Positions 1-64,000 of a stretch of DNA of 64,000 nt are shown here, one piece after another. A program made the position numbers and the translations under genes. Each line of letters starts with the position of its first letter. Position 1 is the stretch's first letter. The notes below the pieces were generated by a model that saw only the letters and a program-made list of their open reading frames with translations, was not told where the DNA came from and searched no databases. This DNA is from Pythium myriotylum (lineage: Eukaryota; Oomycota; Peronosporomycetes; Pythiales; Pythiaceae). Location: contig JALJCQ010000026.1 in assembly GCA_023091665.1 (NCBI GenBank), positions 248,001 to 312,000 of the forward strand, written 5' to 3'.

Positions 1-1109
1 AGGTCGACGGCGAAGTTATCGCTGAAACGCAAGGTCTGCTGCGGTACGCGGCGCGGCTCGCCGGGCTCTACCCGCCCAGCAACGAGCCTGTCGCTGCGAT
101 GATGGTCGACGAAGTGCTCGACACGTTCGAGGACTTTTTCGATCGGCTCTTCCAAGCGAGCTTCGACGAGAAGGACCCGGTCAAAGTCAAGCAGATGCGG
201 GAGGCCACGCTCGCAGGACCGCTTCCCCATGCACTCGCTCTGATCGAGCAGCGCCTGCAACAGATCCAGGCGTACGCTTTCTTCCGGGATAACGCCGCTT
301 GTGTGTTCGCCCACGAGATAATTGTATGGGACTACGTCGTGACATTACGCTCGGGCATGCTCGAGCACATCCCGACCACGCTTGTGGACAACTACAAGAC
401 CATGGCCGCAATCCATGACAAGGTCATCGCATGCGAAAACGGCCCGAAACCGCAACCCCTTGCCAAGACGCCACCTGAGCTGCCAAAGCATCTGAAGCTC
501 ACGTATTTTGACGTCGAAGCCCGCGCGCAGCCGATTCGCTTGGCGTTGCATATCGGCGGCATCGCGTTTGACGACGAACGTATCTCACAAGAGCAAATGC
601 AGACTCGGAAGAGCGAGTTCCCGAACGAACAGGTTCCCGTGCTCACGATGGACAACACGATCGTCGCCGCGCAGTCGTTCGCGCTGCTGCGATACGCTGG
701 AAGAATCACTGAACTCTACCCGACAGACGATTTGCTGGTCGCTGTTATGATCGACGAGGTCATCGGCCATGCTCACGAACTCGACACGGTCCTGTATCGC
801 TGCGAGCACGAAAGCGACAAGGAGAAGCAGAAGTTGCAGTTCGCAACGATCTTGGAGAAGACAATCCCCGAGTTTTTGGGCTCGCTGGACAAGCGCATCG
901 CGCAGTGGACTGCGACTGGCAAGACCAAAGCGCCGTTTGCGGTCGCAGCCCGGCTCACGATTGCCGATCTCGCGATCTACAACCTTCTCCACGACCTCAA
1001 GTCCACGATCGTGGACGACGTGAGTGCGTACACTCGTCTCGGGCTGGTCTACGAGACCGTGGCTACGCACCCGCGTGTCGTCGATTGGCACAACAAGGTC
1101 AGGAAGTGA
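1..1109 (+). CDS. Tandem-domain glutathione S-transferase (5' end outside window)
   Basis: The reading frame is open from base 3, so the gene begins upstream of the window. The first residues (VDGEVIAETQGLLRY) are the end of a thioredoxin-like GST N-terminal domain, where the glutathione-binding Gln/Glu-Thr pair lies before an RYAARLAGLYP segment. An all-helical C-terminal domain follows to about residue 150 of the visible part. A second complete GST then starts at KLTYFDVEARAQPIRLAL, with the Tyr expected of sigma-class enzymes, and repeats the same order (VAAQSFALLRYAGR, then a helical domain ending VVDWHNKVRK). Such enzymes conjugate glutathione to electrophiles in the cytosol. Fused sigma-like GST pairs are the main reading; a prostaglandin-isomerase-like activity cannot be excluded. 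Confidence 0.85.
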   Translation, partial: VDGEVIAETQGLLRYAARLAGLYPPSNEPVAAMMVDEVLDTFEDFFDRLFQASFDEKDPVKVKQMREATLAGPLPHALALIEQRLQQIQAYAFFRDNAACVFAHEIIVWDYVVTLRSGMLEHIPTTLVDNYKTMAAIHDKVIACENGPKPQPLAKTPPELPKHLKLTYFDVEARAQPIRLALHIGGIAFDDERISQEQMQTRKSEFPNEQVPVLTMDNTIVAAQSFALLRYAGRITELYPTDDLLVAVMIDEVIGHAHELDTVLYRCEHESDKEKQKLQFATILEKTIPEFLGSLDKRIAQWTATGKTKAPFAVAARLTIADLAIYNLLHDLKSTIVDDVSAYTRLGLVYETVATHPRVVDWHNKVRK

Positions 1110-1240
1110 GGTGAGGGATGAATCGAGCGTGTTTATATTACGGAGGTGTCTTTCGATCGACAAACAGTAAACGCGACAGTGTTGGGGACGCCACAAAATA
1201 CACATACAGGTTCGCTGTCTTCTCTCGACGCGCGATGGAG

Positions 1241-1525
1241 TTAGAAGCCCGTGGCGCGGCGCATCTCCATGGCCTTTTGCCACGACTGGGGTTGCGCTGG
1301 CGACGTTGGGTGGGATCGCTGCTGGGCGGGTGACACGAAGCCCTGCGGCACGACGAGCCAGGGCGAGGTCTGGAGGTCGTCGAATTCGCGTTCCTCGTCG
1401 CTTTCGTCGTCGTGGAAGGGCACTTGGATGTGGAGATCCGAGGGGACGACCATCGCGTCGGCGCTCTGGTTGCGGCTGCGGCTACGCCAGCGGTGCGAGT
1501 GGGAAACTGGGACGACAGTGGCCAT
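1241..1525 (-). CDS. Small hypothetical protein with acidic patch
   Basis: This 94-residue frame (start chosen at MATVVPVSHSHRW; an in-frame ATG at 1606 would add 27 residues) sits tail-to-tail with the GST gene. It has a basic N-terminal third (RWRSRSRNQ), an acidic stretch (DDESDEEREFDD) and a tryptophan/proline segment (SPWLVVPQGF) that looks like a binding motif. There is no signal peptide or membrane segment. I do not recognise a family. Codon choice (many NNC/NNG codons in the central part) favours a real gene, but the short length leaves doubt. Confidence 0.4.
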   Translation of the reverse strand: MATVVPVSHSHRWRSRSRNQSADAMVVPSDLHIQVPFHDDESDEEREFDDLQTSPWLVVPQGFVSPAQQRSHPTSPAQPQSWQKAMEMRRATGF

Positions 1526-2238
1526 GGTGGTGCGTGGGGTTGCTGGGTGGGAAGATCTTGTCAAAATGACGAGTGAGTTGGTGAAACGCCCGCCTCGCGA
1601 GGACACCTCGCTCTGGGACAGTAGAGGCGCTGGAGGCTTCTACGCTGGGTGCAGAAGAACGCGTGTCGAGCGCATGGTCGGAGGGGTTCACGCCCACATC
1701 CGTCCCTCTGGTCTCGAGGACTCGGGCTCTTCTGGGTCAACCCTATCCCAGCACGCCAGCGAGAAGCCCTAGAAACACTGCGTCAGCTGGTGTGAGCTCT
1801 TTTCTGGCGCCAACATGGAGACGCGCACGCCGTCTGATCTGCTGACGAGATCAGTTGCCGACTGACTTGACATCTGCTGTTAAACAGCAGATGGGAGTCG
1901 TCAGTGTCGATCCGGGCCCAGCACGATCTTTCCAGCGATCTGTTCAAAGCTTTTTCTAGCGACCAGCAAGCAGCCCATCGTCGTGAGCCACGATTCAGTA
2001 TCGTCTCGTTGTGGTTGAAGTGTCTCTATTCTCGACATCGTCTACTGTACGCTGCTAAATAACCTGTCTTTCTAGATCTAAATACTGCGGTCTCGACTAC
2101 TGGAAGACCTCGCTACCCACTACGCTCTTCTACGCTTCCTACATTCAACTCGTGCTACAAACTACCTGACTCAAACTAGACCTACGACTAGAAACTGCTG
2201 CTGTGCTTACTATCTACACTATTCACTATCGAACGCGT
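1526..2238. other. Intergenic, no gene seen
   Basis: The overlapping short frames here have no recognisable content. The only structure is the palindrome at 1871-1893, annotated separately. Confidence 0.5.
1871..1893. repeat. 23-bp near-perfect palindrome
   Basis: Eleven-base arms CATCTGCTGTT and AACAGCAGATG flank a single A. It lies about 350 bp from both neighbouring genes. It could be a dimeric-protein binding site or the stem of a small element. Confidence 0.6.
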
Positions 2239-3489
2239 TCACAAGAACGCAATGTCTGCACGGCGCGAGGGCGTCGCGAGCTCCTCGTAAGAGCTCTGCT
2301 TGACCACGAGCGGCGGCAGCTCGGACACGTGCTCGACGTTATCGCGCTTGGCATCCGACTCGCGCTTGAGACGGCGCTTGTGCTTCACCACGAGCGCCAG
2401 CACCACGAGCACGAAGATGCACACGCCAGCCAGTATGAGCAGGATCATCAACACGGGGCTCGTGTCGCCGCCGGCGTCTGAGCGGGTCGTGATCTGGCGC
2501 ACAATGCCCGTCTGATCGACTGTCGGGACGTCCGTGGTCGGCTCGGGCGTGGGCGCGGGCTTCACAATGCCGGCCTCGACGATGCCAGCCTCCTCGGTGC
2601 CTCGAAGTCGGGGTGCGGAGCCATGACTCCCACTACCCGATGCTGACGACGATGAGGCGGCCGTTGGAGCCTGCGTCGTGGTCGGCGTTGGCGTTGGCGT
2701 TGGCACAGGCGTCGTCTCGCTTGGGCTCGGCGTAGATGCTGGCGTGATCGTCGGCGCCTGGGTGGGCTCGACCTCAAAATCGGCTGGTGAGTCGGCTGCA
2801 CGGCCTTGCGAGAACTGGAGCTTGCCCTTGACGCAGCCACCACCGGTCAGTGAGATGGTTTCTTCGAGGACCTCGCCGTTGACGCTCGTGATGCGGATGT
2901 TGAGCGACGCGAGGTCGGTCTGCGTCGCGCTGTTGCCATCGCGTAAGAAGTAATAGGCTGAGTCGACCATGGTCGTGTCCTGGCCGTTGACCTGGAGACT
3001 CTGGATGCCAACGAGGGCGTTGGTAGGCTGGACAGCGGTCCAGAAGTTGTTGCTGCCGTCCTTGAGGCAGTACTGGATCGGTCCGCGCACGGGGCAGTCG
3101 ACAAACTTCCACTGGATCTTGACGCGGTCGTTCTGGTGGCCCGTGATGCTCAAGAAGACGTCAGGCGAGAGGTCGAGGTCGCCACGCACGCACTCGGGGC
3201 ACTGGTCGACGATGTGCACGATCTCGCTCTTGCGGCTCGAGCACTTGTCGTCGACGCACGAGACTTCAGCGCAGCGTCCGCAGTTCTTCGTGCTCTTGAA
3301 CTGCGGCTTGTTGAGCGCGGCATATTTGGTCTTGGCCTCGTCCGGGAACGACATGAAGTTGCAGTTGCCGTTGCTCGGGTCCGAGAGCGTGTACTGCGTG
3401 CCCTCGCCGGTGAACGGCGAGTTGTCGGCCGCGATGAGCGCCACCAGCAGCAGCAGCAGCACGGTCACCAGTAGATGGCTCGTCGACAT
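2239..3489 (-). CDS. Membrane-anchored expansin-like protein
   Basis: This 416-residue protein starts with a signal peptide (about residues 1-21, hydrophobic VLLLLLVALIAA). A double-psi beta-barrel expansin domain follows (about 25-115), seen in the paired cysteines (NCGRC, SCVDDKC), the HIVDQCPEC motif around the expansin-type aspartate and the DLDLSPDVF segment. A second beta domain (about 120-230) corresponds to the expansin carbohydrate-binding module. Next come a Ser/Thr/Pro-rich linker (about 235-345), one transmembrane helix (about 345-369) and a basic-start cytosolic tail of about 47 residues. Expansins loosen cellulose walls without hydrolysis; oomycete walls contain cellulose, so the role may be in the organism's own wall or on a host wall. 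Anchoring by a C-terminal helix is unusual, since most expansins are secreted. Confidence 0.85.
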   Translation of the reverse strand: MSTSHLLVTVLLLLLVALIAADNSPFTGEGTQYTLSDPSNGNCNFMSFPDEAKTKYAALNKPQFKSTKNCGRCAEVSCVDDKCSSRKSEIVHIVDQCPECVRGDLDLSPDVFLSITGHQNDRVKIQWKFVDCPVRGPIQYCLKDGSNNFWTAVQPTNALVGIQSLQVNGQDTTMVDSAYYFLRDGNSATQTDLASLNIRITSVNGEVLEETISLTGGGCVKGKLQFSQGRAADSPADFEVEPTQAPTITPASTPSPSETTPVPTPTPTPTTTQAPTAASSSSASGSGSHGSAPRLRGTEEAGIVEAGIVKPAPTPEPTTDVPTVDQTGIVRQITTRSDAGGDTSPVLMILLILAGVCIFVLVVLALVVKHKRRLKRESDAKRDNVEHVSELPPLVVKQSSYEELATPSRRADIAFL

Positions 3490-3752
3490 GGCGAATCTGC
3501 GCGAAATCTCGAAATGGATCGCGAGTCATTCGCCGTCGCGATGTCGAGTGCCTCGTGAGTGGCTCTCGATGCATTCACCCAAACGAGGGTTCTGTGTCAC
3601 GTCTGCTGGATTCCTCGACCAGCGGGTCCCGACACGTTGACAGCCACGCGGTGGTGACGCGCCAAGCGACATGCGTGCGCCAGCAGTGGCGTGCGTGCCT
3701 CCTCCCGATGGCCATGTCCTGTCACGTGGAGTGCAACGTGTGACGAGTCATT

Positions 3753-3765
3753 AAGTGAGACCGTG
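3753..3765 (-). promoter_or_regulatory. CACGGTCTCACTT motif, copy 1
   Basis: The minus-strand reading is exactly CACGGTCTCACTT, 264 bp upstream of the expansin-like start. The same 13-mer occurs on the plus strand at 4588 and 46902. Confidence 0.4.
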
Positions 3766-4031
3766 CTGCGACCTTCCCACGACCTTCTCGCTACCGTAAG
3801 CGGGATCTTTGGGTGACATGTTTGACTGGTCGCGGCCAGAAGCGCCGATTTTCGAACCTGCAGAGCCTCGCACGCCACCTCGCACGCCAGGCGCCGCGTT
3901 CCACGCGCGTTCCGACGCCGCTTGGATCGACTCGAGTCGCGACGAAGCGGCACGAGTCTCGTCTTGAGCGTCATCGAGGCCTGCGAGTCTTGGGATTCGC
4001 TATACAAAGAGCAACATGTCGATCTGAATAG

Positions 4032-4067
4032 CGACTCGAGATCTTAAAAGATCTTCAGAACGAGTCG
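4032..4067. repeat. Nested inverted repeat
   Basis: Outer arms CGACTCG / CGAGTCG enclose an inner AGATCTT / AAGATCT pair separated by two bases. It may form a small hairpin in the divergent promoter region. Confidence 0.4.
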
Positions 4068-4587
4068 AGCCGAAGGACACAGAACATAGACACGAGGGTC
4101 GGTCAGTCGCGAGTCAGTCACTCGAGATCCCATCAGCGTGCAGTACATGCACACGGGCACGAGGCTTGCATCCCTGGCATCCATCAACGTCTTCTATTTC
4201 TTTTCTCGTCTCCACCACTGGAACAGACACTGTTCTTACAAGTCGACGCACTCTCTACGCACAAGGAGGAGGGGCTCCAACTACGTAAATACGAGTGGCA
4301 CGTCATGAATCCACCAAACGCTCTCAGAGTGGAGAGCATCTCCACGCCCACGAAGCAGATCGCTTTGTCCAACACGCGATTCCCAGAAGACGCCACGTTC
4401 AAGGATCCCCCACTCCACTGTACGACGCTTGCGAAGATCGAGATCGATGGTTGTTTCGAAGATCGAAAGAGATGTGTCAATCCCGATTCAGTGTACGCGA
4501 CACTAGATGTCTCCGTAAAGTGGCGAACACCAGACTAGGCAGAGCTCGTCGAGATGTCACGGTTGACACGTTCGGACCTTCCTGCCC

Positions 4588-4601
4588 CACGGTCTCACTT
4601 C
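4588..4601 (+). promoter_or_regulatory. CACGGTCTCACTT motif containing an initiator
   Basis: The second exact copy of the 13-mer lies just before the ATG at 4609. Its 3' part, TCACTTC (4595-4601), fits the oomycete initiator TCAYTYY. That predicts a 5' leader of only about 12 nt and supports 4609 as the start. Confidence 0.5.
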
Positions 4602-4608
4602 TCGACCA

Positions 4609-6216
4609 ATGCTCAAGGTGGCTCGTCCCCGCGGGCGCCCGCGCAAGCACCCGGCGCGCGTGGCGATCGTCACGAGCGACGGCTACGAGGCCGCGGGCTC
4701 GGCGCTCGACCCGCGACGCGCGGCCGCCGACTACGCGCTGCTCGACGAGTTCACGCGCTTCCTCGAGAAGCGGCTCGTGACGCAGAACTTGGAGCTGCTG
4801 CGCCGCATCCTCGCCGAGTACTTTTGCCACTGCGAGACCACACTGCGCCAGTTCGTCGCGCAAGGCGCCATGCAAATGGGCGTCGGACCCATCGCGAACA
4901 GCGACGAACAGGAACTCGCGGAGGCGCAGCGCATCCTGAGCCAGCCGCGGTCCTTCGCGCAGTCGGGCTCGAGCGCGTCCGCGTTCACGTTCCTGGTCAC
5001 GAGGCTGCGCACTGTGCGCGCGTCGCTGCTGCTGCAGTTCTTCGTCGAGTTTTGCCAAGGAAGCGACGAAGGAGTGCGGACGTTTGTCGAGAACCCGGAA
5101 GGCTTCATCGCCATCTTCCCTCTTCGCGCACCGCAGGCAAACGTGAAGCCTCTTAATGCAGTCGGCAGCTTGCCATTTCACAGCGTGGACCCACTGCCCA
5201 TGCCCCGACCATCGTCGGTGGGTGAGACAGAGAGTGTCGTCACGCCCAAAGCCAGCGACGCGAAGATGCGCACGGCCATCCAGCCGACTCGCAAGAAACG
5301 GAAAGCCATGTCGTCCGAACAGATCAATGAGCTGCTGCGCGAGGATCTCAGCGGCGAAGACGACGCGGCGGACATCGACGACAGCGTGGCCAAGGGCGAC
5401 GATGGAGTGGCCACCTTCATGTTCAATCGACCTGATCGGGCGCTCGTGAGCCTTCGCGTCAAGATCTCCCTGGCGCTGGAGAAGATTGAGCAGCAGAAGC
5501 CGTGGTTGCAAGTCTTCGACGGGGCTCTCCCTCTTCCGTTCGATGAGGAAGCCCACCCTGCTTTGGCCGAGCGCCTCCGCTCGTTTTGGTCGAGGTATGG
5601 CCAGGCAGTGTGGCAACGCTGCTTCTGGGGGCCACTGGACGCAGTAGGCAGCGCGCGTCGCCGAAGCAGCCAGCGCAACGCCGCAATGTCGTTCGAGCGG
5701 ATCATGTACACGTGCTTCAAGGAACTGGGTTGTAAGTTTTTCTACCGACTGGACAAAACCCGCCACCCTGGCTGGTGGTACCGGTCGTACTGCGTCGATT
5801 TGGTGGGCTTAGCCGCGGTCGAGGGCGTTGACGAGTGCATCAAGTACGTCGAGACCCAGAAGCATGCGCGGTTCCCAGACTGCGGACTCACGCTGCCGCT
5901 CAGAAGCGCCAACGCCGGCGTGGTAAGAGACCAATTTGAGTCTCGCTCTGTGAGCAAGGCCATGTGGGTGCAGAGCGATCGTGAGGGATTCAAGGATATG
6001 AAGCGCAAGTATGAGAAATACCTCTTGCGCAAAAAATTCAAGAAGGAGGCGAAAAAGGCCAGCAAGGTGGCAGCAAGTGCTGCCACAAAAGAACTCGATG
6101 CCGTAAAACCGAGTCGGGGGTCGAAGGAAAAAGCGTCAGTCGAGAGTCCCGACACGCTGATTTCAACGCCGACGTCAATTTTGGGTCTCAGTGACGAGGA
6201 GAGTGGAGCTTCGTGA
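4609..6216 (+). CDS. AT-hook protein of unknown function
   Basis: This 535-residue protein opens with a canonical AT-hook (ARPRGRPRKHP, residues 5-15), which binds the minor groove of AT-rich DNA. A mostly helical region with many Leu and Phe (about 40-170) follows, then a Ser/Pro linker with a basic cluster RKKRKAM (about residue 228). A second folded region rich in Trp and aromatics (about 270-430) precedes a lysine-rich C-terminal helix (KRKYEKYLLRKKFKKEAKK) that could act as a nuclear signal. I infer a nuclear chromatin-associated role from the AT-hook and basic clusters only; I recognise no catalytic motif. The initiator directly before the ATG supports the start. Confidence 0.75.
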   Translation: MLKVARPRGRPRKHPARVAIVTSDGYEAAGSALDPRRAAADYALLDEFTRFLEKRLVTQNLELLRRILAEYFCHCETTLRQFVAQGAMQMGVGPIANSDEQELAEAQRILSQPRSFAQSGSSASAFTFLVTRLRTVRASLLLQFFVEFCQGSDEGVRTFVENPEGFIAIFPLRAPQANVKPLNAVGSLPFHSVDPLPMPRPSSVGETESVVTPKASDAKMRTAIQPTRKKRKAMSSEQINELLREDLSGEDDAADIDDSVAKGDDGVATFMFNRPDRALVSLRVKISLALEKIEQQKPWLQVFDGALPLPFDEEAHPALAERLRSFWSRYGQAVWQRCFWGPLDAVGSARRRSSQRNAAMSFERIMYTCFKELGCKFFYRLDKTRHPGWWYRSYCVDLVGLAAVEGVDECIKYVETQKHARFPDCGLTLPLRSANAGVVRDQFESRSVSKAMWVQSDREGFKDMKRKYEKYLLRKKFKKEAKKASKVAASAATKELDAVKPSRGSKEKASVESPDTLISTPTSILGLSDEESGAS

Positions 6217-6383
6217 AAGCTCCGTGTACATAATGCCTTCGAGATATTAGCCACGAGGAAATGGGACGTTGAAGTCACTAAAAACAATCCGCTGCTGATT
6301 GGGTCGATTGGCTCAACCGTCACGAGCGTTGGTTGGTGGATTCTGGGATCTTTCTCGTCGGCTCAAGGTCTCACTAACTGACA

Positions 6384-9185
6384 ATGGAGCTGTCCTCGGC
6401 TCGTTCGCCGTCAAAGACTGTCATCGGAGGATATTCGTCGGTAGTCGGAGTCAAGAGTCCGCGGATACGGCCGCCGCCTGCGTTAGTAGGCCTGTCAACG
6501 CCGCCGCACTCACCTCTTCATGACGAAAGCGCCACATCTCCGTCAAGTCCCTCGACAGCTCTCCCTCCGCTTGTACCCGCTGGTGCATCGAGCCAGTTGT
6601 CACCTCGCTATGCTCAGCAGAGTGGATTCGCGCTCCGGCCTGTGCCCTTCCCACTTCAACTGGATCGTGACCACCCTGTCGCTCAAATCGATAACTGGCC
6701 GCTCGCGAGCTCAATGTCTCCTCGTTTCAGATCACCCATCAAATCGCCTCGATCCGAGGTCTCGCCAGCATCGCCACTGTCACCTCGTGTACGGAAGAAC
6801 CATGCTCGACACCAACTCTTTGACGATTGCAAATCCAAGCCGCTGTTGTTGCAAGAGCTCCAGGCGTTCATCAAGTCCGAACTCAAGGCCATTAACCAAT
6901 CCGACTTTGTAAGACCAGAGGACGATGCTTTCGGTTCTTTTCACGAGACAACTAATCGACCGCCCAATTTACAGCGCCTGGCCGTCTTCCGAGAGGCTTT
7001 TGGTCGAGTCATTGACTCGTTCACTGTGTACGCACCGTTGCTGGCACGCATCAAGGCCGAATACGACCGCACGATCCAGCACCTAATGGCCAAGTGTCAG
7101 CTGCTGCCACAATTGCACAGTGAATTGCAGTCGCTGGAGGCGCAGTGTCTCCGCGAGCTGAGCAAGCACCAGCTCGAGACCAAAATATTCCACAAAGAGC
7201 TACGTCAGCAGCTAAAGGAGACCCAGGCGCAGCTCGCAGCGTGTGCGGCTGAGCGCGCGCACTTGCTGGATGACAACCAGCGTCTTTGCGACCAAATCAA
7301 GCGACTTGAACAGCGTAATCAAGACATGCACCTATCCAACAACGCGCTCGTGAATGGAATCAAGCGCCACGATGACACATTACGTCATATTCATGAGCGA
7401 TCCCGCGAGGAAGGTATGGCGCTGCAGCAAATGACGCTTAAGTACCACCGTGCGTGCGACGAGATTGCTGAACTCAAGAAAACTGTGGCGACACTCGAGG
7501 AGAAAGTCGGCGGTGTCCACGTCGCGGCTGACAAGGCAACCATCGCCCAACTCACGAAAGATATCCAAGAACTTCATAGCAAGTTGATGGCGGCGACGTC
7601 GAATGCACCTAATCAAAAAGACGAAGAGACTGCGAGTATGCCGCAAGAGGTTCAGCGGCTTTTGTTCAAGATTCTTGAGACGAACGGCGCGCCGTGCACG
7701 ACGCAGGAACTGGTAGAGCAGGTTGCAGCGTTGAGTTTGGGCTCAAATCCATCCGTGCAGACGTTGACGAAGCCTGCGATGACTCGTGTTGGATCACTTG
7801 TGCTATTCCCACAAGTCGCCTCGACACCATCCCTCGCCGGGTCTCCACTACGACCAGCTCTAACATCATCAGCCCAGATTCGGTCCCGATCAAACCCGTT
7901 GACGGATATTTCCTCCGTGGATCTCGCATTTGGAATTGACCGTGTGGTTGCTCAATTCACTGAAAAGATCGCAACATTCCATCGAACGAAGCTTCAGCTT
8001 CTCCATCGTCTATCCACGCAGCAATCCAAGGACTCGACCTTTGTGACTGAACGTGAAGACATCCTAGCATTTTCCAACGCCAATGCGCAGCTTCTCGAAC
8101 CGCTATTTAGCACAACGGACTACATCCAGGCCAGAGGACTCGGCTCCGAAGTGCCCGAGTACCTTCGGTACGAGGGCGTTGTCCGTAACTTGTATTTTGA
8201 TCGGAAACGTGTCGAATTGCTCATTTCCAAGGTATGGTCCCACAAAGACGACCTCGACGCTAAAGCCAAGCGACAGTCACCTACCGCTAGTGGAATCCTT
8301 CTTGCGGACGCCTTCATTTTGTGTCTGCAGCGGTGCTTCCCGACGAGTCACCACGACCAAGTCGAGTGTGCTTACAACGTGGTAGCGTCGCTCGGTCGCT
8401 TTTCTTCAGGCTCTAGCGATTGTCGTCTCTTCTCCTTAGTTCTCGACGGAGAGATCCCGAGCGACGCGCGAGCTGATCAAGCCAAGGAACTGTTGGCTCT
8501 CCATGACGCGCTATTCGCGATTCACCGCGATCTCAAGATCGAGCACTCTAGGTCGGGAGCCGGCTCAGGTCTGCCACTCGCTGAGGTTATCCAGGCTCTG
8601 AGACGTCACTATCCATGGAAGACGGACGCCCAGCTCAGCTGTCTCCATCGAGCTCTTCTGTTGGATCTACGCGGTCATTCGCAGGTCGACTATACGACGC
8701 TGCTGAGCGTCCACGACGAGCACCAGGGTCACACGCGCGTTCGGGCAAACGGAAAGACTCGAACAAAGTCCCAGTTTGTCGAATGCCTACGTTCTCAGCA
8801 CTTGGATGACTTGCTAGGATTCCGCAAGCATCTGCAGAAGCGCATCCAGGACGAATGCATGGCTACACCTGCGCCTTTAGACCACACGAAAATTTCGTTT
8901 GATGCTGCCGGCGGAGAGATGGTCGCTGTTCGTGTTCTTCGGGATTGTCTGCAGCGATGCGACATGTCCAAGCCAGTGCAGGAGATTAATAAGCTGCTAC
9001 ATGTAGCCACGGGCCTCACAATGGACCAGATCTTGACCCATGACACGCTTATGGTGAGCGCGACTGAGTTTGTCGCCAAGTTACCAGTGTTATTGGTTAA
9101 ACCTACAGGCAAGTTTGGCGAAAGCGTCGTCTCCTCAACTTTTGTATCGACGGCTTCGTTCTCAAGCCAGCAGAACAGCACGTAA
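6384..9185 (+). CDS. TSNAXIP1-like coiled-coil protein
   Basis: The first ~145 of 933 residues are a disordered Ser/Pro-rich tail. From about residue 150 (FDDCKSKPLLLQELQAFI) to 260 (YAPLLARIKAEYDRTIQ) the sequence resembles the N-terminal domain of translin-associated factor X-interacting protein 1: short amphipathic helices, then a REAFGRVIDSFTVYAPLL-type block. A long coiled coil follows (about 260-400). The C-terminal half (about 520-900) is helical with EF-hand-like spacing but no clear calcium loop. TSNAXIP1-type proteins are found in species with motile cilia, so a flagellar or centriolar role in zoospores is a reasonable inference. The single frame is continuous and I saw no intron. 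Confidence 0.7.
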   Translation: MELSSARSPSKTVIGGYSSVVGVKSPRIRPPPALVGLSTPPHSPLHDESATSPSSPSTALPPLVPAGASSQLSPRYAQQSGFALRPVPFPLQLDRDHPVAQIDNWPLASSMSPRFRSPIKSPRSEVSPASPLSPRVRKNHARHQLFDDCKSKPLLLQELQAFIKSELKAINQSDFVRPEDDAFGSFHETTNRPPNLQRLAVFREAFGRVIDSFTVYAPLLARIKAEYDRTIQHLMAKCQLLPQLHSELQSLEAQCLRELSKHQLETKIFHKELRQQLKETQAQLAACAAERAHLLDDNQRLCDQIKRLEQRNQDMHLSNNALVNGIKRHDDTLRHIHERSREEGMALQQMTLKYHRACDEIAELKKTVATLEEKVGGVHVAADKATIAQLTKDIQELHSKLMAATSNAPNQKDEETASMPQEVQRLLFKILETNGAPCTTQELVEQVAALSLGSNPSVQTLTKPAMTRVGSLVLFPQVASTPSLAGSPLRPALTSSAQIRSRSNPLTDISSVDLAFGIDRVVAQFTEKIATFHRTKLQLLHRLSTQQSKDSTFVTEREDILAFSNANAQLLEPLFSTTDYIQARGLGSEVPEYLRYEGVVRNLYFDRKRVELLISKVWSHKDDLDAKAKRQSPTASGILLADAFILCLQRCFPTSHHDQVECAYNVVASLGRFSSGSSDCRLFSLVLDGEIPSDARADQAKELLALHDALFAIHRDLKIEHSRSGAGSGLPLAEVIQALRRHYPWKTDAQLSCLHRALLLDLRGHSQVDYTTLLSVHDEHQGHTRVRANGKTRTKSQFVECLRSQHLDDLLGFRKHLQKRIQDECMATPAPLDHTKISFDAAGGEMVAVRVLRDCLQRCDMSKPVQEINKLLHVATGLTMDQILTHDTLMVSATEFVAKLPVLLVKPTGKFGESVVSSTFVSTASFSSQQNST

Positions 9186-9310
9186 CAGCGCAACCGACTG
9201 TGAAGCAAATGAAAATACCAGTCTGATATTGACTGGCTCTGAATGTGTGAAACCTAGTCCAACAGCGTCGTGTGCAAGATGAAACATGAAGCCTGACGAG
9301 CGCCTCGCTC

Positions 9311-10507
9311 TTACGGTGTCACGTCGAAGCGCTTAGAGATGCCAAGCACAAGTTGTTCATCGTTGTCGTCAGTTTCGAAGATTTGAATCATCTCAAAGGA
9401 GCTTGCGTAGTCATTCGTCGAGACCACAATGACTTCCCCTGTGACGACGTTCTGGAGGAGTGCGACTGTCTCCAGAACACGCAAGCTCGCGTTGTCTTTG
9501 ACGTACTCGACCGAAACTTCGATTGACTGGCCCACAGCTTCAAAGAGTGGAGAACCCTTGACGTGCTCGAGGTTAACGTTCAAGTCGGGCACACCATTCA
9601 TCGCGCTCGTGTCCGGTTTTAACACAGGTGTACCTCCAGGAAGGAACGAGACTCCCAGCGAAGGGGCTCCAGTCGTAGGTGAGAGGTCCGTATCCAGTCT
9701 TGGCGCCCCTGGCCCCTCAGCCACTGGCCAGTACACTGGTGGCTCGTCGGGCTTCCACAAGAGCTCAAACACCAGTGTGACCAACGCAGCCACGACGGCG
9801 GCAACATTCACAATGGTCGCAGCGGTGGCAGCCGTGGTCACCTCTGCTATCACCGCCTCCACTACTTGCAAACTCAATTCGGTCACAACAAGCTTCACAG
9901 CATTCTCGACGACAGGACCGGCGTCTCGTGTCTCTACACTCCTCTTGATGCTCTCAACGAGCTCTGCGACGTCGAGAAGAACCCCCACGGCCGAAATTGA
10001 GTCCTTGATCATGACCATCTTGACTTTGCCAGCAACCTTCGGCTCGGCGAGCAGGGCCAGTGGTTCAAATTCAGCATTGAGCTCGACAGCAAGTCTGGGT
10101 CCGTCAGTTTGGTAGTCACTCGAGTCGATCGATGGTAACCTGTCTGGAATGATGCCCTCCGACCGGCGTTGGAGATCCCGAAGCTTTATAGCCTTCTTCA
10201 AGGCGAAGGGGCCAGATCCTTCAGACTTGTTGTTTTTGTTGTCGCTCATCAACTGTGAGCGAATCTGATCGTACTCGGCCGTTGAGACCTGGAGTCTCGC
10301 AAATCTGGACGGCGTGATGCCTTGGCGATGAAGAATGTAGTTATCGGCCTCGTGATACACTGAATCAGTCAGCCAGAGCTCAGTCTCGTCGGGCGCACTG
10401 TCATCGTAATGGAGGCTCAGATGCTGGGACTTCACAAGCCGATAGAACTCGGTGAGAGGCATGATGTGGTACGAGAATCGCATTGGTGTCGCTGCTTCCG
10501 ACGGCAT
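9311..10507 (-). CDS. ART-like N-terminus plus hydrophobic segment, module copy A
   Basis: The chosen start (MPSEAATPMRF) gives 398 residues; an in-frame ATG at 10630 would give 439 but lies upstream of the best initiator. Residues about 8-90 (RFSYHIMPLTEFYRLVKSQ, ELWLTDSVYHEADNYI, FARLQVSTAEYDQI) have the strand-helix-strand pattern of ADP-ribosyltransferase-like domains found in polymorphic effector proteins, but the first-strand Arg of copy B is His here. A hydrophobic Ala/Val-rich stretch follows (about 180-255, ending FELLWKP). Then come about four short repeats of ~15-17 residues carrying a G-x-P-x-L core, and an acidic C-terminus. The divergent partner starts at 11882. The fold assignment is inference from pattern alone, and no activity can be claimed. 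Confidence 0.6.
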   Translation of the reverse strand: MPSEAATPMRFSYHIMPLTEFYRLVKSQHLSLHYDDSAPDETELWLTDSVYHEADNYILHRQGITPSRFARLQVSTAEYDQIRSQLMSDNKNNKSEGSGPFALKKAIKLRDLQRRSEGIIPDRLPSIDSSDYQTDGPRLAVELNAEFEPLALLAEPKVAGKVKMVMIKDSISAVGVLLDVAELVESIKRSVETRDAGPVVENAVKLVVTELSLQVVEAVIAEVTTAATAATIVNVAAVVAALVTLVFELLWKPDEPPVYWPVAEGPGAPRLDTDLSPTTGAPSLGVSFLPGGTPVLKPDTSAMNGVPDLNVNLEHVKGSPLFEAVGQSIEVSVEYVKDNASLRVLETVALLQNVVTGEVIVVSTNDYASSFEMIQIFETDDNDEQLVLGISKRFDVTP

Positions 10508-10572
10508 TGGATTTCGACGTGAACCCGGCGGTGGAGTTATCGGTGGAGAAGTTTTGGCTTGTGCGAGGCTGC

Positions 10573-10590
10573 GTTTTTTGCCGAATGAGC
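10573..10590 (-). promoter_or_regulatory. Initiator-like element for module copy A
   Basis: On the minus strand the sequence reads GCTCATTCGGCAAAAAA, close to the oomycete GCTCATTYYNCAW initiator/flanking element. It lies between the ATGs at 10630 and 10507, which favours 10507 as the start. Confidence 0.45.
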
Positions 10591-10630
10591 AAACCGAGTG
10601 AGCGAGTTTTTCGCTTTCCTCCCGCATCAA

Positions 10631-11808
10631 GCGGATACTTGTCGAACACCGAAGAACACGCGAAGGTAATGTCCTCGGAGGTCAAGACCCACACGCAAAG
10701 TGTTCGACAATCACGCCAAGCGGTAGATGTGAGCAAAAACTAGACCATTCACTCAACGGCTATCAACGCGATAGCGAGCTCTAACTCATCTGCAAGTCCG
10801 GCAACCTAGGATTCCAGGAAAAAAATCGCACGTCAGCTGAGAGGCGAATTCTGTTGTGTCTTGGATCTTTGATTGCACGGCCTCTCTACGGATATACGAC
10901 CCTATTTGGAGCTCTTAACGACCAATCGCGGACCCAACCGCCAGCCAAGCCATTTTGCGCGTGATTCAATTGTTCTTCTACACTGCATGTCTGCCTTTTG
11001 CTCAACTCCAGAGGGAAAGCAGACTATATCCGTTAGCGAGGAGGAAACCTCGGACCCGACACATAGGCCTGCGATCGCGATGAAGCTCAGTGTCACACGC
11101 ACGGGGCATAATGTGTCTGTGCGCGTACGAACTTCGCGTTAAATATATGCGGCTCGTGCTTCGACCCCTCCAAAGGTGCGAGTTCCGTCACCCATCTTTG
11201 GTCTAGGGTCAAGGTCGCAGCCGCACCAACTGCTCAACCATAGACTGTGATGTTTATGTGGCTGGAAGTGTACCTACGATGGTGCCTTCCACACGTCCAT
11301 CCACATTGAGTCACTTCATCCTGGAATCTGTCCAGTTCCAGTATGATGTGACTCACGGAACATAGCGAATCCAATACAATAAGACCAACAAGAGACGCTG
11401 CAAACGAAGAAATGCTTCAGCGACGATCATCCAACTCCAAAACTCTCTCACGCAGAGTGTGAGGGAGAGGAGTCGGTCCATTGTTACCATACGAGAAGCA
11501 AATCGTTTGACTTCATGTGCTCTTTCCTCGAGCGGCAAGCCGCCGGCGTACTGCAGTCAGGCAATCGGAGGTCTCAGTTCTCGGTTGCCGTTCTCCAGTC
11601 CCCGGTAAGCATCTCGTCCAGGATGGTCCAGAACACAAAGCAGATGCTAGAGCTTTCTAGTATGACGAGAAAGTTCGTTAATCTTGTCTTTTACGTTCAA
11701 CAACAAAATTTCTTCACCATTCGTCCACCCGGTCGAGCAAACCACTCCAATCTCCTCCTATCCCAACAGCATAGTTAACCACGGCAAGAGCGATCTTCCA
11801 CGATCGAC
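10631..11808. other. Divergent intergenic region of module A
   Basis: About 1.2 kb between the two head-to-head genes of module A. It contains short frames without family features; I see no RNA gene. Confidence 0.4.
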
Positions 11809-11822
11809 TCACTTTGACATTT
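11809..11822 (+). promoter_or_regulatory. Oomycete initiator
   Basis: TCACTTT followed two bases later by CATTT, 60-73 bp upstream of the ATG at 11882. It fits TCAYTYY with the downstream flanking element. Confidence 0.55.
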
Positions 11823-11881
11823 CTGTCGACCCGACCAAGTCAACCAAGACTCACCACTTCACCTCTCCGCAACTGAGAATC

Positions 11882-12373
11882 ATGGGCAACGCCAACTGCA
11901 CGCTCCAGAACGACTCCTTCCAGCAAGTCACTGTGCGTTCGTACAACAATGCTGATATCATCTACTTGAGCCCCTTCCAGACGTACACGCTCAACCCAGG
12001 CGAGCAGAAGACCATCAATGCTGCAGCCGACGCATGGGGGCTCAAGGTCAAGGTGGCCTTTGAAGGCGAAGAGTTCTCAGATGCCCATGGCTTCTCCAAC
12101 GGCTCTTTCCACCGCGTGTCTGAGGTTGTGCCGCTCCACTCGCTCAAGCTCGTGAACGACTCGGACGCCGTCGTTGAGTTCGTTGTCACGGACCGCAACA
12201 ACCGCAACTCCACTGCGACTGTCTCGCCGAATACGGTCTTCGAGTTCAAGAATCTCATCCGCGGAGAGGTCACGGTCTGCGTCGTCAAGAAAGGCTTGGC
12301 CTCGAGCGTCACCCGCTCCAACAGCAACGGTACTGTTCACTGGAACGGCACGAACCTCCTTGCCTCCAACTAA
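11882..12373 (+). CDS. MGNANC small protein, module copy A
   Basis: The protein has 163 residues starting MGNANC. The frame extends further 5', but this ATG matches the paralogue at 14447 exactly in length and lies just after the initiator. Gly2 followed by Asn fits N-myristoylation, and Cys6 could be palmitoylated, so membrane attachment is likely. The body is a compact beta-rich domain with a conserved central block (YNNAD, TLNPGEQKTINAAADAWGL, RVSEV-PLHSLKL-NDSD, GTVHW). There are no transmembrane helices. I do not recognise the family. Both copies sit head-to-head with an ART-like gene, suggesting the two products act together. Confidence 0.75.
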   Translation: MGNANCTLQNDSFQQVTVRSYNNADIIYLSPFQTYTLNPGEQKTINAAADAWGLKVKVAFEGEEFSDAHGFSNGSFHRVSEVVPLHSLKLVNDSDAVVEFVVTDRNNRNSTATVSPNTVFEFKNLIRGEVTVCVVKKGLASSVTRSNSNGTVHWNGTNLLASN

Positions 12374-12637
12374 GGAGGTCAATTGCACTTGACTACAAGA
12401 CGTCGTGCCGAGCGACATCATGCACTCAACATCTACCATTTGCATCGTCTGTCTCTTTCGTACTACTATGTGGTGGCGATATCTAGTCGCTCGTTCGTGA
12501 GGATACTTCCGCACGGGTTGGATTTCATAGGGATCGTCATAGTTTGGCAGCCACGAAGTAAAGAAGAGACTATTGCTTTTTGTTACGTTTTCATTGAAGA
12601 TATCCTTCGAACTCCGTCAATTCGGAGGAGTTGGATC

Positions 12638-13975
12638 TTACGCATCTTCCTCCATTGCCTCCTCCGTTCGATCTTCCTCGTCTATGCGTCTCGAGATGCC
12701 CAGAATCAGCTCTTCCTCATCATCGCTCGAGTCGAACCTTTGGATCATCTCAAATGAACTCTCACTGTCACTTGTGGAGATGACAAGCACTTCGTTTGTG
12801 GCGTCGTTCTCGAGTATCGCGACTGTCTCATCGACTCGAAGGCTCGCGTTGTCTTCAACAAATTCCATCGACGCCGTGATCGACTGCCCCACCGCTTCGA
12901 AGTCGGGGGCCCCTCGCACAAGTCGCAGACTCGCATTGAGATCAGGCACGCCATTGAGGAGGCATCTGTCAACTTGTAATGGTGGAGCATTCGAGGCCGT
13001 CGGAGCCACGGCCAAACGCGGGGCACCTCTCGCAGCTGAGAGGTCCACGTTGAGTCTCGGCGGGCCTGGTCCCTGAGACACCGGCGTGAATCTCGGCGGT
13101 GTTTCGGGTTTCCAGAGCAACTCAAAGGTAACTGCAACCAACGCAGCCACAACTGTAGCGATCCCCATTGTTGCGGCTCCAGCAGCCACGGCACCAGCTC
13201 CTTCCGTCGCCACACCCATGGCATACGAAGCCAAGGTCGTCGCAGCGATGGAAACTGCAGTCTCCACCGCCGGCCGCGCGTCTCGACTCTCCACGCTCTT
13301 GTGGATCGCAGCGGACAGCAGTGCGATATCGATGGCCACAGCGAGAACGACCGCTCCGTTCTCGGCCAGGAACATTTTGACTTTACCCGGAGGCTTCGGC
13401 GCCGGCTGAATTCCGTCTGGAGTCACAATGTGGCTAAATGCATCGCCATTAGGCCCCTGGACGCGGATTTCCTTGATCGCCTCGTTGAATTGATTCAACC
13501 CTTTCTTGGTCTTGAAGCCAACGTTGATCTTGTCAAACATAGCAGGAGGAAGAGGATCTAAGATCTGGCCCCCACACCTCTCCCTGATTGCGGGACTCTT
13601 CATGAGCCGCTCCAAATTGAAGAAGCTTGCGCCCGCAGGTCGCTTAGCCGAGTTGCGTTGGTAGACGAGCGCCGAACGGATCCGCTCGTACGCCGATTTG
13701 GATACCTCAAGCCGCGCGAGTGTGGACAGCTCGCGGCCTTGGCGCTTTACCACGTATTTGCTGGCGTGACGACGAAGCGACTCAGTCAACCAGAGCTCGC
13801 TACGCGTCTTGATGCCCTCGTACGCAAAGGCCAGTCGCTGAGTTTGTGCCAAGTGGTAGAACTCGTCGATGTGCATAGCGCGATACAGGAAGCGCGTAGG
13901 AGGCGGCGGTGTAGGTGCAAAGAGAACCTTGGGCATACCCGGAAACCCTCGATTGGATTTGTCTGTAGTCTCCAT
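12638..13975 (-). CDS. ART-like N-terminus plus hydrophobic segment, module copy B
   Basis: This 445-residue paralogue of the gene at 9311 keeps the same order. The ART-like region (about 27-110) shows FLYRAMHIDEFYHLAQ, SELWLTESLRRHASKYV and LARLEVSKSAYERI, here with Arg in the first strand. A Gly/Ala-rich hydrophobic segment (about 215-290) has glycine-zipper spacing and ends FELLWKP. Short G-x-P repeats follow (about 300-360), then an acidic tail (SSDDEEELILGISRR). The hydrophobic segment could span or insert into a membrane. The gene ends tail-to-tail with copy A's small gene and starts head-to-head with the small gene at 14447. The enzymatic reading rests on pattern resemblance only. Confidence 0.65.
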   Translation of the reverse strand: METTDKSNRGFPGMPKVLFAPTPPPPTRFLYRAMHIDEFYHLAQTQRLAFAYEGIKTRSELWLTESLRRHASKYVVKRQGRELSTLARLEVSKSAYERIRSALVYQRNSAKRPAGASFFNLERLMKSPAIRERCGGQILDPLPPAMFDKINVGFKTKKGLNQFNEAIKEIRVQGPNGDAFSHIVTPDGIQPAPKPPGKVKMFLAENGAVVLAVAIDIALLSAAIHKSVESRDARPAVETAVSIAATTLASYAMGVATEGAGAVAAGAATMGIATVVAALVAVTFELLWKPETPPRFTPVSQGPGPPRLNVDLSAARGAPRLAVAPTASNAPPLQVDRCLLNGVPDLNASLRLVRGAPDFEAVGQSITASMEFVEDNASLRVDETVAILENDATNEVLVISTSDSESSFEMIQRFDSSDDEEELILGISRRIDEEDRTEEAMEEDA

Positions 13976-13994
13976 GGCGTTTGGGATGTTGAGT

Positions 13995-14008
13995 GGTTTG
14001 TAGAGTGA
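13995..14008 (-). promoter_or_regulatory. Initiator for module copy B
   Basis: The minus strand reads TCACTCTACAAACC, matching TCAYTYY-N-CAW. It is 20-33 bp upstream of the ATG at 13975, giving a leader of about 30 nt. Confidence 0.5.
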
Positions 14009-14446
14009 ACGCGTTGCCTACTGCTGGGGGACTGGAGAGACTTCTTGCAACTGAAAGAGTCGAAGTGTCAGATCGTCCACTGGAAGTACTGTTGCTCGCA
14101 GGTTGGATATGTACAGTCGCGAAGCGTATGGTGCGTCTTCAGTTCGCTCCTAAAGTCGGCTGGGTGCAGGGTAAGAGCAGCATGCAGCTGTTAGAGCTCA
14201 TGGAAAAATCGGTCTTTGCGGGCCTCCATCTCCGCCTAACTGATCTAGTTTCCAGACTTGCTGCGTGGGAGAGAAGAGTGAGGAAGAGGAAGAGAGAAAT
14301 ATACTCGAGTGATATCCACTTTGACTTCCATTCCCTATGGTCGAAGGGCGACAGAACGTTCGTAAGGGCTCGCTACTCCAGTGCCGGCATTTCAAAAATC
14401 TCCCCCTCCCGTCGACACCAGTGAACTTCCGTAGATCCCCAATACC

Positions 14447-14938
14447 ATGGGCAATGCCAACTGTGTCATCGAGAACGACTCGCACCAGCAGGTCCACGTG
14501 CGTTCGTATAACAATGCCGATCTCATTTACTCGACGTCTTTCGACAGCTACACGCTGAACCCCGGCGAGCAAAAAACTATTAACGCGGCAGCGGATGCCT
14601 GGGGCTTGAAGGTTAAAGTGTGTTTCGAACACGAGGAATTCTCATCGCCGTTCTTTTGCAAGAACGGCTCGCGCCACCGCGTCTCTGAGATCCTGCCGCT
14701 ACACTCGCTCAAGCTCAAGAACGACTCGGATGCCGAGGTGCAGTTCTTCGTGACGGATAGAAACGACCGCAACTCGAGCGTGACGATTGCGTCAAAGTCC
14801 TCCATGGAGCTCAAGAACTTGATCCGCGGCGACGTCTCGGTTAGCGTCGTCAAGGACGGCGTGGCGTGCAACGTCACGCGCTCCACGAGCAATGGCACGG
14901 TCCATTGGGACGGAAAGAATCTCGTGGCGAGCCATTGA
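14447..14938 (+). CDS. MGNANC small protein, module copy B
   Basis: The protein has 163 residues, the same length as its paralogue at 11882, with very similar sequence throughout. MGNANC at the N-terminus suggests myristoylation plus palmitoylation. The invariant core includes RSYNNAD, TLNPGEQKTINAAADAWGL and the C-terminal GTVHWDGKNL. Differences cluster around residues 60-72, where copy B has HEEFSSPFFCKNGSRHR. The start lies 471 bp from the divergent ART-like gene, much less than the 1.4 kb in module A. The function is unknown; a membrane-tethered binding partner of the ART-like protein is inferred from the conserved pairing. Confidence 0.75.
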   Translation: MGNANCVIENDSHQQVHVRSYNNADLIYSTSFDSYTLNPGEQKTINAAADAWGLKVKVCFEHEEFSSPFFCKNGSRHRVSEILPLHSLKLKNDSDAEVQFFVTDRNDRNSSVTIASKSSMELKNLIRGDVSVSVVKDGVACNVTRSTSNGTVHWDGKNLVASH

Positions 14939-15362
14939 TCGTGAAGATTCAAGTCTGGCTTCGTCCCGAGCAATTCGTCAAGACAGGTCCTTCGTACTTC
15001 GTCTATTCTTGAGCGTTGTCCAATAAATGCCAAACGAACCGACAGCGTTGTCGATGTATCATGTCTTCGTTCTCAACAGCAGCGACCTCCACGACGGGAT
15101 CATCCATGCTAAGACCTCGTCTTGGGAAAATGAGGTCGGCGGCGACCCGTGCAACATGCAGCCGAACACAGCGACTTGAGCAAGAAAGCAATCGCTGCAT
15201 TGCCCTGGTCAAGTGGCTTTGTCTTCTCCGACGCTTACGTTGCTCGATGAGCCTCGCGTCATCTCGAGCGGTTTGACAACGAGCGCATCCTCCTCGTTCC
15301 ATTCTAACGGAATCTGAGACTGAACGATCCAATCAAATCGCGACTTCATCGCGTGTCAGTCG
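14939..15362. other. Intergenic, nothing recognised
   Basis: About 420 bp between the small MGNANC gene and the cystathionine lyase promoter. The only long frames are antisense or low-quality. Confidence 0.4.
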
Positions 15363-15374
15363 ACGGTCTCACTT
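15363..15374 (+). promoter_or_regulatory. ACGGTCTCACTT motif
   Basis: Twelve of the 13 bases of the recurrent CACGGTCTCACTT element, 86-97 bp upstream of the cystathionine lyase ATG. Confidence 0.4.
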
Positions 15375-15435
15375 CCAGGATCCGTCACGTCAGACTCGCA
15401 CCCAAGCGGAATGCGCAAGCGAGACTCTCTCTGTG

Positions 15436-15443
15436 CTCACTTC
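15436..15443 (+). promoter_or_regulatory. Initiator of the cystathionine lyase gene
   Basis: CTCACTTC fits TCAYTYY. It lies downstream of an in-frame ATG at 15433 and upstream of the ATG at 15460, so translation most likely starts at 15460 with a leader of about 20 nt. Confidence 0.55.
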
Positions 15444-15459
15444 AGATCTTCTCGTCTCC

Positions 15460-16671
15460 ATGAGCGACGTCTACACGGACGAGCACCGCGGCTTCGGCAC
15501 CAAGGCCATCCACGCCGGCCAGGCCCCGGACGCCTACACGGGCGCCGTGGCCGTGCCCATCAGCCTCGCGTCTTCGTTCGCACAGGCCTCACCAGGCGTC
15601 GTACTGGGAAAGGACCAGCCCAATTCGTTTGGCAAAGGGTGGGAGTACTCGCGCACGGGTAACCCGACACGCGGTGCCTTTGAGCGCGCGATCGCCGCCT
15701 GCGAGAATGGCAAGCACGCAGCCGCGTTCTCCTCAGGCATGGCAGCGATCTCGGCTGTGATCCACTTGCTCAAGAAGGGCGACCACGTGCTGCTCATCGA
15801 CGGTGTCTACGGCGGCACGCAGCGATACTTCCAGCACACAGTGGGGCCGACGTACGGCATCGATTTCGACTTTATCGACATGAGCGACGTCGCCCATGTC
15901 GAGGCCTCGATTCGCGACACTACAAAGTTGCTCTGGCTGGAGACGCCGACAAACCCGACACTCAAGGTCACGGACATCGCCGCGGTCGCCGCCGTCGCGA
16001 AGCGCCACGGCGTGCTCGTTGCCGCTGACAACACGTTCATGTCTCCATACTTCCAGAACCCACTTGACCTTGGCGCCGATATCGTTGTGCACTCGGTGAC
16101 CAAGTACATCAGTGGCCACAGCGACGTGCTCATGGGCGTCGTAGTCACCAACGACGACGAGCTCTTCGCCAAGATCAAGTTTATCCAGAACGGCGTCGGC
16201 GCCGTGCCTTCGCCCTTCGATGCGTATCTTGCACTACGAGGCCTCAAGACGCTCCACATTCGCATGGCCGCGCATGCCAAGAACGCACAGGCCGTGGCTG
16301 AGTACCTCGACTCGCATCCTGACGTCGAGAAGGTCTGTTACCCTGGACTACCCGCCCACGAGAACCATGCAGTCGCAAAGAAACAAGCCAGCGGCTTTGG
16401 CGCCATGGTCTCGTTCTACATCAAGGGTGGCTTCCCGTCAGCGCAAGTCTTCCTCAATGCACTCAAAGTCTTCACGCTGGCCGAGAGCCTAGGCGCCGTC
16501 GAGTCGCTCGTCAAGTGCCCGGCCGTGATGCCCTACCCGACTGAGCCCGGCGCCTGGCGGAATGAATTCAACGTGGCTGATAATCTCACCCGACTTTCCG
16601 TCGGCATTGAAGGTCTCCCCGATCTCATTGCCGACCTGGAGCAGGCGTTCGTGCTCGCCAGTAAAGTGTAG
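15460..16671 (+). CDS. CTH: Cystathionine gamma-lyase
   Basis: This 403-residue PLP enzyme of the Cys/Met metabolism family cleaves cystathionine to cysteine, 2-oxobutyrate and ammonia in the cytosol. Visible hallmarks are GFGTKAIHAGQ near the N-terminus, WEYSRTGNPTR (cofactor phosphate binding), GVYGGTQRYF, LLWLETPTNPTLKV, DNTFMSPYFQNPL and the PLP-lysine block HSVTKYISGHSDVLMG, then RGLKTLHIRM and SLGAVESL. Length and order match eukaryotic gamma-lyases. The usual MTHAS segment near the C-terminus is replaced by a segment beginning MPYPTEPGAW, and there is a small insertion before the Tyr-Ser-Arg motif. Cystathionine gamma-synthase is the alternative but fits less well. Confidence 0.9.
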   Translation: MSDVYTDEHRGFGTKAIHAGQAPDAYTGAVAVPISLASSFAQASPGVVLGKDQPNSFGKGWEYSRTGNPTRGAFERAIAACENGKHAAAFSSGMAAISAVIHLLKKGDHVLLIDGVYGGTQRYFQHTVGPTYGIDFDFIDMSDVAHVEASIRDTTKLLWLETPTNPTLKVTDIAAVAAVAKRHGVLVAADNTFMSPYFQNPLDLGADIVVHSVTKYISGHSDVLMGVVVTNDDELFAKIKFIQNGVGAVPSPFDAYLALRGLKTLHIRMAAHAKNAQAVAEYLDSHPDVEKVCYPGLPAHENHAVAKKQASGFGAMVSFYIKGGFPSAQVFLNALKVFTLAESLGAVESLVKCPAVMPYPTEPGAWRNEFNVADNLTRLSVGIEGLPDLIADLEQAFVLASKV

Positions 16672-16773
16672 ACAGAGTTTGTTGAAATGGATACATTGGT
16701 GTGGACAACATTATGATGTGTGGGCCACTGCAATTCCAATGCCAAGATCTTGAAACGTCGTGCAAGACTCAAC

Positions 16774-19154
16774 ATGTCGTCGCAGGATGGCAGCGAGGCG
16801 TCGTCGTTCGACTCGGAGCACCATGGCGACGTCGCACGCGCAGGCTTTTCGCGCATGTATGTGCTGCTGCACTCGTCACTGTCTCCTCTTGACCAAAGCG
16901 TGGACTACCGGAGTGAGCCCGTCGATGATGACGCCAAGGCCGAGGACAGTCGAGTGAGTGGAGAGAGAAAACGGTACGAAGATTTGGAGGGCGTATTCGA
17001 CGAGGATGACGATAGAGAGCGATTCCAATTGCTGTACGTGAACGGCGGACATTATTTCCACGGCGTCATTTCTCTTCCCGATACCTTTGAAAACGACGAG
17101 GCAGCAATTGATCAGGATGAAGATGACGAAAATGATGCTGAAGAGCGTCGATACTCTCGCATGAAAGATCAACGGCACCGCCGCCATCAAGAGCAAATTG
17201 ACGTTGAGGACATCGGCGTCGAGGATCTCCCGTTACTTCTGCCGCACTTCCAAGAGCAGCAGGACGGCCTCACATGCATCGACCATATCTCTCACTTTCG
17301 TCAGGAGCTGCGAGACGTCGTCTACCAGATGGAGGAAGTTGGCGAGTTTATGGTGGAAGAGTTGAGCAAAGATAAAGTCATCGACCGCATCGAGGAGGGA
17401 TCGCGCGAGTTTCACTGGATGGTGTCGCCGCAGAACCCGACTTTCTTTGAGCTGCAGACCTACCGCCGCACAAACGAGTCTCTATTTGACGCGGGCGTCG
17501 TCATCATTGTTCTCAAGATCGTCGTGCGAGGTGTGCTACTTGACGTGATTTATTACAAAGACTCGTACTTCGTCACGCTTCGCGAGAACGCTGAGGAGCT
17601 GGCGCTCGAAGACACGTTCATCCCTAACAGTAGGTTCTCACGTGTGGACTTTGTTGCGAGACGATGGATCTGCTCATGATCATGTTTTTGGTGTCCAGTA
17701 TCTTGCGTTGGCCCGTGCTTCGTTGTGCGGCGCTACAGGTGAGTAATTTGCTCGCCTGTGGATCCTCGACGGCATGATGTGTGAACCGTTCAAAACGCAG
17801 TGACGCCGATATTAAGCAGCTTTTGCTCTGGTGTTCATTCCCACCAGATCCACGGCTGTCTGTTCGAGGGACCAGTCCAACAAGGCCACACGCAAGAGAA
17901 CCGCTCCATCTCCCGACCAAGGTCCTCAAAGTCACTCCAATCCGACCCAAGGACGCATCATCGATTCTCCAAGCCAACGACTCGCAGCTGTACTGTTTGT
18001 TCCCAACATCCAACTTGAGGCAGCAAACAACGAGAAAACGCCACAAGAATGAGAGCCATGACGACGACAAGGAGCAAGAGTGCCAAGTCGTGTTTCAATT
18101 CAACCAGTACATCTACAACGGCTCCGCTCTTGTCAAGCCAAGCTCGCTAGTGGACCTGGAAAAGCTCAGTAGCGTCCTTCTCCCTAGTCTTAGAGTCCAA
18201 GCCATGCAGTCGCTTTCGTTCTTCGGGTCGCTGGCCGAGTACGCCGACTCGACCGAGTGGCCTGTGTCCGTTCAGTTGATGGACCACGTCCGACGAAGAT
18301 TCGATCCAATCGCACTGTCGCTGCTGGATATGGTGACCGAGTCGCAAAGCTGGATCGAAAGGTTCCTTTCCGAGATTGACGAGGCAGCCCGAGCGAGCGC
18401 CTCGTCTGAGGACCGCGTCGCGTGGCTTGGCTCTCACTTGCGTGGGTGGCTCGATAACGCAGACGGAACCGAATATTTTTACGAACTGGAGACGAGTATC
18501 GAGCCGTCCTGCCTGTGGGGCGAACGACCATTTGAGGAGCGCGAGGATCTCAAGTCCAGTGATGTAGCCTTGCTCCTGTGGAAAGGCATCGTGAACCAAA
18601 CCGTTGTCGTCGTCGTGTACCGACGTAGCAGCTTCTTCATCGCGCTTCGTGAGGTGGAGGACATGAAAACGATGCCACGAGACGGACTCGAGTTCTTCGG
18701 GCTATTACCGACGCTCGCGGGCAAAGGACGCGGATATCTCGTGCGAAGCTTCCCGACTCAGATCGCTCGGCACTCACAGCAGTGGCTCAGCGGGGCCAAA
18801 CTGCTGCTTTGGCAGACCGTCGGCAGCGTTGCACGTGAGGATCTCGCGGCGGAAGATGCCCAGTCCAAGTGGTTGCAGAGCCAAAGCAAATGGGACGAGG
18901 AGAAGGAGACCTCGGCGTGGTTCGAGACCAAGGATGAGGACGAGAAGCCTCTTGTTCGAGAGGTTGATGTTCGCAAGGCTGAACGAGCCGACTGCGATCA
19001 AATGAAGAGAGATACAAAGGGTGTGACAACTCAGCAGACGCGGGAGAAGACGGGAAGGCACTATCACTTGGCACCACTTAAATCTCCTCAACACCGTAGC
19101 CACGGGGCTGCACCCACGGCTCCATGGGATATCCGAACCGGCCACCCGCTGTGA
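16774..19154 (+). CDS. Two-intron gene, internally duplicated protein of unknown function
   Basis: I join exons 16774-17629, 17699-17738 and 17801-19154; introns 17630-17698 (GTAGGT...CCAG) and 17739-17800 (GTGAGT...GCAG) keep the frame. The product has 749 residues (an upstream ATG at 16720 would add 18). Each half holds one copy of a ~200-residue unit: a beta block (LLYVNGGHYFHG; VVFQFNQYIYNG), a helical block, then a hydrophobic strand pair (VVIIVLKIVVRGVLLDVIYY; VALLLWKGIVNQTVVVVVYR) followed by F-x-(T/A)-L-R-E. The first strand block is near residue 225-300, the second near 524-610. Joining the exons restores the end of repeat 1 (GPCFVVRRYS...LLLW) to match repeat 2 (GRGYLVRSF...LLLW), which supports the splicing. 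The N-terminus and C-terminal tail are charged and disordered. I recognise no family. Confidence 0.7.
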
Positions 19155-19735
19155 AGCTTCTGCTGAACGTCGAAGTGTTGCGACATCCTATAGAGATGGA
19201 TTGTCCGTGGAATGATGAGATCCCTCTTCCTGGAATTTTGTGATGCGGGGCTGTCTGCTTGTTTCTTCAGATTGCTTAGCGAGAGATCGACACCCAGCGT
19301 GGACTTCTTCGCAGCATTCAGTGTGACGAGAGAATGAACCCACGTGTCATTTTCTTTCAATGAATCCATTGTTCACCGAAACTCGTACAGTTGAAAGAGA
19401 GATCCCCATATCAGGTAGTGGGGTAGTTCCACTTGGAAAATGTATGGAGAGAGATATAAAGTTGACACTTCAATTGTGGACCTTGGGCTTGGGTGCAGTT
19501 CTTGCACTGGTCTTATGAACTCATCATTGAGAAATGAGAAAGATCTGTGATGGCTGACCAGCTTTGACGCCTGACCAGGGATGAGAACCCAGCAGCTACT
19601 CTACTCATATCACTTGTGATTGAAGACCGAGACAACTTAAGAAGCCGTTGGGTTGAAGAACTCTCGACAACTTTCAACCCACGGTCAGACGAGATGAGAG
19701 GCAGCAAGTTGCCGCGCCTGCAAATTCCCGCGCTT
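19155..19735. other. Intergenic
   Basis: About 580 bp; nothing beyond short frames and AT-rich stretches around 19380-19460. Confidence 0.4.
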
Positions 19736-19748
19736 TCATTTTCATTTC
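19736..19748 (+). promoter_or_regulatory. Overlapping initiators
   Basis: TCATTTTCATTTC contains two overlapping TCAYTYY matches 20-33 bp before the ATG at 19769. This favours that ATG over the in-frame ATGs at 19616 and 19694. Confidence 0.45.
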
Positions 19749-19768
19749 TGCGTTCGTCTACACAAGCC

Positions 19769-20158
19769 ATGACCAACTGGATCAAGAGTGAGAAGTGTGG
19801 CGACGACAACAGCCACTCGGACGGTTACTCGTCCGCCGACTCGACCGAGACATGTCGGTACAACGGATGCTCCTGTCCGAACCTCCGTGTAGTCCTTCCG
19901 AATGGATCGCTACATCGCTATTGTGAGCACCACCGCGTACGTGCCCCACACTCGGACCGTCGCCAGCGACAGCGCGACCGCCTCCTTCGCTATCTCGTCA
20001 ACGCATTACAGAACGGGGACCCGATCCAGGGCCTGGACGACGAAAGCGAGGACACGACGCCGCGTCGACGCCCGCGGCTCGTCCTGCTCGGGAACCAGCA
20101 GACGCTCATCCTCGGCGTCGTGCTCTCGGACCGTCGAGAGCTTGAGCAGGAAGCTTAA
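19769..20158 (+). CDS. Small Cys/His (zinc-binding-like) basic protein
   Basis: With the chosen start (MTNWIKSEK) the protein has 129 residues. The centre carries CRYNGCSCPNLRV followed by NGSLHRYCEHHR, a Cys-x4-Cys-x-Cys...Cys-x2-His arrangement that could bind zinc. A strongly basic stretch (HSDRRQRQRDRLLRYL) resembling a DNA- or RNA-contacting helix comes next, and a short hydrophobic C-terminus ends the protein. I do not recognise the family; a small nuclear DNA-binding protein is a guess from composition. Its last 27 coding bases lie inside a 146-bp tandem duplication that continues downstream. Confidence 0.55.
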   Translation: MTNWIKSEKCGDDNSHSDGYSSADSTETCRYNGCSCPNLRVVLPNGSLHRYCEHHRVRAPHSDRRQRQRDRLLRYLVNALQNGDPIQGLDDESEDTTPRRRPRLVLLGNQQTLILGVVLSDRRELEQEA

Positions 20159-20355
20159 ACTCGACAATCGTTCTTGAAGACGTCGGTGCATATTTCAACA
20201 AGAGAGTGAGAGAAAGAAAGAAAGGAGAGTGGAGGGGGAAGATTTACTACAAGAATCGCCACCCACGAGTCCACCGTCTCTCAGATCGTCGAGAGCTGGA
20301 CCAGCAAGCTCAAACACGACGATCGTACTCAAGACGTCGGTGCATATTTCATTAA

Positions 20356-20392
<37 letters not shown>

Positions 20393-20432
20393 CACTTCAA
20401 ATCAAAAGCACCACCACCCAGAAGTCCACCGT
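20132..20432 (+). repeat. 146-bp tandem duplication
   Basis: Copies at 20132-20277 and 20287-20432 share CGTCGAGAGCT, AAGACGTCGGTGCATATTTC, AAGAGAGTGAGAGA and the end GTCCACCGT; both are 146 bp and they are separated by 9 bp. The first copy includes the 3' end and stop codon of the gene at 19769. The second contains an (AG)n run (about 20361-20388) where the first has imperfect AAAG units. Confidence 0.75.
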
Positions 20433-20941
20433 AAGCTTCTTCTTCTTCTTTTTTTATGCATGGCATCTCGCCCATCAACAGCTTCAACGCGGCGATTGCG
20501 TGCGGCGTCCCGATCCTCGCGAGCTCCACGCGAAGTTACTCACTGCGTGGCGTGTTCACGTTGACGCCTCACGACGATGGCGACGCGACGCCACATGCCC
20601 TCGCGACCGATCGATTGGAAGGACCACTCTGCTCCATCGCAATGGATTACCAGTGCCTCCCACCGTGGCACGCTGCTAGTCAGAGCCCCCCATCCTCGCA
20701 AGCTTCATTCGTCATGTTGAAGTCGCTGTCACCGCGATGACAACGGGCACTTGGGGCACATCAAATCGTGTGGTCCACCTGAAAGCATGTGGTTTGAGTA
20801 CTGTGGTAATGTGGTACACACTATCTACGTGGACCAGCCGCTCTGTTGGAACGTTCTCAAACTAGGTGCCGTCTGAGATCCCCGGAATTTCGAACTCGCC
20901 CGCGGAGCGGCTGGGTGTCAACTGGACGAACCGGGCGCCAC
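20433..20941. other. Intergenic
   Basis: A 94-codon frame at 20456-20740 lacks any supporting feature. An inverted pair TGGTCCAC / GTGGACCA lies about 50 bp apart near 20772 and 20830. Nothing else is seen. Confidence 0.35.
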
Positions 20942-21025
20942 TCCGGAGAAAGACAGCTGGCCTGACCACGACGTTACGGTATCGGTCGCCATCCGGACAG
21001 GTGTCCGGAGAAATCAAGCTCCGGA
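20942..21025 (+). promoter_or_regulatory. Cluster of four TCCGGA sites
   Basis: TCCGGA occurs at 20942, 20992, 21004 and 21020, 95-180 bp upstream of the ATG at 21119. Similar clusters precede the genes at 34076, 39771 and 49646. Confidence 0.4.
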
Positions 21026-21118
21026 TGTGGCCGCACAGCACCGAGACGCCCCCTGGGCGCGGGTGACATATCCGCTCGGGTCCCACAGCTCAAATTCGCC
21101 TCAGCCGCGCACAGCATC

Positions 21119-21736
21119 ATGGCCTCGACCTCGACATCGCCCGTCACCACCACGACCACCGCGTTCATGCGCCGCCGCTCGAGCGCCGCGAGCCTCGCCG
21201 ACGCCGACGCCGACGGCTCCAAGGTGCTCGACTCGCTCACGGCGTTCTTCCTGCCCGAGGCCGCGGCCGTGGTCTCCGAGACCGTGCCGACCGACCTCAC
21301 CGAGAGCCTGCTCGCGTTCGACGTCGACGAGGCCCAGCAGGACGAGGACGAGTACAACCTCCCGGTCTCGATCCTGCCCATGTCGCCGACGCCGTCGCCG
21401 CGCGCCCGCAGCGCCAGCGCGCTCTCGACCGCCGCGCTCGAGTCGGCCACGGCCGCCATCTCGTCCTGGTTCACGTACGAGGACTTTGAAGGCGACGCCG
21501 ACGCGCTCGAGGACGAGTACGCCAGCGAGCCCGACGACGACTTCCTCATGGACGACTACGAGCAGCCCAAGCGCGGGACGCTCGAGCCGGAACGGGAACA
21601 GGAGCCGGAGCCGGAGCCGATGCCCACGCCCGCCAAGCTCTCGCTCATCGCCGAGGAAGAGTACGCGCCGAGCGTCGCGTCGCCGCAGGCCTGGAGCGTC
21701 AAGTCGCTCGGCTGGCCCTGGGCGCGCGCCAACTGA
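21119..21736 (+). CDS. Acidic, low-complexity hypothetical protein
   Basis: The protein has 205 residues. The N-terminus is a run of Ser/Thr (STSTSPVTTTTT) followed by MRRRSSAASL, a likely phosphorylation site. The rest is acidic with scattered aromatic residues (AAISSWFTYEDFEGDADALEDEY) and a Glu/Pro repeat (EPEREQEPEPEPMP), ending in a Trp-containing tail (AWSVKSLGWPWARAN). It is mostly disordered, with no signal peptide or membrane segment. Codons are strongly GC-ending, as in the neighbouring G-beta gene, which supports a real gene. I recognise no family. Confidence 0.65.
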   Translation: MASTSTSPVTTTTTAFMRRRSSAASLADADADGSKVLDSLTAFFLPEAAAVVSETVPTDLTESLLAFDVDEAQQDEDEYNLPVSILPMSPTPSPRARSASALSTAALESATAAISSWFTYEDFEGDADALEDEYASEPDDDFLMDDYEQPKRGTLEPEREQEPEPEPMPTPAKLSLIAEEEYAPSVASPQAWSVKSLGWPWARAN

Positions 21737-22192
21737 GCGCACGGCGTTCCTGCGTCGTCTTTTTTTTTTTTAACTTATCGGAGACCGTCGACAAGCGACT
21801 CGCTCTCTCCGCGCCACTCGCGACGCGCAGTGTGCCGCCCACCGATCGAAGGTGGCGCATGTACAGACACACACACACACGCCGTCGAACTACGCCTAGA
21901 CGTCCACCGTAAATGCCAGTGCTGTGAAAAGTATATTATTCCATGAAGTTGCTCTTGTGTTGCGCTTGCGTTGCGCCGTACCCAGAATCTGTTCTCTCAG
22001 TACATTTCCATGTTCCACAGAAGGAACGGAAACTTCCGCGGAACGTTGGGAATGTGTTCCAGACCCCAGAGCGTAACCCCCCCCCCTTCCTCCAACAATA
22101 GCGACGCCGACAAAGCGCCGCGAAACGACGCCACGCGCTCTTCCTCTTCCTCGTAGCTCCTGAGCAGCTCTTCTTCTCGCAGCCTCGTGCTT
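21737..22192. other. Intergenic before G-beta
   Basis: Contains a T run (about 21761), an (AC)n microsatellite (about 21861-21880), GGAAC/GTTCC repeats around 22014-22062 and a C run near 22078. No gene is seen. Confidence 0.45.
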
Positions 22193-22193
22193 G

Positions 22194-22224
<31 letters not shown>

Positions 22225-22240
22225 GCTCTCTCTCTCTCTC
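22193..22240 (+). repeat. (TC)n microsatellite in the 5' leader
   Basis: A nearly pure TC tract ends 10 bp before the G-beta ATG. Pyrimidine-rich leaders are common before strongly expressed oomycete genes. Confidence 0.7.
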
Positions 22241-22250
22241 GTGGTCCAGA

Positions 22251-23285
22251 ATGGCGGACGCGGCGGAACTCAAGAAGAAGTGCGAGCAGCTCAAGGAAAA
22301 GATCGAAAAGACGCGCGAGGCCAAGTCGGACGGCGGCTTCAAGTCGGCGGGCGCCGCCGCCGGCGCCAAGCCCATCCCGGCCGCGCCCAAGTGCCGCCGG
22401 CTGCTCAAGGGCCACTTCGGCAAGATCTACGCCATGCAGTGGGGCGGCGACTCGACGTCGCTCGTCTCGGCCTCGCAGGACGGCAAGCTCATCGTCTGGA
22501 ACGCGCAGACCACCAACAAGATCCAGGCCATCCCGCTGCGCTCCTCGTGGGTCATGACCTGCGCCTTTGAGCAGAAGCAGCGCAACATGGTCGCCTGCGG
22601 AGGGCTCGACAACCTCTGCTCCATCTTCCACCTCTCGCAGGCCCAGGTCATGCGCGCCACCAAAGAGCTCGCGGCCCACGACGGCTACCTCAGCTGCTGC
22701 CGCTTCATCGACGAGACCCAGATCGTCACGAGCTCGGGCGACTCCAACTGCATCCTCTGGGACGTCGAAAGCGGAGAGGTCAAGACCACGTTCCGCGAGC
22801 ACTCGGGCGACGTCATGTCCGTGAGCATCAACCCACACAACCCCAACATGTTCATCAGCGGCTCGTGTGACTCGACTGCCAAGGTCTGGGACATCCGCAC
22901 GGGCAAGACCACGCACACGTTCCACGGCCATGAGTCGGACATCAACTCGGTCGACTTTTTCCCGAGCGGCAACGCGCTCGGCACGGGCTCGGACGACTCG
23001 TCCTGCCGCCTCTTCGACCTGCGCGCCTACGGCGAGCTCAACAACTTTTCCAACGACAAGATCCTCTGCGGCATCACGAGCGTGTCTTTCTCCAAGAGCG
23101 GCCGCTTCCTCTTCGCCGGCTACGACGACTACAACTGCTACTGCTGGGACGTGCTCAGCTCCACGGGACAGCACATCTACCAGCTCGCGGGCCACGAGAA
23201 CCGCGTGAGCTGTCTCGGCGTGAACCCGGCCGGCCAGGCACTGTGCACGGGCAGCTGGGACACATTACTCAAGATCTGGGCCTAG
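22251..23285 (+). CDS. gpb1: Heterotrimeric G-protein beta subunit
   Basis: This 344-residue protein is the length expected of G-beta. The N-terminal coiled coil ([20 protein letters not shown]) pairs with G-gamma. A seven-bladed WD40 propeller follows, with blades ending in W-D/N motifs ([42 protein letters not shown]) and GH-type starts ([51 protein letters not shown]). It acts at the plasma membrane with G-alpha and G-gamma; in oomycetes G-beta is needed for sporulation. The start is the ATG directly after the TC tract; the frame extends further 5' but only through that tract. No intron is present. Confidence 0.95.
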
Positions 23286-23450
23286 AGGCTGAGCTAAGAT
23301 GTCGCGATAACGGGCGAGTCCCAGGCAGGCTCGCGTGTAGGAAGACTGGTGCATTTTCGAGATTACTCTGTATATTTACCCTAGGCAGCCTCGCATAACT
23401 GAACAATACGAGGGGGAGAAAAAAACATTGGTGCGACGTGCTGTTCTTCT

Positions 23451-25276
23451 TCAGGTCGGTATGGGAGCTGCTGGTGGTGGCTGGCCCAGCACAAAGGTGT
23501 GGATGTAGTCCTTGGTGTGCTGAATGCGTTCCTCTAAGTAGTCAAGATGCTGGCGAAACTCAAACCACTCGATACGGCGACTCTGATTAGTGTCTAGCGT
23601 CGCCATGAGCTCGTTGGCGAGCCCCGTGATGAGCGAGTGGACGACATCCGACTGCGATTGGCGTCTTGCGCTTATTGTGCTAGACTCGACTGGTTGTAAC
23701 TGGTCAGTTTTCTCGTGCGAATCTTCGTTGTCACTGAGTAGCTCTTTCTCGACCTTGCGTCTCGCGTCTTTGTCGCTCTCCAGCAGCTTCAACAGACTTT
23801 CCAACAAGATCGGCTTGAGCCCGTTGATCAACTCCTGGATCGTCAGCAAGGCATCGCCATTGCGGTCGGCGCTTGTGAAAAGCAATTTAATCTGGGTGGT
23901 GAAACTGAAATTTCCAGTCCTCGCATCGCTTTCAACGGCATAAGACACCCATTCATGCGCGCTGAGCACGCCATTCATGTCTTTATCGAGCGATTTCATC
24001 ACCGTCCCGACGAGTTGGAGACTTGGCTCTTTGCCGCGCATTAGCCACAACAGAATCTTGAGTTCTTTCAGATCGATCACGTGTTGTTTATCCTCATCAG
24101 CCACGATGAAGGCAACGTAGGAACCCAACACCATGCTGAACACGTCCAGCGTTATAAACGAGTCCACCGCTCGATTTGGTACGTGGCTCGTGGACGGCGC
24201 AGACGCTTGAAGAATTTTCTGCATCGTCTCAACGAGATACGCACTCTCTGCCGGAGTTGTCTCTGGAAACTTGGCGTGGATGATCTCTGTACACGTCTCG
24301 AGTGAGCACGCAAGCTGTTTACGGCCGCGTGTGTCAATAATCGGCGAGCCAAGTTTCATGAACTCTTCGCAGAGCTGCTTCATATACTCGTCGTACTGCA
24401 CTTGGTTGTCATAAATTAAGCGCGCCGATGCGAACCGCTTCAGATAGACCAGCAGACTCGGCTCGTGCATCGCCCACACCGAAAACTCGGACAGCGAGAT
24501 TTGGCCATTGCGGTCGCGGTCGATAGAGGCAAAGGCGCCCTGTGCGAGCTCTTCGAGTCTCTCGGTGTCGGGCCGTTCAAGTCCGACCACCTTGCAGAGC
24601 CCACGGGTCGTGCAGAGCATGAGCAGCACGAGCTCGCTCTCGGAGATTTCCTTCGAGTGGTCGAAATCGAACCTGCCGTATAAATCGTAACGTTAGCGGA
24701 GAGAAATCCTGCGTAAATGGCAAAGGTGCGACTCTCACAAATCGAAGAGCAACGGGATTTTCTCCTCCATGGAGCACTTGCAATAAACGATCACAACCGC
24801 AAATACCTCCATGACGTCGACCTGGATAAGAGTAGACCGCTCCATCAGATCCTAGTTCAGCATCAGTTTAGACTGGACGAGAGTGATAAAACACCTTGCC
24901 GAGATCCCAGCAGTCGAACAACTTGAAGTGCTCGCTCGAGTCTTGACAAATCAGCGAGAAAATCTCGTCGAACTCGTCTTCTGTGACGGTCATTTTGTCC
25001 CCCACAGTCTCTTGGAGCGTGTCGAAGTTGCTCTTCGCGACCGTGTAGTCTTGCACGGTTGCTTTATCAAATACAACGATGTGAGATTATTCATTGAGAC
25101 AAGCTGTGAAAACAGACTTGGCCTCACCATTCTTATAGTCCTACACGACACAGAAAAGCAGCCGAACGAGCTCAGAAGAATACAGCAAAACCACTTTGAA
25201 CACAACCACGTACCTTCAGAGGAGACTCTTCTTCTACGATGATGCGCTCGACGCCCTCCGTCAAGGCGTTCCCCAT
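23451..25276 (-). CDS. Five-exon multi-EF-hand calcium-binding protein
   Basis: I read the minus strand as exons 25276-25214, 25140-25128, 25061-24895, 24851-24739 and 24672-23451. Introns are GT-AG and keep the frame, giving 525 residues. The N-terminus MGNALTEG fits N-myristoylation. Canonical 12-residue calcium loops are visible: DFDHSKEISESE (about 121), DRDRNGQISLSE (about 170), DEDKQHVIDLKE (about 311), DKDMNGVLSAHE (about 348), DRNGDALLTIQE (about 388) and DTNQSRRIEWFE (about 479). Exons 2 and 3 are supported mainly by frame and splice sites; the 13-nt exon is the least certain. A membrane-tethered calcium sensor is a fair inference; I recognise no enzymatic domain. Confidence 0.75.
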
Positions 25277-25445
25277 TGCGGGATGTCCAGGTGATCTCAC
25301 CAAGGAGATCTTGAAACGACGTGGACGAACCAACCCACTGATTGGTCTATAATCGCAATATTTCGATACCCATTTGCTGAAAATCCACCGATCTCTATAT
25401 TGTGATATGGATACAGAATACGAATTGCTGATTAGGATATTGCCT

Positions 25446-26906
25446 TTACTCGCTGTCGAAGCGCTCGACCGAGTGCTTGGTCAATGGCAGCAGCACGAGC
25501 TCGAGCATCATGCCGGCCAAGTACACAAACGACGTGATGAGGAAGCAGACGCGGTAGCCGTAGCTGTCGATGATGAAGCCGCCGATGACGGCCGAGCCCG
25601 ACCACGAAAACACCGAGAGCCCTTCAAGGGCGTTCCAGCGCGCGCGAATCTCCTTGGGCACGTGGTCCATGAGGATCGAACGGCGTAGCGGTTGCGAGCA
25701 GCGCATCATGCCGCCGCGCATGAGGAAGAGCACGAGCTGGAACGCGAGCGGGCGCGCAAACGACATGAGGAAGAGACAGACGAGCGAGAACAAGCGCGTG
25801 ACCACGATGATCGGCATGCGGCCGAGGGCGCGCGAGCTGCGCTGGCTCACCCACGAGAGCGCCATGACGAGGATCGGCTGCAGCATGAACAGGATGCTCA
25901 CTTGGATCGGGGTCATGCCGTACTCTTCCTTGAAAAAGAGTGGGAAAAAGTTGATAGTCATCCCGGCGCCGTTGCTGATGATAAAGTCGGACGCGAAGAT
26001 GAGCCACGGGATGTGGGTCGAGTTGAAGCACCAGAAAGTAGCAACCTTGGCGTCGTGGTGCGCCGAATCCGTCGTCTTGGCGGCTAGCGGAGACGTCGTC
26101 ACAAGCGCAGTCTTCTCCGTGGGCTTGGACTCGGTGGCGTCACCGTCCTTCACGTCGTCGTAATCGTACTCGATCTCCATCTCATTGTTGACGACCGACG
26201 GTGTGCGCAGAGGCTGCTCACTCGTTTGTGACACGCGGCTTAGCGACCGCGCGCGCTCGCCGATCTCGACGTCGTTCGTCGTGGCGAGTTCTTCGAACTC
26301 GTTCTCGAGCGCGTAGTCGTCGTTGAAGCGGAAGAGCAGGCATGCCGTGATGGCCATGAGCACGGTGCCAAACTCGAGTACGTGCGTGAGCTCGTTGATC
26401 TGCCAGACGTCGCCGTAGTAGAGGAAGAGCAGCACGGCGATGAGCGGACCGAGCACCATCGCGAGGTTGCCGACATTGTACTTGATCATGAATGGGAAGG
26501 AGCGCTGGCCGTGCGGGATCGAATCGGCGAAGAGCGCCTCGAGCGCCGGGTTGTTGAAGGCCGAGAACATGCCCCAGATGCCGAAGACGACGTAGAGCAG
26601 CGTCATGGAGGTCTGCTCGACCGCGAGGAACGTGAGCGCGGACGCGAGCAGCCCGACGACGCCAGAGATCTTGAGGATCGTGTCGCGGCGCGTCTTGTCG
26701 GCGAAGTAGCCCGCTGGCAGCGAGAAGACGAGCTGCGAGATGCCCTGGATGCCCTTGACGACGCCCACGGGCTTGTTCGAGTTGGTGAGCACGAAGACGA
26801 AGCCGGCGATGATCTGCTGGAAGAGGATCGAGCGCGCGGCCCAGAGGAAGAAGGTGGCGACGTACGCCGTGCGCACGTTGCGGTTGATCTGCCGCCAGTG
26901 GCTCAT
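25446..26906 (-). CDS. Major facilitator superfamily transporter
   Basis: The start at MSHWRQINRNVRT was chosen because the paralogue at 42491 aligns from there; an upstream in-frame ATG at 26963 adds 19 residues. The product has 486 residues with about 12 transmembrane helices in two sets of six. The MFS motif A appears as GYFADKTRRD after helix 2. A long acidic loop (about residues 215-275) separates the halves, as in most MFS proteins. The second half shows FIISNGAGMTINFFPLFFKEEY and RMPIIVVTRL. The substrate is unknown. No intron is seen, unlike its paralogue. Confidence 0.8.
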   Translation of the reverse strand: MSHWRQINRNVRTAYVATFFLWAARSILFQQIIAGFVFVLTNSNKPVGVVKGIQGISQLVFSLPAGYFADKTRRDTILKISGVVGLLASALTFLAVEQTSMTLLYVVFGIWGMFSAFNNPALEALFADSIPHGQRSFPFMIKYNVGNLAMVLGPLIAVLLFLYYGDVWQINELTHVLEFGTVLMAITACLLFRFNDDYALENEFEELATTNDVEIGERARSLSRVSQTSEQPLRTPSVVNNEMEIEYDYDDVKDGDATESKPTEKTALVTTSPLAAKTTDSAHHDAKVATFWCFNSTHIPWLIFASDFIISNGAGMTINFFPLFFKEEYGMTPIQVSILFMLQPILVMALSWVSQRSSRALGRMPIIVVTRLFSLVCLFLMSFARPLAFQLVLFLMRGGMMRCSQPLRRSILMDHVPKEIRARWNALEGLSVFSWSGSAVIGGFIIDSYGYRVCFLITSFVYLAGMMLELVLLPLTKHSVERFDSE

Positions 26907-27308
26907 GGTCGGCGCGAGACGGGAAAAGCGCGAATGGCAAAGAGCTGAGGCGGCAGCTCCCAAAAGGACTCACGAGATCGAAGATGACACCGGTGAGGAG
27001 CTAGCTCACAAGAAGGATCATGACAGGCGGTCACGATCGGTGATTGGATGCAAAAAGATGGAGATCACTTACATTTCAACCAGTAATACGTCCAAAAGTT
27101 CAAAAAGATGCCTTTGATTGGTGGAAAAGACGGGTGATGACGCAGTTGAATGTCACACAAAAGATCGAACCACTCAGATTGCCGAGCTCTGTCACGTCGA
27201 GACGCGTGATCTCACGGCAACAGGGTTCTGAGAGGCGCTGGCGGCTCCTCACGACTGATCAGGACAACAGCAAGTCTCAATTTACATCCACAACTTCATT
27301 TAATAGCG
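26907..27308. other. Intergenic
   Basis: About 400 bp between the MFS 5' end and the 3' end of the first BT1 gene; nothing recognised. Confidence 0.4.
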
Positions 27309-29000
27309 TTAGCATCCGTCGCCACCGGCGATGATGAGGCAGGACGTGCTGTCGAAGATACCCATGAGATTAGTGGAGACCGACCAGACAAAGGCGAACG
27401 AGACGAAGAGCACTGTGAGCACGCCGAGCACGCGGCTGGAGCCGCCGTTACGCTTGAGCTCCTGAGTGGCTTCTTTTTGCGGTGGGAGAGCGAAGAGGAA
27501 GAGCCACGAGATGACACTGCTGCCGTACATGATGAGGATCGTGTACGTGAGGTCCCAGCGCACGGCGTTCGTGTCGGTCTTGATGCGTTCGTTCGAGAGG
27601 TCCCAGTTGCGGTCGATGATCTTGGTCAGCGTGGCCGCGAACGGCGACGAGAGGTTCGAGACCGTCGTGAAGAGCCCGTACATTGCACACTCTTGGCCTT
27701 CGCCAGCGAGTTCGACGATCACGAACGTGCCGATGAGGAAGTTGACGCCGTACGGGAGCTGCGAGGCCACGGGCAGGCCGAGCCAGAACCACTGGCTGCG
27801 GAATAGGTCCCAAACGGTGACGAAGGTCGTGACACCGTCCAAGATGATCACGGTCACGCCCGTGACCACGATCATGACTCGCCAGCTCCAGTGGAGACCG
27901 TACTTGCCCGTGACGGCGATGCCGACCATGAACGCGAACGAGCCGATAATAGTCGAAAGCGTGTTGTTTATGGGCGTGACGTGGACAAGAATGCTCTGCA
28001 CGGGCGTCGACGACGTGTACGTGATGCTTGAAAACATGTTGGCGAAGAAGAGGTAGAACATGACCTGGTACACCGCGCGGGTCTGCACGACGCGCCAGAG
28101 CTCGGCCATGTACTCGGTGAAGTTGGCAGCCTCGTGCTTCTCTTCTTTGATGAAGAACCACGTGATGAGCGTCATCGGCGCCAACACGATGCCCAAGATC
28201 AACATGAGCGTCGGGAAGCTCAGCGAGAAGTCGAAGTCGCCGCCGTACTGGTGGCCGTTGAACGCAAAACCCGTGACCACTTGGCCGACGATGTTGAACG
28301 CTGTGCGCGTGCCGTAGATTGCGGACTGCGTCGTGCCGCGCACAGCGAGGGGCTCACGTTGGGCGAGCTCGACGACGATGCCGTCGGCGCAGACATCGGA
28401 CATCAGATACCCAAAGGCGCTGAGCATCATGAGCAGCACGTATTTCCCACCGCTCGTCGGGGCAGCAGCGTTCGCTCGCGCCACCGCTGCGTTATACGCC
28501 TGCGCATCGTCGACGGGGTCGAGCTTGGCGTCTGCCGGGTTAGCCCAGTAGGGCTTTTCCATGGGTGTGAAGCCCATGATCAACAGCATGATGATGCAAA
28601 TGCTCCAGCCGATGACCATGTAAGGCCGACGGCGGAACCCGAAGATTGGCACGCAGTCAGACAGTAGTCCGTAGAAGAACTTGAAGGACCACGGCAGTTG
28701 CACGAGCGTCGAGGCGGTGACAGCCGTCGCGCCGTTCGTGTTGAGGTAGTTCTGGAGCACGGGGTAGACCGTGGCGGGCAGCACGGCGTCGATGAGTCCC
28801 ACGCCAGCGTACTGGAAGAGCACACCCACGTAGTCTCTGCTGAGAAGGCTCGGTGTCCCACCCTGACGCAGCGCGCCGTCCTCGAGATCGGCTTCAGGGG
28901 TCTTGATGTTTGCGAAGCCATCGGCTTCTTTCGGTTGCGACGTGTTGCTTAAGAACGAGGCACGCTGGGCGATGTCCAACTTGGAGCCGGTGGTCGACAT
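27309..29000 (-). CDS. Folate-biopterin transporter (BT1 family), copy 1
   Basis: This 563-residue membrane protein has about 12 helices. The BT1 family signature is clear: GLIDAVLPATVYPVLQNYL in helix 1, PWSFKFFYGLLSDCVPIFG, RRRPYMVIGWSIC, and FGYLMSDVCADGIVVELAQRE. These proteins carry folates or pterins across the plasma membrane in trypanosomatids, plants and oomycetes; substrate choice cannot be read here. The cytosolic N-terminus (KLDIAQRASFLSN) is shared with the next gene. It lies 3' of a close paralogue in the same orientation, so the pair is a tandem duplication. Confidence 0.9.
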   Translation of the reverse strand: MSTTGSKLDIAQRASFLSNTSQPKEADGFANIKTPEADLEDGALRQGGTPSLLSRDYVGVLFQYAGVGLIDAVLPATVYPVLQNYLNTNGATAVTASTLVQLPWSFKFFYGLLSDCVPIFGFRRRPYMVIGWSICIIMLLIMGFTPMEKPYWANPADAKLDPVDDAQAYNAAVARANAAAPTSGGKYVLLMMLSAFGYLMSDVCADGIVVELAQREPLAVRGTTQSAIYGTRTAFNIVGQVVTGFAFNGHQYGGDFDFSLSFPTLMLILGIVLAPMTLITWFFIKEEKHEAANFTEYMAELWRVVQTRAVYQVMFYLFFANMFSSITYTSSTPVQSILVHVTPINNTLSTIIGSFAFMVGIAVTGKYGLHWSWRVMIVVTGVTVIILDGVTTFVTVWDLFRSQWFWLGLPVASQLPYGVNFLIGTFVIVELAGEGQECAMYGLFTTVSNLSSPFAATLTKIIDRNWDLSNERIKTDTNAVRWDLTYTILIMYGSSVISWLFLFALPPQKEATQELKRNGGSSRVLGVLTVLFVSFAFVWSVSTNLMGIFDSTSCLIIAGGDGC

Positions 29001-29050
29001 GGTCGACCGAAGAGTCTTGGTGCGGCTGGGAGGTTTGTGGAGAACGAAGC

Positions 29051-29064
29051 GAGTTGGCGAATGA
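29051..29064 (-). promoter_or_regulatory. Initiator-like element, BT1 copy 1
   Basis: The minus strand reads TCATTCGCCAACTC, matching the element of the second BT1 gene in position and sequence (one mismatch to TCAYTYY). Confidence 0.4.
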
Positions 29065-29536
29065 GAACTCCACTGGGGGAACTCGGACTGGGAACTAATT
29101 GCTCTTCACTTGATGGGTCATCAAAGAGTGGTCCAGAACAGAAGAACGCCGCTTCCATGGAGCCTCCCTCCTACCGTATCCTGTTCTGTATCGCCTTTCG
29201 CCTGGCTCAGGCGAATGGTAGCCCGTCACAGGCAGTCGAGGAACGGAAAGGCGTCACTCGTGACATGGAGACGCGGTGTCTGCGACGTGAGACGACTTGG
29301 ATTCCTATCTTCCCGTCGAAGCGGTTCGTGGAACGCACGAACGAGTCTCTGTCGCCGAGGCAGTGGTGGAACTTGGACCCATCCTCTGGCTTCGTCCACT
29401 GATCTGATTGCGAATAGGATCGCGTCTATGTGCTAGTGTAGATGAAGCTCATTTCCTCGACGCATGAATCTCTACTTTGCTCAGGAACCTGCAGAATCGA
29501 TCGATGTTGCGATTCGCTCGATAATATCGAGTGAAT
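29065..29536. other. Intergenic
   Basis: Upstream region of BT1 copy 1; frames on the plus strand here lack features of genes. Confidence 0.4.
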
Positions 29537-29573
29537 CCTTTGGCTAAGCACATATAATGTGCTTAGCCAAAGG
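29537..29573. repeat. 37-bp perfect inverted repeat
   Basis: Arms CCTTTGGCTAAGCACAT and ATGTGCTTAGCCAAAGG (17 bp each, perfect) flank ATA. It lies between the two BT1 genes, 187 bp beyond the stop of copy 2. Confidence 0.8.
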
Positions 29574-29759
29574 AGCCTTCGTTCGCCTCAGTTTTCAAGA
29601 CGGCAGCAGGGATTGACACAGTGAATTTTGATGGAACCTCGCTGTCGCATCTTGGACCATCTCCACGGTGATAGAAGCGATGAGAAGTGAATGCAACGTG
29701 CATTTCCATCCAAGGGATGCGGATCTACTTACTCTGTCACTCCTACAATAATCGAGGGT

Positions 29760-31454
29760 TTAGCAGCCATTGCCGCCAGCGATGATAAGACAAGAAGTGC
29801 TGGGGAAAATCCCCATCAAGTTGGTCATGACCGACCACACGAACGCAAACACAAGGCACACGACCGTGATGCCACCGACGATCTTGCTGTTTCCTCCTTT
29901 GCGCAGGAGCTCCTGTGCGGCTTCTTTCTGAGGTGGGAGAGCCACAAGGAAGACCCAAGAGAGGGCTGTGCTCGCATACATGACAAGGATGGAGTAGGTA
30001 ATGTCCCAGCGCACAGACTTTGTGTCGGTTTTGATGCGCTCGTTGGAGAAGTCCCAGTTGCGGTCGATGATGTTGGTGATCGTGGTAGCGAATGGGCTTC
30101 CCAAATTGGAGACGGTCGTGAGAAGACCGTACATGGCTCCCTCCTGGCCCTCGCCTGCAAGCTCGACAATCACGAATGTACCGACGAGGAAGTTGACACC
30201 GCTTGGGAGCTGAGCCGCAACAGGCAGGCCAAGCCAGAACCATTGGCTGCGCACAACGTCCCAAATCGTCAAGAACGATGTAAGTGCGTCCATCAATGTC
30301 GCAGTAAGACCCGTGACGACGATCATCCATCGCCAGTTCCAATGGAGACCATACTTTCCGGTGGCGGCGATACCAGCCAGATAAATGAACGAGCCGAGGA
30401 TTCCGAACAGTGTGCTGTTGAGAGGAGTGACGTGGACGAGGATGCTCTGAACAGGTGACGACGCGGTGTACGTGATGGCCGTAAGCATGTTGGCGAAGAA
30501 GAGGTAGAACATGACCTGGTACACGGCACGATTTTGCACGACACGCCAGAGATCGGCCATGTACGTAGAGAAGACGGCAGGCTCACGCTTCTCCTCCTTG
30601 ATGAAGAACCACGCGATAGGCAGAATTGGCGCCATGCATACTCCCAAAATGAGCATCAGCGCAGGGAAGCTCAGCGAGAAGTCGAAGTTGCCGCCGTACT
30701 GGTGACCATTAAATGCAAAACCAGTGATGAAGGCACCGACAATGTTGAACGCCGTGCGCGTGCCGTAAATGACGGACTGCGTGGTGCCTCGCTTCGCGAG
30801 TGGTTCGCGCTGGGCAAGCTCGACGACCATGCCGTCAGCACACACGTCGGAGAGAAGATACCCGAAAGCACTGAACATCATGAGCAGGACGTACTTGCCG
30901 CCACTGTCGGGTGCATTCTTGTTGGCACGAGCCACAGCCGCAGCATAAGCGTCCGGCTCAGAGTCCGGATCGATGTTGGCGTCCGATGGCTTGGCCCAGT
31001 AGGCATCTTCCATGGGCGTGAAGCCCATGACGAAGAGCATGATGATGCAAATGCTCCAGCCGATGATCATGTACGGACGACGGCGGTAACCGAAGATCGG
31101 TACACAATCGGAGAGGACGCCGTAGAGGAACTTGAATGACCATGGGAGCTGCACGAGTGTGGAGGCCGTGAGTGCAGTGCGGCCGGATGCGTTGAGGTAG
31201 TTTTGTAGTACAGGGTAGATGGTGTTGGGGAGCACGGCATCGACGAGACCGACAGCGGCGTACTGGAGGACTACGCCGATGTAGTCTTTGCTGAGGAGGT
31301 TGGGGACTCCTCCCGCTCGCAATGCTCCGTTCTCGAGTTCAAGGTCGGGAGTCTTCATGCCATTGTATCCATCGCCTTCTTTGTTGGCTGCGGAGACGCT
31401 GCTCACGAAGGAAGCGCGCTGGGCAATGTCGAGCTTGGTGGCCTTGGACGCCAT
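29760..31454 (-). CDS. Folate-biopterin transporter (BT1 family), copy 2
   Basis: This 564-residue paralogue of the preceding gene carries the same landmarks (GLVDAVLPNTIYPVLQNYL, PWSFKFLYGVLSDCVPIFG, RRRPYMIIGWSIC, FGYLLSDVCADGMVVELAQRE) and an identical-style C-terminus (PSTSCLIIAGGNGC versus DSTSCLIIAGGDGC). The start MASKATKLDIAQ was chosen over an in-frame ATG at 31592 because copy 1 aligns from there and an initiator lies just upstream. It is a plasma-membrane pterin/folate carrier by family. Codon use is less GC-extreme than in copy 1, suggesting that the two have diverged for some time. Confidence 0.9.
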   Translation of the reverse strand: MASKATKLDIAQRASFVSSVSAANKEGDGYNGMKTPDLELENGALRAGGVPNLLSKDYIGVVLQYAAVGLVDAVLPNTIYPVLQNYLNASGRTALTASTLVQLPWSFKFLYGVLSDCVPIFGYRRRPYMIIGWSICIIMLFVMGFTPMEDAYWAKPSDANIDPDSEPDAYAAAVARANKNAPDSGGKYVLLMMFSAFGYLLSDVCADGMVVELAQREPLAKRGTTQSVIYGTRTAFNIVGAFITGFAFNGHQYGGNFDFSLSFPALMLILGVCMAPILPIAWFFIKEEKREPAVFSTYMADLWRVVQNRAVYQVMFYLFFANMLTAITYTASSPVQSILVHVTPLNSTLFGILGSFIYLAGIAATGKYGLHWNWRWMIVVTGLTATLMDALTSFLTIWDVVRSQWFWLGLPVAAQLPSGVNFLVGTFVIVELAGEGQEGAMYGLLTTVSNLGSPFATTITNIIDRNWDFSNERIKTDTKSVRWDITYSILVMYASTALSWVFLVALPPQKEAAQELLRKGGNSKIVGGITVVCLVFAFVWSVMTNLMGIFPSTSCLIIAGGNGC

Positions 31455-31498
31455 GGCTTGGTCTCGATCGCTGGAGAGCCGAGTGTGCTCGAGGAGGC

Positions 31499-31512
31499 AG
31501 ATTGGAGAATGA
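31499..31512 (-). promoter_or_regulatory. Initiator plus flanking element, BT1 copy 2
   Basis: The minus strand reads TCATTCTCCAATCT, almost exactly TCATTYYNCAWTTT. It predicts a leader of about 55 nt for the ATG at 31454. Confidence 0.6.
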
Positions 31513-32921
31513 GGGAACGGCGATTGCTTCGACGCAAGCAGTGGTTGAGAGGTTTGGGGAGGTCGCTGCTTTCTGTTCTCTGTCTGGTTCATCAGCTCAC
31601 CCTCCTGACGCGTGCCAAAGTGACTGCAATCACACAGTATTCTAGGTGAGAAGCCAAGTGGCTACGATAACCATGACGTGAGAACAGCCACTTTTGGAGA
31701 TGATCTCAGTGTTATTCTTACTCCTGACGCTGTGGGAGAGGGGTTTACAACTCATCATTGATCTCGGTCAGCAAACTCTGACTGACGGGAGAGTTCGGTT
31801 TGCACGAATGCGCCGTACGTTTAATAATTACGCTGCCCGAGGGACCAAGGTCAAACGAATAATGGGCTCTCGTCTTTCCTGCAAAAGTGCACGCGCACCG
31901 CGTCATCACCGTTGATTGGTATTAGGCAGTTGCCAATTGAAGTGGTGAAAGCAGCGAGTCAACTCGTGAATCAGCCTCCACCTTCTGTTGTACTGTATCC
32001 ACTTTACGACTCGTCAAATAGCGACTAGTGCAACATTGCCATCTCACGAAATCCTACTGCAGTACCTTACTCAACGCGGCAGTTGAGGCGGGTCACAGGG
32101 TACTGAACAAAGATCGATCGCAGTCGAGTTTACAGCAACCCGCATATCCTACTGTATCGCGAGCTTGTGTATGCTCCACTCGCAACAAGTCAGCAATCAC
32201 CCGATTCACGAGTGATCTGAAAAGCAGCGGCTGCGTCGCTTCAGGATCAGTGGTGGCTTCAACAATCGATTTTCGAATTCTCAGAGGGAACGACTCGTTC
32301 CCTTTGAGAATTGGACCTGGCGAGAGGCTTGCAGTGTGAATTATAGTCTCACTGTAATTGCTCGGTTGCAATGCAGCGATGCTGGCCGACACCTCAACGA
32401 GAAACGCTGATCTTCAGGGACTTAACTCATACGCCGTGGACTACTGACTGCAGGCTGTCGCATAGGAAGCCACACGGATGAGAGGGCGGCAAGCTGCTCA
32501 TCATCACGAGTATCTGCTCCTGTGCGCAACGGAACAAGATTACTGTTCGCTTAGTGCTGACAAGACGGCTCCAGTTGTGCAGATCATATTTTGTCGGAAC
32601 TTGGAGCGAACGAACCAGTTTCGAATGAATTTGGACGGGTAGAGAACATTTGACCACCATTACGAGTTGCCGGAAGCTCTGTGACGGGGCAAATTGCTCC
32701 TTACCAACCACGCGTCAAGAACCACGAGCAACTTCAGCATGTGGAGAGATCAAATGGTTTGCTCCTGAAAAAATGCTTTGGATGATGTACAAGTGTTCGC
32801 AGATAATGCTCAAGATTTGCGGTTTCATGAACGCGACGCGCGGACATGCTGTGAGCACATGCTCTGCGATACATTCAAGGCACCACCCCGTCACAATCCA
32901 AGACCACCGAGTTTTGTGAAA
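31513..32921. other. Gene-poor stretch
   Basis: About 1.4 kb with lower GC than its surroundings and no convincing frame. It contains the palindrome at 32276-32312. Confidence 0.5.
32276..32312. repeat. 37-bp palindrome
   Basis: Eighteen-base arms (AATTCTCAGAGGGAACGA and TCGTTCCCTTTGAGAATT, one mismatch) around a single C. It is the same overall length as the repeat at 29537 but unrelated in sequence. Confidence 0.7.
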
Positions 32922-32928
32922 TCATTTT
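32922..32928 (+). promoter_or_regulatory. Initiator before the short G-alpha-like exon
   Basis: TCATTTT fits TCAYTYY and lies 7-13 bp upstream of the ATG at 32935. Confidence 0.35.
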
Positions 32929-32934
32929 GAAGAC

Positions 32935-33069
32935 ATGGACGCGACCCTGCCGTCATCGAGCAGCGTGGAGAGTGAGTCGACTGCCAACGCGAGCCATCTA
33001 AAGGATATTGACACTCAAGAACGGCGACTGCAGGCTATCACGCGAGTGCGTCTGCTGGGTGCTGGGTAA
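32935..33069 (+). pseudogene. Possible relic of a G-alpha first exon
   Basis: A 44-codon frame ends in LKDIDTQERRLQAITRVRLLGAG and then stops. In G-alpha subunits such a helix (IDxQL...) leads straight into LLLLGAGESGKST, the P-loop. Here the frame ends at GAG, and a good splice donor (GG followed by GTAAGC) overlaps that point at 33065. An acceptor at about 33089 would allow a frame to 33278 that has no G-alpha features (RPTTNSNQTIG...), so the P-loop and switch regions are missing. A decayed G-alpha fragment or a short unrelated gene are both possible. Confidence 0.3.
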
Positions 33070-33405
33070 GCTGCCGAGTGCGACACAGTCGTCCAACCAC
33101 AAACTCTAATCAAACGATTGGAACTTCGCGGACAGGTACAAGACGACGCAGCGCAATGTTGCAAACGATCGAGGCTCTTTCACATCCCACGGCACCAAAG
33201 CGAGCGACTTTGCTCTTCTCACCAGCTGAGAGCTCTGCCACCAGAATGCATTGCAACATGGGCCACGATTATCAATAATACCAAGCCACGACACCAATAA
33301 CACGATTGTCAAGACATATAATGCGACTCGAAGATTGCAATTTGGGCCGAGGGGCCGAACCAGTTCTGAGACTTCCGGTGGGGGCCGCCATGAGCCACTC
33401 GTTTC
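33070..33405. other. Intergenic
   Basis: Only the possible second exon of the G-alpha-like relic (to 33278) is worth noting. Confidence 0.3.
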
Positions 33406-33424
33406 TCCGGACTCCGGATCCGGA
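33406..33424 (+). promoter_or_regulatory. Three adjacent TCCGGA sites
   Basis: TCCGGA at 33406, 33413 and 33419 within 19 bp, about 650 bp upstream of the glutamate synthase ATG. Confidence 0.4.
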
Positions 33425-34001
33425 GGTTGAAGGGAGATGGGCGTTTTTTTTTGAGTTTTTTTTTTGGTTGGGCGTGTTTGGCCAAACGCCGGCACCACGT
33501 CCAAAACGCACGACTGTTTTCTTCAGTTCTCGACCTGTGAAAACGAATACTGAAGCTGAAGTGGGAGTGGAACCCTGCTTGTGCATTCACCGTCGGCGTT
33601 ATCACCAATATGCCCACCAGCGCGGACCTCCCGCCAGCCTCCGACGCCCTCCGCGCGCCTTTCTCTGCTCTTCGCCGCGCTCGAGACGACCGCGACGCCC
33701 CGCGCCAAATTGCTGCCCCGACGCGGCGCTGCCTCGCCGCGCAGCCTCTCCGTCCATTCCGCCGGTCTCGCATTGCGCGATCGCCAAACCTCTTACAATT
33801 TATATCGCCCACTTTTGTTTTCTCTTCCGATTCCATTCTGTTCCTCGTTTGGTGCTTCGATCACGAAAACAAAAACCCTGCAATGAATTGACTCGAATTG
33901 CACTCTAATTGCAGTTGAATTGCAATGAATTGCCACGAATTGACCGTCTGTGACGCTTCAGGAAGATGGGCACTCTTGGCATATCCTCCATGTTTCCTCA
34001 T
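33425..34001. other. Upstream region of the glutamate synthase gene
   Basis: Contains T-rich tracts (about 33444-33470) and repeated GAATTG words (33885-33945). No gene is accepted. Confidence 0.4.
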
Positions 34002-34008
34002 TCACTTC
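34002..34008 (+). promoter_or_regulatory. Initiator of the glutamate synthase gene
   Basis: TCACTTC fits TCAYTYY and lies 68-74 bp before the ATG at 34076; a pyrimidine-rich leader follows. Confidence 0.5.
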
Positions 34009-34075
34009 AGAATCGCCCGCGTGGGCCCCACCTCTCTCTCTCTTCCTCTCTCTTCCTCTCTCCTCCTTCGCCGCC

Positions 34076-35698
34076 ATGCTCGCTCGCTCGCCGCTGCGCG
34101 CGGCCCGCCGCCCCTCGCGCCTGCTCGCGGCGCGCGCGCGTAGCTCCTCGGCGGCGCCCGAGCTCTTCGAGCGCCGCGACGGCTCGCAGGGCGCGATCGT
34201 GAGCGAGCGCGCGTTCATCGACTTCAAGCGGCAGCCCGACGCGTACCGCGACCCGGTGGAGCGGCTCCACGACTGGGGCGAGATCAACACGCCGACGCGC
34301 GACCCGAGCGAGCGCAAGGTGCAGGCCGCGCGCTGCATGGACTGCGGCACGCCCTTTTGCCAGACCAACACGGGCTGCCCCGTCAACAACCTCATCCCCG
34401 AGTGGAACGAGCTCGTCTTCCGCGACGAGTGGAAAGAAGCCATCGACCGGCTCCACAAGACCAACAACTTTCCCGAGTTCACGGGCCGCGTCTGCCCGGC
34501 GCCCTGCGAGTCGGCCTGCGTCGCCGGCCTCATCGACGACCCGATCACGATCAAGAACAACGAGTACGCCATCGTCGACCGCGCGTGGGAAGAAGGCTGG
34601 ATCGTGCCGCGCATCCCGCGCCGCAACGGGCTCAAGGTCGCCGTCATCGGCTCGGGCCCCGCGGGGCTCGCGGCCGCTGACCAGCTCAACCAAAAGGGCT
34701 ACTCGGTCACGGTCTACGAGCGCGAGGACCGCATCGGCGGGCTGCTCATGTACGGGATCCCTAACATGAAGCTCGAGAAGAAGACTGTCGACCGCCGCGT
34801 GAACCTGCTGCGTGAGGAAGGCATCGAGTTCGTCACGAACGCCGAGGTCGGCGTGAACCTGCCGATCGAGAAGCTGCAGAGCGAGAACGACGCTGTCGTG
34901 CTCTGCATCGGCTCGACCGTGCCGCGTGATGTCGGAGATGTGCCCGGGCGCCACCTCAAGGGCATCCACTACGCGATGGAGTTCCTCACGAAGAACCAGA
35001 AGCGGCTACTGCTCACGGTCGATGGCAAGCTCCAGAGTGGATGGGACCGCAACTTTGTCACGGCCGAGGGCAAGGACGTTGTCGTCATTGGCGGCGGTGA
35101 CACGGGCACGGACTGTATCGCGACGGCCATGCGCCACCGCTGCAAGTCGGTCGTGAACCTTGAGATCAACCTCACGCCACCACCGACGCGCGCGCCGAAC
35201 AACCCGTGGCCCGAGTACCCGCGCATCTACGGCATCGATTACGGCCACGCCGAAGTGCGTGCGGTCTTTGACCGCGACCCGCGTGAGTATGGCGTGTTCA
35301 CGCGCGGCTTCAAGGGCAACGACAAGGGCGAAGTTACGCACGTGATCACGCAAAAGGCCATCAAGAACCGTGAGACCGGCGTGATCACGCCGATCGAAAA
35401 CTCGGAGGAAGAAATCCCAGCCGATCTCGTTCTCTTCTCGATGGGCTTTTCGCACCCGGAGCAGCAGCTCGCCGAGAAGCTCAACCTCGAGATCGACCAG
35501 CGCCGCAACATCCGTGCCGAGTACGGCCAGTACCAGACGTCGGTCGAAGGCGTGTTCGCTGCTGGTGACTGCCGTCGCGGCCAGTCGCTCGTAGTGTGGG
35601 CCATCCACGAAGGCCGCAGCGTGGCCGACGCCGTGGAGAAGTACTTCCTGAACGAGGGCTTCCAGCCGGAGGTGGACCACAACCAGCGCTACGTATAG
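34076..35698 (+). CDS. gltD: NAD(P)H glutamate synthase small-subunit-like protein, putatively mitochondrial
   Basis: The ATG in GCCGCCATG context gives 540 residues. The Arg/Ala/Ser-rich, acid-free N-terminus ([19 protein letters not shown]) looks like a mitochondrial presequence. Next is the iron-sulfur N-terminal domain with its cysteines ([18 protein letters not shown] and [12 protein letters not shown]). Two dinucleotide-binding folds follow: [18 protein letters not shown] with the acidic end of strand 2 (VTVYERED), and [18 protein letters not shown]. The C-terminal FAD-contact motif [19 protein letters not shown] is intact. The small subunit feeds electrons from NAD(P)H to the glutamine-dependent glutamate synthase; here it is a separate gene, not fused as in many fungi and plants. 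A related standalone oxidoreductase role is possible. Confidence 0.85.
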
Positions 35699-36017
35699 AC
35701 TCGTCTCGTCGGTCTCCCATCGTCCTTCTCAGCTCTTTGCGTCCCAAGTCTGTCGACCCACGACCCGACCTTGCCCTTCACTATAGACCCACGCGTGCTC
35801 TCTCCACCACACGACTGACCACGCTCGCAAGGACCGTCGCTCGCCATGTAATGCGCATACTTTCTCTTGGAGTCGCTCGTATGTGCATTCACAGTCTAGT
35901 ATGGTAAATATATGCACCACATCGTAATTTACACATTCAATTGTTTAGATCCGTAATGGAGCTGCTCACATGGCTACATTTTTGGTCCGTGGAAAGGCGG
36001 TCTGAGTTGCCTTTCCT
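35699..36017. other. Tail-to-tail intergenic
   Basis: About 320 bp of 3' flanking DNA shared by convergent genes; nothing recognised. Confidence 0.4.
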
Positions 36018-38027
36018 TCACAGCTTGATGATTGGCACGACGCCGCGCAATTCGCGTATGCCACGCAGACGCGCCTGCGTCTTCGCGTCGCTTAAAGCGT
36101 CCGCGTCGGCCGCCTCGTCTTCCGGCTCGTGGTGAGCGTTGTAGCGCAAGTCGAGGATCCGCACGCCCTTTAGCATGGACACGTCGCGTACACTTCGGCA
36201 ATCGCTAAGGTTGAGTACATGCACACGCGACAGGGCTGAGACATCCTCGACGTTCGCACAGCCCGAGAGGTTGAGCGAGTGCAGCTGGCCTAGTGCAGAG
36301 ACGTCGACGACTTTCTTGCAGTGCTTGAGTATCAACGTGTGCACACTCGCGAGCGCCGAGACGTCGCAGACCATGTGGCAGTAGCTCAAGTCGAGCGTGT
36401 GCACGCGCGTGAGCGCTGATACATCGGAGAGACGTGGACAACCAGCGAGTTTCAGCACACGAACGTTGCGCAGAGGCGAGACATCGTCGAGCGCGTCGCA
36501 GAACCGCAGGTCGACTTCTCTCGCGCCGGCCAACGGCGACACGTCGTCGAGCAGCGGACATCCAGACAAGTTCACTCGGCGTACACCGATAAGAGCGGTG
36601 ATATCGCGCAAGTTAACACAGCGATATGCGTTGAGCACGGTGATCCCCGTGATACCATTGAGGGTTTCGATCGAGCGGCAGAAGCTAATGTCGAGTTCGT
36701 AGATGTCTCGGAGGCCACCGAGGTCACTGACGGCTTGGCATCGACTGAGCACGAGCTTCCGCAGGCCGCATAGGTGGCCAACACTCGAGATGTGCTTGCT
36801 GTTGGAGATGTCGAGCTCTTGGAGGACTCGATTTGCTCCAAGCATCGAGATGTCAGAGACGGCGTCACAGTTTCGCATGATCAGAACGCGGACACCAGTA
36901 AGAGACGACACGTCGCTCACTTGCTTACACATGGACAAGTCAAGTACTTCGACAGATCCAAGCGCCGACACGTCGCTAACATTCGTGCAGCCACTGAGAT
37001 CGAGCTCTCGAACGTTGCCTAATGCCGAGACATCGATGACCCCAAGACACTTGCGGAGCTTGAGGCAACGCACTGAGCCCAACGCACTCACGTCCGTGAC
37101 GTTTATACAACCGGAGAGTGAAAGCGACTTGACGCCTCCCAGTCTGCTCACGTCACACAACCCGATACAGCCGCCCAGATTGAGCTCTTCGACGCCGCCA
37201 AGACACGCCACGTCAGTGAGCTGAGGGCAGTTCCGAAGGCTGACACGTCTGACGTTGCGCAGTGGTGAGACGTCTTCGACACCGCGACATACGTTTAGAT
37301 ACACTGCCTCGCAACGAGCAAGCGGCGAAAGATCCTCGACGTTGTGGCAATACGAGAGGTCGACGATCTTGGACTCGCGGAGAAACGAGACGTCGCGCAA
37401 CTGGCTGCAGTAGCTGAGATCAACTTGCGCGGTGCCTGTGACGCAATCCAAGCCTTCAATGATCGCGCAGCCGCTGAGATCCAGCGCGCGGAGCTTGTTG
37501 ATCCCGTCGAAGAGCCGGACGCGGTAGATCCCGGACAAGTTGAGGCGGTGTACATGCGCGTCATCAATGGCTTGCTGTAAGGCTGGCGAACACGAGTACG
37601 CACGATCGCCGTCCACGTTGGCACGAGCGTCGTGGGTCACGACCACCGGCTCGTCTTCGGGCTCGGGCTCTCGCTCGAGGTGCGCGAAGATGGTCTCCTC
37701 GCGTTGTTGCTGGTTATTGTCCTCTGTGGCCTTCTTCTCGTCCGATGGCAGTGGCTGCAACGTCACGTTCGTCAGGTTGCGCCAGATCCGCCGCAGCTTC
37801 TGGAAGTCGGGAACCGAGCACACGAGGCGCGCCTCCATGCGCAATCGCACGCGGTCGTGGAGGATCGCGTAGAAGACGTGGTTGAGTTCAGCGAGTGCCA
37901 CTGCTTCAGGCAGCGTGAGCAACGGGACGACGTGGGAGTCATAGAGCTCCACGGGGAGCGCATCCTGCAGGAAACAACGCGACGACGCGGATGCGCGACG
38001 AGACATGAGCAGTGTGCTTGGAGCCAT
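36018..38027 (-). CDS. Leucine-rich-repeat protein with ~20-residue repeats
   Basis: The start MAPSTLLMSRR gives 669 residues; an ATG at 38180 would add 51 residues of lower quality. After an F-box-like or helical N-terminus (about 20-75, LPVELYDSHVVPLLTLPEAVALAELNHVF) and an acidic linker, about 22 LRR units fill residues 160-640. Each is about 20-23 residues with the consensus L-x-L-S-x-C-x-x-V-x-D-V-S-x-L-x-x-V, for example VHTLDLSYCHMVCDVSALAS. The pattern resembles the cysteine-containing LRRs of F-box proteins and of kinetoplastid LRR proteins. It is likely a cytosolic or nuclear protein-binding scaffold, possibly a ubiquitin-ligase substrate adaptor. No signal peptide or kinase domain is present. 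Confidence 0.8.
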   Translation of the reverse strand: MAPSTLLMSRRASASSRCFLQDALPVELYDSHVVPLLTLPEAVALAELNHVFYAILHDRVRLRMEARLVCSVPDFQKLRRIWRNLTNVTLQPLPSDEKKATEDNNQQQREETIFAHLEREPEPEDEPVVVTHDARANVDGDRAYSCSPALQQAIDDAHVHRLNLSGIYRVRLFDGINKLRALDLSGCAIIEGLDCVTGTAQVDLSYCSQLRDVSFLRESKIVDLSYCHNVEDLSPLARCEAVYLNVCRGVEDVSPLRNVRRVSLRNCPQLTDVACLGGVEELNLGGCIGLCDVSRLGGVKSLSLSGCINVTDVSALGSVRCLKLRKCLGVIDVSALGNVRELDLSGCTNVSDVSALGSVEVLDLSMCKQVSDVSSLTGVRVLIMRNCDAVSDISMLGANRVLQELDISNSKHISSVGHLCGLRKLVLSRCQAVSDLGGLRDIYELDISFCRSIETLNGITGITVLNAYRCVNLRDITALIGVRRVNLSGCPLLDDVSPLAGAREVDLRFCDALDDVSPLRNVRVLKLAGCPRLSDVSALTRVHTLDLSYCHMVCDVSALASVHTLILKHCKKVVDVSALGQLHSLNLSGCANVEDVSALSRVHVLNLSDCRSVRDVSMLKGVRILDLRYNAHHEPEDEAADADALSDAKTQARLRGIRELRGVVPIIKL

Positions 38028-38044
38028 CGCGGTGGTAACACAAA

Positions 38045-38066
38045 GGTCTCTAAGCACGTAGAGACC
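38045..38066. repeat. Short inverted repeat at the LRR gene start
   Basis: GGTCTCTA and TAGAGACC, perfect 8-bp arms 6 bp apart, 18-39 bp upstream of the ATG at 38027. It shares the GGTCTC core of the recurrent 13-mer. Confidence 0.45.
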
Positions 38067-39223
38067 GACGCGGTTCGACTCGCTGACTCCGCGTCGACTT
38101 GGTCGCTGTGAGGGAGGAGTTCGGTCAGCTGGCGCATTTGCCTTGCAAGGCCATCTCGCGTGGCGGCAGAGGGCAGGCACGTCGGTGCCATCCGGTTAGC
38201 AGGCGACTGGCGACCATGGGAGCGAGTCTCGATGTTTGGGAGACCGTCCTGTCTAGGAATACAGCGATTTGATTGGCGGATGAGAGGAAATCAAGCGATC
38301 TGATTGGTTGGATGGCCGTAGCTGCTCGTGAAGGACGTTTGGACACGGCCAGTCACGCCCATTGCGACTGATTCTTTTCGCGTGATTGCACGACAATGGA
38401 GATGCGAGTATACACGACGCGACGAAGGTCGTCTGGAGGATCAGATCTCGCAAATCTTTGCTCGACTGGCCAGTGAGGGGGGGGGGGATTTGCCCGCGTC
38501 TTCCTCCCTGGGCGTCCCAATCAAAGGACATCCTCGTCTCGGGAAGGCATGCAATGCAGTGGTGTGTGTGGCGTCACGGATGGGCTCGAGCCCTGACTGG
38601 CTGGGAGTGAGCCGTGTCAACTGGCCACGCGTCGGTCTGCTGACATTCACAGAGCTGTAGAGTACGCGTACTGTATTATTATATACCCGGTGCTCTGAGA
38701 TTTCTGGAGTGTCTATTTCTCTCTCTCTGCGACTGGATTGCAGGCTGACGTACCGCCCTGCGACAGCCCGCGGCCTGTATCTGCTCGTCCTGCATGTCCT
38801 CAACGCTGCCGTGCTCGCCGGCACCTTCAAATGTTTAGCAGCGCGTCACTCGTGCAGAACCTGACCATCCCAAGCCGACTGAGATACCCACGACTGTACG
38901 GTACAGCTGTACTACTACATCTCCAACTCTGCGGACTCGAGCTCAGGAAGCACTCCCACAGTGACCTATCTCTTGACGGTCTCAGCAAACCGCACCGAGC
39001 GGAGTGCGAAAATCCCCCGACAAAGACGCGAAAGACTCGAAAGTCAAGGAACTCGGAGCCAAGACATCCAAGCCTCTGCAGCGGCGCCCACCAAACCGAA
39101 CGGCTTGGGCTGCATAGAGTGGCATCCGTTGTTGACGCCGACTGGGTTCAAATTAGTCTGTCGGGACTTTCCCAACCTAGAGCTCGGGATGAAACCAAGT
39201 TCTGGACCATCAAAGTTGGCATC
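38067..39223. other. Intergenic between divergent genes
   Basis: Contains an 11-G run (38477-38487), a CCAATCA-type box (about 38270-38310, both strands) and no accepted gene. Confidence 0.4.
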
Positions 39224-39300
39224 TCCGGACGAGAGAACCCAGCTCTGGATGGAACCGCGACTGGGTCCGGAGAGAGACAGCCACTACAGGCGCCTCCGGA
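39224..39300 (+). promoter_or_regulatory. TCCGGA cluster
   Basis: TCCGGA at 39224, 39266 and 39295, about 470-550 bp upstream of the START/FYVE gene at 39771. Confidence 0.35.
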
Positions 39301-39770
39301 CGCGGCCACTGTCCGCCCCAATCTGCCGGATCCAATCCAGAGATTCCCAAGGCGTGCTCGCTGGCTTTCTTGGGATGCACCTGGAAGAAACCCAAAAACC
39401 TCCAAACACAAAACGCGCCTGTCGCGTGCACCCTCCCTGCGATCAGCTGCCGCAACCACCTGGTCGCTCTCTCCCCTTCGTCCCCGTCTGCCCCCCGTCG
39501 TCGTGGGCGCCAGATGCCGCCGCCGCGCTCCTCTCCCCCGGACGGTCAACCGCGGCGGAGATTGTTCTCCGCCGGCCCACAACTTTTGCAGACGACGCCG
39601 ACTGATCCTCGGACCGAGAACCAGACGGCGGGTCCTGTCCGGTCGATCCCCTCGCCGCTCGCCTCGTCCCCAGCGCAAATCCGTTCTCCTCTTGTTCTCC
39701 GCTCCGCCCAATCGGTTCTCCGCCGCATCGCGACTCCATCTTCGCGCTCGGGAAGGCCGCGCCGCCGTGC

Positions 39771-41609
39771 ATGATGCATCTCAAGTTCCCTCTGCCGACG
39801 GGCTACTTCCCCAAGTTCGAGCTCTCGCCCGACGAGACGCTCGCGTACAAGGAGCTCGTGACCGATCTCGTCAAGGAGGCGCGCCGCGAGCACGACGCCT
39901 TCGTGTCTTCGCAGCAGCGCCACGTCGACGCGCGCAAGTGGAAGCTCGCCAAGGCCAAGGACAAGCTCCACATCTACAAGCGCCGCTCCGAGTACGGCGC
40001 CGCCGCCATCGGGCTCACGGGCCGCCGCCACGACCTTGTGAACGTCAGCGACCGCTCCGAGTCCGAGAGCTCGGGCTACAGCCAGTCGGCCGGCTCCTCC
40101 ACGGCCGCGGGCTTCGCGTCGCCCGCGCGGCTCGGCGCGCACCACCGCAGCGCCGCCTCGCGCAGTCGCGTCGGCTCGCACAGCTCCAGTCGCAGCGGAG
40201 GAGGCGACAACGAGCAGCAGCCCCACCGCCGGCGGCTCGAGCCCACGCTGCTGGCCACGGGACTCATCGACGGCTCGGTGGACGACCTCGTCTGGGCGTT
40301 CCACGAGCCGACGGCGAGCGAGACCAAGGCCGCCGAGGCGCTGCTGGGCGGCGACGCGCTCGTGGACGCCGTCGTGCTCCACACGATCAAGAGCTCGAGG
40401 ACCACGTACCTCGGGCTCAAGTGGAAGCTCTGCCGCACGCCCGGCGGCAACCGCGACATGTGCTTCCTCGAGTACGTCGGCGTGGCCAACGACGCCCGGG
40501 GCCAGCGCTACGGCTTCAAGGTCGTCGAGTCGGTCCAGCTGCGCAACTGCCCGCCCTTCGCCGACAACTCGATCATCCGCACCGAGCTCTCGTTCGTCTA
40601 TTTATTCCGCGAGAGCGCCGCGCCGGGCGTCGTCGACGTCTACCTGCAAGGAGCCTTCGACTCGTCGGGCGACGCCGTCACGGCCGGCGGCGTCGGCGAC
40701 GCGCGCAGCACCATGGACATGCTGCTCGAGATCGAGACCCGCATGGAGATCGCCGAGGCCAAGAAGCTCGCCGAGCTCGTGGCCAGGCAAGCCGCCGCGC
40801 CGCCCAAGCCCAAAGGCTCGAACGTCTGCTCCATCTGCCGCGCCAAGCCCGGCATGCTCTCGTCGCACCTCCAGTGCCAGGGCTGCGGCGGCGTCATCTG
40901 CAACAAGTGCAAGATGAAGAAAGTGATCGTGACGACCAAGCGAGGACAGGTCCACAAGGTCAAGATCGCCTGCTGCAAGATCTGCCTCGTCAACGTCAAA
41001 GAGACCTCGCCCTTCGAAGGCGAGCCCATCAACGCGCAGCCGCCGCAGCTCCGCGCGCTCACGAAAAAGCCCTCGGCGTCCAGCCTGCGCGGCGACGAGC
41101 CCCACCAGCCGCGACAAGCCGCCGGGCTCGAGAGCACGCAGGAGCTCGCGCTCGCGCTGCCGCACACGCACACGCACGGGCTCAAGGGCAAGCAGCTCGC
41201 CACGGGCGACTCGTTCGCCGACACCGAGTTCTCCGGCTCGCTCGAGTCCTGGCAGTCGAGCTCGGTCTCGTCCTCGTACTCGGACCTCGACGACTCGTAC
41301 GGCTCGCCGAGCAACCAGCTCGTGGTCGCGCACAAGATGCCGGCGCTCGCCGAGTCGCCGCGGAGTCGCGGGCCCCACCAGCCCCAGTACGCCTACTCGA
41401 GCCTGGCCAACGGCACGATGGTCGCCACGTCAGGAGCCTACCACCGCGCTCCACCGCCACCGCTGCCGCCACAGCGAGGCGCGCCGCAGGATCTCAACCA
41501 GCACCGGCTCGGGCTCTACAACCAGATGCTCGAGCTCCAAGTGCAGGCCGAGCGCGCCTACAACCTGGCCAACCAGAACGCCACGTACATGCACCAGCAG
41601 CACTCCTAG
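39771..41609 (+). CDS. START + FYVE-like zinc-finger protein 1
   Basis: The protein has 612 residues; the next codon is also ATG. The START-like lipid-binding region (about 5-330) shows the family landmarks: helical N-terminus with DARKWKLAKAKDKLHIYKR, LLATGLIDGSVDDLVW, YLGLKWKL, FLEYVGV, GFKVVESVQL and VVDVYLQGAF. A Ser-rich insert sits at about 95-150. The FYVE-like finger is at 353-405 (CSICRAKPG, CQGCGGVICNKC, CCKICL). The tail is Ser/Pro-rich and ends in the helix YNQMLELQVQAERAYNLANQN shared by most paralogues. The classical PI3P-binding RKHHCR motif is absent. START domains bind lipids, so a role at endosomal or plasma membranes is inferred. It is the first of eight paralogues in 24 kb. 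Confidence 0.8.
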   Translation: MMHLKFPLPTGYFPKFELSPDETLAYKELVTDLVKEARREHDAFVSSQQRHVDARKWKLAKAKDKLHIYKRRSEYGAAAIGLTGRRHDLVNVSDRSESESSGYSQSAGSSTAAGFASPARLGAHHRSAASRSRVGSHSSSRSGGGDNEQQPHRRRLEPTLLATGLIDGSVDDLVWAFHEPTASETKAAEALLGGDALVDAVVLHTIKSSRTTYLGLKWKLCRTPGGNRDMCFLEYVGVANDARGQRYGFKVVESVQLRNCPPFADNSIIRTELSFVYLFRESAAPGVVDVYLQGAFDSSGDAVTAGGVGDARSTMDMLLEIETRMEIAEAKKLAELVARQAAAPPKPKGSNVCSICRAKPGMLSSHLQCQGCGGVICNKCKMKKVIVTTKRGQVHKVKIACCKICLVNVKETSPFEGEPINAQPPQLRALTKKPSASSLRGDEPHQPRQAAGLESTQELALALPHTHTHGLKGKQLATGDSFADTEFSGSLESWQSSSVSSSYSDLDDSYGSPSNQLVVAHKMPALAESPRSRGPHQPQYAYSSLANGTMVATSGAYHRAPPPPLPPQRGAPQDLNQHRLGLYNQMLELQVQAERAYNLANQNATYMHQQHS

Positions 41610-41742
41610 GACAGAGGATTAGAACCACCACACACACCCCCGTTGCTCGCGTCGGAGCGCCAGGCTCTCGACGCAGAACCCTCCACCACCACACACTATC
41701 TCCCGACTCAAGTACATAAGTTATGCTGTTTTTTGGACTGCG

Positions 41743-42285
41743 CTACTCGTGTTCCTTGGTCGAAGGCTCGCAGGCGTGCGGAGGCGTCGCGAAGCACGTT
41801 TTCCCGACGTACCGCGGCTCCGAGAGCACGCGGAAGCGCGCGAAGTGGTACCGGATCTTGCTGTTGGCGTAGCGCCTGAGCGTCAGCTCGCCGTGCGACT
41901 GGAGATGCGACTCGAGCGACGCGGAGACGCGTCTCGGACAGCGCACTTCGCCGACGACCGCGTCCGGCGTCGCGCTCGCCTGGATCCACCCGAAGCACCG
42001 CGACTCGCGCGCGAGCGACGCCGTCGCCTCCATGAACGCGTCGGTCGAAAGCGCGAGCGACGGCGCGAGACGCAGCGCGAAGCGGAAGCCGGCGAAGTGG
42101 TCGGTCATCTTCCATCCCGGGGGCCCGTGGACGTCGGACGCCGCGTCGTCGTTCTCCACGAAGACGCTGCCGTCGGGCGCGAGCGGCACGTCAATCGCGA
42201 GCGGAGGCGCGTGCGCACGCGTGGACGGCGTCGCAGCCGCCAGAAGCGCCGCGTAGACGAGCAGGCGCAGCGAGAAGAGCGCCAT
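41743..42285 (-). CDS. Small secreted protein, possibly acylphosphatase-like
   Basis: The start MALFSLRLLVYAALLAA gives 180 residues with a signal peptide cleaved near residue 24 (TRAHA). The 5' in-frame extension to 42537 is ignored because it would bury the signal and because an initiator lies just upstream of this ATG. The mature part contains RFALRLAPSLAL, then CFGWIQASATPDAVVGEVRC and a C-terminal stretch with RYANSKIRYHFARF. The strand-helix-strand and GW-(V/I)-Q patterns recall acylphosphatase, but the diagnostic Arg and Asn cannot be placed with certainty. Four cysteines could form disulfides. It could be an apoplastic protein; no RXLR motif follows the signal. Confidence 0.6.
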   Translation of the reverse strand: MALFSLRLLVYAALLAAATPSTRAHAPPLAIDVPLAPDGSVFVENDDAASDVHGPPGWKMTDHFAGFRFALRLAPSLALSTDAFMEATASLARESRCFGWIQASATPDAVVGEVRCPRRVSASLESHLQSHGELTLRRYANSKIRYHFARFRVLSEPRYVGKTCFATPPHACEPSTKEHE

Positions 42286-42313
42286 CGTGGTCGACGTGCA
42301 TGCGGCGTTGGAC

Positions 42314-42320
42314 GAAATGA
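42314..42320 (-). promoter_or_regulatory. Initiator of the small secreted protein
   Basis: The minus strand reads TCATTTC, 29-35 bp upstream of the ATG at 42285. Confidence 0.5.
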
Positions 42321-42490
42321 CTCTCCAAGATCCAGAAACCAGGTTTCGTCCTAGTTTGACTCTTAAAATAGGCGTGTTTGCCTGATTGTACCACTGAATT
42401 CGGACACATTCGATTTTTCGATATTTTCTCGCTTCCACCGAAAAAGATCTCGTGACATCCCCATCGTTCTCCTGCTTCTCGTCGCCAAGC

Positions 42491-44043
42491 ATGACGCGCG
42501 ACGGCGTGCTCAACGTGCGCACGACCTTCCTCTTCACGTTCTTCTACTGGGCCGCGCAGAGGTGCTCGCTTCTTCTCGCTCTCTCTGTCTCTCTACACGT
42601 CTTTTTGACGCACGGTCTCCGATCGTGGACGTTTCCAGCATTCTCTTCCAGCAGATCATCGCGGGCTTCGTCTTCGTGCTCACAGACTCAAACCAGCCCG
42701 TGGGCGTCGTCAAGGGCGTGCAGGGCATCTCGCAGCTCGTCTTCTCCTTCCCAGCGGGCTACGTCGCCGACCACACACGTCGCGACCGCGTGCTGCGACT
42801 TGCCGGTGCACTTGGGCTCATTGGCTCACTACTCACGGCCGTCGCTGTCGCCAAGGCCAACCTGCCGCTGCTTAATGGCGCCTTTGCACTCTGGGGGCTC
42901 TTTGCGGCCTTCCAGGGCCCGGCCATGGAGGCCATCTTCGCCGAGTCGGTGCCCCACGGCCGACGGTCGTACCCGTTCATGATCAAGTACAACGTGAGCA
43001 ACCTCGCGATGGTCGTGGGCCCGCTGCTGAGCGTGCTGCTGCTGCTCTACTTCGGCGACAACTGGCGCGTGAGTGAGCTGCAGCCCGTGCTGCTCTGCGG
43101 CTGCCTACTCGCGGCCGTCGCCTCGCTCATTCTCTTCCGCTTCAACGACGACCACACGCTCGACGAAGGCGACCACGAGAACGTCTCGACCAACGCGGCA
43201 GTCCTCCCGAGAAGCCACTCACGACGCAGCCTCGACTCGGAGGCGCTCCGCACACCCTCGGTCGTCGGGAATGACTTGTGTATCGAATACGACTACTCGG
43301 ATGACGGCGAGGAGGACGAAAACGAACCTCTCTTAGCGCACTCGCCGACCGAAACGAGCTCGCTCACAGGTGCGTCAACGGCAGCGATGCACCGACAGGC
43401 CAAGGCGGCTGCGGGACTCCACGTACACAAGCCTACGAGCAAGAGTAATGGAGAGGACGTGTCGTTGCTCTTCTTGCGGTCACGCCACGTACCACTTTTG
43501 ATCTTCCTCTCGGACTTCATCATCAGCAACGGTGCCGGCATGACGGTCTACTTCTTCCCTTTGTTCTTCAAAGAAGAGTACGGACTCTCGCCGATCCACG
43601 TGAGTTTGCTCTTTCTTGCCCAGCCGCTCGTCGTACTTGTGCTCTCCGTGCTTGCTCAGCGCTTCTCGACGACGCTCCGACGCATGCCGATCATTGTCTC
43701 CACGCGCATCGCCGCCACGCTCTGTCTGCTGAGCATGTCGTTCGCACAGCCGCTGCTTCTCCAGATCGTACTCTTCCTCGCTCGAGGCGGGATGATGCGC
43801 TGCTCGCAGCCTCTGAGGAGGTCCGTGCTCATGGACTTTGTCAAGAAAGAAGTTCGCGCGCGGTGGAACGCGCTCGAAGGCATCTCGGTCTTCTCGTACT
43901 CGGGCTCGGCCGTGCTCGGCGGGTACCTCGTGGACCTCTACGACTACCGCACGTGCTTCTTCATCACAAGCTTCGTCTACTTTGCAGGGCTCAGCCTCGA
44001 GCTGCTGCTGCTGCCTCTCACCAAGCACGCCATTGAAAAGTAG
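42491..44043 (+). CDS. MFS transporter, paralogue with one intron
   Basis: Exon 1 (42491-42561) and exon 2 (42639-44043) flank a 77-bp intron (GTGCTC...TCCAG). The join gives 491 residues and restores AAQSILFQQIIAGF, matching AARSILFQQIIAGF in the uninterrupted paralogue at 25446-26906. There are about 12 helices. Motif A is GYVADHTRRD, and an acidic central loop (about 200-285) is longer than usual. The second half has DFIISNGAGMTVYFFPLFFKEEY and RMPIIVSTR. The substrate is unknown. It is divergent from the small secreted gene and tail-to-tail with the next START/FYVE gene. Confidence 0.85.
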
Positions 44044-44124
44044 CTATCGATGCAATCCGCGTCTCGGTCTCGATTAATTAAATAAAACACAACTATGAAT
44101 CGTTCTTGTCCTCACTCATGAATC

Positions 44125-46569
44125 CTACCGCGTCGTGGGCAAAGACGTACGGCGACCGAACTGGTACGTGCCCACCGACGGGCCGAGCGAGACTGGCGCG
44201 AATGAGGTCTCGGTGCGACGCACGGGCTGCTGCGAGAAGAACCGCATGTCGCGGAAGAGCTTGGGGTTCTGCGACGCCAGCGCCTCAGTGTTACGCTGCG
44301 CGATCTGGTACGTCGACTCGGCCGTGTCGCGCAGCTCGTTCATCTGGAGCCAGAGCTGCATCTGGTACGAGAGCCGCTGCTCGCCACTGCTTCGCTCAGG
44401 CGCGAGAGCCCCCGAGTTCCGTCGCGAGAGCGTCGAGGTCGTGCTCGGCGGTGGCAGGATCTCGGACGTACGCACGTCGAGAAGCGATTCCTCGAAGCTC
44501 GGCCTCGTCTCCGGCTGGAAATGGACGCGCGAGGACCGCATCTGCGTCGGCTGGTACGGGTGGAGAGGGATCATGGACGACTGCTGTTGCTGCTGCTGCT
44601 GGAGCTGCTCGTGGATCTTGAGCTGCTGGTGGTAGAAGGCCTCGAGCTCGCTGCGAGGCTCTTCTTCCTCGGTGATGGTCATGGGCTTGGTCGCTGCCGA
44701 TGGGTCAGGACGGTTTGCGTCCACGTCGAGCACGGCAATGGACGATGAGAAGCTCGACCGCGAGTAGACGCTTTCGACCTCGATCTCGGTGTACGAGGAC
44801 GTGGCCAAGGACGCTCGCTCCGACTGGCCTTCGTAGAGCATGATCGACGACGTTTCCTCGGTCGTCGCCGAGGCCTCGACTGGCGGCAGGTAGTCGAGCG
44901 CCTTCATACGGCGCGTCGACTTGCGGTCATCGAGCAACACGAGCGCCGAGCTCGCGGTGCTAGCTCGTCCGGCCTCGGCCGGCTCGTCTTGCGGAGTTGG
45001 CGCTGGCTCTTGGAACGACGACGAGCGGTAATCCATCGTCCCGATTGAGAGCGCGTCTGTGGCGCGAGCCGAGTCGTTCCACGTGCCGTTGGTGCCACGG
45101 CGACGCGTGGAGCCCGGGCCCTTGGAGCCCGAGGCGCGCGGGGCGTTGGCGTCGCCCGTCTTGTCGTCGAAGATGCGGTAGCGACGGGAGCCAGGGTCCG
45201 TCTCATGCCACGTTGCGCGCATGCTCGTGTCGCCCGTGCGACGGTAGGCCGTGAGCGAGGCCTGGCCGAGCGGGTCGAAGCCTCTCTCGGCCGAGAAGCT
45301 CTGTGGCTGGAGCTGGCTGCCGTTGACCTCTCTCCTCGCCACGAGCGCGAGCGCCGTCTGCGTGTGGGCGCGGCCCGTGCGCACGACCTCGGTCTCCCAG
45401 AGCTGCTGGCGCGCGATCTCGCTCGCGTTCTCCTCGCCGGCGAGCGCGATGCACTTTTTGCAAAAGAGCATGGACGTCGCGACGATGCTGTCGCGCGCAA
45501 AGCCCTCGGCGCGCAGCGTGCGCGTGACGCTGCAGTGCGAGCAGACGCTCATGGCGCAGAGCTGGCACGCGAGGCTCTTCTTGGTCGTGAAGCCCTTGAA
45601 CGACTTGCTGCAGAGCCCGCAGCGCGACGCGTGCTTGGCGACGACGGGCGCCGAGCCCACGAGCTGCCGGTGGGTCTCGAGCATCCACGCGAGCTTCTTG
45701 TTCTCGGCAAAGAGCGTGAGCGCGCGCCAGTTGTTGGTGAGCATGGCGGCGGCCGAGCGCATGGCGAGCGGCGCGAGCAGGTTCCCGCGCGGCTGCACGA
45801 GTGCTGTCATGTAGACGTCGACGACGCCGTTCGCGAGCTCGTGGTAGAGCGAGCACGTCGAGAAGGCGCCGCGCTGCACGCTCGCGCCGCGGCCTTCGGG
45901 CGAGCACTGCGGCACGTCGATCGAGTGCATGATGTGGAAGCCGACGCGCTGGCCGCTGCCGTCCTGGCGCACTTGCACGCCCGAGGCCTCGAGGAAGACA
46001 AAGTCCCGCGGCCGCACGAGCCCGCCGCCCATGCCGCGCTGCAGCAGCCACTTGATGCCGAGAAACTGGAACGGCTCGCTCGGCGTCGGCGCGCGGATCT
46101 GCGCGAGCACGGCGCCGTCGAGAAAGTCGTCGTGCTTGAGGTGCGCGGCCTTGAGGCGCATGGCCGCGGCCGAGGGCGTCACGATGCCGTAGAGCACGTC
46201 GTCGAGCGAGCTCGCGAGGGAGCCGGCGGCCAGCAGGCGCGGCGTGGCCTTGCCCTTGGATCTCGCGGTGGCCGAGTCGTGGAAGGCCGTGAGGCGCGCC
46301 GTGGCGCGACCGCCGCTAGCCTCGGGGTCGAGCAGCGACTCGAGCGCGGCGTCGCCGGCGTGGCGCTCGCGGTAGAGCACGACGTCGTCGTCTTGGCGCC
46401 AGTGGCGCCACTGGAGCGAGTTCACGCGGCGGCGGTCGACCGTGACGAAGTGGTCGTACTCGAAGAGCGCTTCGTCGAGCAGCGTGTGCGCGAGGCGGTC
46501 GTACTGGAAGGCGTCGTCGGACGAGAGGTCGACGGGGCGCACGCCGAGGCGGCCCGCGTGCGAGGCCAT
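44125..46569 (-). CDS. START + FYVE-like zinc-finger protein 2
   Basis: At 814 residues this is the longest of the family. The START-like region (about 1-300) has LLAAGSLASSLDDVLYGIVTP, FLGIKWLLQ, RPRDFVFLEASG, GFHIMHSIDVPQC and VVDVYMTALVQPRG. The finger is at 317-373 (CGLCSKSFKG, CQLCAMSVCSHC, CKKC). The long C-terminal half is low-complexity with several Ser clusters, a polyglutamine run (QLQQQQQQQ; the + strand shows GCTGCTGTTG units near 44580) and the shared terminal helix (MQLWLQMNELRDTAESTYQIA). The RKHHCR core is lacking, so PI3P binding in the classical way is unlikely. It is tail-to-tail with the MFS gene and divergent from the GNAT gene. Confidence 0.8.
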   Translation of the reverse strand: MASHAGRLGVRPVDLSSDDAFQYDRLAHTLLDEALFEYDHFVTVDRRRVNSLQWRHWRQDDDVVLYRERHAGDAALESLLDPEASGGRATARLTAFHDSATARSKGKATPRLLAAGSLASSLDDVLYGIVTPSAAAMRLKAAHLKHDDFLDGAVLAQIRAPTPSEPFQFLGIKWLLQRGMGGGLVRPRDFVFLEASGVQVRQDGSGQRVGFHIMHSIDVPQCSPEGRGASVQRGAFSTCSLYHELANGVVDVYMTALVQPRGNLLAPLAMRSAAAMLTNNWRALTLFAENKKLAWMLETHRQLVGSAPVVAKHASRCGLCSKSFKGFTTKKSLACQLCAMSVCSHCSVTRTLRAEGFARDSIVATSMLFCKKCIALAGEENASEIARQQLWETEVVRTGRAHTQTALALVARREVNGSQLQPQSFSAERGFDPLGQASLTAYRRTGDTSMRATWHETDPGSRRYRIFDDKTGDANAPRASGSKGPGSTRRRGTNGTWNDSARATDALSIGTMDYRSSSFQEPAPTPQDEPAEAGRASTASSALVLLDDRKSTRRMKALDYLPPVEASATTEETSSIMLYEGQSERASLATSSYTEIEVESVYSRSSFSSSIAVLDVDANRPDPSAATKPMTITEEEEPRSELEAFYHQQLKIHEQLQQQQQQQSSMIPLHPYQPTQMRSSRVHFQPETRPSFEESLLDVRTSEILPPPSTTSTLSRRNSGALAPERSSGEQRLSYQMQLWLQMNELRDTAESTYQIAQRNTEALASQNPKLFRDMRFFSQQPVRRTETSFAPVSLGPSVGTYQFGRRTSLPTTR

Positions 46570-46865
46570 GGCGAGCGGAAGACGGTGGAGACGGAACTAC
46601 CCTGGCGCACTGGAAGCCGCGCACTGCACTGGCGAGGGGTGCAGCGCAAGCGGGGAAGCGCCGGCTGGCAGCGCTGCCCTGCTCTGCACGGCGCGCAACT
46701 AGATCCGCGTGCCATGTGTGAAATCGCCCGCCGAGGTCGAGCACTGTGGGATCAGTCAGCATGACGGGTGGCTCTTCCCGGCAACAGCCGGAGATGCATC
46801 CACGGTTGAGTGGCCGAAGGTCTCAGCACGAGGAACACCCTGCCTGCTGCCGCGCGAGCACGCGT
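46570..46865. other. Divergent promoter region, proximal part
   Basis: First part of the 800-bp region between START/FYVE 2 and the GNAT gene; no gene. Confidence 0.4.
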
Positions 46866-46915
46866 CAAGTGAGACCGAGGCGCCACGGTCTCAGCTATGA
46901 CCACGGTCTCACTTG
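46866..46915. promoter_or_regulatory. Triple GGTCTCA motif with 12-bp inverted repeat
   Basis: CAAGTGAGACCG (46866-46877) and CGGTCTCACTTG (46904-46915) are perfect inverted arms; a third copy, CACGGTCTCA, lies between them at 46884. CACGGTCTCACTT (46902-46914) is identical to copies at 3753 and 4588. Confidence 0.55.
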
Positions 46916-47292
46916 GCGAACGTTACGTCGGACTCGGCTCCCATTACGTTCCCAGGGTCTCCGCTCGAACTGGCCAGTCGCGAGGCAGCGGAGGGCGCTG
47001 AACTCACTCGTCGGCGGCGCTGGGAAGATGGCAATCAAGAGCCGCGGGAGAGAGCGTGATGGGGGCTGCTGATCGCCCCCACCAGCAGCTCAGACATCCG
47101 GCCAGCTGGCACGCGCCGCTCGAAAAAAAATATCGAATCGGCTCCCACTCCCGAAATCGATTGATTGATTCACTCCGACATAAATTACCAACGGAAGAAA
47201 TAACTTCCCGTGGCGATCCGCCAACGGACACCGTGGCGCGCGCGCGCCCCGTTTGTATCCATGGCCGCTTGTCGTGGAACACCGAATCTCCG

Positions 47293-47365
47293 ATCCGTTC
47301 CAGGACCGGAACCATTCCAGTCGATCGGATCCGCCCGCGCACTGCAGAACCGTTCTGGAACGGAT
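47293..47365. promoter_or_regulatory. GGAAC/GTTCC inverted repeats before the GNAT gene
   Basis: ATCCGTTCCAG (47293) pairs with CTGGAACGGAT (47355); additional GGAACC and GAACCGTTC words lie between. The cluster ends 11 bp before the ATG. Confidence 0.45.
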
Positions 47366-47375
47366 CCACTGCAGT

Positions 47376-47834
47376 ATGGGGCTCCACGTGCACGCCGACG
47401 CGTTCGCCTCCGCGACCTTCGCCGCCGCGAGCGCCATCCGCCAGCGCGTCTTCCTCGCCGCCTACGGGCTCGCGCCGGCGCTCGACACGGACGAGCAGGA
47501 CGCCGCGCCCTCGACCGTGCACTTCGTCGGCCGCGACGACGAGCTCCAGCGGCCCGTGGCGGCTGCGCGCGCCGTCTGGCTGCCGCACGCGCGCACGGCG
47601 CAGCTCGCGCGCATCGCCGTGCTGCCCGAGGCGCGCGGGCGAGGCCACGGACAGGCCATCGTCGCGTTCGCCGTCGCGTATCTGCGCGCGTCGACGACCA
47701 TGGACGTGGAGAGGATCGTGCTCTTTTGTCCGCGGGAGAAATGCGCCTTCTACGAGAAATGCGGCTTCTCGCAGACCCACAAGAGCGAACTCGTGCGCCA
47801 CTTGACGCTCTACGAGATGGAGCTCGTTTTGTGA
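47376..47834 (+). CDS. GNAT-family N-acetyltransferase
   Basis: The chosen ATG (MGLHVHADA) gives 152 residues; an upstream ATG at 47253 lies in the inverted-repeat region and is unlikely. The fold landmarks are present: strand ARIAVLPEARGRGHGQAIV with the acetyl-CoA pyrophosphate loop (R-x-R-G-H-G), then helix AFAVAYLRAS, strand RIVLFCP and the C-terminal FYEKCGF motif. GNAT enzymes transfer acetyl from acetyl-CoA to amines; the substrate here is unknown. The C-terminus ends within 90 bp of the next gene's stop. Confidence 0.8.
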   Translation: MGLHVHADAFASATFAAASAIRQRVFLAAYGLAPALDTDEQDAAPSTVHFVGRDDELQRPVAAARAVWLPHARTAQLARIAVLPEARGRGHGQAIVAFAVAYLRASTTMDVERIVLFCPREKCAFYEKCGFSQTHKSELVRHLTLYEMELVL

Positions 47835-47890
47835 AGCGCCCCTCGACAGGAGAGCGCGGTGGTGGTCTCTATTAAATACTATGGCGGAGT

Positions 47891-47916
47891 AACTCTCTCT
47901 CTCTCTCTCTCTCTCT
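47891..47916 (+). repeat. (CT)n microsatellite
   Basis: A pure CT tract between two convergent genes, directly beyond the stop of START/FYVE 3. Confidence 0.7.
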
Positions 47917-47921
47917 AATGG

Positions 47922-49646
47922 TCATTTGTAGTCGGCAGCCTCGAGGTCTTCGTCCTCTTCCTCCTGCACGCTCAGAAAGATCTCGTCCGAGTCGTCGAAC
48001 AAGTGGTCGTCGTCGATGAACGACTCGACGATCGGCATCCCGTCCTCGTCGTCCTCGAGATCGTCGTCCAGCACGAACTCGCCGAACTTGTGCGTTCTGC
48101 CGCTCGCCGTGAGGTCCTCGTCGACGTCGTCGAGCCCGAGGCTCTCGAGGTCGGTCACCGTGTGCACTTCCTCGGCCGAGACCGTCGCGCCGCCGCTGTT
48201 GGTGAGGCTGACCATGTACCGACTGCTCGTGGACGACCGCGTGCTGAACTCGCTCGACATGGTCTGTCGGTCCTCCATCGAGAGCTCCCAGATCGGCTTG
48301 CGCACCTGCACGGACTCTCGCTGGCCGTCGCTGCCTTTCTTGTCGTTGTCGCTCTGGTTCTCGTTGAGCATGTGCTCGAGCTCGTGGAGTTCCTGCGCGG
48401 CGATCCACGCGGCGCTCGTGTTGTTGGTGTTGCTCACGCACTCGGTGCAAAAGTCGAGCTTCTCCGGGTACATGACGGACTCTTCGAACGCGATGACGCG
48501 CTTGACGACGCGGCACCGACTGCAGACGATCTTGAAGCAGAGCTGGCACTTGGCCTTGGTCTTGAGCGCGTTGAAGTGGCGCCCGCACGACTCGCACGAG
48601 CTCGCGTGGTACTCGGCGCTGTCCACCGACTGGCTGTGGGCTCGGCCGAAGATGCTGCTTCGCCGAAAGTCGTCCGAGATGCCCGCCGAGCCGGTGCTGA
48701 AGGACGTGAGTCGCCGCAGGAAGCTGCCGTTGCTGCCGAGACTCCGCGAGCGCCCCGACATGGACGAGTTGACGCTGCTGCTGCCGCCGCTGCTGTGGCT
48801 ACTGCGACTGTCTCGACTCGAGCCGCGGCCTCGTCCGTCGGGCTCGGGCGTCGGCAAGGTGCGGAGACAGAACATGAGCTTTTTCATCATCGCGAGATGC
48901 ACGGTCGTGGGGCACGCGTTGACGGCCATGTCGACCGTGAGCCCGAGCGCGACGCGGTCCTTGACGCCGCCGAGCGGGTTGAGCAGCCCTTTGAAGAAGA
49001 CGTCGACGCCGTGCTGCTTGCGCTGGCGGTAGAGGTAGCAGTAGGAGACGTGGCCTCGCGAGATGTGCGAGTCCTTGTGGAACTCGGGCACGGCCGAGAG
49101 CTTGACCGAGTGCGCGAGCAGGAAGCCGACGGTCTCGCCGTCGGGCGTCGTGGTCATGCCCGAGGCCTCGAGGTAGACGTAGTCGCGCTGCTTGTTGAGC
49201 GACGCGTGGTTGCGCAGCACCCACTTGACCGTGAGCGCGTCGAACGGGTCGGCCGACGTCGGCGGCGTGAGGATCGCGAGGATGCGGCTGTCGAGCAGGT
49301 CTCCTTGCGCGAGCGCGTTCTCGATGTGCATGGCCTCGGGCGTGAAGTTGACGGCGCCGTGGAGCACGTCCTCGAGCGTCGCCGGGATGAGCCCGACGGC
49401 CATGACCTCGGGCGCCTCGCGCTCCGTGCTGCGGTAGCAGACGACCTGGTGCTTGTCCTTGACGAGCTTCCACCGCTTGGCGTCCACGCGGCTCTGGCGC
49501 TCGTGGCGGTGGACGTGGTACCGGTAGACGGCGTCCTTGAGCAGCTCGTCGGCGAGCGTGCGCGACTTGTCGATGAAGTCGGGCGGCAGGCGCACCTGCT
49601 GCATGTACTGCGAGGCGCTGAGCATGAAGGCGCGCCGCTTGGCCAT
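47922..49646 (-). CDS. START + FYVE-like zinc-finger protein 3
   Basis: The start MAKRRAFMLSASQYM gives 574 residues; the frame runs on to 49979, but that extension is promoter-like and GC-repetitive. The START-like region (about 1-265) includes VDAKRWKLVKDKHQVVCYRS, VGLIPATLEDVLHGAVNFTPEAM, YVYLEASG, GFLLAHSVKL and GVDVFFKGLLNP. A Ser-rich linker (270-345) precedes the finger at 351-403 (CESCGRHFNALKTKAKC, CFKIVCSRC, CTEC). The C-terminus is acidic (VDEDLTASG, DDDLEDDEDG, EEEDEDLEAAD) and lacks the shared terminal helix. It could be a lipid-sensing scaffold; no catalytic motif is visible. Confidence 0.8.
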   Translation of the reverse strand: MAKRRAFMLSASQYMQQVRLPPDFIDKSRTLADELLKDAVYRYHVHRHERQSRVDAKRWKLVKDKHQVVCYRSTEREAPEVMAVGLIPATLEDVLHGAVNFTPEAMHIENALAQGDLLDSRILAILTPPTSADPFDALTVKWVLRNHASLNKQRDYVYLEASGMTTTPDGETVGFLLAHSVKLSAVPEFHKDSHISRGHVSYCYLYRQRKQHGVDVFFKGLLNPLGGVKDRVALGLTVDMAVNACPTTVHLAMMKKLMFCLRTLPTPEPDGRGRGSSRDSRSSHSSGGSSSVNSSMSGRSRSLGSNGSFLRRLTSFSTGSAGISDDFRRSSIFGRAHSQSVDSAEYHASSCESCGRHFNALKTKAKCQLCFKIVCSRCRVVKRVIAFEESVMYPEKLDFCTECVSNTNNTSAAWIAAQELHELEHMLNENQSDNDKKGSDGQRESVQVRKPIWELSMEDRQTMSSEFSTRSSTSSRYMVSLTNSGGATVSAEEVHTVTDLESLGLDDVDEDLTASGRTHKFGEFVLDDDLEDDEDGMPIVESFIDDDHLFDDSDEIFLSVQEEEDEDLEAADYK

Positions 49647-49681
49647 GGTGCGTCCTCTGGATGGGATGGGATGGGATGCCG

Positions 49682-49737
49682 CCGGACGCCTCTGGACCGC
49701 CCCGGACAGGACCGGACGGGAGCTCCGGACGCCGGAC
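49682..49737 (-). promoter_or_regulatory. CCGGAC repeats
   Basis: CCGGAC occurs five times in about 55 bp, once as TCCGGAC (49724), just upstream of START/FYVE 3. A GGGAT tandem lies between it and the ATG (about 49658-49676). Confidence 0.45.
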
Positions 49738-50620
49738 AGCGCGGGTCGGTCGTGGTTTTCGCGAGTGAGTGTTGACCCCCGAGAGCGGCAGCTGCCTGCG
49801 GCCTGGCGCTGACACGCTTCCGGTAAAACCGATGGATGACCACGGGGGGGAAGGGAGGGAGGAGGGAAGAGGCCGTGCAGACAAAGAGCCCGGAGAGGCC
49901 GCGGCGGATAGATGGGGAGAGCAAAGGCAAAGTGGCGGCGCCAACGCAGCGCGGAAGGATGCGCGATCGCGCGAGGCACGGCGCGCGACTTTTCGAGGCG
50001 TCTGTCTGTGTTCTTGCGCCCGCCGGACGCGAATCTGACGCATGCCGGGGCGGTTCAATCGCCACGCGCGTTCATTGAACCGGACCAAGAGCCAGATGGC
50101 GGCAAAAGCAAAAAACCACAAAAAGTCAATAAAAAAAAATGTTCTCAACGGTGCAATGCCACGATGCAGAAGGGCAGGGCAGAACCTCCGGATCCCACAC
50201 CTCGAATCGATCGGGAGGGGGGCGGTCTATCCACGGGAAAATGGACCCCAGCCAACAGAGCGGGAGGAGGCCGCGCCTCTCGTCATCCTGAGCGCGGCAG
50301 TTAGTCTACCGGATGGAGGATTGCTACTGACGGGTTTTCCTTGTGTAGAGGCCCGCCACGCGCCAACACGAACCGAGACAACGCGCGCGAGAAAAAAGAA
50401 AGAAAAAATAAAAAATAAACCGCAGAAAGCATAGGAGGACCTCTTGTTGGCGTCCAGTGAGGACACCAGCTGGACGGGAGAAATGAGTTCTTCCGGATCG
50501 TTCTCAGAAGCCCCGACGGCGAGTTCGACCCAGACAGCCAGTTCAGTTAGAGACATCGGTTCCAATGTTATGAACACGTTCAAATATGTATAAGAAAATC
50601 TGCGACGTGTGAACGCGACT
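49738..50620. other. Intergenic
   Basis: About 880 bp with purine runs (about 50393-50420) and an isolated TCCGGA at 50187; no accepted gene. Confidence 0.45.
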
Positions 50621-52123
50621 TCAAGGAGACGACGACGCTCGCGCGCGCCGTCGTTCGCAGGCCGTCGCCAGCGCGAGACGTTCGTTCTGCGCGCTCTGCG
50701 TCGCGTACGTCGCGTCGGCCAGCGCCTGCAGATGCAGCAGCGTGTCCGCGAGGTTGAAGCGGCTGGCGCTCAGTCGTCGCGACGTCTCGGCGTGCGTCGC
50801 GAGTCGTGGGCGCGGCGCGGGCTCGCCACACGTCGCAGTCGACTGCATCGACACGACCGAGCTCGTGAGCGTCGCGCCCGAGTCGCCAGAGCACGTCCGA
50901 GACCGTCGCTTCTTTGCCGACAGAAACCTGGACGGCGCCTTGTCGTACTTGGGTCGGATGTCCTCGCCGAACGCGCCGGTCGTCGGCGTCGAGCCCCGTT
51001 GAGACGGATCGAGACGACTCTGCGACGCGTACACGTCGTCGTTGTGGTCCGAGAGCGTGAGCACGCACGCCATGCAGCAGCGCACCCTGTCGCGGTGCGT
51101 GCGAGGGTCCAGACCGGGCTGGAAGACCGTGATGGTCTCGGAACAGGTCGAGCACACGGGCACGCAGCACGTCTCGCAGCGCCGACGCTTCTTCCACGGC
51201 CACGGTGGCGCCTTGCCGCAGTGGTAGCACTTGCTGCTGCTCTTCACCTTGGTCTTGACGGTTTCCGTTGACCGCGTGGGCGAGAGTTGAGGCGGGCGGT
51301 TCTCGTGGAACCACATGAGCTTCTTCGTGAGCGCCAGAGACGGGAGATCGCAGATCGAAGCGATCGCCGTGGCGCCTTCGGAGAGCGCCACGCGCTTCCA
51401 CATGCCGCCTTGCATGTCGATCGTCGCGATGGCCCAGACGTCGACCTTGGACTGCGTGAGCTCGCGGTAGAAGTGACACGTGGCCATCTTGCCTCGTACG
51501 ATGCCGCGTCGGGAGAGCGCCGGCGTCACGGCGAACTCGATCGAGTGGCAGAGGTGGTAGCCGATGCGCTCGCCGTCGGGTCGCACGTTGATGCCTGTCG
51601 CCTCGAGGAAGACAAAGTCTCGTTGCTTGACGAAGCTGCTGAGACCCGACGGGGCTCGTCGAAGCACCCACTTGACGCCACAGTACCGAAACGGATCCAC
51701 TGCTGCCACGTGCGTGGTCGTGTGGAGCACGAGCCCGTCGATGTCGTCGCAGCGCGTGGCCGCCATCTTGACGTGCATGGCTTCGCTCGTGGGCGCGACC
51801 GTGGCGAACATGACGTCCTCGAGACTCGCGTGGATCGTGCCCATGGCCATGAGTCGAGGCAGCACGATCTCATCCTCCGCCGACGACGATCGAGGCGAGT
51901 CGGACTGCGGCGTGCGCTGCTGGTAGATGTCGAGTGCGTCGCGCTGCATGAGCGGCGACCAGTCCGCTCGCACGAGTCCGTAGGTCTGCAGCTGGAAGTG
52001 GTCGTACTGTTCGAGATACTCGTCGAGCAGCAGCCTCGCGAGCTGCTCGAGCTGCTCGCTCTCCTCCGATTGTGCACGGAGTGGCGGGAAGGGCTGCCGG
52101 TCCATCGGCGCTCGCACGGGCAT
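50621..52123 (-). CDS. START + FYVE-like zinc-finger protein 4
   Basis: The protein has 500 residues; a second ATG at residue 7 is possible. START-like region about 15-280: LMAMGTIHASLEDVMFATVAPTSEAM, RYCGVKWVLRR, RDFVFLEATG, GYHLCHSIEFAV and KVDVWAIATID. The finger is at 299-353 (CYHCGKAPP, CETCCVPVCSTC, CCMAC). The first cysteine pair is followed by a Trp/Pro and basic segment (WPWKKRRRC), the most basic finger in the family but still without the RKHHCR motif. A degenerate form of the shared C-terminal helix is seen (LLHLQALADATYATQ). The initiator at 52147 supports a start at 52123. Confidence 0.8.
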   Translation of the reverse strand: MPVRAPMDRQPFPPLRAQSEESEQLEQLARLLLDEYLEQYDHFQLQTYGLVRADWSPLMQRDALDIYQQRTPQSDSPRSSSAEDEIVLPRLMAMGTIHASLEDVMFATVAPTSEAMHVKMAATRCDDIDGLVLHTTTHVAAVDPFRYCGVKWVLRRAPSGLSSFVKQRDFVFLEATGINVRPDGERIGYHLCHSIEFAVTPALSRRGIVRGKMATCHFYRELTQSKVDVWAIATIDMQGGMWKRVALSEGATAIASICDLPSLALTKKLMWFHENRPPQLSPTRSTETVKTKVKSSSKCYHCGKAPPWPWKKRRRCETCCVPVCSTCSETITVFQPGLDPRTHRDRVRCCMACVLTLSDHNDDVYASQSRLDPSQRGSTPTTGAFGEDIRPKYDKAPSRFLSAKKRRSRTCSGDSGATLTSSVVSMQSTATCGEPAPRPRLATHAETSRRLSASRFNLADTLLHLQALADATYATQSAQNERLALATACERRRARASSSP

Positions 52124-52146
52124 TGAGCGAGTGCGTGTGGAGCGAG

Positions 52147-52160
52147 AAATGGAGAAGTGA
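52147..52160 (-). promoter_or_regulatory. Initiator plus CATTT, START/FYVE 4
   Basis: The minus strand reads TCACTTCTCCATTT: TCAYTYY, two bases, CATTT. This is the same spacing as at 11809. It predicts a leader of about 35 nt. Confidence 0.6.
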
Positions 52161-52369
52161 CGGAGATGAGAGAAGCTGCGTTTCGCCAGAGCGAAGCGAG
52201 CGAGAGAGACGCGAGCCGATGGCTCATCGGTGAGTTACGGAGCCCTTCGGATGACCCGAGAGAGAGAGAGAAGGCTCACACGCCCGTGTCCCTCCGACGA
52301 GTGTGCTACGACGGACGCGAAGAAGACCGACGATGACGAGGACGCTTGAGCGCCCTGAAACGCTCGAGC

Positions 52370-52382
52370 AGGTGAGACCGTG
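52370..52382 (-). promoter_or_regulatory. CACGGTCTCACCT motif
   Basis: Twelve of 13 bases of the recurrent motif on the minus strand, about 250 bp upstream of START/FYVE 4. Confidence 0.35.
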
Positions 52383-53563
52383 GGAGCCAGTCTGTCAGTC
52401 GAACACTAGACAGGCCGAGCGGCAAGCTTCGATATTTTCTGAGATGTCGGGGTGGCTCGAGCGTGACGAGTCGGAATGGATTCGGAGGACGCGAGCCAGC
52501 TGCACGGGTCAGCCATCGTTCGTGTCGCTGGAGCCGCCAGCTTCTTCCTCGAGATGCTGACCCATCAGTCAGTTTAACACGCGCCATCTCCCTTGAGACC
52601 GCTGCCCAGCTGCCTGTCACGCGTGGAAAGTTTGGCAGGCCTGGTGCACCCTGGTGACCCCAGCGCATGAAAACCACGTCATCCGCCACGTACGAGAATA
52701 ATGGCGCTCAGGAGCGAATCCAATGGAGGCCGCGTCGAGTTTGTGGCGAGGCTGACGGAGACAAGGAGCGAGGGGCTGGAATCCCAGATCTTCCCGCCTT
52801 CGTCGCGAGGCTTCGGAAACAAGAGGCAGCTGAGTGCTGCGTCTCTGTGTGCTGCGTTGCCGTGAGCCTGTCGACGGCCATCAGGATGTAGCTGGACTAA
52901 CACAATCTGTGCGTGGCCACGAGTTGATGGGCGGAAAGACAGTGGACGGAGAGACCATGAAGAAGCCATCGCCACCCACGGTCGGGCGTTCGTGCTGGCG
53001 CGTGCCAAGTGGGCTCTCGCAGATTACACCGCGTGGTTCTCATCAAGAGCAATCGTGACCTAGTGGTTTCTGGTGCGTCATCCGCGATGCCATGCTTGAG
53101 GTGTGCGACATAATGGGAAGCTTTTCCTCGCTTCCTCGAAGCCATCAACTCCCTGTTGGCGACATGCCATGTCGCATCTACTACGTCGATCAATCGCGTA
53201 GAATTTGTGGGTCCATGCAGTCGCGGCCCTTTCGCGAGTGGCGTGCGTTGACTCTGGCGTTGGGTGAAAGCTCGCAGCATTCCCAATGCTCGTCGCTTTC
53301 GGTTTGATCGCGTGCCATGTCCGAGTTGTGGTCTCCAGAGCTCGAACATGGTCCCTCCAGCCAGAATCAGAGCGAGTGGGTGAGCATGCGATGACAAAGT
53401 TGCATGGTCCACGTTGCCGACGACGAACAACACGACGGGTCTTGAGCGATCACGAGCACACTTCGTCACCCATCGCCGAGCTAGTCATCTAGAGTCCTTT
53501 CCACCCCAGATTCCAAGTCATCCACAAACAGAATCGCACACAGATCCACGATTGCGGCACGCC
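52383..53563. other. Intergenic
   Basis: Frames up to 190 codons (minus strand 52897-53469) lack any domain, signal peptide or paralogue; I do not accept them. Confidence 0.4.
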
Positions 53564-53779
53564 ATGTCGTGTCCAGCGTTGCATGGAAAGGAGCATCTTC
53601 AACCAACGCGATCTTTCTCAGGCGTTACACATCGTCACCACAGTGAACGAGCTTCAAATCCTTTCGTTGCAGTGACTACCGAGGCCAGACGGCACGTTCG
53701 GATAAAAGTGAAGCTCCGCTCAACGTTGGGAAAGCTCGTCTCCTTAGTCTCGCCAACTAAAGCGTACGCGACGCCATAG
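53564..53779 (+). CDS. Possible small basic protein
   Basis: A 71-codon frame starting MSCPALHGKEHL, rich in His/Arg/Lys (RRHVRIKVKLRSTLGKL), with no recognised motif. Its frame extends further 5' without an obvious start signal. It may be a genuine small gene or chance. Confidence 0.2.
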   Translation: MSCPALHGKEHLQPTRSFSGVTHRHHSERASNPFVAVTTEARRHVRIKVKLRSTLGKLVSLVSPTKAYATP

Positions 53780-54331
53780 GCGTCACCAGCCTGAATCTCT
53801 CTCGCGAGGTCGAGGCAGAGGCTGCAGAGCTCGAGTCCAGATCGGCGCTGGAACTGCGTTAACTCAGCGTTGACCAGCCACAGCGAGCAGCCTGCCAGTT
53901 CACAGTCGGGGCCCCTTCGTTCCGACCTTCGCAGCGTCGTACTGGCCTTGTCTCTGCCCTGCTTGACTGATCTCGCAGGTAGTCAGAACTCTTTATATCC
54001 TATATAAGTATATTAGTTTCCAACTGAACATAGTTTTTATGGGTAGACATTCTGACTCGTACTGATTCTACGCTGGTAAGTGGTGGATGCCGGTCCACTT
54101 CCGAACCGATCTCGTCGCCTCTGGCAGAAAGCACTGCGACAACCGCTCTCTACCCACTGAGTGGCCAGTGCTTCGTGTGTTCCTACAACCACGTGAAGCC
54201 GAGAGAGCGCTGACGAGGGCGGGGGATGCGCCCTCTTGACCACTCTCGAGCGTCATGCGGCGCGCTCTGCCGGCCACCGGCGCATTCTCGCTTCGTCTGC
54301 CTCGCGAGGAAACTTCTCTGCGCTCTCCGCG
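53780..54331. other. Upstream region of START/FYVE 5
   Basis: An AT-rich patch with TATATAAG-like words near 54000-54015 lies about 320 bp before the ATG; otherwise nothing. Confidence 0.35.
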
Positions 54332-55675
54332 ATGAAGTTCCCCGTGGCTCGCGACGTCTTTGAGCCGCTGGAGCTCTCGCGCCAGGAGATCGTGGATCTC
54401 GAAGGACTCGCCGACAGTGTGCTTGACGAAACGCTGCAAAGTGCGACGCGTCTGCTTGAGAACGAAAACGGCTGTGTCAACGAACATGCGTGGAAGAAAC
54501 TCAAGCAATTCGATGGGCTTTCGCTCTATCGAGAACGCACGGCCGGCGCGACTGGCTCACGAATGCGACGTGGCACACTCGCCAGTCGCAGCAACTCGGC
54601 GCTAGTTAATGCGCCGCCGTCGTTCCTCCTCGTGGGCCAGGTGCTCTGCGGCCTCGATGATCTCATGTACGGCATGTCGACGGCGACGGCTGAAGAGCAG
54701 CGAATCCGATCCTCGTATGTGCCCGATGGCATTGTAGACTGCCAGTTGATCCACGAAATCCACAAGCCCAACAAGAACGCACCTTATCACCATCTCAACC
54801 TACAATGGCTCGCCACGACCGCGGGCAGCGTGCCACTCACTCGACCGAGAGATTACGTTGTCGTCGATGGCGCTGGTACTTTAGACGACAACTCACTGGC
54901 CCCACGCGTCGGTTACAGCTTGCGCCACTCTGTCCAGCTCGACGATGCGCAACCTCTGGACCACTGGAAGATCGTGCGAGGCGCCATGTCCATTTGCGGC
55001 GTCTTCCACGAAGTCTACCCGACCGTCGTCCACGTCTACATGAAGATGACCTTTGAGCCTCGTGCACGGGGAGCAATCAACAAGAGTCTGGCCACGGCTG
55101 CGGCGATCGACTACGCTGCAGCTCTGCCACGCATGTGCGAAGCCTCTCAGATGAAGAAGCTCACGGCCGCAGTGCGAGCGACCGAGCGAAGCCGTAACAA
55201 ACCGTCGTCAACGGAAGCGACGGACGAGTGCGAGAACCCCCTCGCCACCAGCTACGGTAGTAACGCGACCAGCGTACGAAGCAGCATCGGCCACCGACGG
55301 ATGGGCGGAGACTCCTGTGGCTCGTGCTGCAACCACGTCCGGTACACGGCAGCGGAGGAGGACGAGGCGACCTGCGAGCTGTGCCGACAGGTTCAATGCC
55401 GACACTGCCGGATCCGTAAAGAGCTGAGCTTCGTGGGGCGGTACAACCGTGTCCACAGGAGCCGCCACACGTTCTGCAGTGACTGTATCAGCCGCACAAT
55501 TCACCGCAATGCAACACAGGTTGCCACGTTCGAACTCGCTCAGAACGAGCGCCTCTTCAGCTCGGTCGTGGCCACGGAGCGGTCGACAGAGGCGCTCAAA
55601 GCTGCCTGGCGAGCCAGTACGCTGACTAGTGATTTTAGGGAAACAGTGACCTATTCTGTGGACTGGAGTCCGTAA
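54332..55675 (+). CDS. START + FYVE-like zinc-finger protein 5
   Basis: The start MKFPVARDVFEPLEL, matching the MKFP starts of paralogues 6 and 7, gives 447 residues. START-like region about 1-285: WKKLKQFDGLSLYRERTAG, LVGQVLCGLDDLMYGMSTATAEEQRIRSS in pieces, NLQWLATT, RPRDYVVVDGAG, GYSLRHSVQLDD and VVHVYMKMTFEPRARG. The finger is at 329-385 (CGSCCNHVRY, CELCRQVQCRHC, FCSDC), with a long loop carrying RKELSFVGRYNRVHRS shared only with paralogue 6. It lacks the long low-complexity tail and terminal helix. The close match to the next gene indicates a recent tandem duplication. Confidence 0.8.
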   Translation: MKFPVARDVFEPLELSRQEIVDLEGLADSVLDETLQSATRLLENENGCVNEHAWKKLKQFDGLSLYRERTAGATGSRMRRGTLASRSNSALVNAPPSFLLVGQVLCGLDDLMYGMSTATAEEQRIRSSYVPDGIVDCQLIHEIHKPNKNAPYHHLNLQWLATTAGSVPLTRPRDYVVVDGAGTLDDNSLAPRVGYSLRHSVQLDDAQPLDHWKIVRGAMSICGVFHEVYPTVVHVYMKMTFEPRARGAINKSLATAAAIDYAAALPRMCEASQMKKLTAAVRATERSRNKPSSTEATDECENPLATSYGSNATSVRSSIGHRRMGGDSCGSCCNHVRYTAAEEDEATCELCRQVQCRHCRIRKELSFVGRYNRVHRSRHTFCSDCISRTIHRNATQVATFELAQNERLFSSVVATERSTEALKAAWRASTLTSDFRETVTYSVDWSP

Positions 55676-56231
55676 ATACAAATCGCCACGCTTTCTCACC
55701 CACAATGCGACTTTGAACATCCAGAAGAAGGCTCTCACGCCCTGAACACAAGGGATTCGGGATGAACATCCGAGAACCAGTTCACCGACGAAACGTTATG
55801 GTCGACCATAGTATTTCTTTCAGCTGCTTGATCTGTTTATGGTTTGTGAAGGCTCCATCGACACACTCCAACGCACCTGGCCGATGGGTTTACGCTGGAG
55901 CCGGCGCGTTTCTTTACAGTTCATCACCGTGACCATGCCATGACGGCTGGTTGCACGTTGAACCCACCACTGTTCGGTGGGCGCCGACGTTACTCACCAT
56001 CCTGCCATCAATGCAGATCTCGTCTCTGCCTCCAGACCACCGAACAGAGCAGCAAATTCATCAACTGCGGCTTGCTGAGCTTGGTGACTGCGAGTGCGAC
56101 ACACGTGGAAACGCCTCTGCGACGAATAGTCTATTCCAGCAATGAAGTGTGTTTCGTGGGTGAAGATCATCGCCGTCGGTAGGCGCAGCACCAGTGCTTC
56201 CAGACGAAGTAAGACAGTCGTCAGCCACCTA
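55676..56231. other. Intergenic between the duplicated pair
   Basis: About 560 bp; no gene seen. Confidence 0.4.
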
Positions 56232-56238
56232 TCATTCT
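56232..56238 (+). promoter_or_regulatory. Initiator of START/FYVE 6
   Basis: TCATTCT fits TCAYTYY, 47-53 bp before the ATG at 56285. Confidence 0.5.
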
Positions 56239-56284
56239 GGAACTCTCTTCCACAGCCAAAGAGCTTCTCGAGTCAGCGCACAGC

Positions 56285-57544
56285 ATGAAGTTTCCGATCG
56301 CGCGTGAAGTCTTCGATCGCGTGGAAATTCAGCAGGCCCAGGAAGACGAATTTAAAGCAAAAGTTGCTACTGTCGTCGAAGAGACCTTGCAAAACGCGGC
56401 GAGACTGAGCAAAGAAGAAGGCGGAGCTATCAACAGTCGAATCTGGAGAAAGCTCAAGCAGGTAGACGGTCTCGTCATGTACCGAGAGCGGGCGAACGGA
56501 TCGGCGGGGAATCGACGAAAGCGCGAGGTATTCTCTAGGAGGAGTGGCTCATTTGCTGAGCCACCGCCTCCCACGTTCCTCGTCGTGGGCCGCGTCGCGT
56601 CCAGTCTCGACGATCTCATGTTTGCAATGTCCACAGCGACAGCCGAAGAGCAGCGAACCCGATCCTCGTACGTTCCCGATGGAGTCGTCGATTGCCAACT
56701 GCTCAAACACATAGTTTTGCCAACCGCAGCCACGCCCAACCAATACCTCAATCTCCAATGGCTCGCCATGGACACTTCGGGTGTGTCCTTCACAAAGCCG
56801 CGCGACTTCGTGGTACTCAATGGTGCTGGCATGGTCGACCACCGAGACATGGCTACTCGCGTTGGGTACTTCGTCCGCCACTCAATCCAGTTCACAGAAG
56901 CGTCTCGACTCAAAGTTGCACGCGGTGCCATGTCGATCTGCGGCATCTACCGAGAGCTTAGTGCGCCAGTAACCCACGTCTACATGTCCATTACGATCGA
57001 ACCGCGCGCACGTGGAGTCATCAACAGAAGGCTGGCGATGGCTCTCGCATCGAACTACCCGTTCGCAGTCCACCGCATCGGACAGATTTGCCAGATGAAG
57101 AAACTCACGATAGAAATGCTTACAGCCGAGAAGAGCCGCCAGGCCACCACTGCATCACCAACCGAAGTGACCAACTCACTTGGAAACAGCTACGCGAGCA
57201 ACGCGACCAGCGCAGCGAGCACACTTCACCACTCCCACTTGTCCCTCTGTTCAAGCGACCGGTGCGAGACTTGCAATAGTAGCGTCAAGTGGACGTCGCT
57301 AGAGGAGACCGAGTCCTCGTGCGTGCTATGCTACAGTCTCCTCTGTCGCAACTGCCGCGTACGCAAAGAGCTCAGCTTCCCAGGTCGCTACAACCGCGTC
57401 CACCGCAGCACGCACACGTTCTGCAGCGACTGTGTAAGTCGCTCCATGTTGCGTGAGACAAAGCAGATCGAGAGGTGGCAGCTCGAGCTCACGACTGAGA
57501 AGCAGCTACAGCCTGCGAGCAGTGGACTGAATGAGCCCGAGTAA
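56285..57544 (+). CDS. START + FYVE-like zinc-finger protein 6
   Basis: The protein has 419 residues beginning MKFPIAREVFDRVE. The START-like region (about 1-280) aligns with paralogue 5 almost throughout (VDGLVMYRERANGSAG, SSLDDLMFAMSTATAEEQ, SSYVPDGVVDCQLL, NLQWLAMD, GYFVRHSIQF, HVYMSITIEPRARGVIN). The finger is at 327-383 (CETCNSSVKW, CVLCYSLLCRNC, FCSDC) with the same RKELSFPGRYNRVHRS loop. The C-terminal tail is only about 35 residues, shorter than in paralogue 5, and has no terminal helix. The conserved R-x-R-x-Y-V-P-D-G segment in the START part distinguishes this pair from the others. Confidence 0.8.
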   Translation: MKFPIAREVFDRVEIQQAQEDEFKAKVATVVEETLQNAARLSKEEGGAINSRIWRKLKQVDGLVMYRERANGSAGNRRKREVFSRRSGSFAEPPPPTFLVVGRVASSLDDLMFAMSTATAEEQRTRSSYVPDGVVDCQLLKHIVLPTAATPNQYLNLQWLAMDTSGVSFTKPRDFVVLNGAGMVDHRDMATRVGYFVRHSIQFTEASRLKVARGAMSICGIYRELSAPVTHVYMSITIEPRARGVINRRLAMALASNYPFAVHRIGQICQMKKLTIEMLTAEKSRQATTASPTEVTNSLGNSYASNATSAASTLHHSHLSLCSSDRCETCNSSVKWTSLEETESSCVLCYSLLCRNCRVRKELSFPGRYNRVHRSTHTFCSDCVSRSMLRETKQIERWQLELTTEKQLQPASSGLNEPE

Positions 57545-57975
57545 ACCCCCGTTCTTCGCTGGTCGTACTCAATCATAGATAGTGCCACTCGTTTGACGAG
57601 AATTTGCTTTGGACGACAATCGCCCAAGCAGGAAGACACGTCGGAACCTCAGGAGGACCCGCGTGGCCTCTTCTCTGACAGCGAGTCGCCGTCATACGCT
57701 GCAACCGTGACCATCCGTTGCCTGACGATCTCCCTTGGGTTGACTGCGCGATCGAGCAGGTGCAGTTCAAGAAAAATCGAACATCTTGTGAAACCTAATA
57801 GAATCCACGTGTTCTATATTTCCGTGTTTTGTTTTCTCGTTTTTTGTTCTTGTCAGACGTGATTTGTTCCGTAAAACAGATCCGATTGAGGTTCCCTGAG
57901 ATGGCGCCGTGTGCACGTGAGCGGTTGAAGCTGTGGGGTCAGAACCCTTTTTTCGGAACAAAAAACCTGCAGGAC
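57545..57975. other. Intergenic
   Basis: About 430 bp, T-rich around 57800-57860; no gene. Confidence 0.4.
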
Positions 57976-58132
57976 CGGAACGGTTCCGCGGAGAAATCCA
58001 CTAACGCGGGAACCACTCCTGACGCACGTCGCCGGCTCGTCTGGCCGCGCGGCTTCAAATCCGGCGTCGACCGAGGAAGCCTTCCTCTCTCTCTCTCTCG
58101 CCGCCACCGCCGCGGCCTCGCAGAACGGTTCC
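57976..58132. promoter_or_regulatory. GGAACGGTTCC palindromes before START/FYVE 7
   Basis: CGGAACGGTTCCG at 57976-57988 is a perfect palindrome around a central G; GAACGGTTCC recurs at 58123-58132. Both lie 250-410 bp upstream of the ATG. The word also appears upstream of the GNAT gene. Confidence 0.4.
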
Positions 58133-58383
58133 AAGCGGTGGCCGGTGCGCCTCCAGTATTCTCCGTCCCCGGAACACTCTTGGCTCTCGCGTCCAGTATC
58201 CGCTCCCCACGATCTCTGTTCCACGACGTCCCCGTCCGCCTCAACCTCCTCTGCCGTTTCCCCACTCCAAGCACCAGTGGCCCGCCCATCTCACAGAAAT
58301 CCACCGGCGCCTCTTCCCTCTCTCTCTCCCATCGCTGTTCCGGGAGTGATCCACGACCACGTCGGCCCAGAACCGAAATCTCC

Positions 58384-60015
58384 ATGAAATTCCCGTTATC
58401 CGAGCGGCCCTTCCCCGTGCCGCTGGCGCTGCCGCGCCGCGTCGCCGACGACTATGGCGCGCTCGTCGACTCGCTGCTCGGCGCCGCCTTGCGCGACTAC
58501 GACGCGCTGCGCGCCGCCGGCGGCCCGCGCTCGGCGCAGTGGAAGCGGCTGCGGCGCCGCGAGGCGCTCGCCGTCTTCCGCGAGCGCGCGTCGCCGCCGT
58601 CTTCGCACGGCGACTGGTGGCTGCCGCGGCTGCTGCTCTGCGGAAACCTCGTCGGCTCGCTCGACGACGTGCTGCTGGGCGCGCTCGCGGCCTCGAGCGA
58701 CGCCATGCGCGTGCGCGCCACGTACCTGCAAGACGACGCGCGCGACGGCGACGTGCTCGCGGCGCTGCGCTCGCCGACGGCCGACGCGCCCTTCGAGTTC
58801 CTCGGCCTCACGTGGGACGTGCGCGCGTCGACGCGACTCGCGTGGCCGCGCGACGCCGTCGCGGTCGAGGCCTCGGGCGAGCGCGTGCTCGAGAGCGGCG
58901 AGCGCGTCGGCTTCCGCGTCGTGCACTCGGTGCAGCTGCCGCAGTGTCCGCCGCTCGACGCGCTCGGCATCGTGCGCACGCGGCTCTCGGCCGTGAGCCT
59001 CTTCCGACAGCAAGCCAACGGCACGGTCGACGTCTTCATGACGCGCTGCGTCGACTCGTCCGGCAGTCTGCCCGACGCCGTCGCGCTCGGCGCCGCCGCG
59101 AACGAGATGATCGGCGTCTGGAAGACGGTCTGGTGCGCGCAGAACAAGAAGCTCGCGGTCGCCGCGAGAGCCGGCGCGCTGCGGTGGCAAGTCGACGGCG
59201 CCGGACGCCTCGAGCGGCTCGTGGTCACGACCGACGAGGACGGACGCTACTGCTGCGGGCTCTGCCTCAAGGGCTACAAGCTCTACAGCAGCGTGATCAC
59301 GTGCCAGGCCTGTAACCTCATGGTCTGCTCGCGGTGTCAAGTCGGAAGGCGGCTCGCGCGCGTCGCAGCCAACAACCAGGTCACGCAGTTCCCCGTGCTC
59401 TTCTGCAAGAACTGCATCGCGCGGTCGACTCAAGCCAACGCGTGGGACGTCGCGAGCAGCGAGTGCCGCACGGACGAGCTGGCCCATGAGCTTGAGGTCC
59501 GTCCGAGGCCTCGCGGTCAGACAGCGATGCTGGAGAGAGACGCACGAGAGCTCGAGCTCGAGATGGAAGAGACAGACATGCTGGCGACGATCCACGAAGG
59601 CTCCAAGAGGAAGAGCCGATTCAATCGGGACCCATCGATCGCGACCGACTCGACCTTCTCAGGGTCGCTCGATGGGTTCGATCCGCACTCGTACCACTCG
59701 GCTCGCTACGGCGACGAGGACGACGACATTCAAGAAGAGGACACGCCCAGTGGGTGGGACTATATCCAGACGCTCGACGACTGGGATCGAGAGCTGCACG
59801 AGTCGTTCCATGACGGCGCGCGCGTGTCGGTCTCCGACTTGAGCGAGCTCACGAGGCTCGACGGCGAGAGCTCGTCGGTGTCCCCGGCAAGCACCGATGA
59901 CCAGCACCAGCTATGGGAGCAAATGAGCCAGCTTTGCCTAGCGGCTGAAGAGACCTACCGCCTCGCCAAGAGGAACGCGGAGGCCATGCGAGCGCAGCAG
60001 CAGCCTACCTATTAG
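58384..60015 (+). CDS. START + FYVE-like zinc-finger protein 7
   Basis: The start MKFPLSERPFPVPL gives 543 residues; the frame runs back to 57829 through promoter-like sequence that I exclude. START-like region about 1-260: WKRLRRREALAVFRERAS, LLCGNLVGSLDDVLLGALAASSDAM, FEFLGLTWDV, GFRVVHSVQLPQCPPLD and TVDVFMTRCVDSSG. The finger is at 291-344 (CGLCLKGYKLYSSVITC, CNLMVCSRC, CKNC). An acidic, Ser-containing tail follows, ending in the shared helix LWEQMSQLCLAAEETYRLAKRN. Codons are strongly GC-ending, unlike neighbours 5, 6 and 8, which suggests a different age or expression class. Confidence 0.8.
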   Translation: MKFPLSERPFPVPLALPRRVADDYGALVDSLLGAALRDYDALRAAGGPRSAQWKRLRRREALAVFRERASPPSSHGDWWLPRLLLCGNLVGSLDDVLLGALAASSDAMRVRATYLQDDARDGDVLAALRSPTADAPFEFLGLTWDVRASTRLAWPRDAVAVEASGERVLESGERVGFRVVHSVQLPQCPPLDALGIVRTRLSAVSLFRQQANGTVDVFMTRCVDSSGSLPDAVALGAAANEMIGVWKTVWCAQNKKLAVAARAGALRWQVDGAGRLERLVVTTDEDGRYCCGLCLKGYKLYSSVITCQACNLMVCSRCQVGRRLARVAANNQVTQFPVLFCKNCIARSTQANAWDVASSECRTDELAHELEVRPRPRGQTAMLERDARELELEMEETDMLATIHEGSKRKSRFNRDPSIATDSTFSGSLDGFDPHSYHSARYGDEDDDIQEEDTPSGWDYIQTLDDWDRELHESFHDGARVSVSDLSELTRLDGESSSVSPASTDDQHQLWEQMSQLCLAAEETYRLAKRNAEAMRAQQQPTY

Positions 60016-61900
60016 CGCGTGAGCGTATTGTCGAGTGTGTGTGTGTGTGGAATGGATTATTGCAATGGTTGTCCCCAAGTGCATCCCGTCGGGAAAGAAT
60101 TCGCTGTCGATAGGAAAGAATCCGGTGGCGACGTTTGCTTGCATTCAACGGATCGTGGGCAGCCACGAGTCGCTTTTCCGTCGTCAAGAGTGGGCTTTCT
60201 CAATGGGAAGATCGCGAGGGCAACGGAGATCGTGCAGAAGCCACCATTTCAACCAATGGTTGAGCTATTGATTGACACATTCAGCCAATGGATGGAACCC
60301 TGGTTTTGGACGCCCGAACCCTATCGACCGATTCGTTCAAGGATACCAGAGGCCTTGAGCACATAGTAGAGTCGAGCATATCCCATCGACGATATGCCTG
60401 TGCAAGACCACGATGAGTGGGTTTGCTGGGGACCACAATGAATGCGAATTGCGGACATCTCCTCGTTCGTTCACGACAACTACTCGACTCCAGATCAACT
60501 AAGGAGATCTCTACTGCATCATCGCACGACCAGGAGAAGCAAGCTTTGATTGCTCTCGAAGCAACGTAGCAGCCGGCTACTCGCCATTATGTGTGCTGGC
60601 TGGGATTCACTAGTTGAACTCAATAGACTTTATCATCATCACCATTACGCGTGCTGGTGATTGATGAGCATAGCAAAATGGCTTGAGTGGCCTAGCTTCG
60701 TAGCTGCAATAGAATTTTCCCAGATTGACCCAGGTGGTGGTCGGTATGTTGTCTGTACGTCGTTAGTAAATCAAGGCAATTGAACAATTTCAGCAGTTGG
60801 AATTGACGAGTAGTCGGTGAGAGCCGGACGGCTTATGCTTCTGTCCCTCTTGTCTTCACACTAGAGTTTGGCTCCTCTCACTCAGCCAGTTCAAAGAGAG
60901 CACCTGAGTGCGATCAAACCTACCCCACCTTCAATTTAGAGTCCAATCTCGCATGCTACTCTATCCTGGGGCCTAGACCATGGGGACTGCGACGTTTTCA
61001 CCTGCTAGAATCTGTGTGCCACGGGCGCTCGTTTGCATTGCATAGTATAGAGAAGTAAAGACCATTTCTGACACTGCTTTCGCCCTGGATGTTGCATGCA
61101 GTTGCGAGCAGAGAGTCTGCGAGCGCTGGTGGAAGCAAACATCCATAGAGGCTGCAGTTGCGCTCCCAAACCATTTTTTTCGCTGGAATTCCATCTACGC
61201 CTGGTCTTGGATAGTCCGAGCGAAATGTAAACCGGCTTTACAGACCGTACGCTGATTGAAGTACAGTAGCTTGTGTTAAGAGGCTGCGTAGAGAAGAAGA
61301 AATCGTGAAAGACGATGAATACAACGGAACGTGCACACAAGATTAACAGGCACACGATCTACTGGAATCTGCACTGAAGACTGGATCTATAACAATCGAC
61401 GACTCTATTGCAATGCAATAGGGTGACCGATTACGATTCATCCAGTCGCCAATGCAACTTCCATTAGCCATGTCTGCGCAACCTCACCTCGCACCGGTGG
61501 GTGCAGCGTCTCGAATACTAATATCCAAGAACTGTCTTCCTCAACTGAACGCTGATGGGTAGATTGTGATGCTCAGATGGGCAGACTCATCTCCACAATC
61601 CAAATAGCTAGTAAATTAAACTTATTATACCGATATTATACAATGTATGACAATATAGAGGTTTCATGTCACTGCTGGAAGTGAAATTCTCGATGCGGGT
61701 GAATGGATAACTATGTTGGATGGGAGGTGAAACAAAGAACGTCATTGGTCGGGGCAACAAAACTGGCAACAGTGGCACATGCACCCTTGAGAGAAGATGC
61801 AATCCGAGTGTAGAGGCCGTACCTTGAGAGGTACTTCTTGATGAACACGTCTCACTCGAGAATCCTCCGGGCAGCACTTTCATTCAAGTGGCGAATCGCC
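60016..61900. other. Gene-free stretch
   Basis: About 1.9 kb with a short GT tract (about 60038-60051), AT-rich patches and no frame I would accept; I saw no tRNA-like or paralogue remnant. Confidence 0.5.
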
Positions 61901-63358
61901 ATGCCGGAGACCGTGCTTCCTGTAGAACTCCCGCTGCAGCTCTCGCCAAACGACCGCGATGAGTATGCTGCCATCGGAAAAACTGTTCTCGAACAAACGC
62001 TCTCGCTTTACGTGCAGCATCTTAAGGACCCCAGAGATCCTGACCCACAGCATTGGAAGCTTCTGAAGCGACGCGAACGAATCGCCATCTACGCGTCGCG
62101 AGAAAAGAACCCCGCGACAGCCTTCCACAACCCTCGGTCGTTCCCAAAACCAACTCCGATCCAGCAGTCGGCCGAATGGGTGCCACAATGCAAGCTTCGA
62201 TGTGTCGGGTCTTTGTTAGGAACACTCGAGGACGCGATGTACGGTGGCGTGACGCCAACCGAGACCTCGATGGTCATGCGATCGCTCTCCATCCAGGATG
62301 AGTTTGTCGAGCACAAGACTCTGTGCGATATTACGACTCCAACGGAGGAAGAGCCGTTTACTTATGTAGGGCTCAAATGGTCCACACGCTCGTCGTACCT
62401 TGCAACGATGGTCAAACCTCGAGACATGGCGTACGTGGAATGCACAGGCCTCACGTCAATCAGCATCGACGGCCAGACTGAGCGAATTGGGTATGCCATT
62501 TACCACTCAGTCGACCTACCGCAGTTGCCACCGCTGACTGACCAAGGATCGCTGCGCTCTCGGATGTCGCTTGCTGTACTCTCCAGAGAGAGTGGGCCCG
62601 GCAATGTAGAGGTTTTCTCGACGATCGCTTCAGCAGGATCAGGTCGATCCCCCCGAAAGGTCACGACTCTCTACTCGGCTGTCGCGTTGATTGCTATCCA
62701 CAAGATCACGGAAAATGCAATGAAGAAGAAGCTCGGGTGGATGCAGGCGGCGCGGATCCACGGCACCACGGAGATGAGCAACTTGCTCCCCGCGTGGACG
62801 CCGCAGCGTCGTGAATCCTTCTTTGGCACAACGATTTGCACGTGTCCTCAGTGTCTACGTGAGTTCTCGTCCTTACGAGCTGAAAGCGTCTGCCATATCT
62901 GCGACACAAGTGTGTGCTCTCGGTGCATTACGTCCCAAAAGCTTGTTCTCGGTCGCAAGAAATGCGAACTCAGGTATAGAGGTGTACCCGTCTGTAAGGG
63001 CTGCCTCTCTACTGCCATGCGTATGGGCCACTCAAGGGAGCTCGCAATATACGAATTCGTGCGGCCATTTCAGTCGGTCATAAAGTCCATACCAGTCGCC
63101 AAGTCGATCTTGTCACACGATGAGCTGGACGAGTTGAGGAATTCCAGCTCGATCACATTTCAGAGCGTGGAGGATCTCTCGCTTAGATCGACAGAGGAGA
63201 TGGTTGGAGTGCACCCGGCACCACAGGAGAAGGGTCGCTTTAGCAATGAACAACTCCGCCTGTGGAATCAGATCAACGAACTGCGTGCTAAAGCCGAGGA
63301 AACATATCGTTTCGCCCGCAACCAGACTATTGCACTCCAAGAGCAGCAACGAGATTAG
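61901..63358 (+). CDS. START + FYVE-like zinc-finger protein 8
   Basis: The start MPETVLPVELPLQL gives 485 residues; an upstream in-frame ATG at 61838 adds 21 residues of poorer match to the family. START-like region about 1-285: HWKLLKRRERIAIYASREK, CVGSLLGTLEDAMYGGVTPTETSM, YVGLKWSTRS, VKPRDMAYVECTG, GYAIYHSVDLPQLPPLTD and NVEVFSTIASAG. The finger is at 315-369 (CPQCLREFSSLRAESVC, CDTSVCSRC, CKGC). The tail is short and ends with the shared helix LWNQINELRAKAEETYRFARNQ. Base composition is less GC-rich than in most of the family. It is the last gene of the cluster within the window. Confidence 0.8.
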   Translation: MPETVLPVELPLQLSPNDRDEYAAIGKTVLEQTLSLYVQHLKDPRDPDPQHWKLLKRRERIAIYASREKNPATAFHNPRSFPKPTPIQQSAEWVPQCKLRCVGSLLGTLEDAMYGGVTPTETSMVMRSLSIQDEFVEHKTLCDITTPTEEEPFTYVGLKWSTRSSYLATMVKPRDMAYVECTGLTSISIDGQTERIGYAIYHSVDLPQLPPLTDQGSLRSRMSLAVLSRESGPGNVEVFSTIASAGSGRSPRKVTTLYSAVALIAIHKITENAMKKKLGWMQAARIHGTTEMSNLLPAWTPQRRESFFGTTICTCPQCLREFSSLRAESVCHICDTSVCSRCITSQKLVLGRKKCELRYRGVPVCKGCLSTAMRMGHSRELAIYEFVRPFQSVIKSIPVAKSILSHDELDELRNSSSITFQSVEDLSLRSTEEMVGVHPAPQEKGRFSNEQLRLWNQINELRAKAEETYRFARNQTIALQEQQRD

Positions 63359-64000
63359 CTAGTTGATGGAGTGTATGAGTGCCTATGGCTGTGTCTACAC
63401 GAATGGTGCAGTACGATCCATCTACGGCGAGCTCTTCATCACGTACAGATCTGGTAGTCGCCCACTGATCTGGTGGGTATTCTCACATGGGTTCTTACGA
63501 GCCTCAACGCGTGACCTTCACGGAAAAAAGGTTCTCGCTGGAAGCGGAGGGAATTGTGTCTAATGCCGTGCTCGCTTCCGGTTCGCCGGCTCATGCACCA
63601 AGGCGAAGATAATATCGTGCTTTTTTTGCACCTTTCAATCTCGGTGTGAGGTAGCAATGTGCGGTCTCGATTGCATTCCTTATGTTGACGCTTTCTTTTT
63701 ACTTCCAGTACCCCACGCGAACAGCGAAAATAGGTGATTAGATTCTCACGCATACCTGGTACCATAGAAGAATGAGAGCTTTTCCGACCAACTGCTTGAT
63801 TTTCGTGATCATAGCAACGAACTACGCGCTCAAGACGAACGAGCATGTCTGCTTCCGCCGAGTCCGACTCGAGTATGCCAAGAGCAGCACCAATGCCAGC
63901 TGCTTGCTTGAATTGATTGTACGCGGTGGAAGAACCTCAGTTTGTAGTGTTCGAGGATCGAAACTGGCAGCTTGCTACGTGTTGAAACAACCCTCGACGT
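63359..64000. other. Right edge, no complete gene
   Basis: A 135-codon minus-strand frame (63439-63846) lacks features. An ATG at 63844 opens a short frame (MSASAESDSSMP) that could be a first exon continuing outside the window, but this is unsupported. Confidence 0.35.

Follow-up and report, generated by a model that had tools for sequence, protein, structure and literature searches.

Organization of the locus

Within the window (the whole 64,000-nucleotide stretch of Pythium myriotylum DNA that was analyzed), four intact open reading frames form two divergent gene pairs in tandem (9311–12373 and 12638–14938). Each pair consists of a large protein encoded on the minus strand and a smaller protein, here called MGNANC after its first six residues, encoded on the plus strand, so that the strands alternate (−/+/−/+). 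This arrangement had been described in a first-pass annotation of the sequence, and was borne out for all four reading frames (4/4). The large proteins comprise 438 residues in copy 1 (9311–10627; the first ATG is at 10627, the listed start at 10630 being a TTG) and 445 residues in copy 2 (12638–13975), and the MGNANC proteins 163 residues in both (11882–12373 and 14447–14938). The divergent spacers measure 1254 bp (10628–11881) and 471 bp (13976–14446); the mean intergenic distance in Phytophthora infestans is 430 nt, according to the accessible part of the source (PMC11267843). Among the 26 neighbor pairs formed by 27 hand-picked ORFs of the window, six are divergent, including both described here and four others. 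The BT1 transporters in the window are likewise tandem-duplicated (27309–31592).

Age of the duplication

Each of the two families has two members in the genome (58.7 Mb, 55 contigs), and all of them are found in this cluster. The large proteins of the two copies are 45% identical, and the MGNANC proteins are 70% identical. Synonymous divergence between the copies is near saturation for both pairs (NG86; dS ~1.9 for the large proteins, whole gene, and ~1.3 for MGNANC), with dN/dS of ~0.26 and ~0.18, respectively. Thus, the two-gene block was duplicated long ago, and purifying selection appears to act on all four genes. As a separate observation on this genome, elicitins, which are an oomycete family, gave 135 matches in it and none in 14 control genomes, which bears out the assignment to the oomycetes.

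The plainest account of the locus is that functionally unrelated neighbors were copied in one ordinary tandem segmental duplication, with pairing, orientation, and partner lengths as by-products. We consider this account a real possibility, if one falling short of probable. The duplication of a two-gene block in tandem keeps order and orientation by default, so that their retention is no proof of function. The spacers are not conserved (no sequence in common above chance; best blastn E 0.071), no promoter sequence shared by the two divergent pairs was detectable, and the four further divergent pairs and the tandem BT1 genes of the window also fit. Moreover, adjacent genes of Phytophthora infestans mostly differ in expression, as stated in the accessible part of PMC11267843. 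However, both members of both copies have remained intact to near synonymous saturation, and it is mainly one half of the large protein that is constrained between the copies (see below).

Relatives of the two families

A search of 5.8 billion collected proteins, in which the 7994 candidates with the most words in common were scored, yielded one outside relative of the large protein, P0004 (427 aa; 51% identical over 96%), which is encoded on a 15-kb contig. For MGNANC, eight candidates were obtained from the same collection, none at E ≤ 0.001, which is a weak test: when residues 24–204 of the copy 2 large protein served as the query, none of the 299 candidates was listed at E up to 10, not even P0004, in which 12 of the segment's 177 five-residue words recur. 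As this known relative was missed, an MGNANC relative of ~50% identity could be missed likewise. That no MGNANC homologue was found with P0004 speaks, weakly, for unrelated neighbors; such a gene could lie off the contig or carry an intron. For neither family was a relative confirmed when prokaryotic and viral contigs were scanned. Provisionally, both families are orphans in the collections searched, which are presumably poor in eukaryotes.

The N-terminal domain of the large protein

The N-terminal domain of copy 2 (13388–13894, minus strand), part of which is absent in copy 1, had been claimed to have an ADP-ribosyltransferase (ART)-like fold. This claim found no support. The domain matched no family; specifically, Pfam and NCBIfam scans to E 10 and PHROGs and PADLOC scans to E 1 listed no ART family (the HMMER filters discard many weak matches), and sequence searches with the large proteins returned no ART structures or chains. 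The AlphaFold model of the large protein (mean pLDDT 34.5) speaks neither for nor against the fold. The YRAM/WLTES pattern behind the claim does exist in copy 2, but copy 1 reads YHIM/WLTDS. The candidate arginine (Arg32) is R in copy 2 and P0004 and H in copy 1, and the segment containing the candidate glutamate (Glu169 of copy 2) is missing from copy 1, which speaks against catalysis by that copy.

What favors the ART reading is the succession of elements: YR, then W-L-T-E-S, then E-I-R-V is an order that recalls ARTs of the R-S-E type, and copy 2 follows it. P0004 retains these elements in slightly altered form, so that the order common to both (YR ... WL[TS]ES ... EIR[VI]QGP) is readable as R-S-E. 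Active-site triads of the R-S-E and of the H-Y-E kind, drawn from three motifs, characterize clades of the ART superfamily, as far as the accessible part of PMC3482391 shows. Judged by sequence, the three homologues do not have a three-residue ART active site in common, although copy 2 and P0004 by themselves might. With no match in any library scanned, His in place of Arg, and the Glu segment lost in copy 1, the proposal that the locus encodes an ART effector together with a regulator tethered to the membrane, or else a two-part system for self-recognition or defense, is improbable, and the least likely of the readings weighed here.

The hydrophobic region

The hydrophobic Gly/Ala segment noted earlier in the large protein is present. 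In copy 2, hydrophobic stretches at residues 201–228 and 260–290 flank an R-D-A-R-P motif (13100–13387, minus strand), and an R-D-A-[RG]-P turn is common to copy 1, copy 2, and P0004. Copy 2 and P0004 both have the hydrophobic hairpin. In copy 1, nothing above 1.6 (Kyte-Doolittle) corresponds to the first hydrophobic helix of copy 2; the hydrophobic segment of copy 1 (9749–9901, minus strand) has windows above 1.6 within residues 244–294. Before residue 195, no 19-residue Kyte-Doolittle window exceeds 1.6 in any of the three large proteins; hence no stretch resembles a signal peptide, and the sequence does not suggest a secreted oomycete effector with an N-terminal signal peptide.

Three weak matches place one stretch of this region on the terminal hairpin of colicins, with R-D-A-R-P on the W-[RK]-P turn. 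The Pfam family Colicin (PF01024) matched copy 2 at E 0.2, a search to E 10 with a three-sequence profile listed pyocin S5 (E 0.17) and no other structure, and an hhalign comparison with six colicins gave P 0.054; in copy 1, there was a SLATT-like hint (E 0.28). On this basis, the large protein might damage membranes by inserting a colicin-like hairpin and be restrained by a lipid-anchored MGNANC, the two forming a eukaryotic effector–inhibitor pair. We regard this as unlikely. The PF01024 score (11.9 bits) missed the gathering score (23.4 bits), the hhalign probability of the colicin match was 1%, 60 column shuffles of the hairpin segment included 3 that scored as high, and DUF3325, an unrelated family, surpassed Colicin on the same stretch (E 0.048). 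Neither copy 1 nor P0004 alone matched Colicin, the colicin Trp is Ala here, copy 1 has only a weak first hydrophobic helix, and the colicin family had no match genome-wide, although the E. coli control was positive. The resemblance to the colicin hairpin is no more than a weak lead. Besides Colicin, the toxin-type matches consisted of a T6SS effector family at E 2.7, and no polymorphic toxin trafficking or toxin family came near the cut-off in the large proteins. More doubtful still is a wider version of the effector–inhibitor reading: a lineage-restricted oomycete two-protein device in which a protein with a colicin-like hairpin and a variable N-terminal domain would be leashed, via its repeat strap and beta domain, by a myristoylated MGNANC inhibitor, with matched pairs diverging in the effector half and holding the docking half, possibly as a pair for self-killing or self-recognition that has no described relatives.

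Repeats and C-terminal domain

The G-x-P repeats of the large protein, which had been reported without a period, turned out to be more regular than claimed. They make up a five-unit strap, the units being mostly G-x-P-x-[LF] and spaced 13 or 12 residues apart (9518–9709 in copy 1 and 12875–13066 in copy 2, both minus strand). The motif occurs six times in copy 2, five times in copy 1, and four times in P0004, counts that were reached by 32, 79, and 817 of 5,000 whole-protein shuffles, respectively. In repeat regions that were picked by eye, the score at lag 13, which is also the best lag in copy 1, was reached by 0 of 5,000 shuffles for copy 2, 1 of 5,000 for copy 1, and 85 of 5,000 for P0004; for the maximum over lags 5–26, the corresponding numbers were 0, 50, and 81 of 5,000. 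In P0004, the best lag is 24, and lag 13 is weak.

The strap leads into the C-terminal domain (9323–9568 in copy 1 and 12680–12925 in copy 2, both minus strand), which is constrained between the copies (62% identity; dN/dS 0.10, with dS saturated). This domain is probably beta-rich, its strands being those of a low-confidence AlphaFold model alone (mean pLDDT 34.5 for the large protein, from three sequences), which was too poor for a structure search.

Distribution of constraint along the large protein

Copies 1 and 2 share 38% identity in residues 28–128 and 32% in residues 129–196; for the hairpin the figure is 41%, for the repeats 50%, and for the C-terminal domain 62%. When copy 2 is compared with P0004 instead, these five regions are 56, 48, 69, 44, and 40% identical. 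Thus, in the C-terminal half (repeats plus C-terminal domain), copy 2 shares 79 of 139 columns with copy 1 versus 58 of 139 with P0004, and in the remainder of the protein 88 of 230 versus 136 of 230. This contrast was reached by none of 10,000 column permutations and by 4 of 369 circular shifts, figures that flatter it, as the halves were chosen after the regional identities had been seen and the comparison comprises three sequences only. In the hairpin and the N-terminal part, the long branch belongs to copy 1, and in the C-terminal domain to P0004. Synonymous divergence, on the other hand, is even along the gene, irrespective of whether codons for identical residues (44 of 89 versus 42 of 80 differing synonymously) or four-fold sites (25 of 43 versus 32 of 47 differing) are considered, which argues against gene conversion between the copies as the cause of the contrast.

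In the relative with which no MGNANC was found, drift has affected the very half that stays similar between the copies, where MGNANC exists. This suggests the C-terminal half as the natural candidate for an MGNANC interface. The first-pass annotation had proposed that the partners act together; the domain-specific constraint supports this indirectly, but the kept pairing and orientation do not count as evidence of function.

The MGNANC protein

The MGN start of the smaller proteins was confirmed, the first six residues being the same in both copies. N-myristoylation follows the pattern M-G-{EDRKHPFYW}-x-x-[STAGCN]-{P}, which is fitted by 3 of the 201 ATG-initiated ORFs of at least 60 aa in the window, both MGNANC genes included. 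Of the lipid anchor that had been claimed, the sequence pattern is therefore present in both copies, and the attachment itself we infer.

The best AlphaFold model of copy 2 (pLDDT 77.3; the one confident run out of five, from two sequences) is all-beta and was read as two tandem beta-sandwiches of seven and eight strands. These modules would span ~14447–14692 and ~14693–14935 in copy 2 and, with the limits transferred from that model, ~11882–12127 and ~12128–12370 in copy 1 (all plus strand). In the model, Asn10 and Asn92 end the first strands (residues 3–10 and 86–92) of the two modules. In a Foldseek search with the model, the adaptor-binding domain of Vps13 with a PxP peptide ranked first (E 7.4e-6).

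A working model for the module

Equal in standing to the account of unrelated neighbors, and like it tentative, is the following model: a divergent two-gene block underwent an old tandem duplication, and its products are two intracellular, membrane-associated proteins that act together, with MGNANC docking on the large protein in its C-terminal half. The large protein has a variable N-terminal domain, a hydrophobic hairpin, the five-unit G-x-P-x-L strap, and a probably beta-rich C-terminal domain. MGNANC, predicted to be myristoylated at Gly2 and perhaps palmitoylated at Cys6, would have its beta-sandwiches held at the membrane by the lipid. There, it would dock on the proline-containing repeats and the C-terminal domain, by analogy with the Vps13 VAB modules, which take the Pro-X-Pro strand of a membrane adaptor, and would thereby position or restrain the hairpin and N-terminal domain. 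The model builds on the observed duplication, purifying selection, 13-residue period, and domain-specific constraint; from prediction, it takes the folds and the lipid anchor. The binding, and the regulation that it would exert, we infer.

If docking is true, the shift of constraint between the halves of the large protein would mark the interface. If, instead, the two proteins are toxin and inhibitor, the locus would encode a eukaryotic membrane effector pair. At present, it is a well-defined and testable orphan module, and not a demonstrated new system.

Comparison with known systems

To the ART superfamily, the likeness is confined to copy 2 and P0004, in which a few residues follow a similar order. 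The pore-forming domain of colicins (PF01024) has a hydrophobic helical hairpin after a [DN]-W-[RK]-P turn; the hairpin of the large protein, with its D-x-[RK]-P-like turn, may resemble it, but the match is non-significant, the upstream helices are unrecognized, and the Trp is missing. In polymorphic toxin–immunity systems, the toxin is fused to a trafficking module and the immunity gene lies next to it; here, an adjacent putative partner exists.

The second MGNANC module gave sub-threshold Pfam matches in both copies to PLipase_C_C (PF05506), the C-terminal domain of bacterial phospholipase C (E 0.01 and 0.017; 17.2 and 16.5 bits, below the gathering score of 24.4) and no match in the whole-genome scan. 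Phospholipase C-type enzymes (9gy2 and 8yk5) were also among the Foldseek matches of the MGNANC model, which do not specify the part aligned. Bacterial phospholipase C differs in its phosphodiesterase domain, which MGNANC does not have. The extracellular domain of PepT2 and the T6SS lipoprotein SciN, both of which we take to be transthyretin-like sandwiches, have a widespread fold; identity to them is 10–14%, and the context is not shared.

By sequence, PF25036 (Vps13 VAB) was absent from the Pfam matches to MGNANC at E up to 10, and the best match to the VABs of this genome had an E of 0.13 (11 frames). The Vps13 VAB consists of six modules of nine strands, whereas MGNANC is predicted to have two, of seven and eight strands; the adaptor bound by the VAB carries a single PxP, the presumed partner of MGNANC G-x-P-x-L repeats (module and strand numbers of the VAB as in the accessible part of PMC8978259). 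In VAB modules, strand 1 ends in a conserved Asn, according to the same part of that source, and the model of MGNANC resembles them in this feature as well as in its tandem beta-sandwich modules. As with the Pro-X-Pro adaptors of the Mcp1 type, the presumed partner is itself a membrane protein, and its motif contains proline. Unlike the Vps13 VAB, MGNANC stands free and carries a lipid-anchor pattern; if docking is true, it would represent the adaptor-binding principle of Vps13 in a free-standing, lipid-anchored form.

Other repeated and domain-bearing genes in the window

On the minus strand at 27309-31592, two ORFs lie in tandem and, when the DNA of the window was compared with itself, proved 75% identical across 1.7 kb. 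In a profile search, the first ORF of this pair matched the BT1 transporter family. The pair sits between two oppositely oriented ORFs, at 25446-26906 and 42925-44043, which by eye also appear transporter-like, and whose DNA is ∼73% identical over two 0.5-kb stretches. The same within-window comparison connected six of the long, related ORFs clustered at 39771-63358, and further ORFs of this cluster look similar by eye. One member was tested (39771-41609); it gave a match to the FYVE finger that remained below the cut-off (E 0.00012). A direct tandem repeat, with a unit of ∼155 bp and 77% identity, was found at 20123-20432. Profile search placed the protein encoded at 2239-3489 with the expansin-like double-psi beta-barrel/barwin proteins; by eye, it appears to have a signal peptide as well as a membrane segment at its C-terminus.

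Related families in the genome

The genome contains several Vps13-like genes (loci L026-L031), and 12 matches to the Vps13 adaptor-binding domain are spread over eight contigs. Elicitin matches number 135 genome-wide; a dense array of elicitins, occupying both strands, is present on contig C1 at about 2.48-2.56 Mb (loci L024 and L025), several members of which have identical scores.
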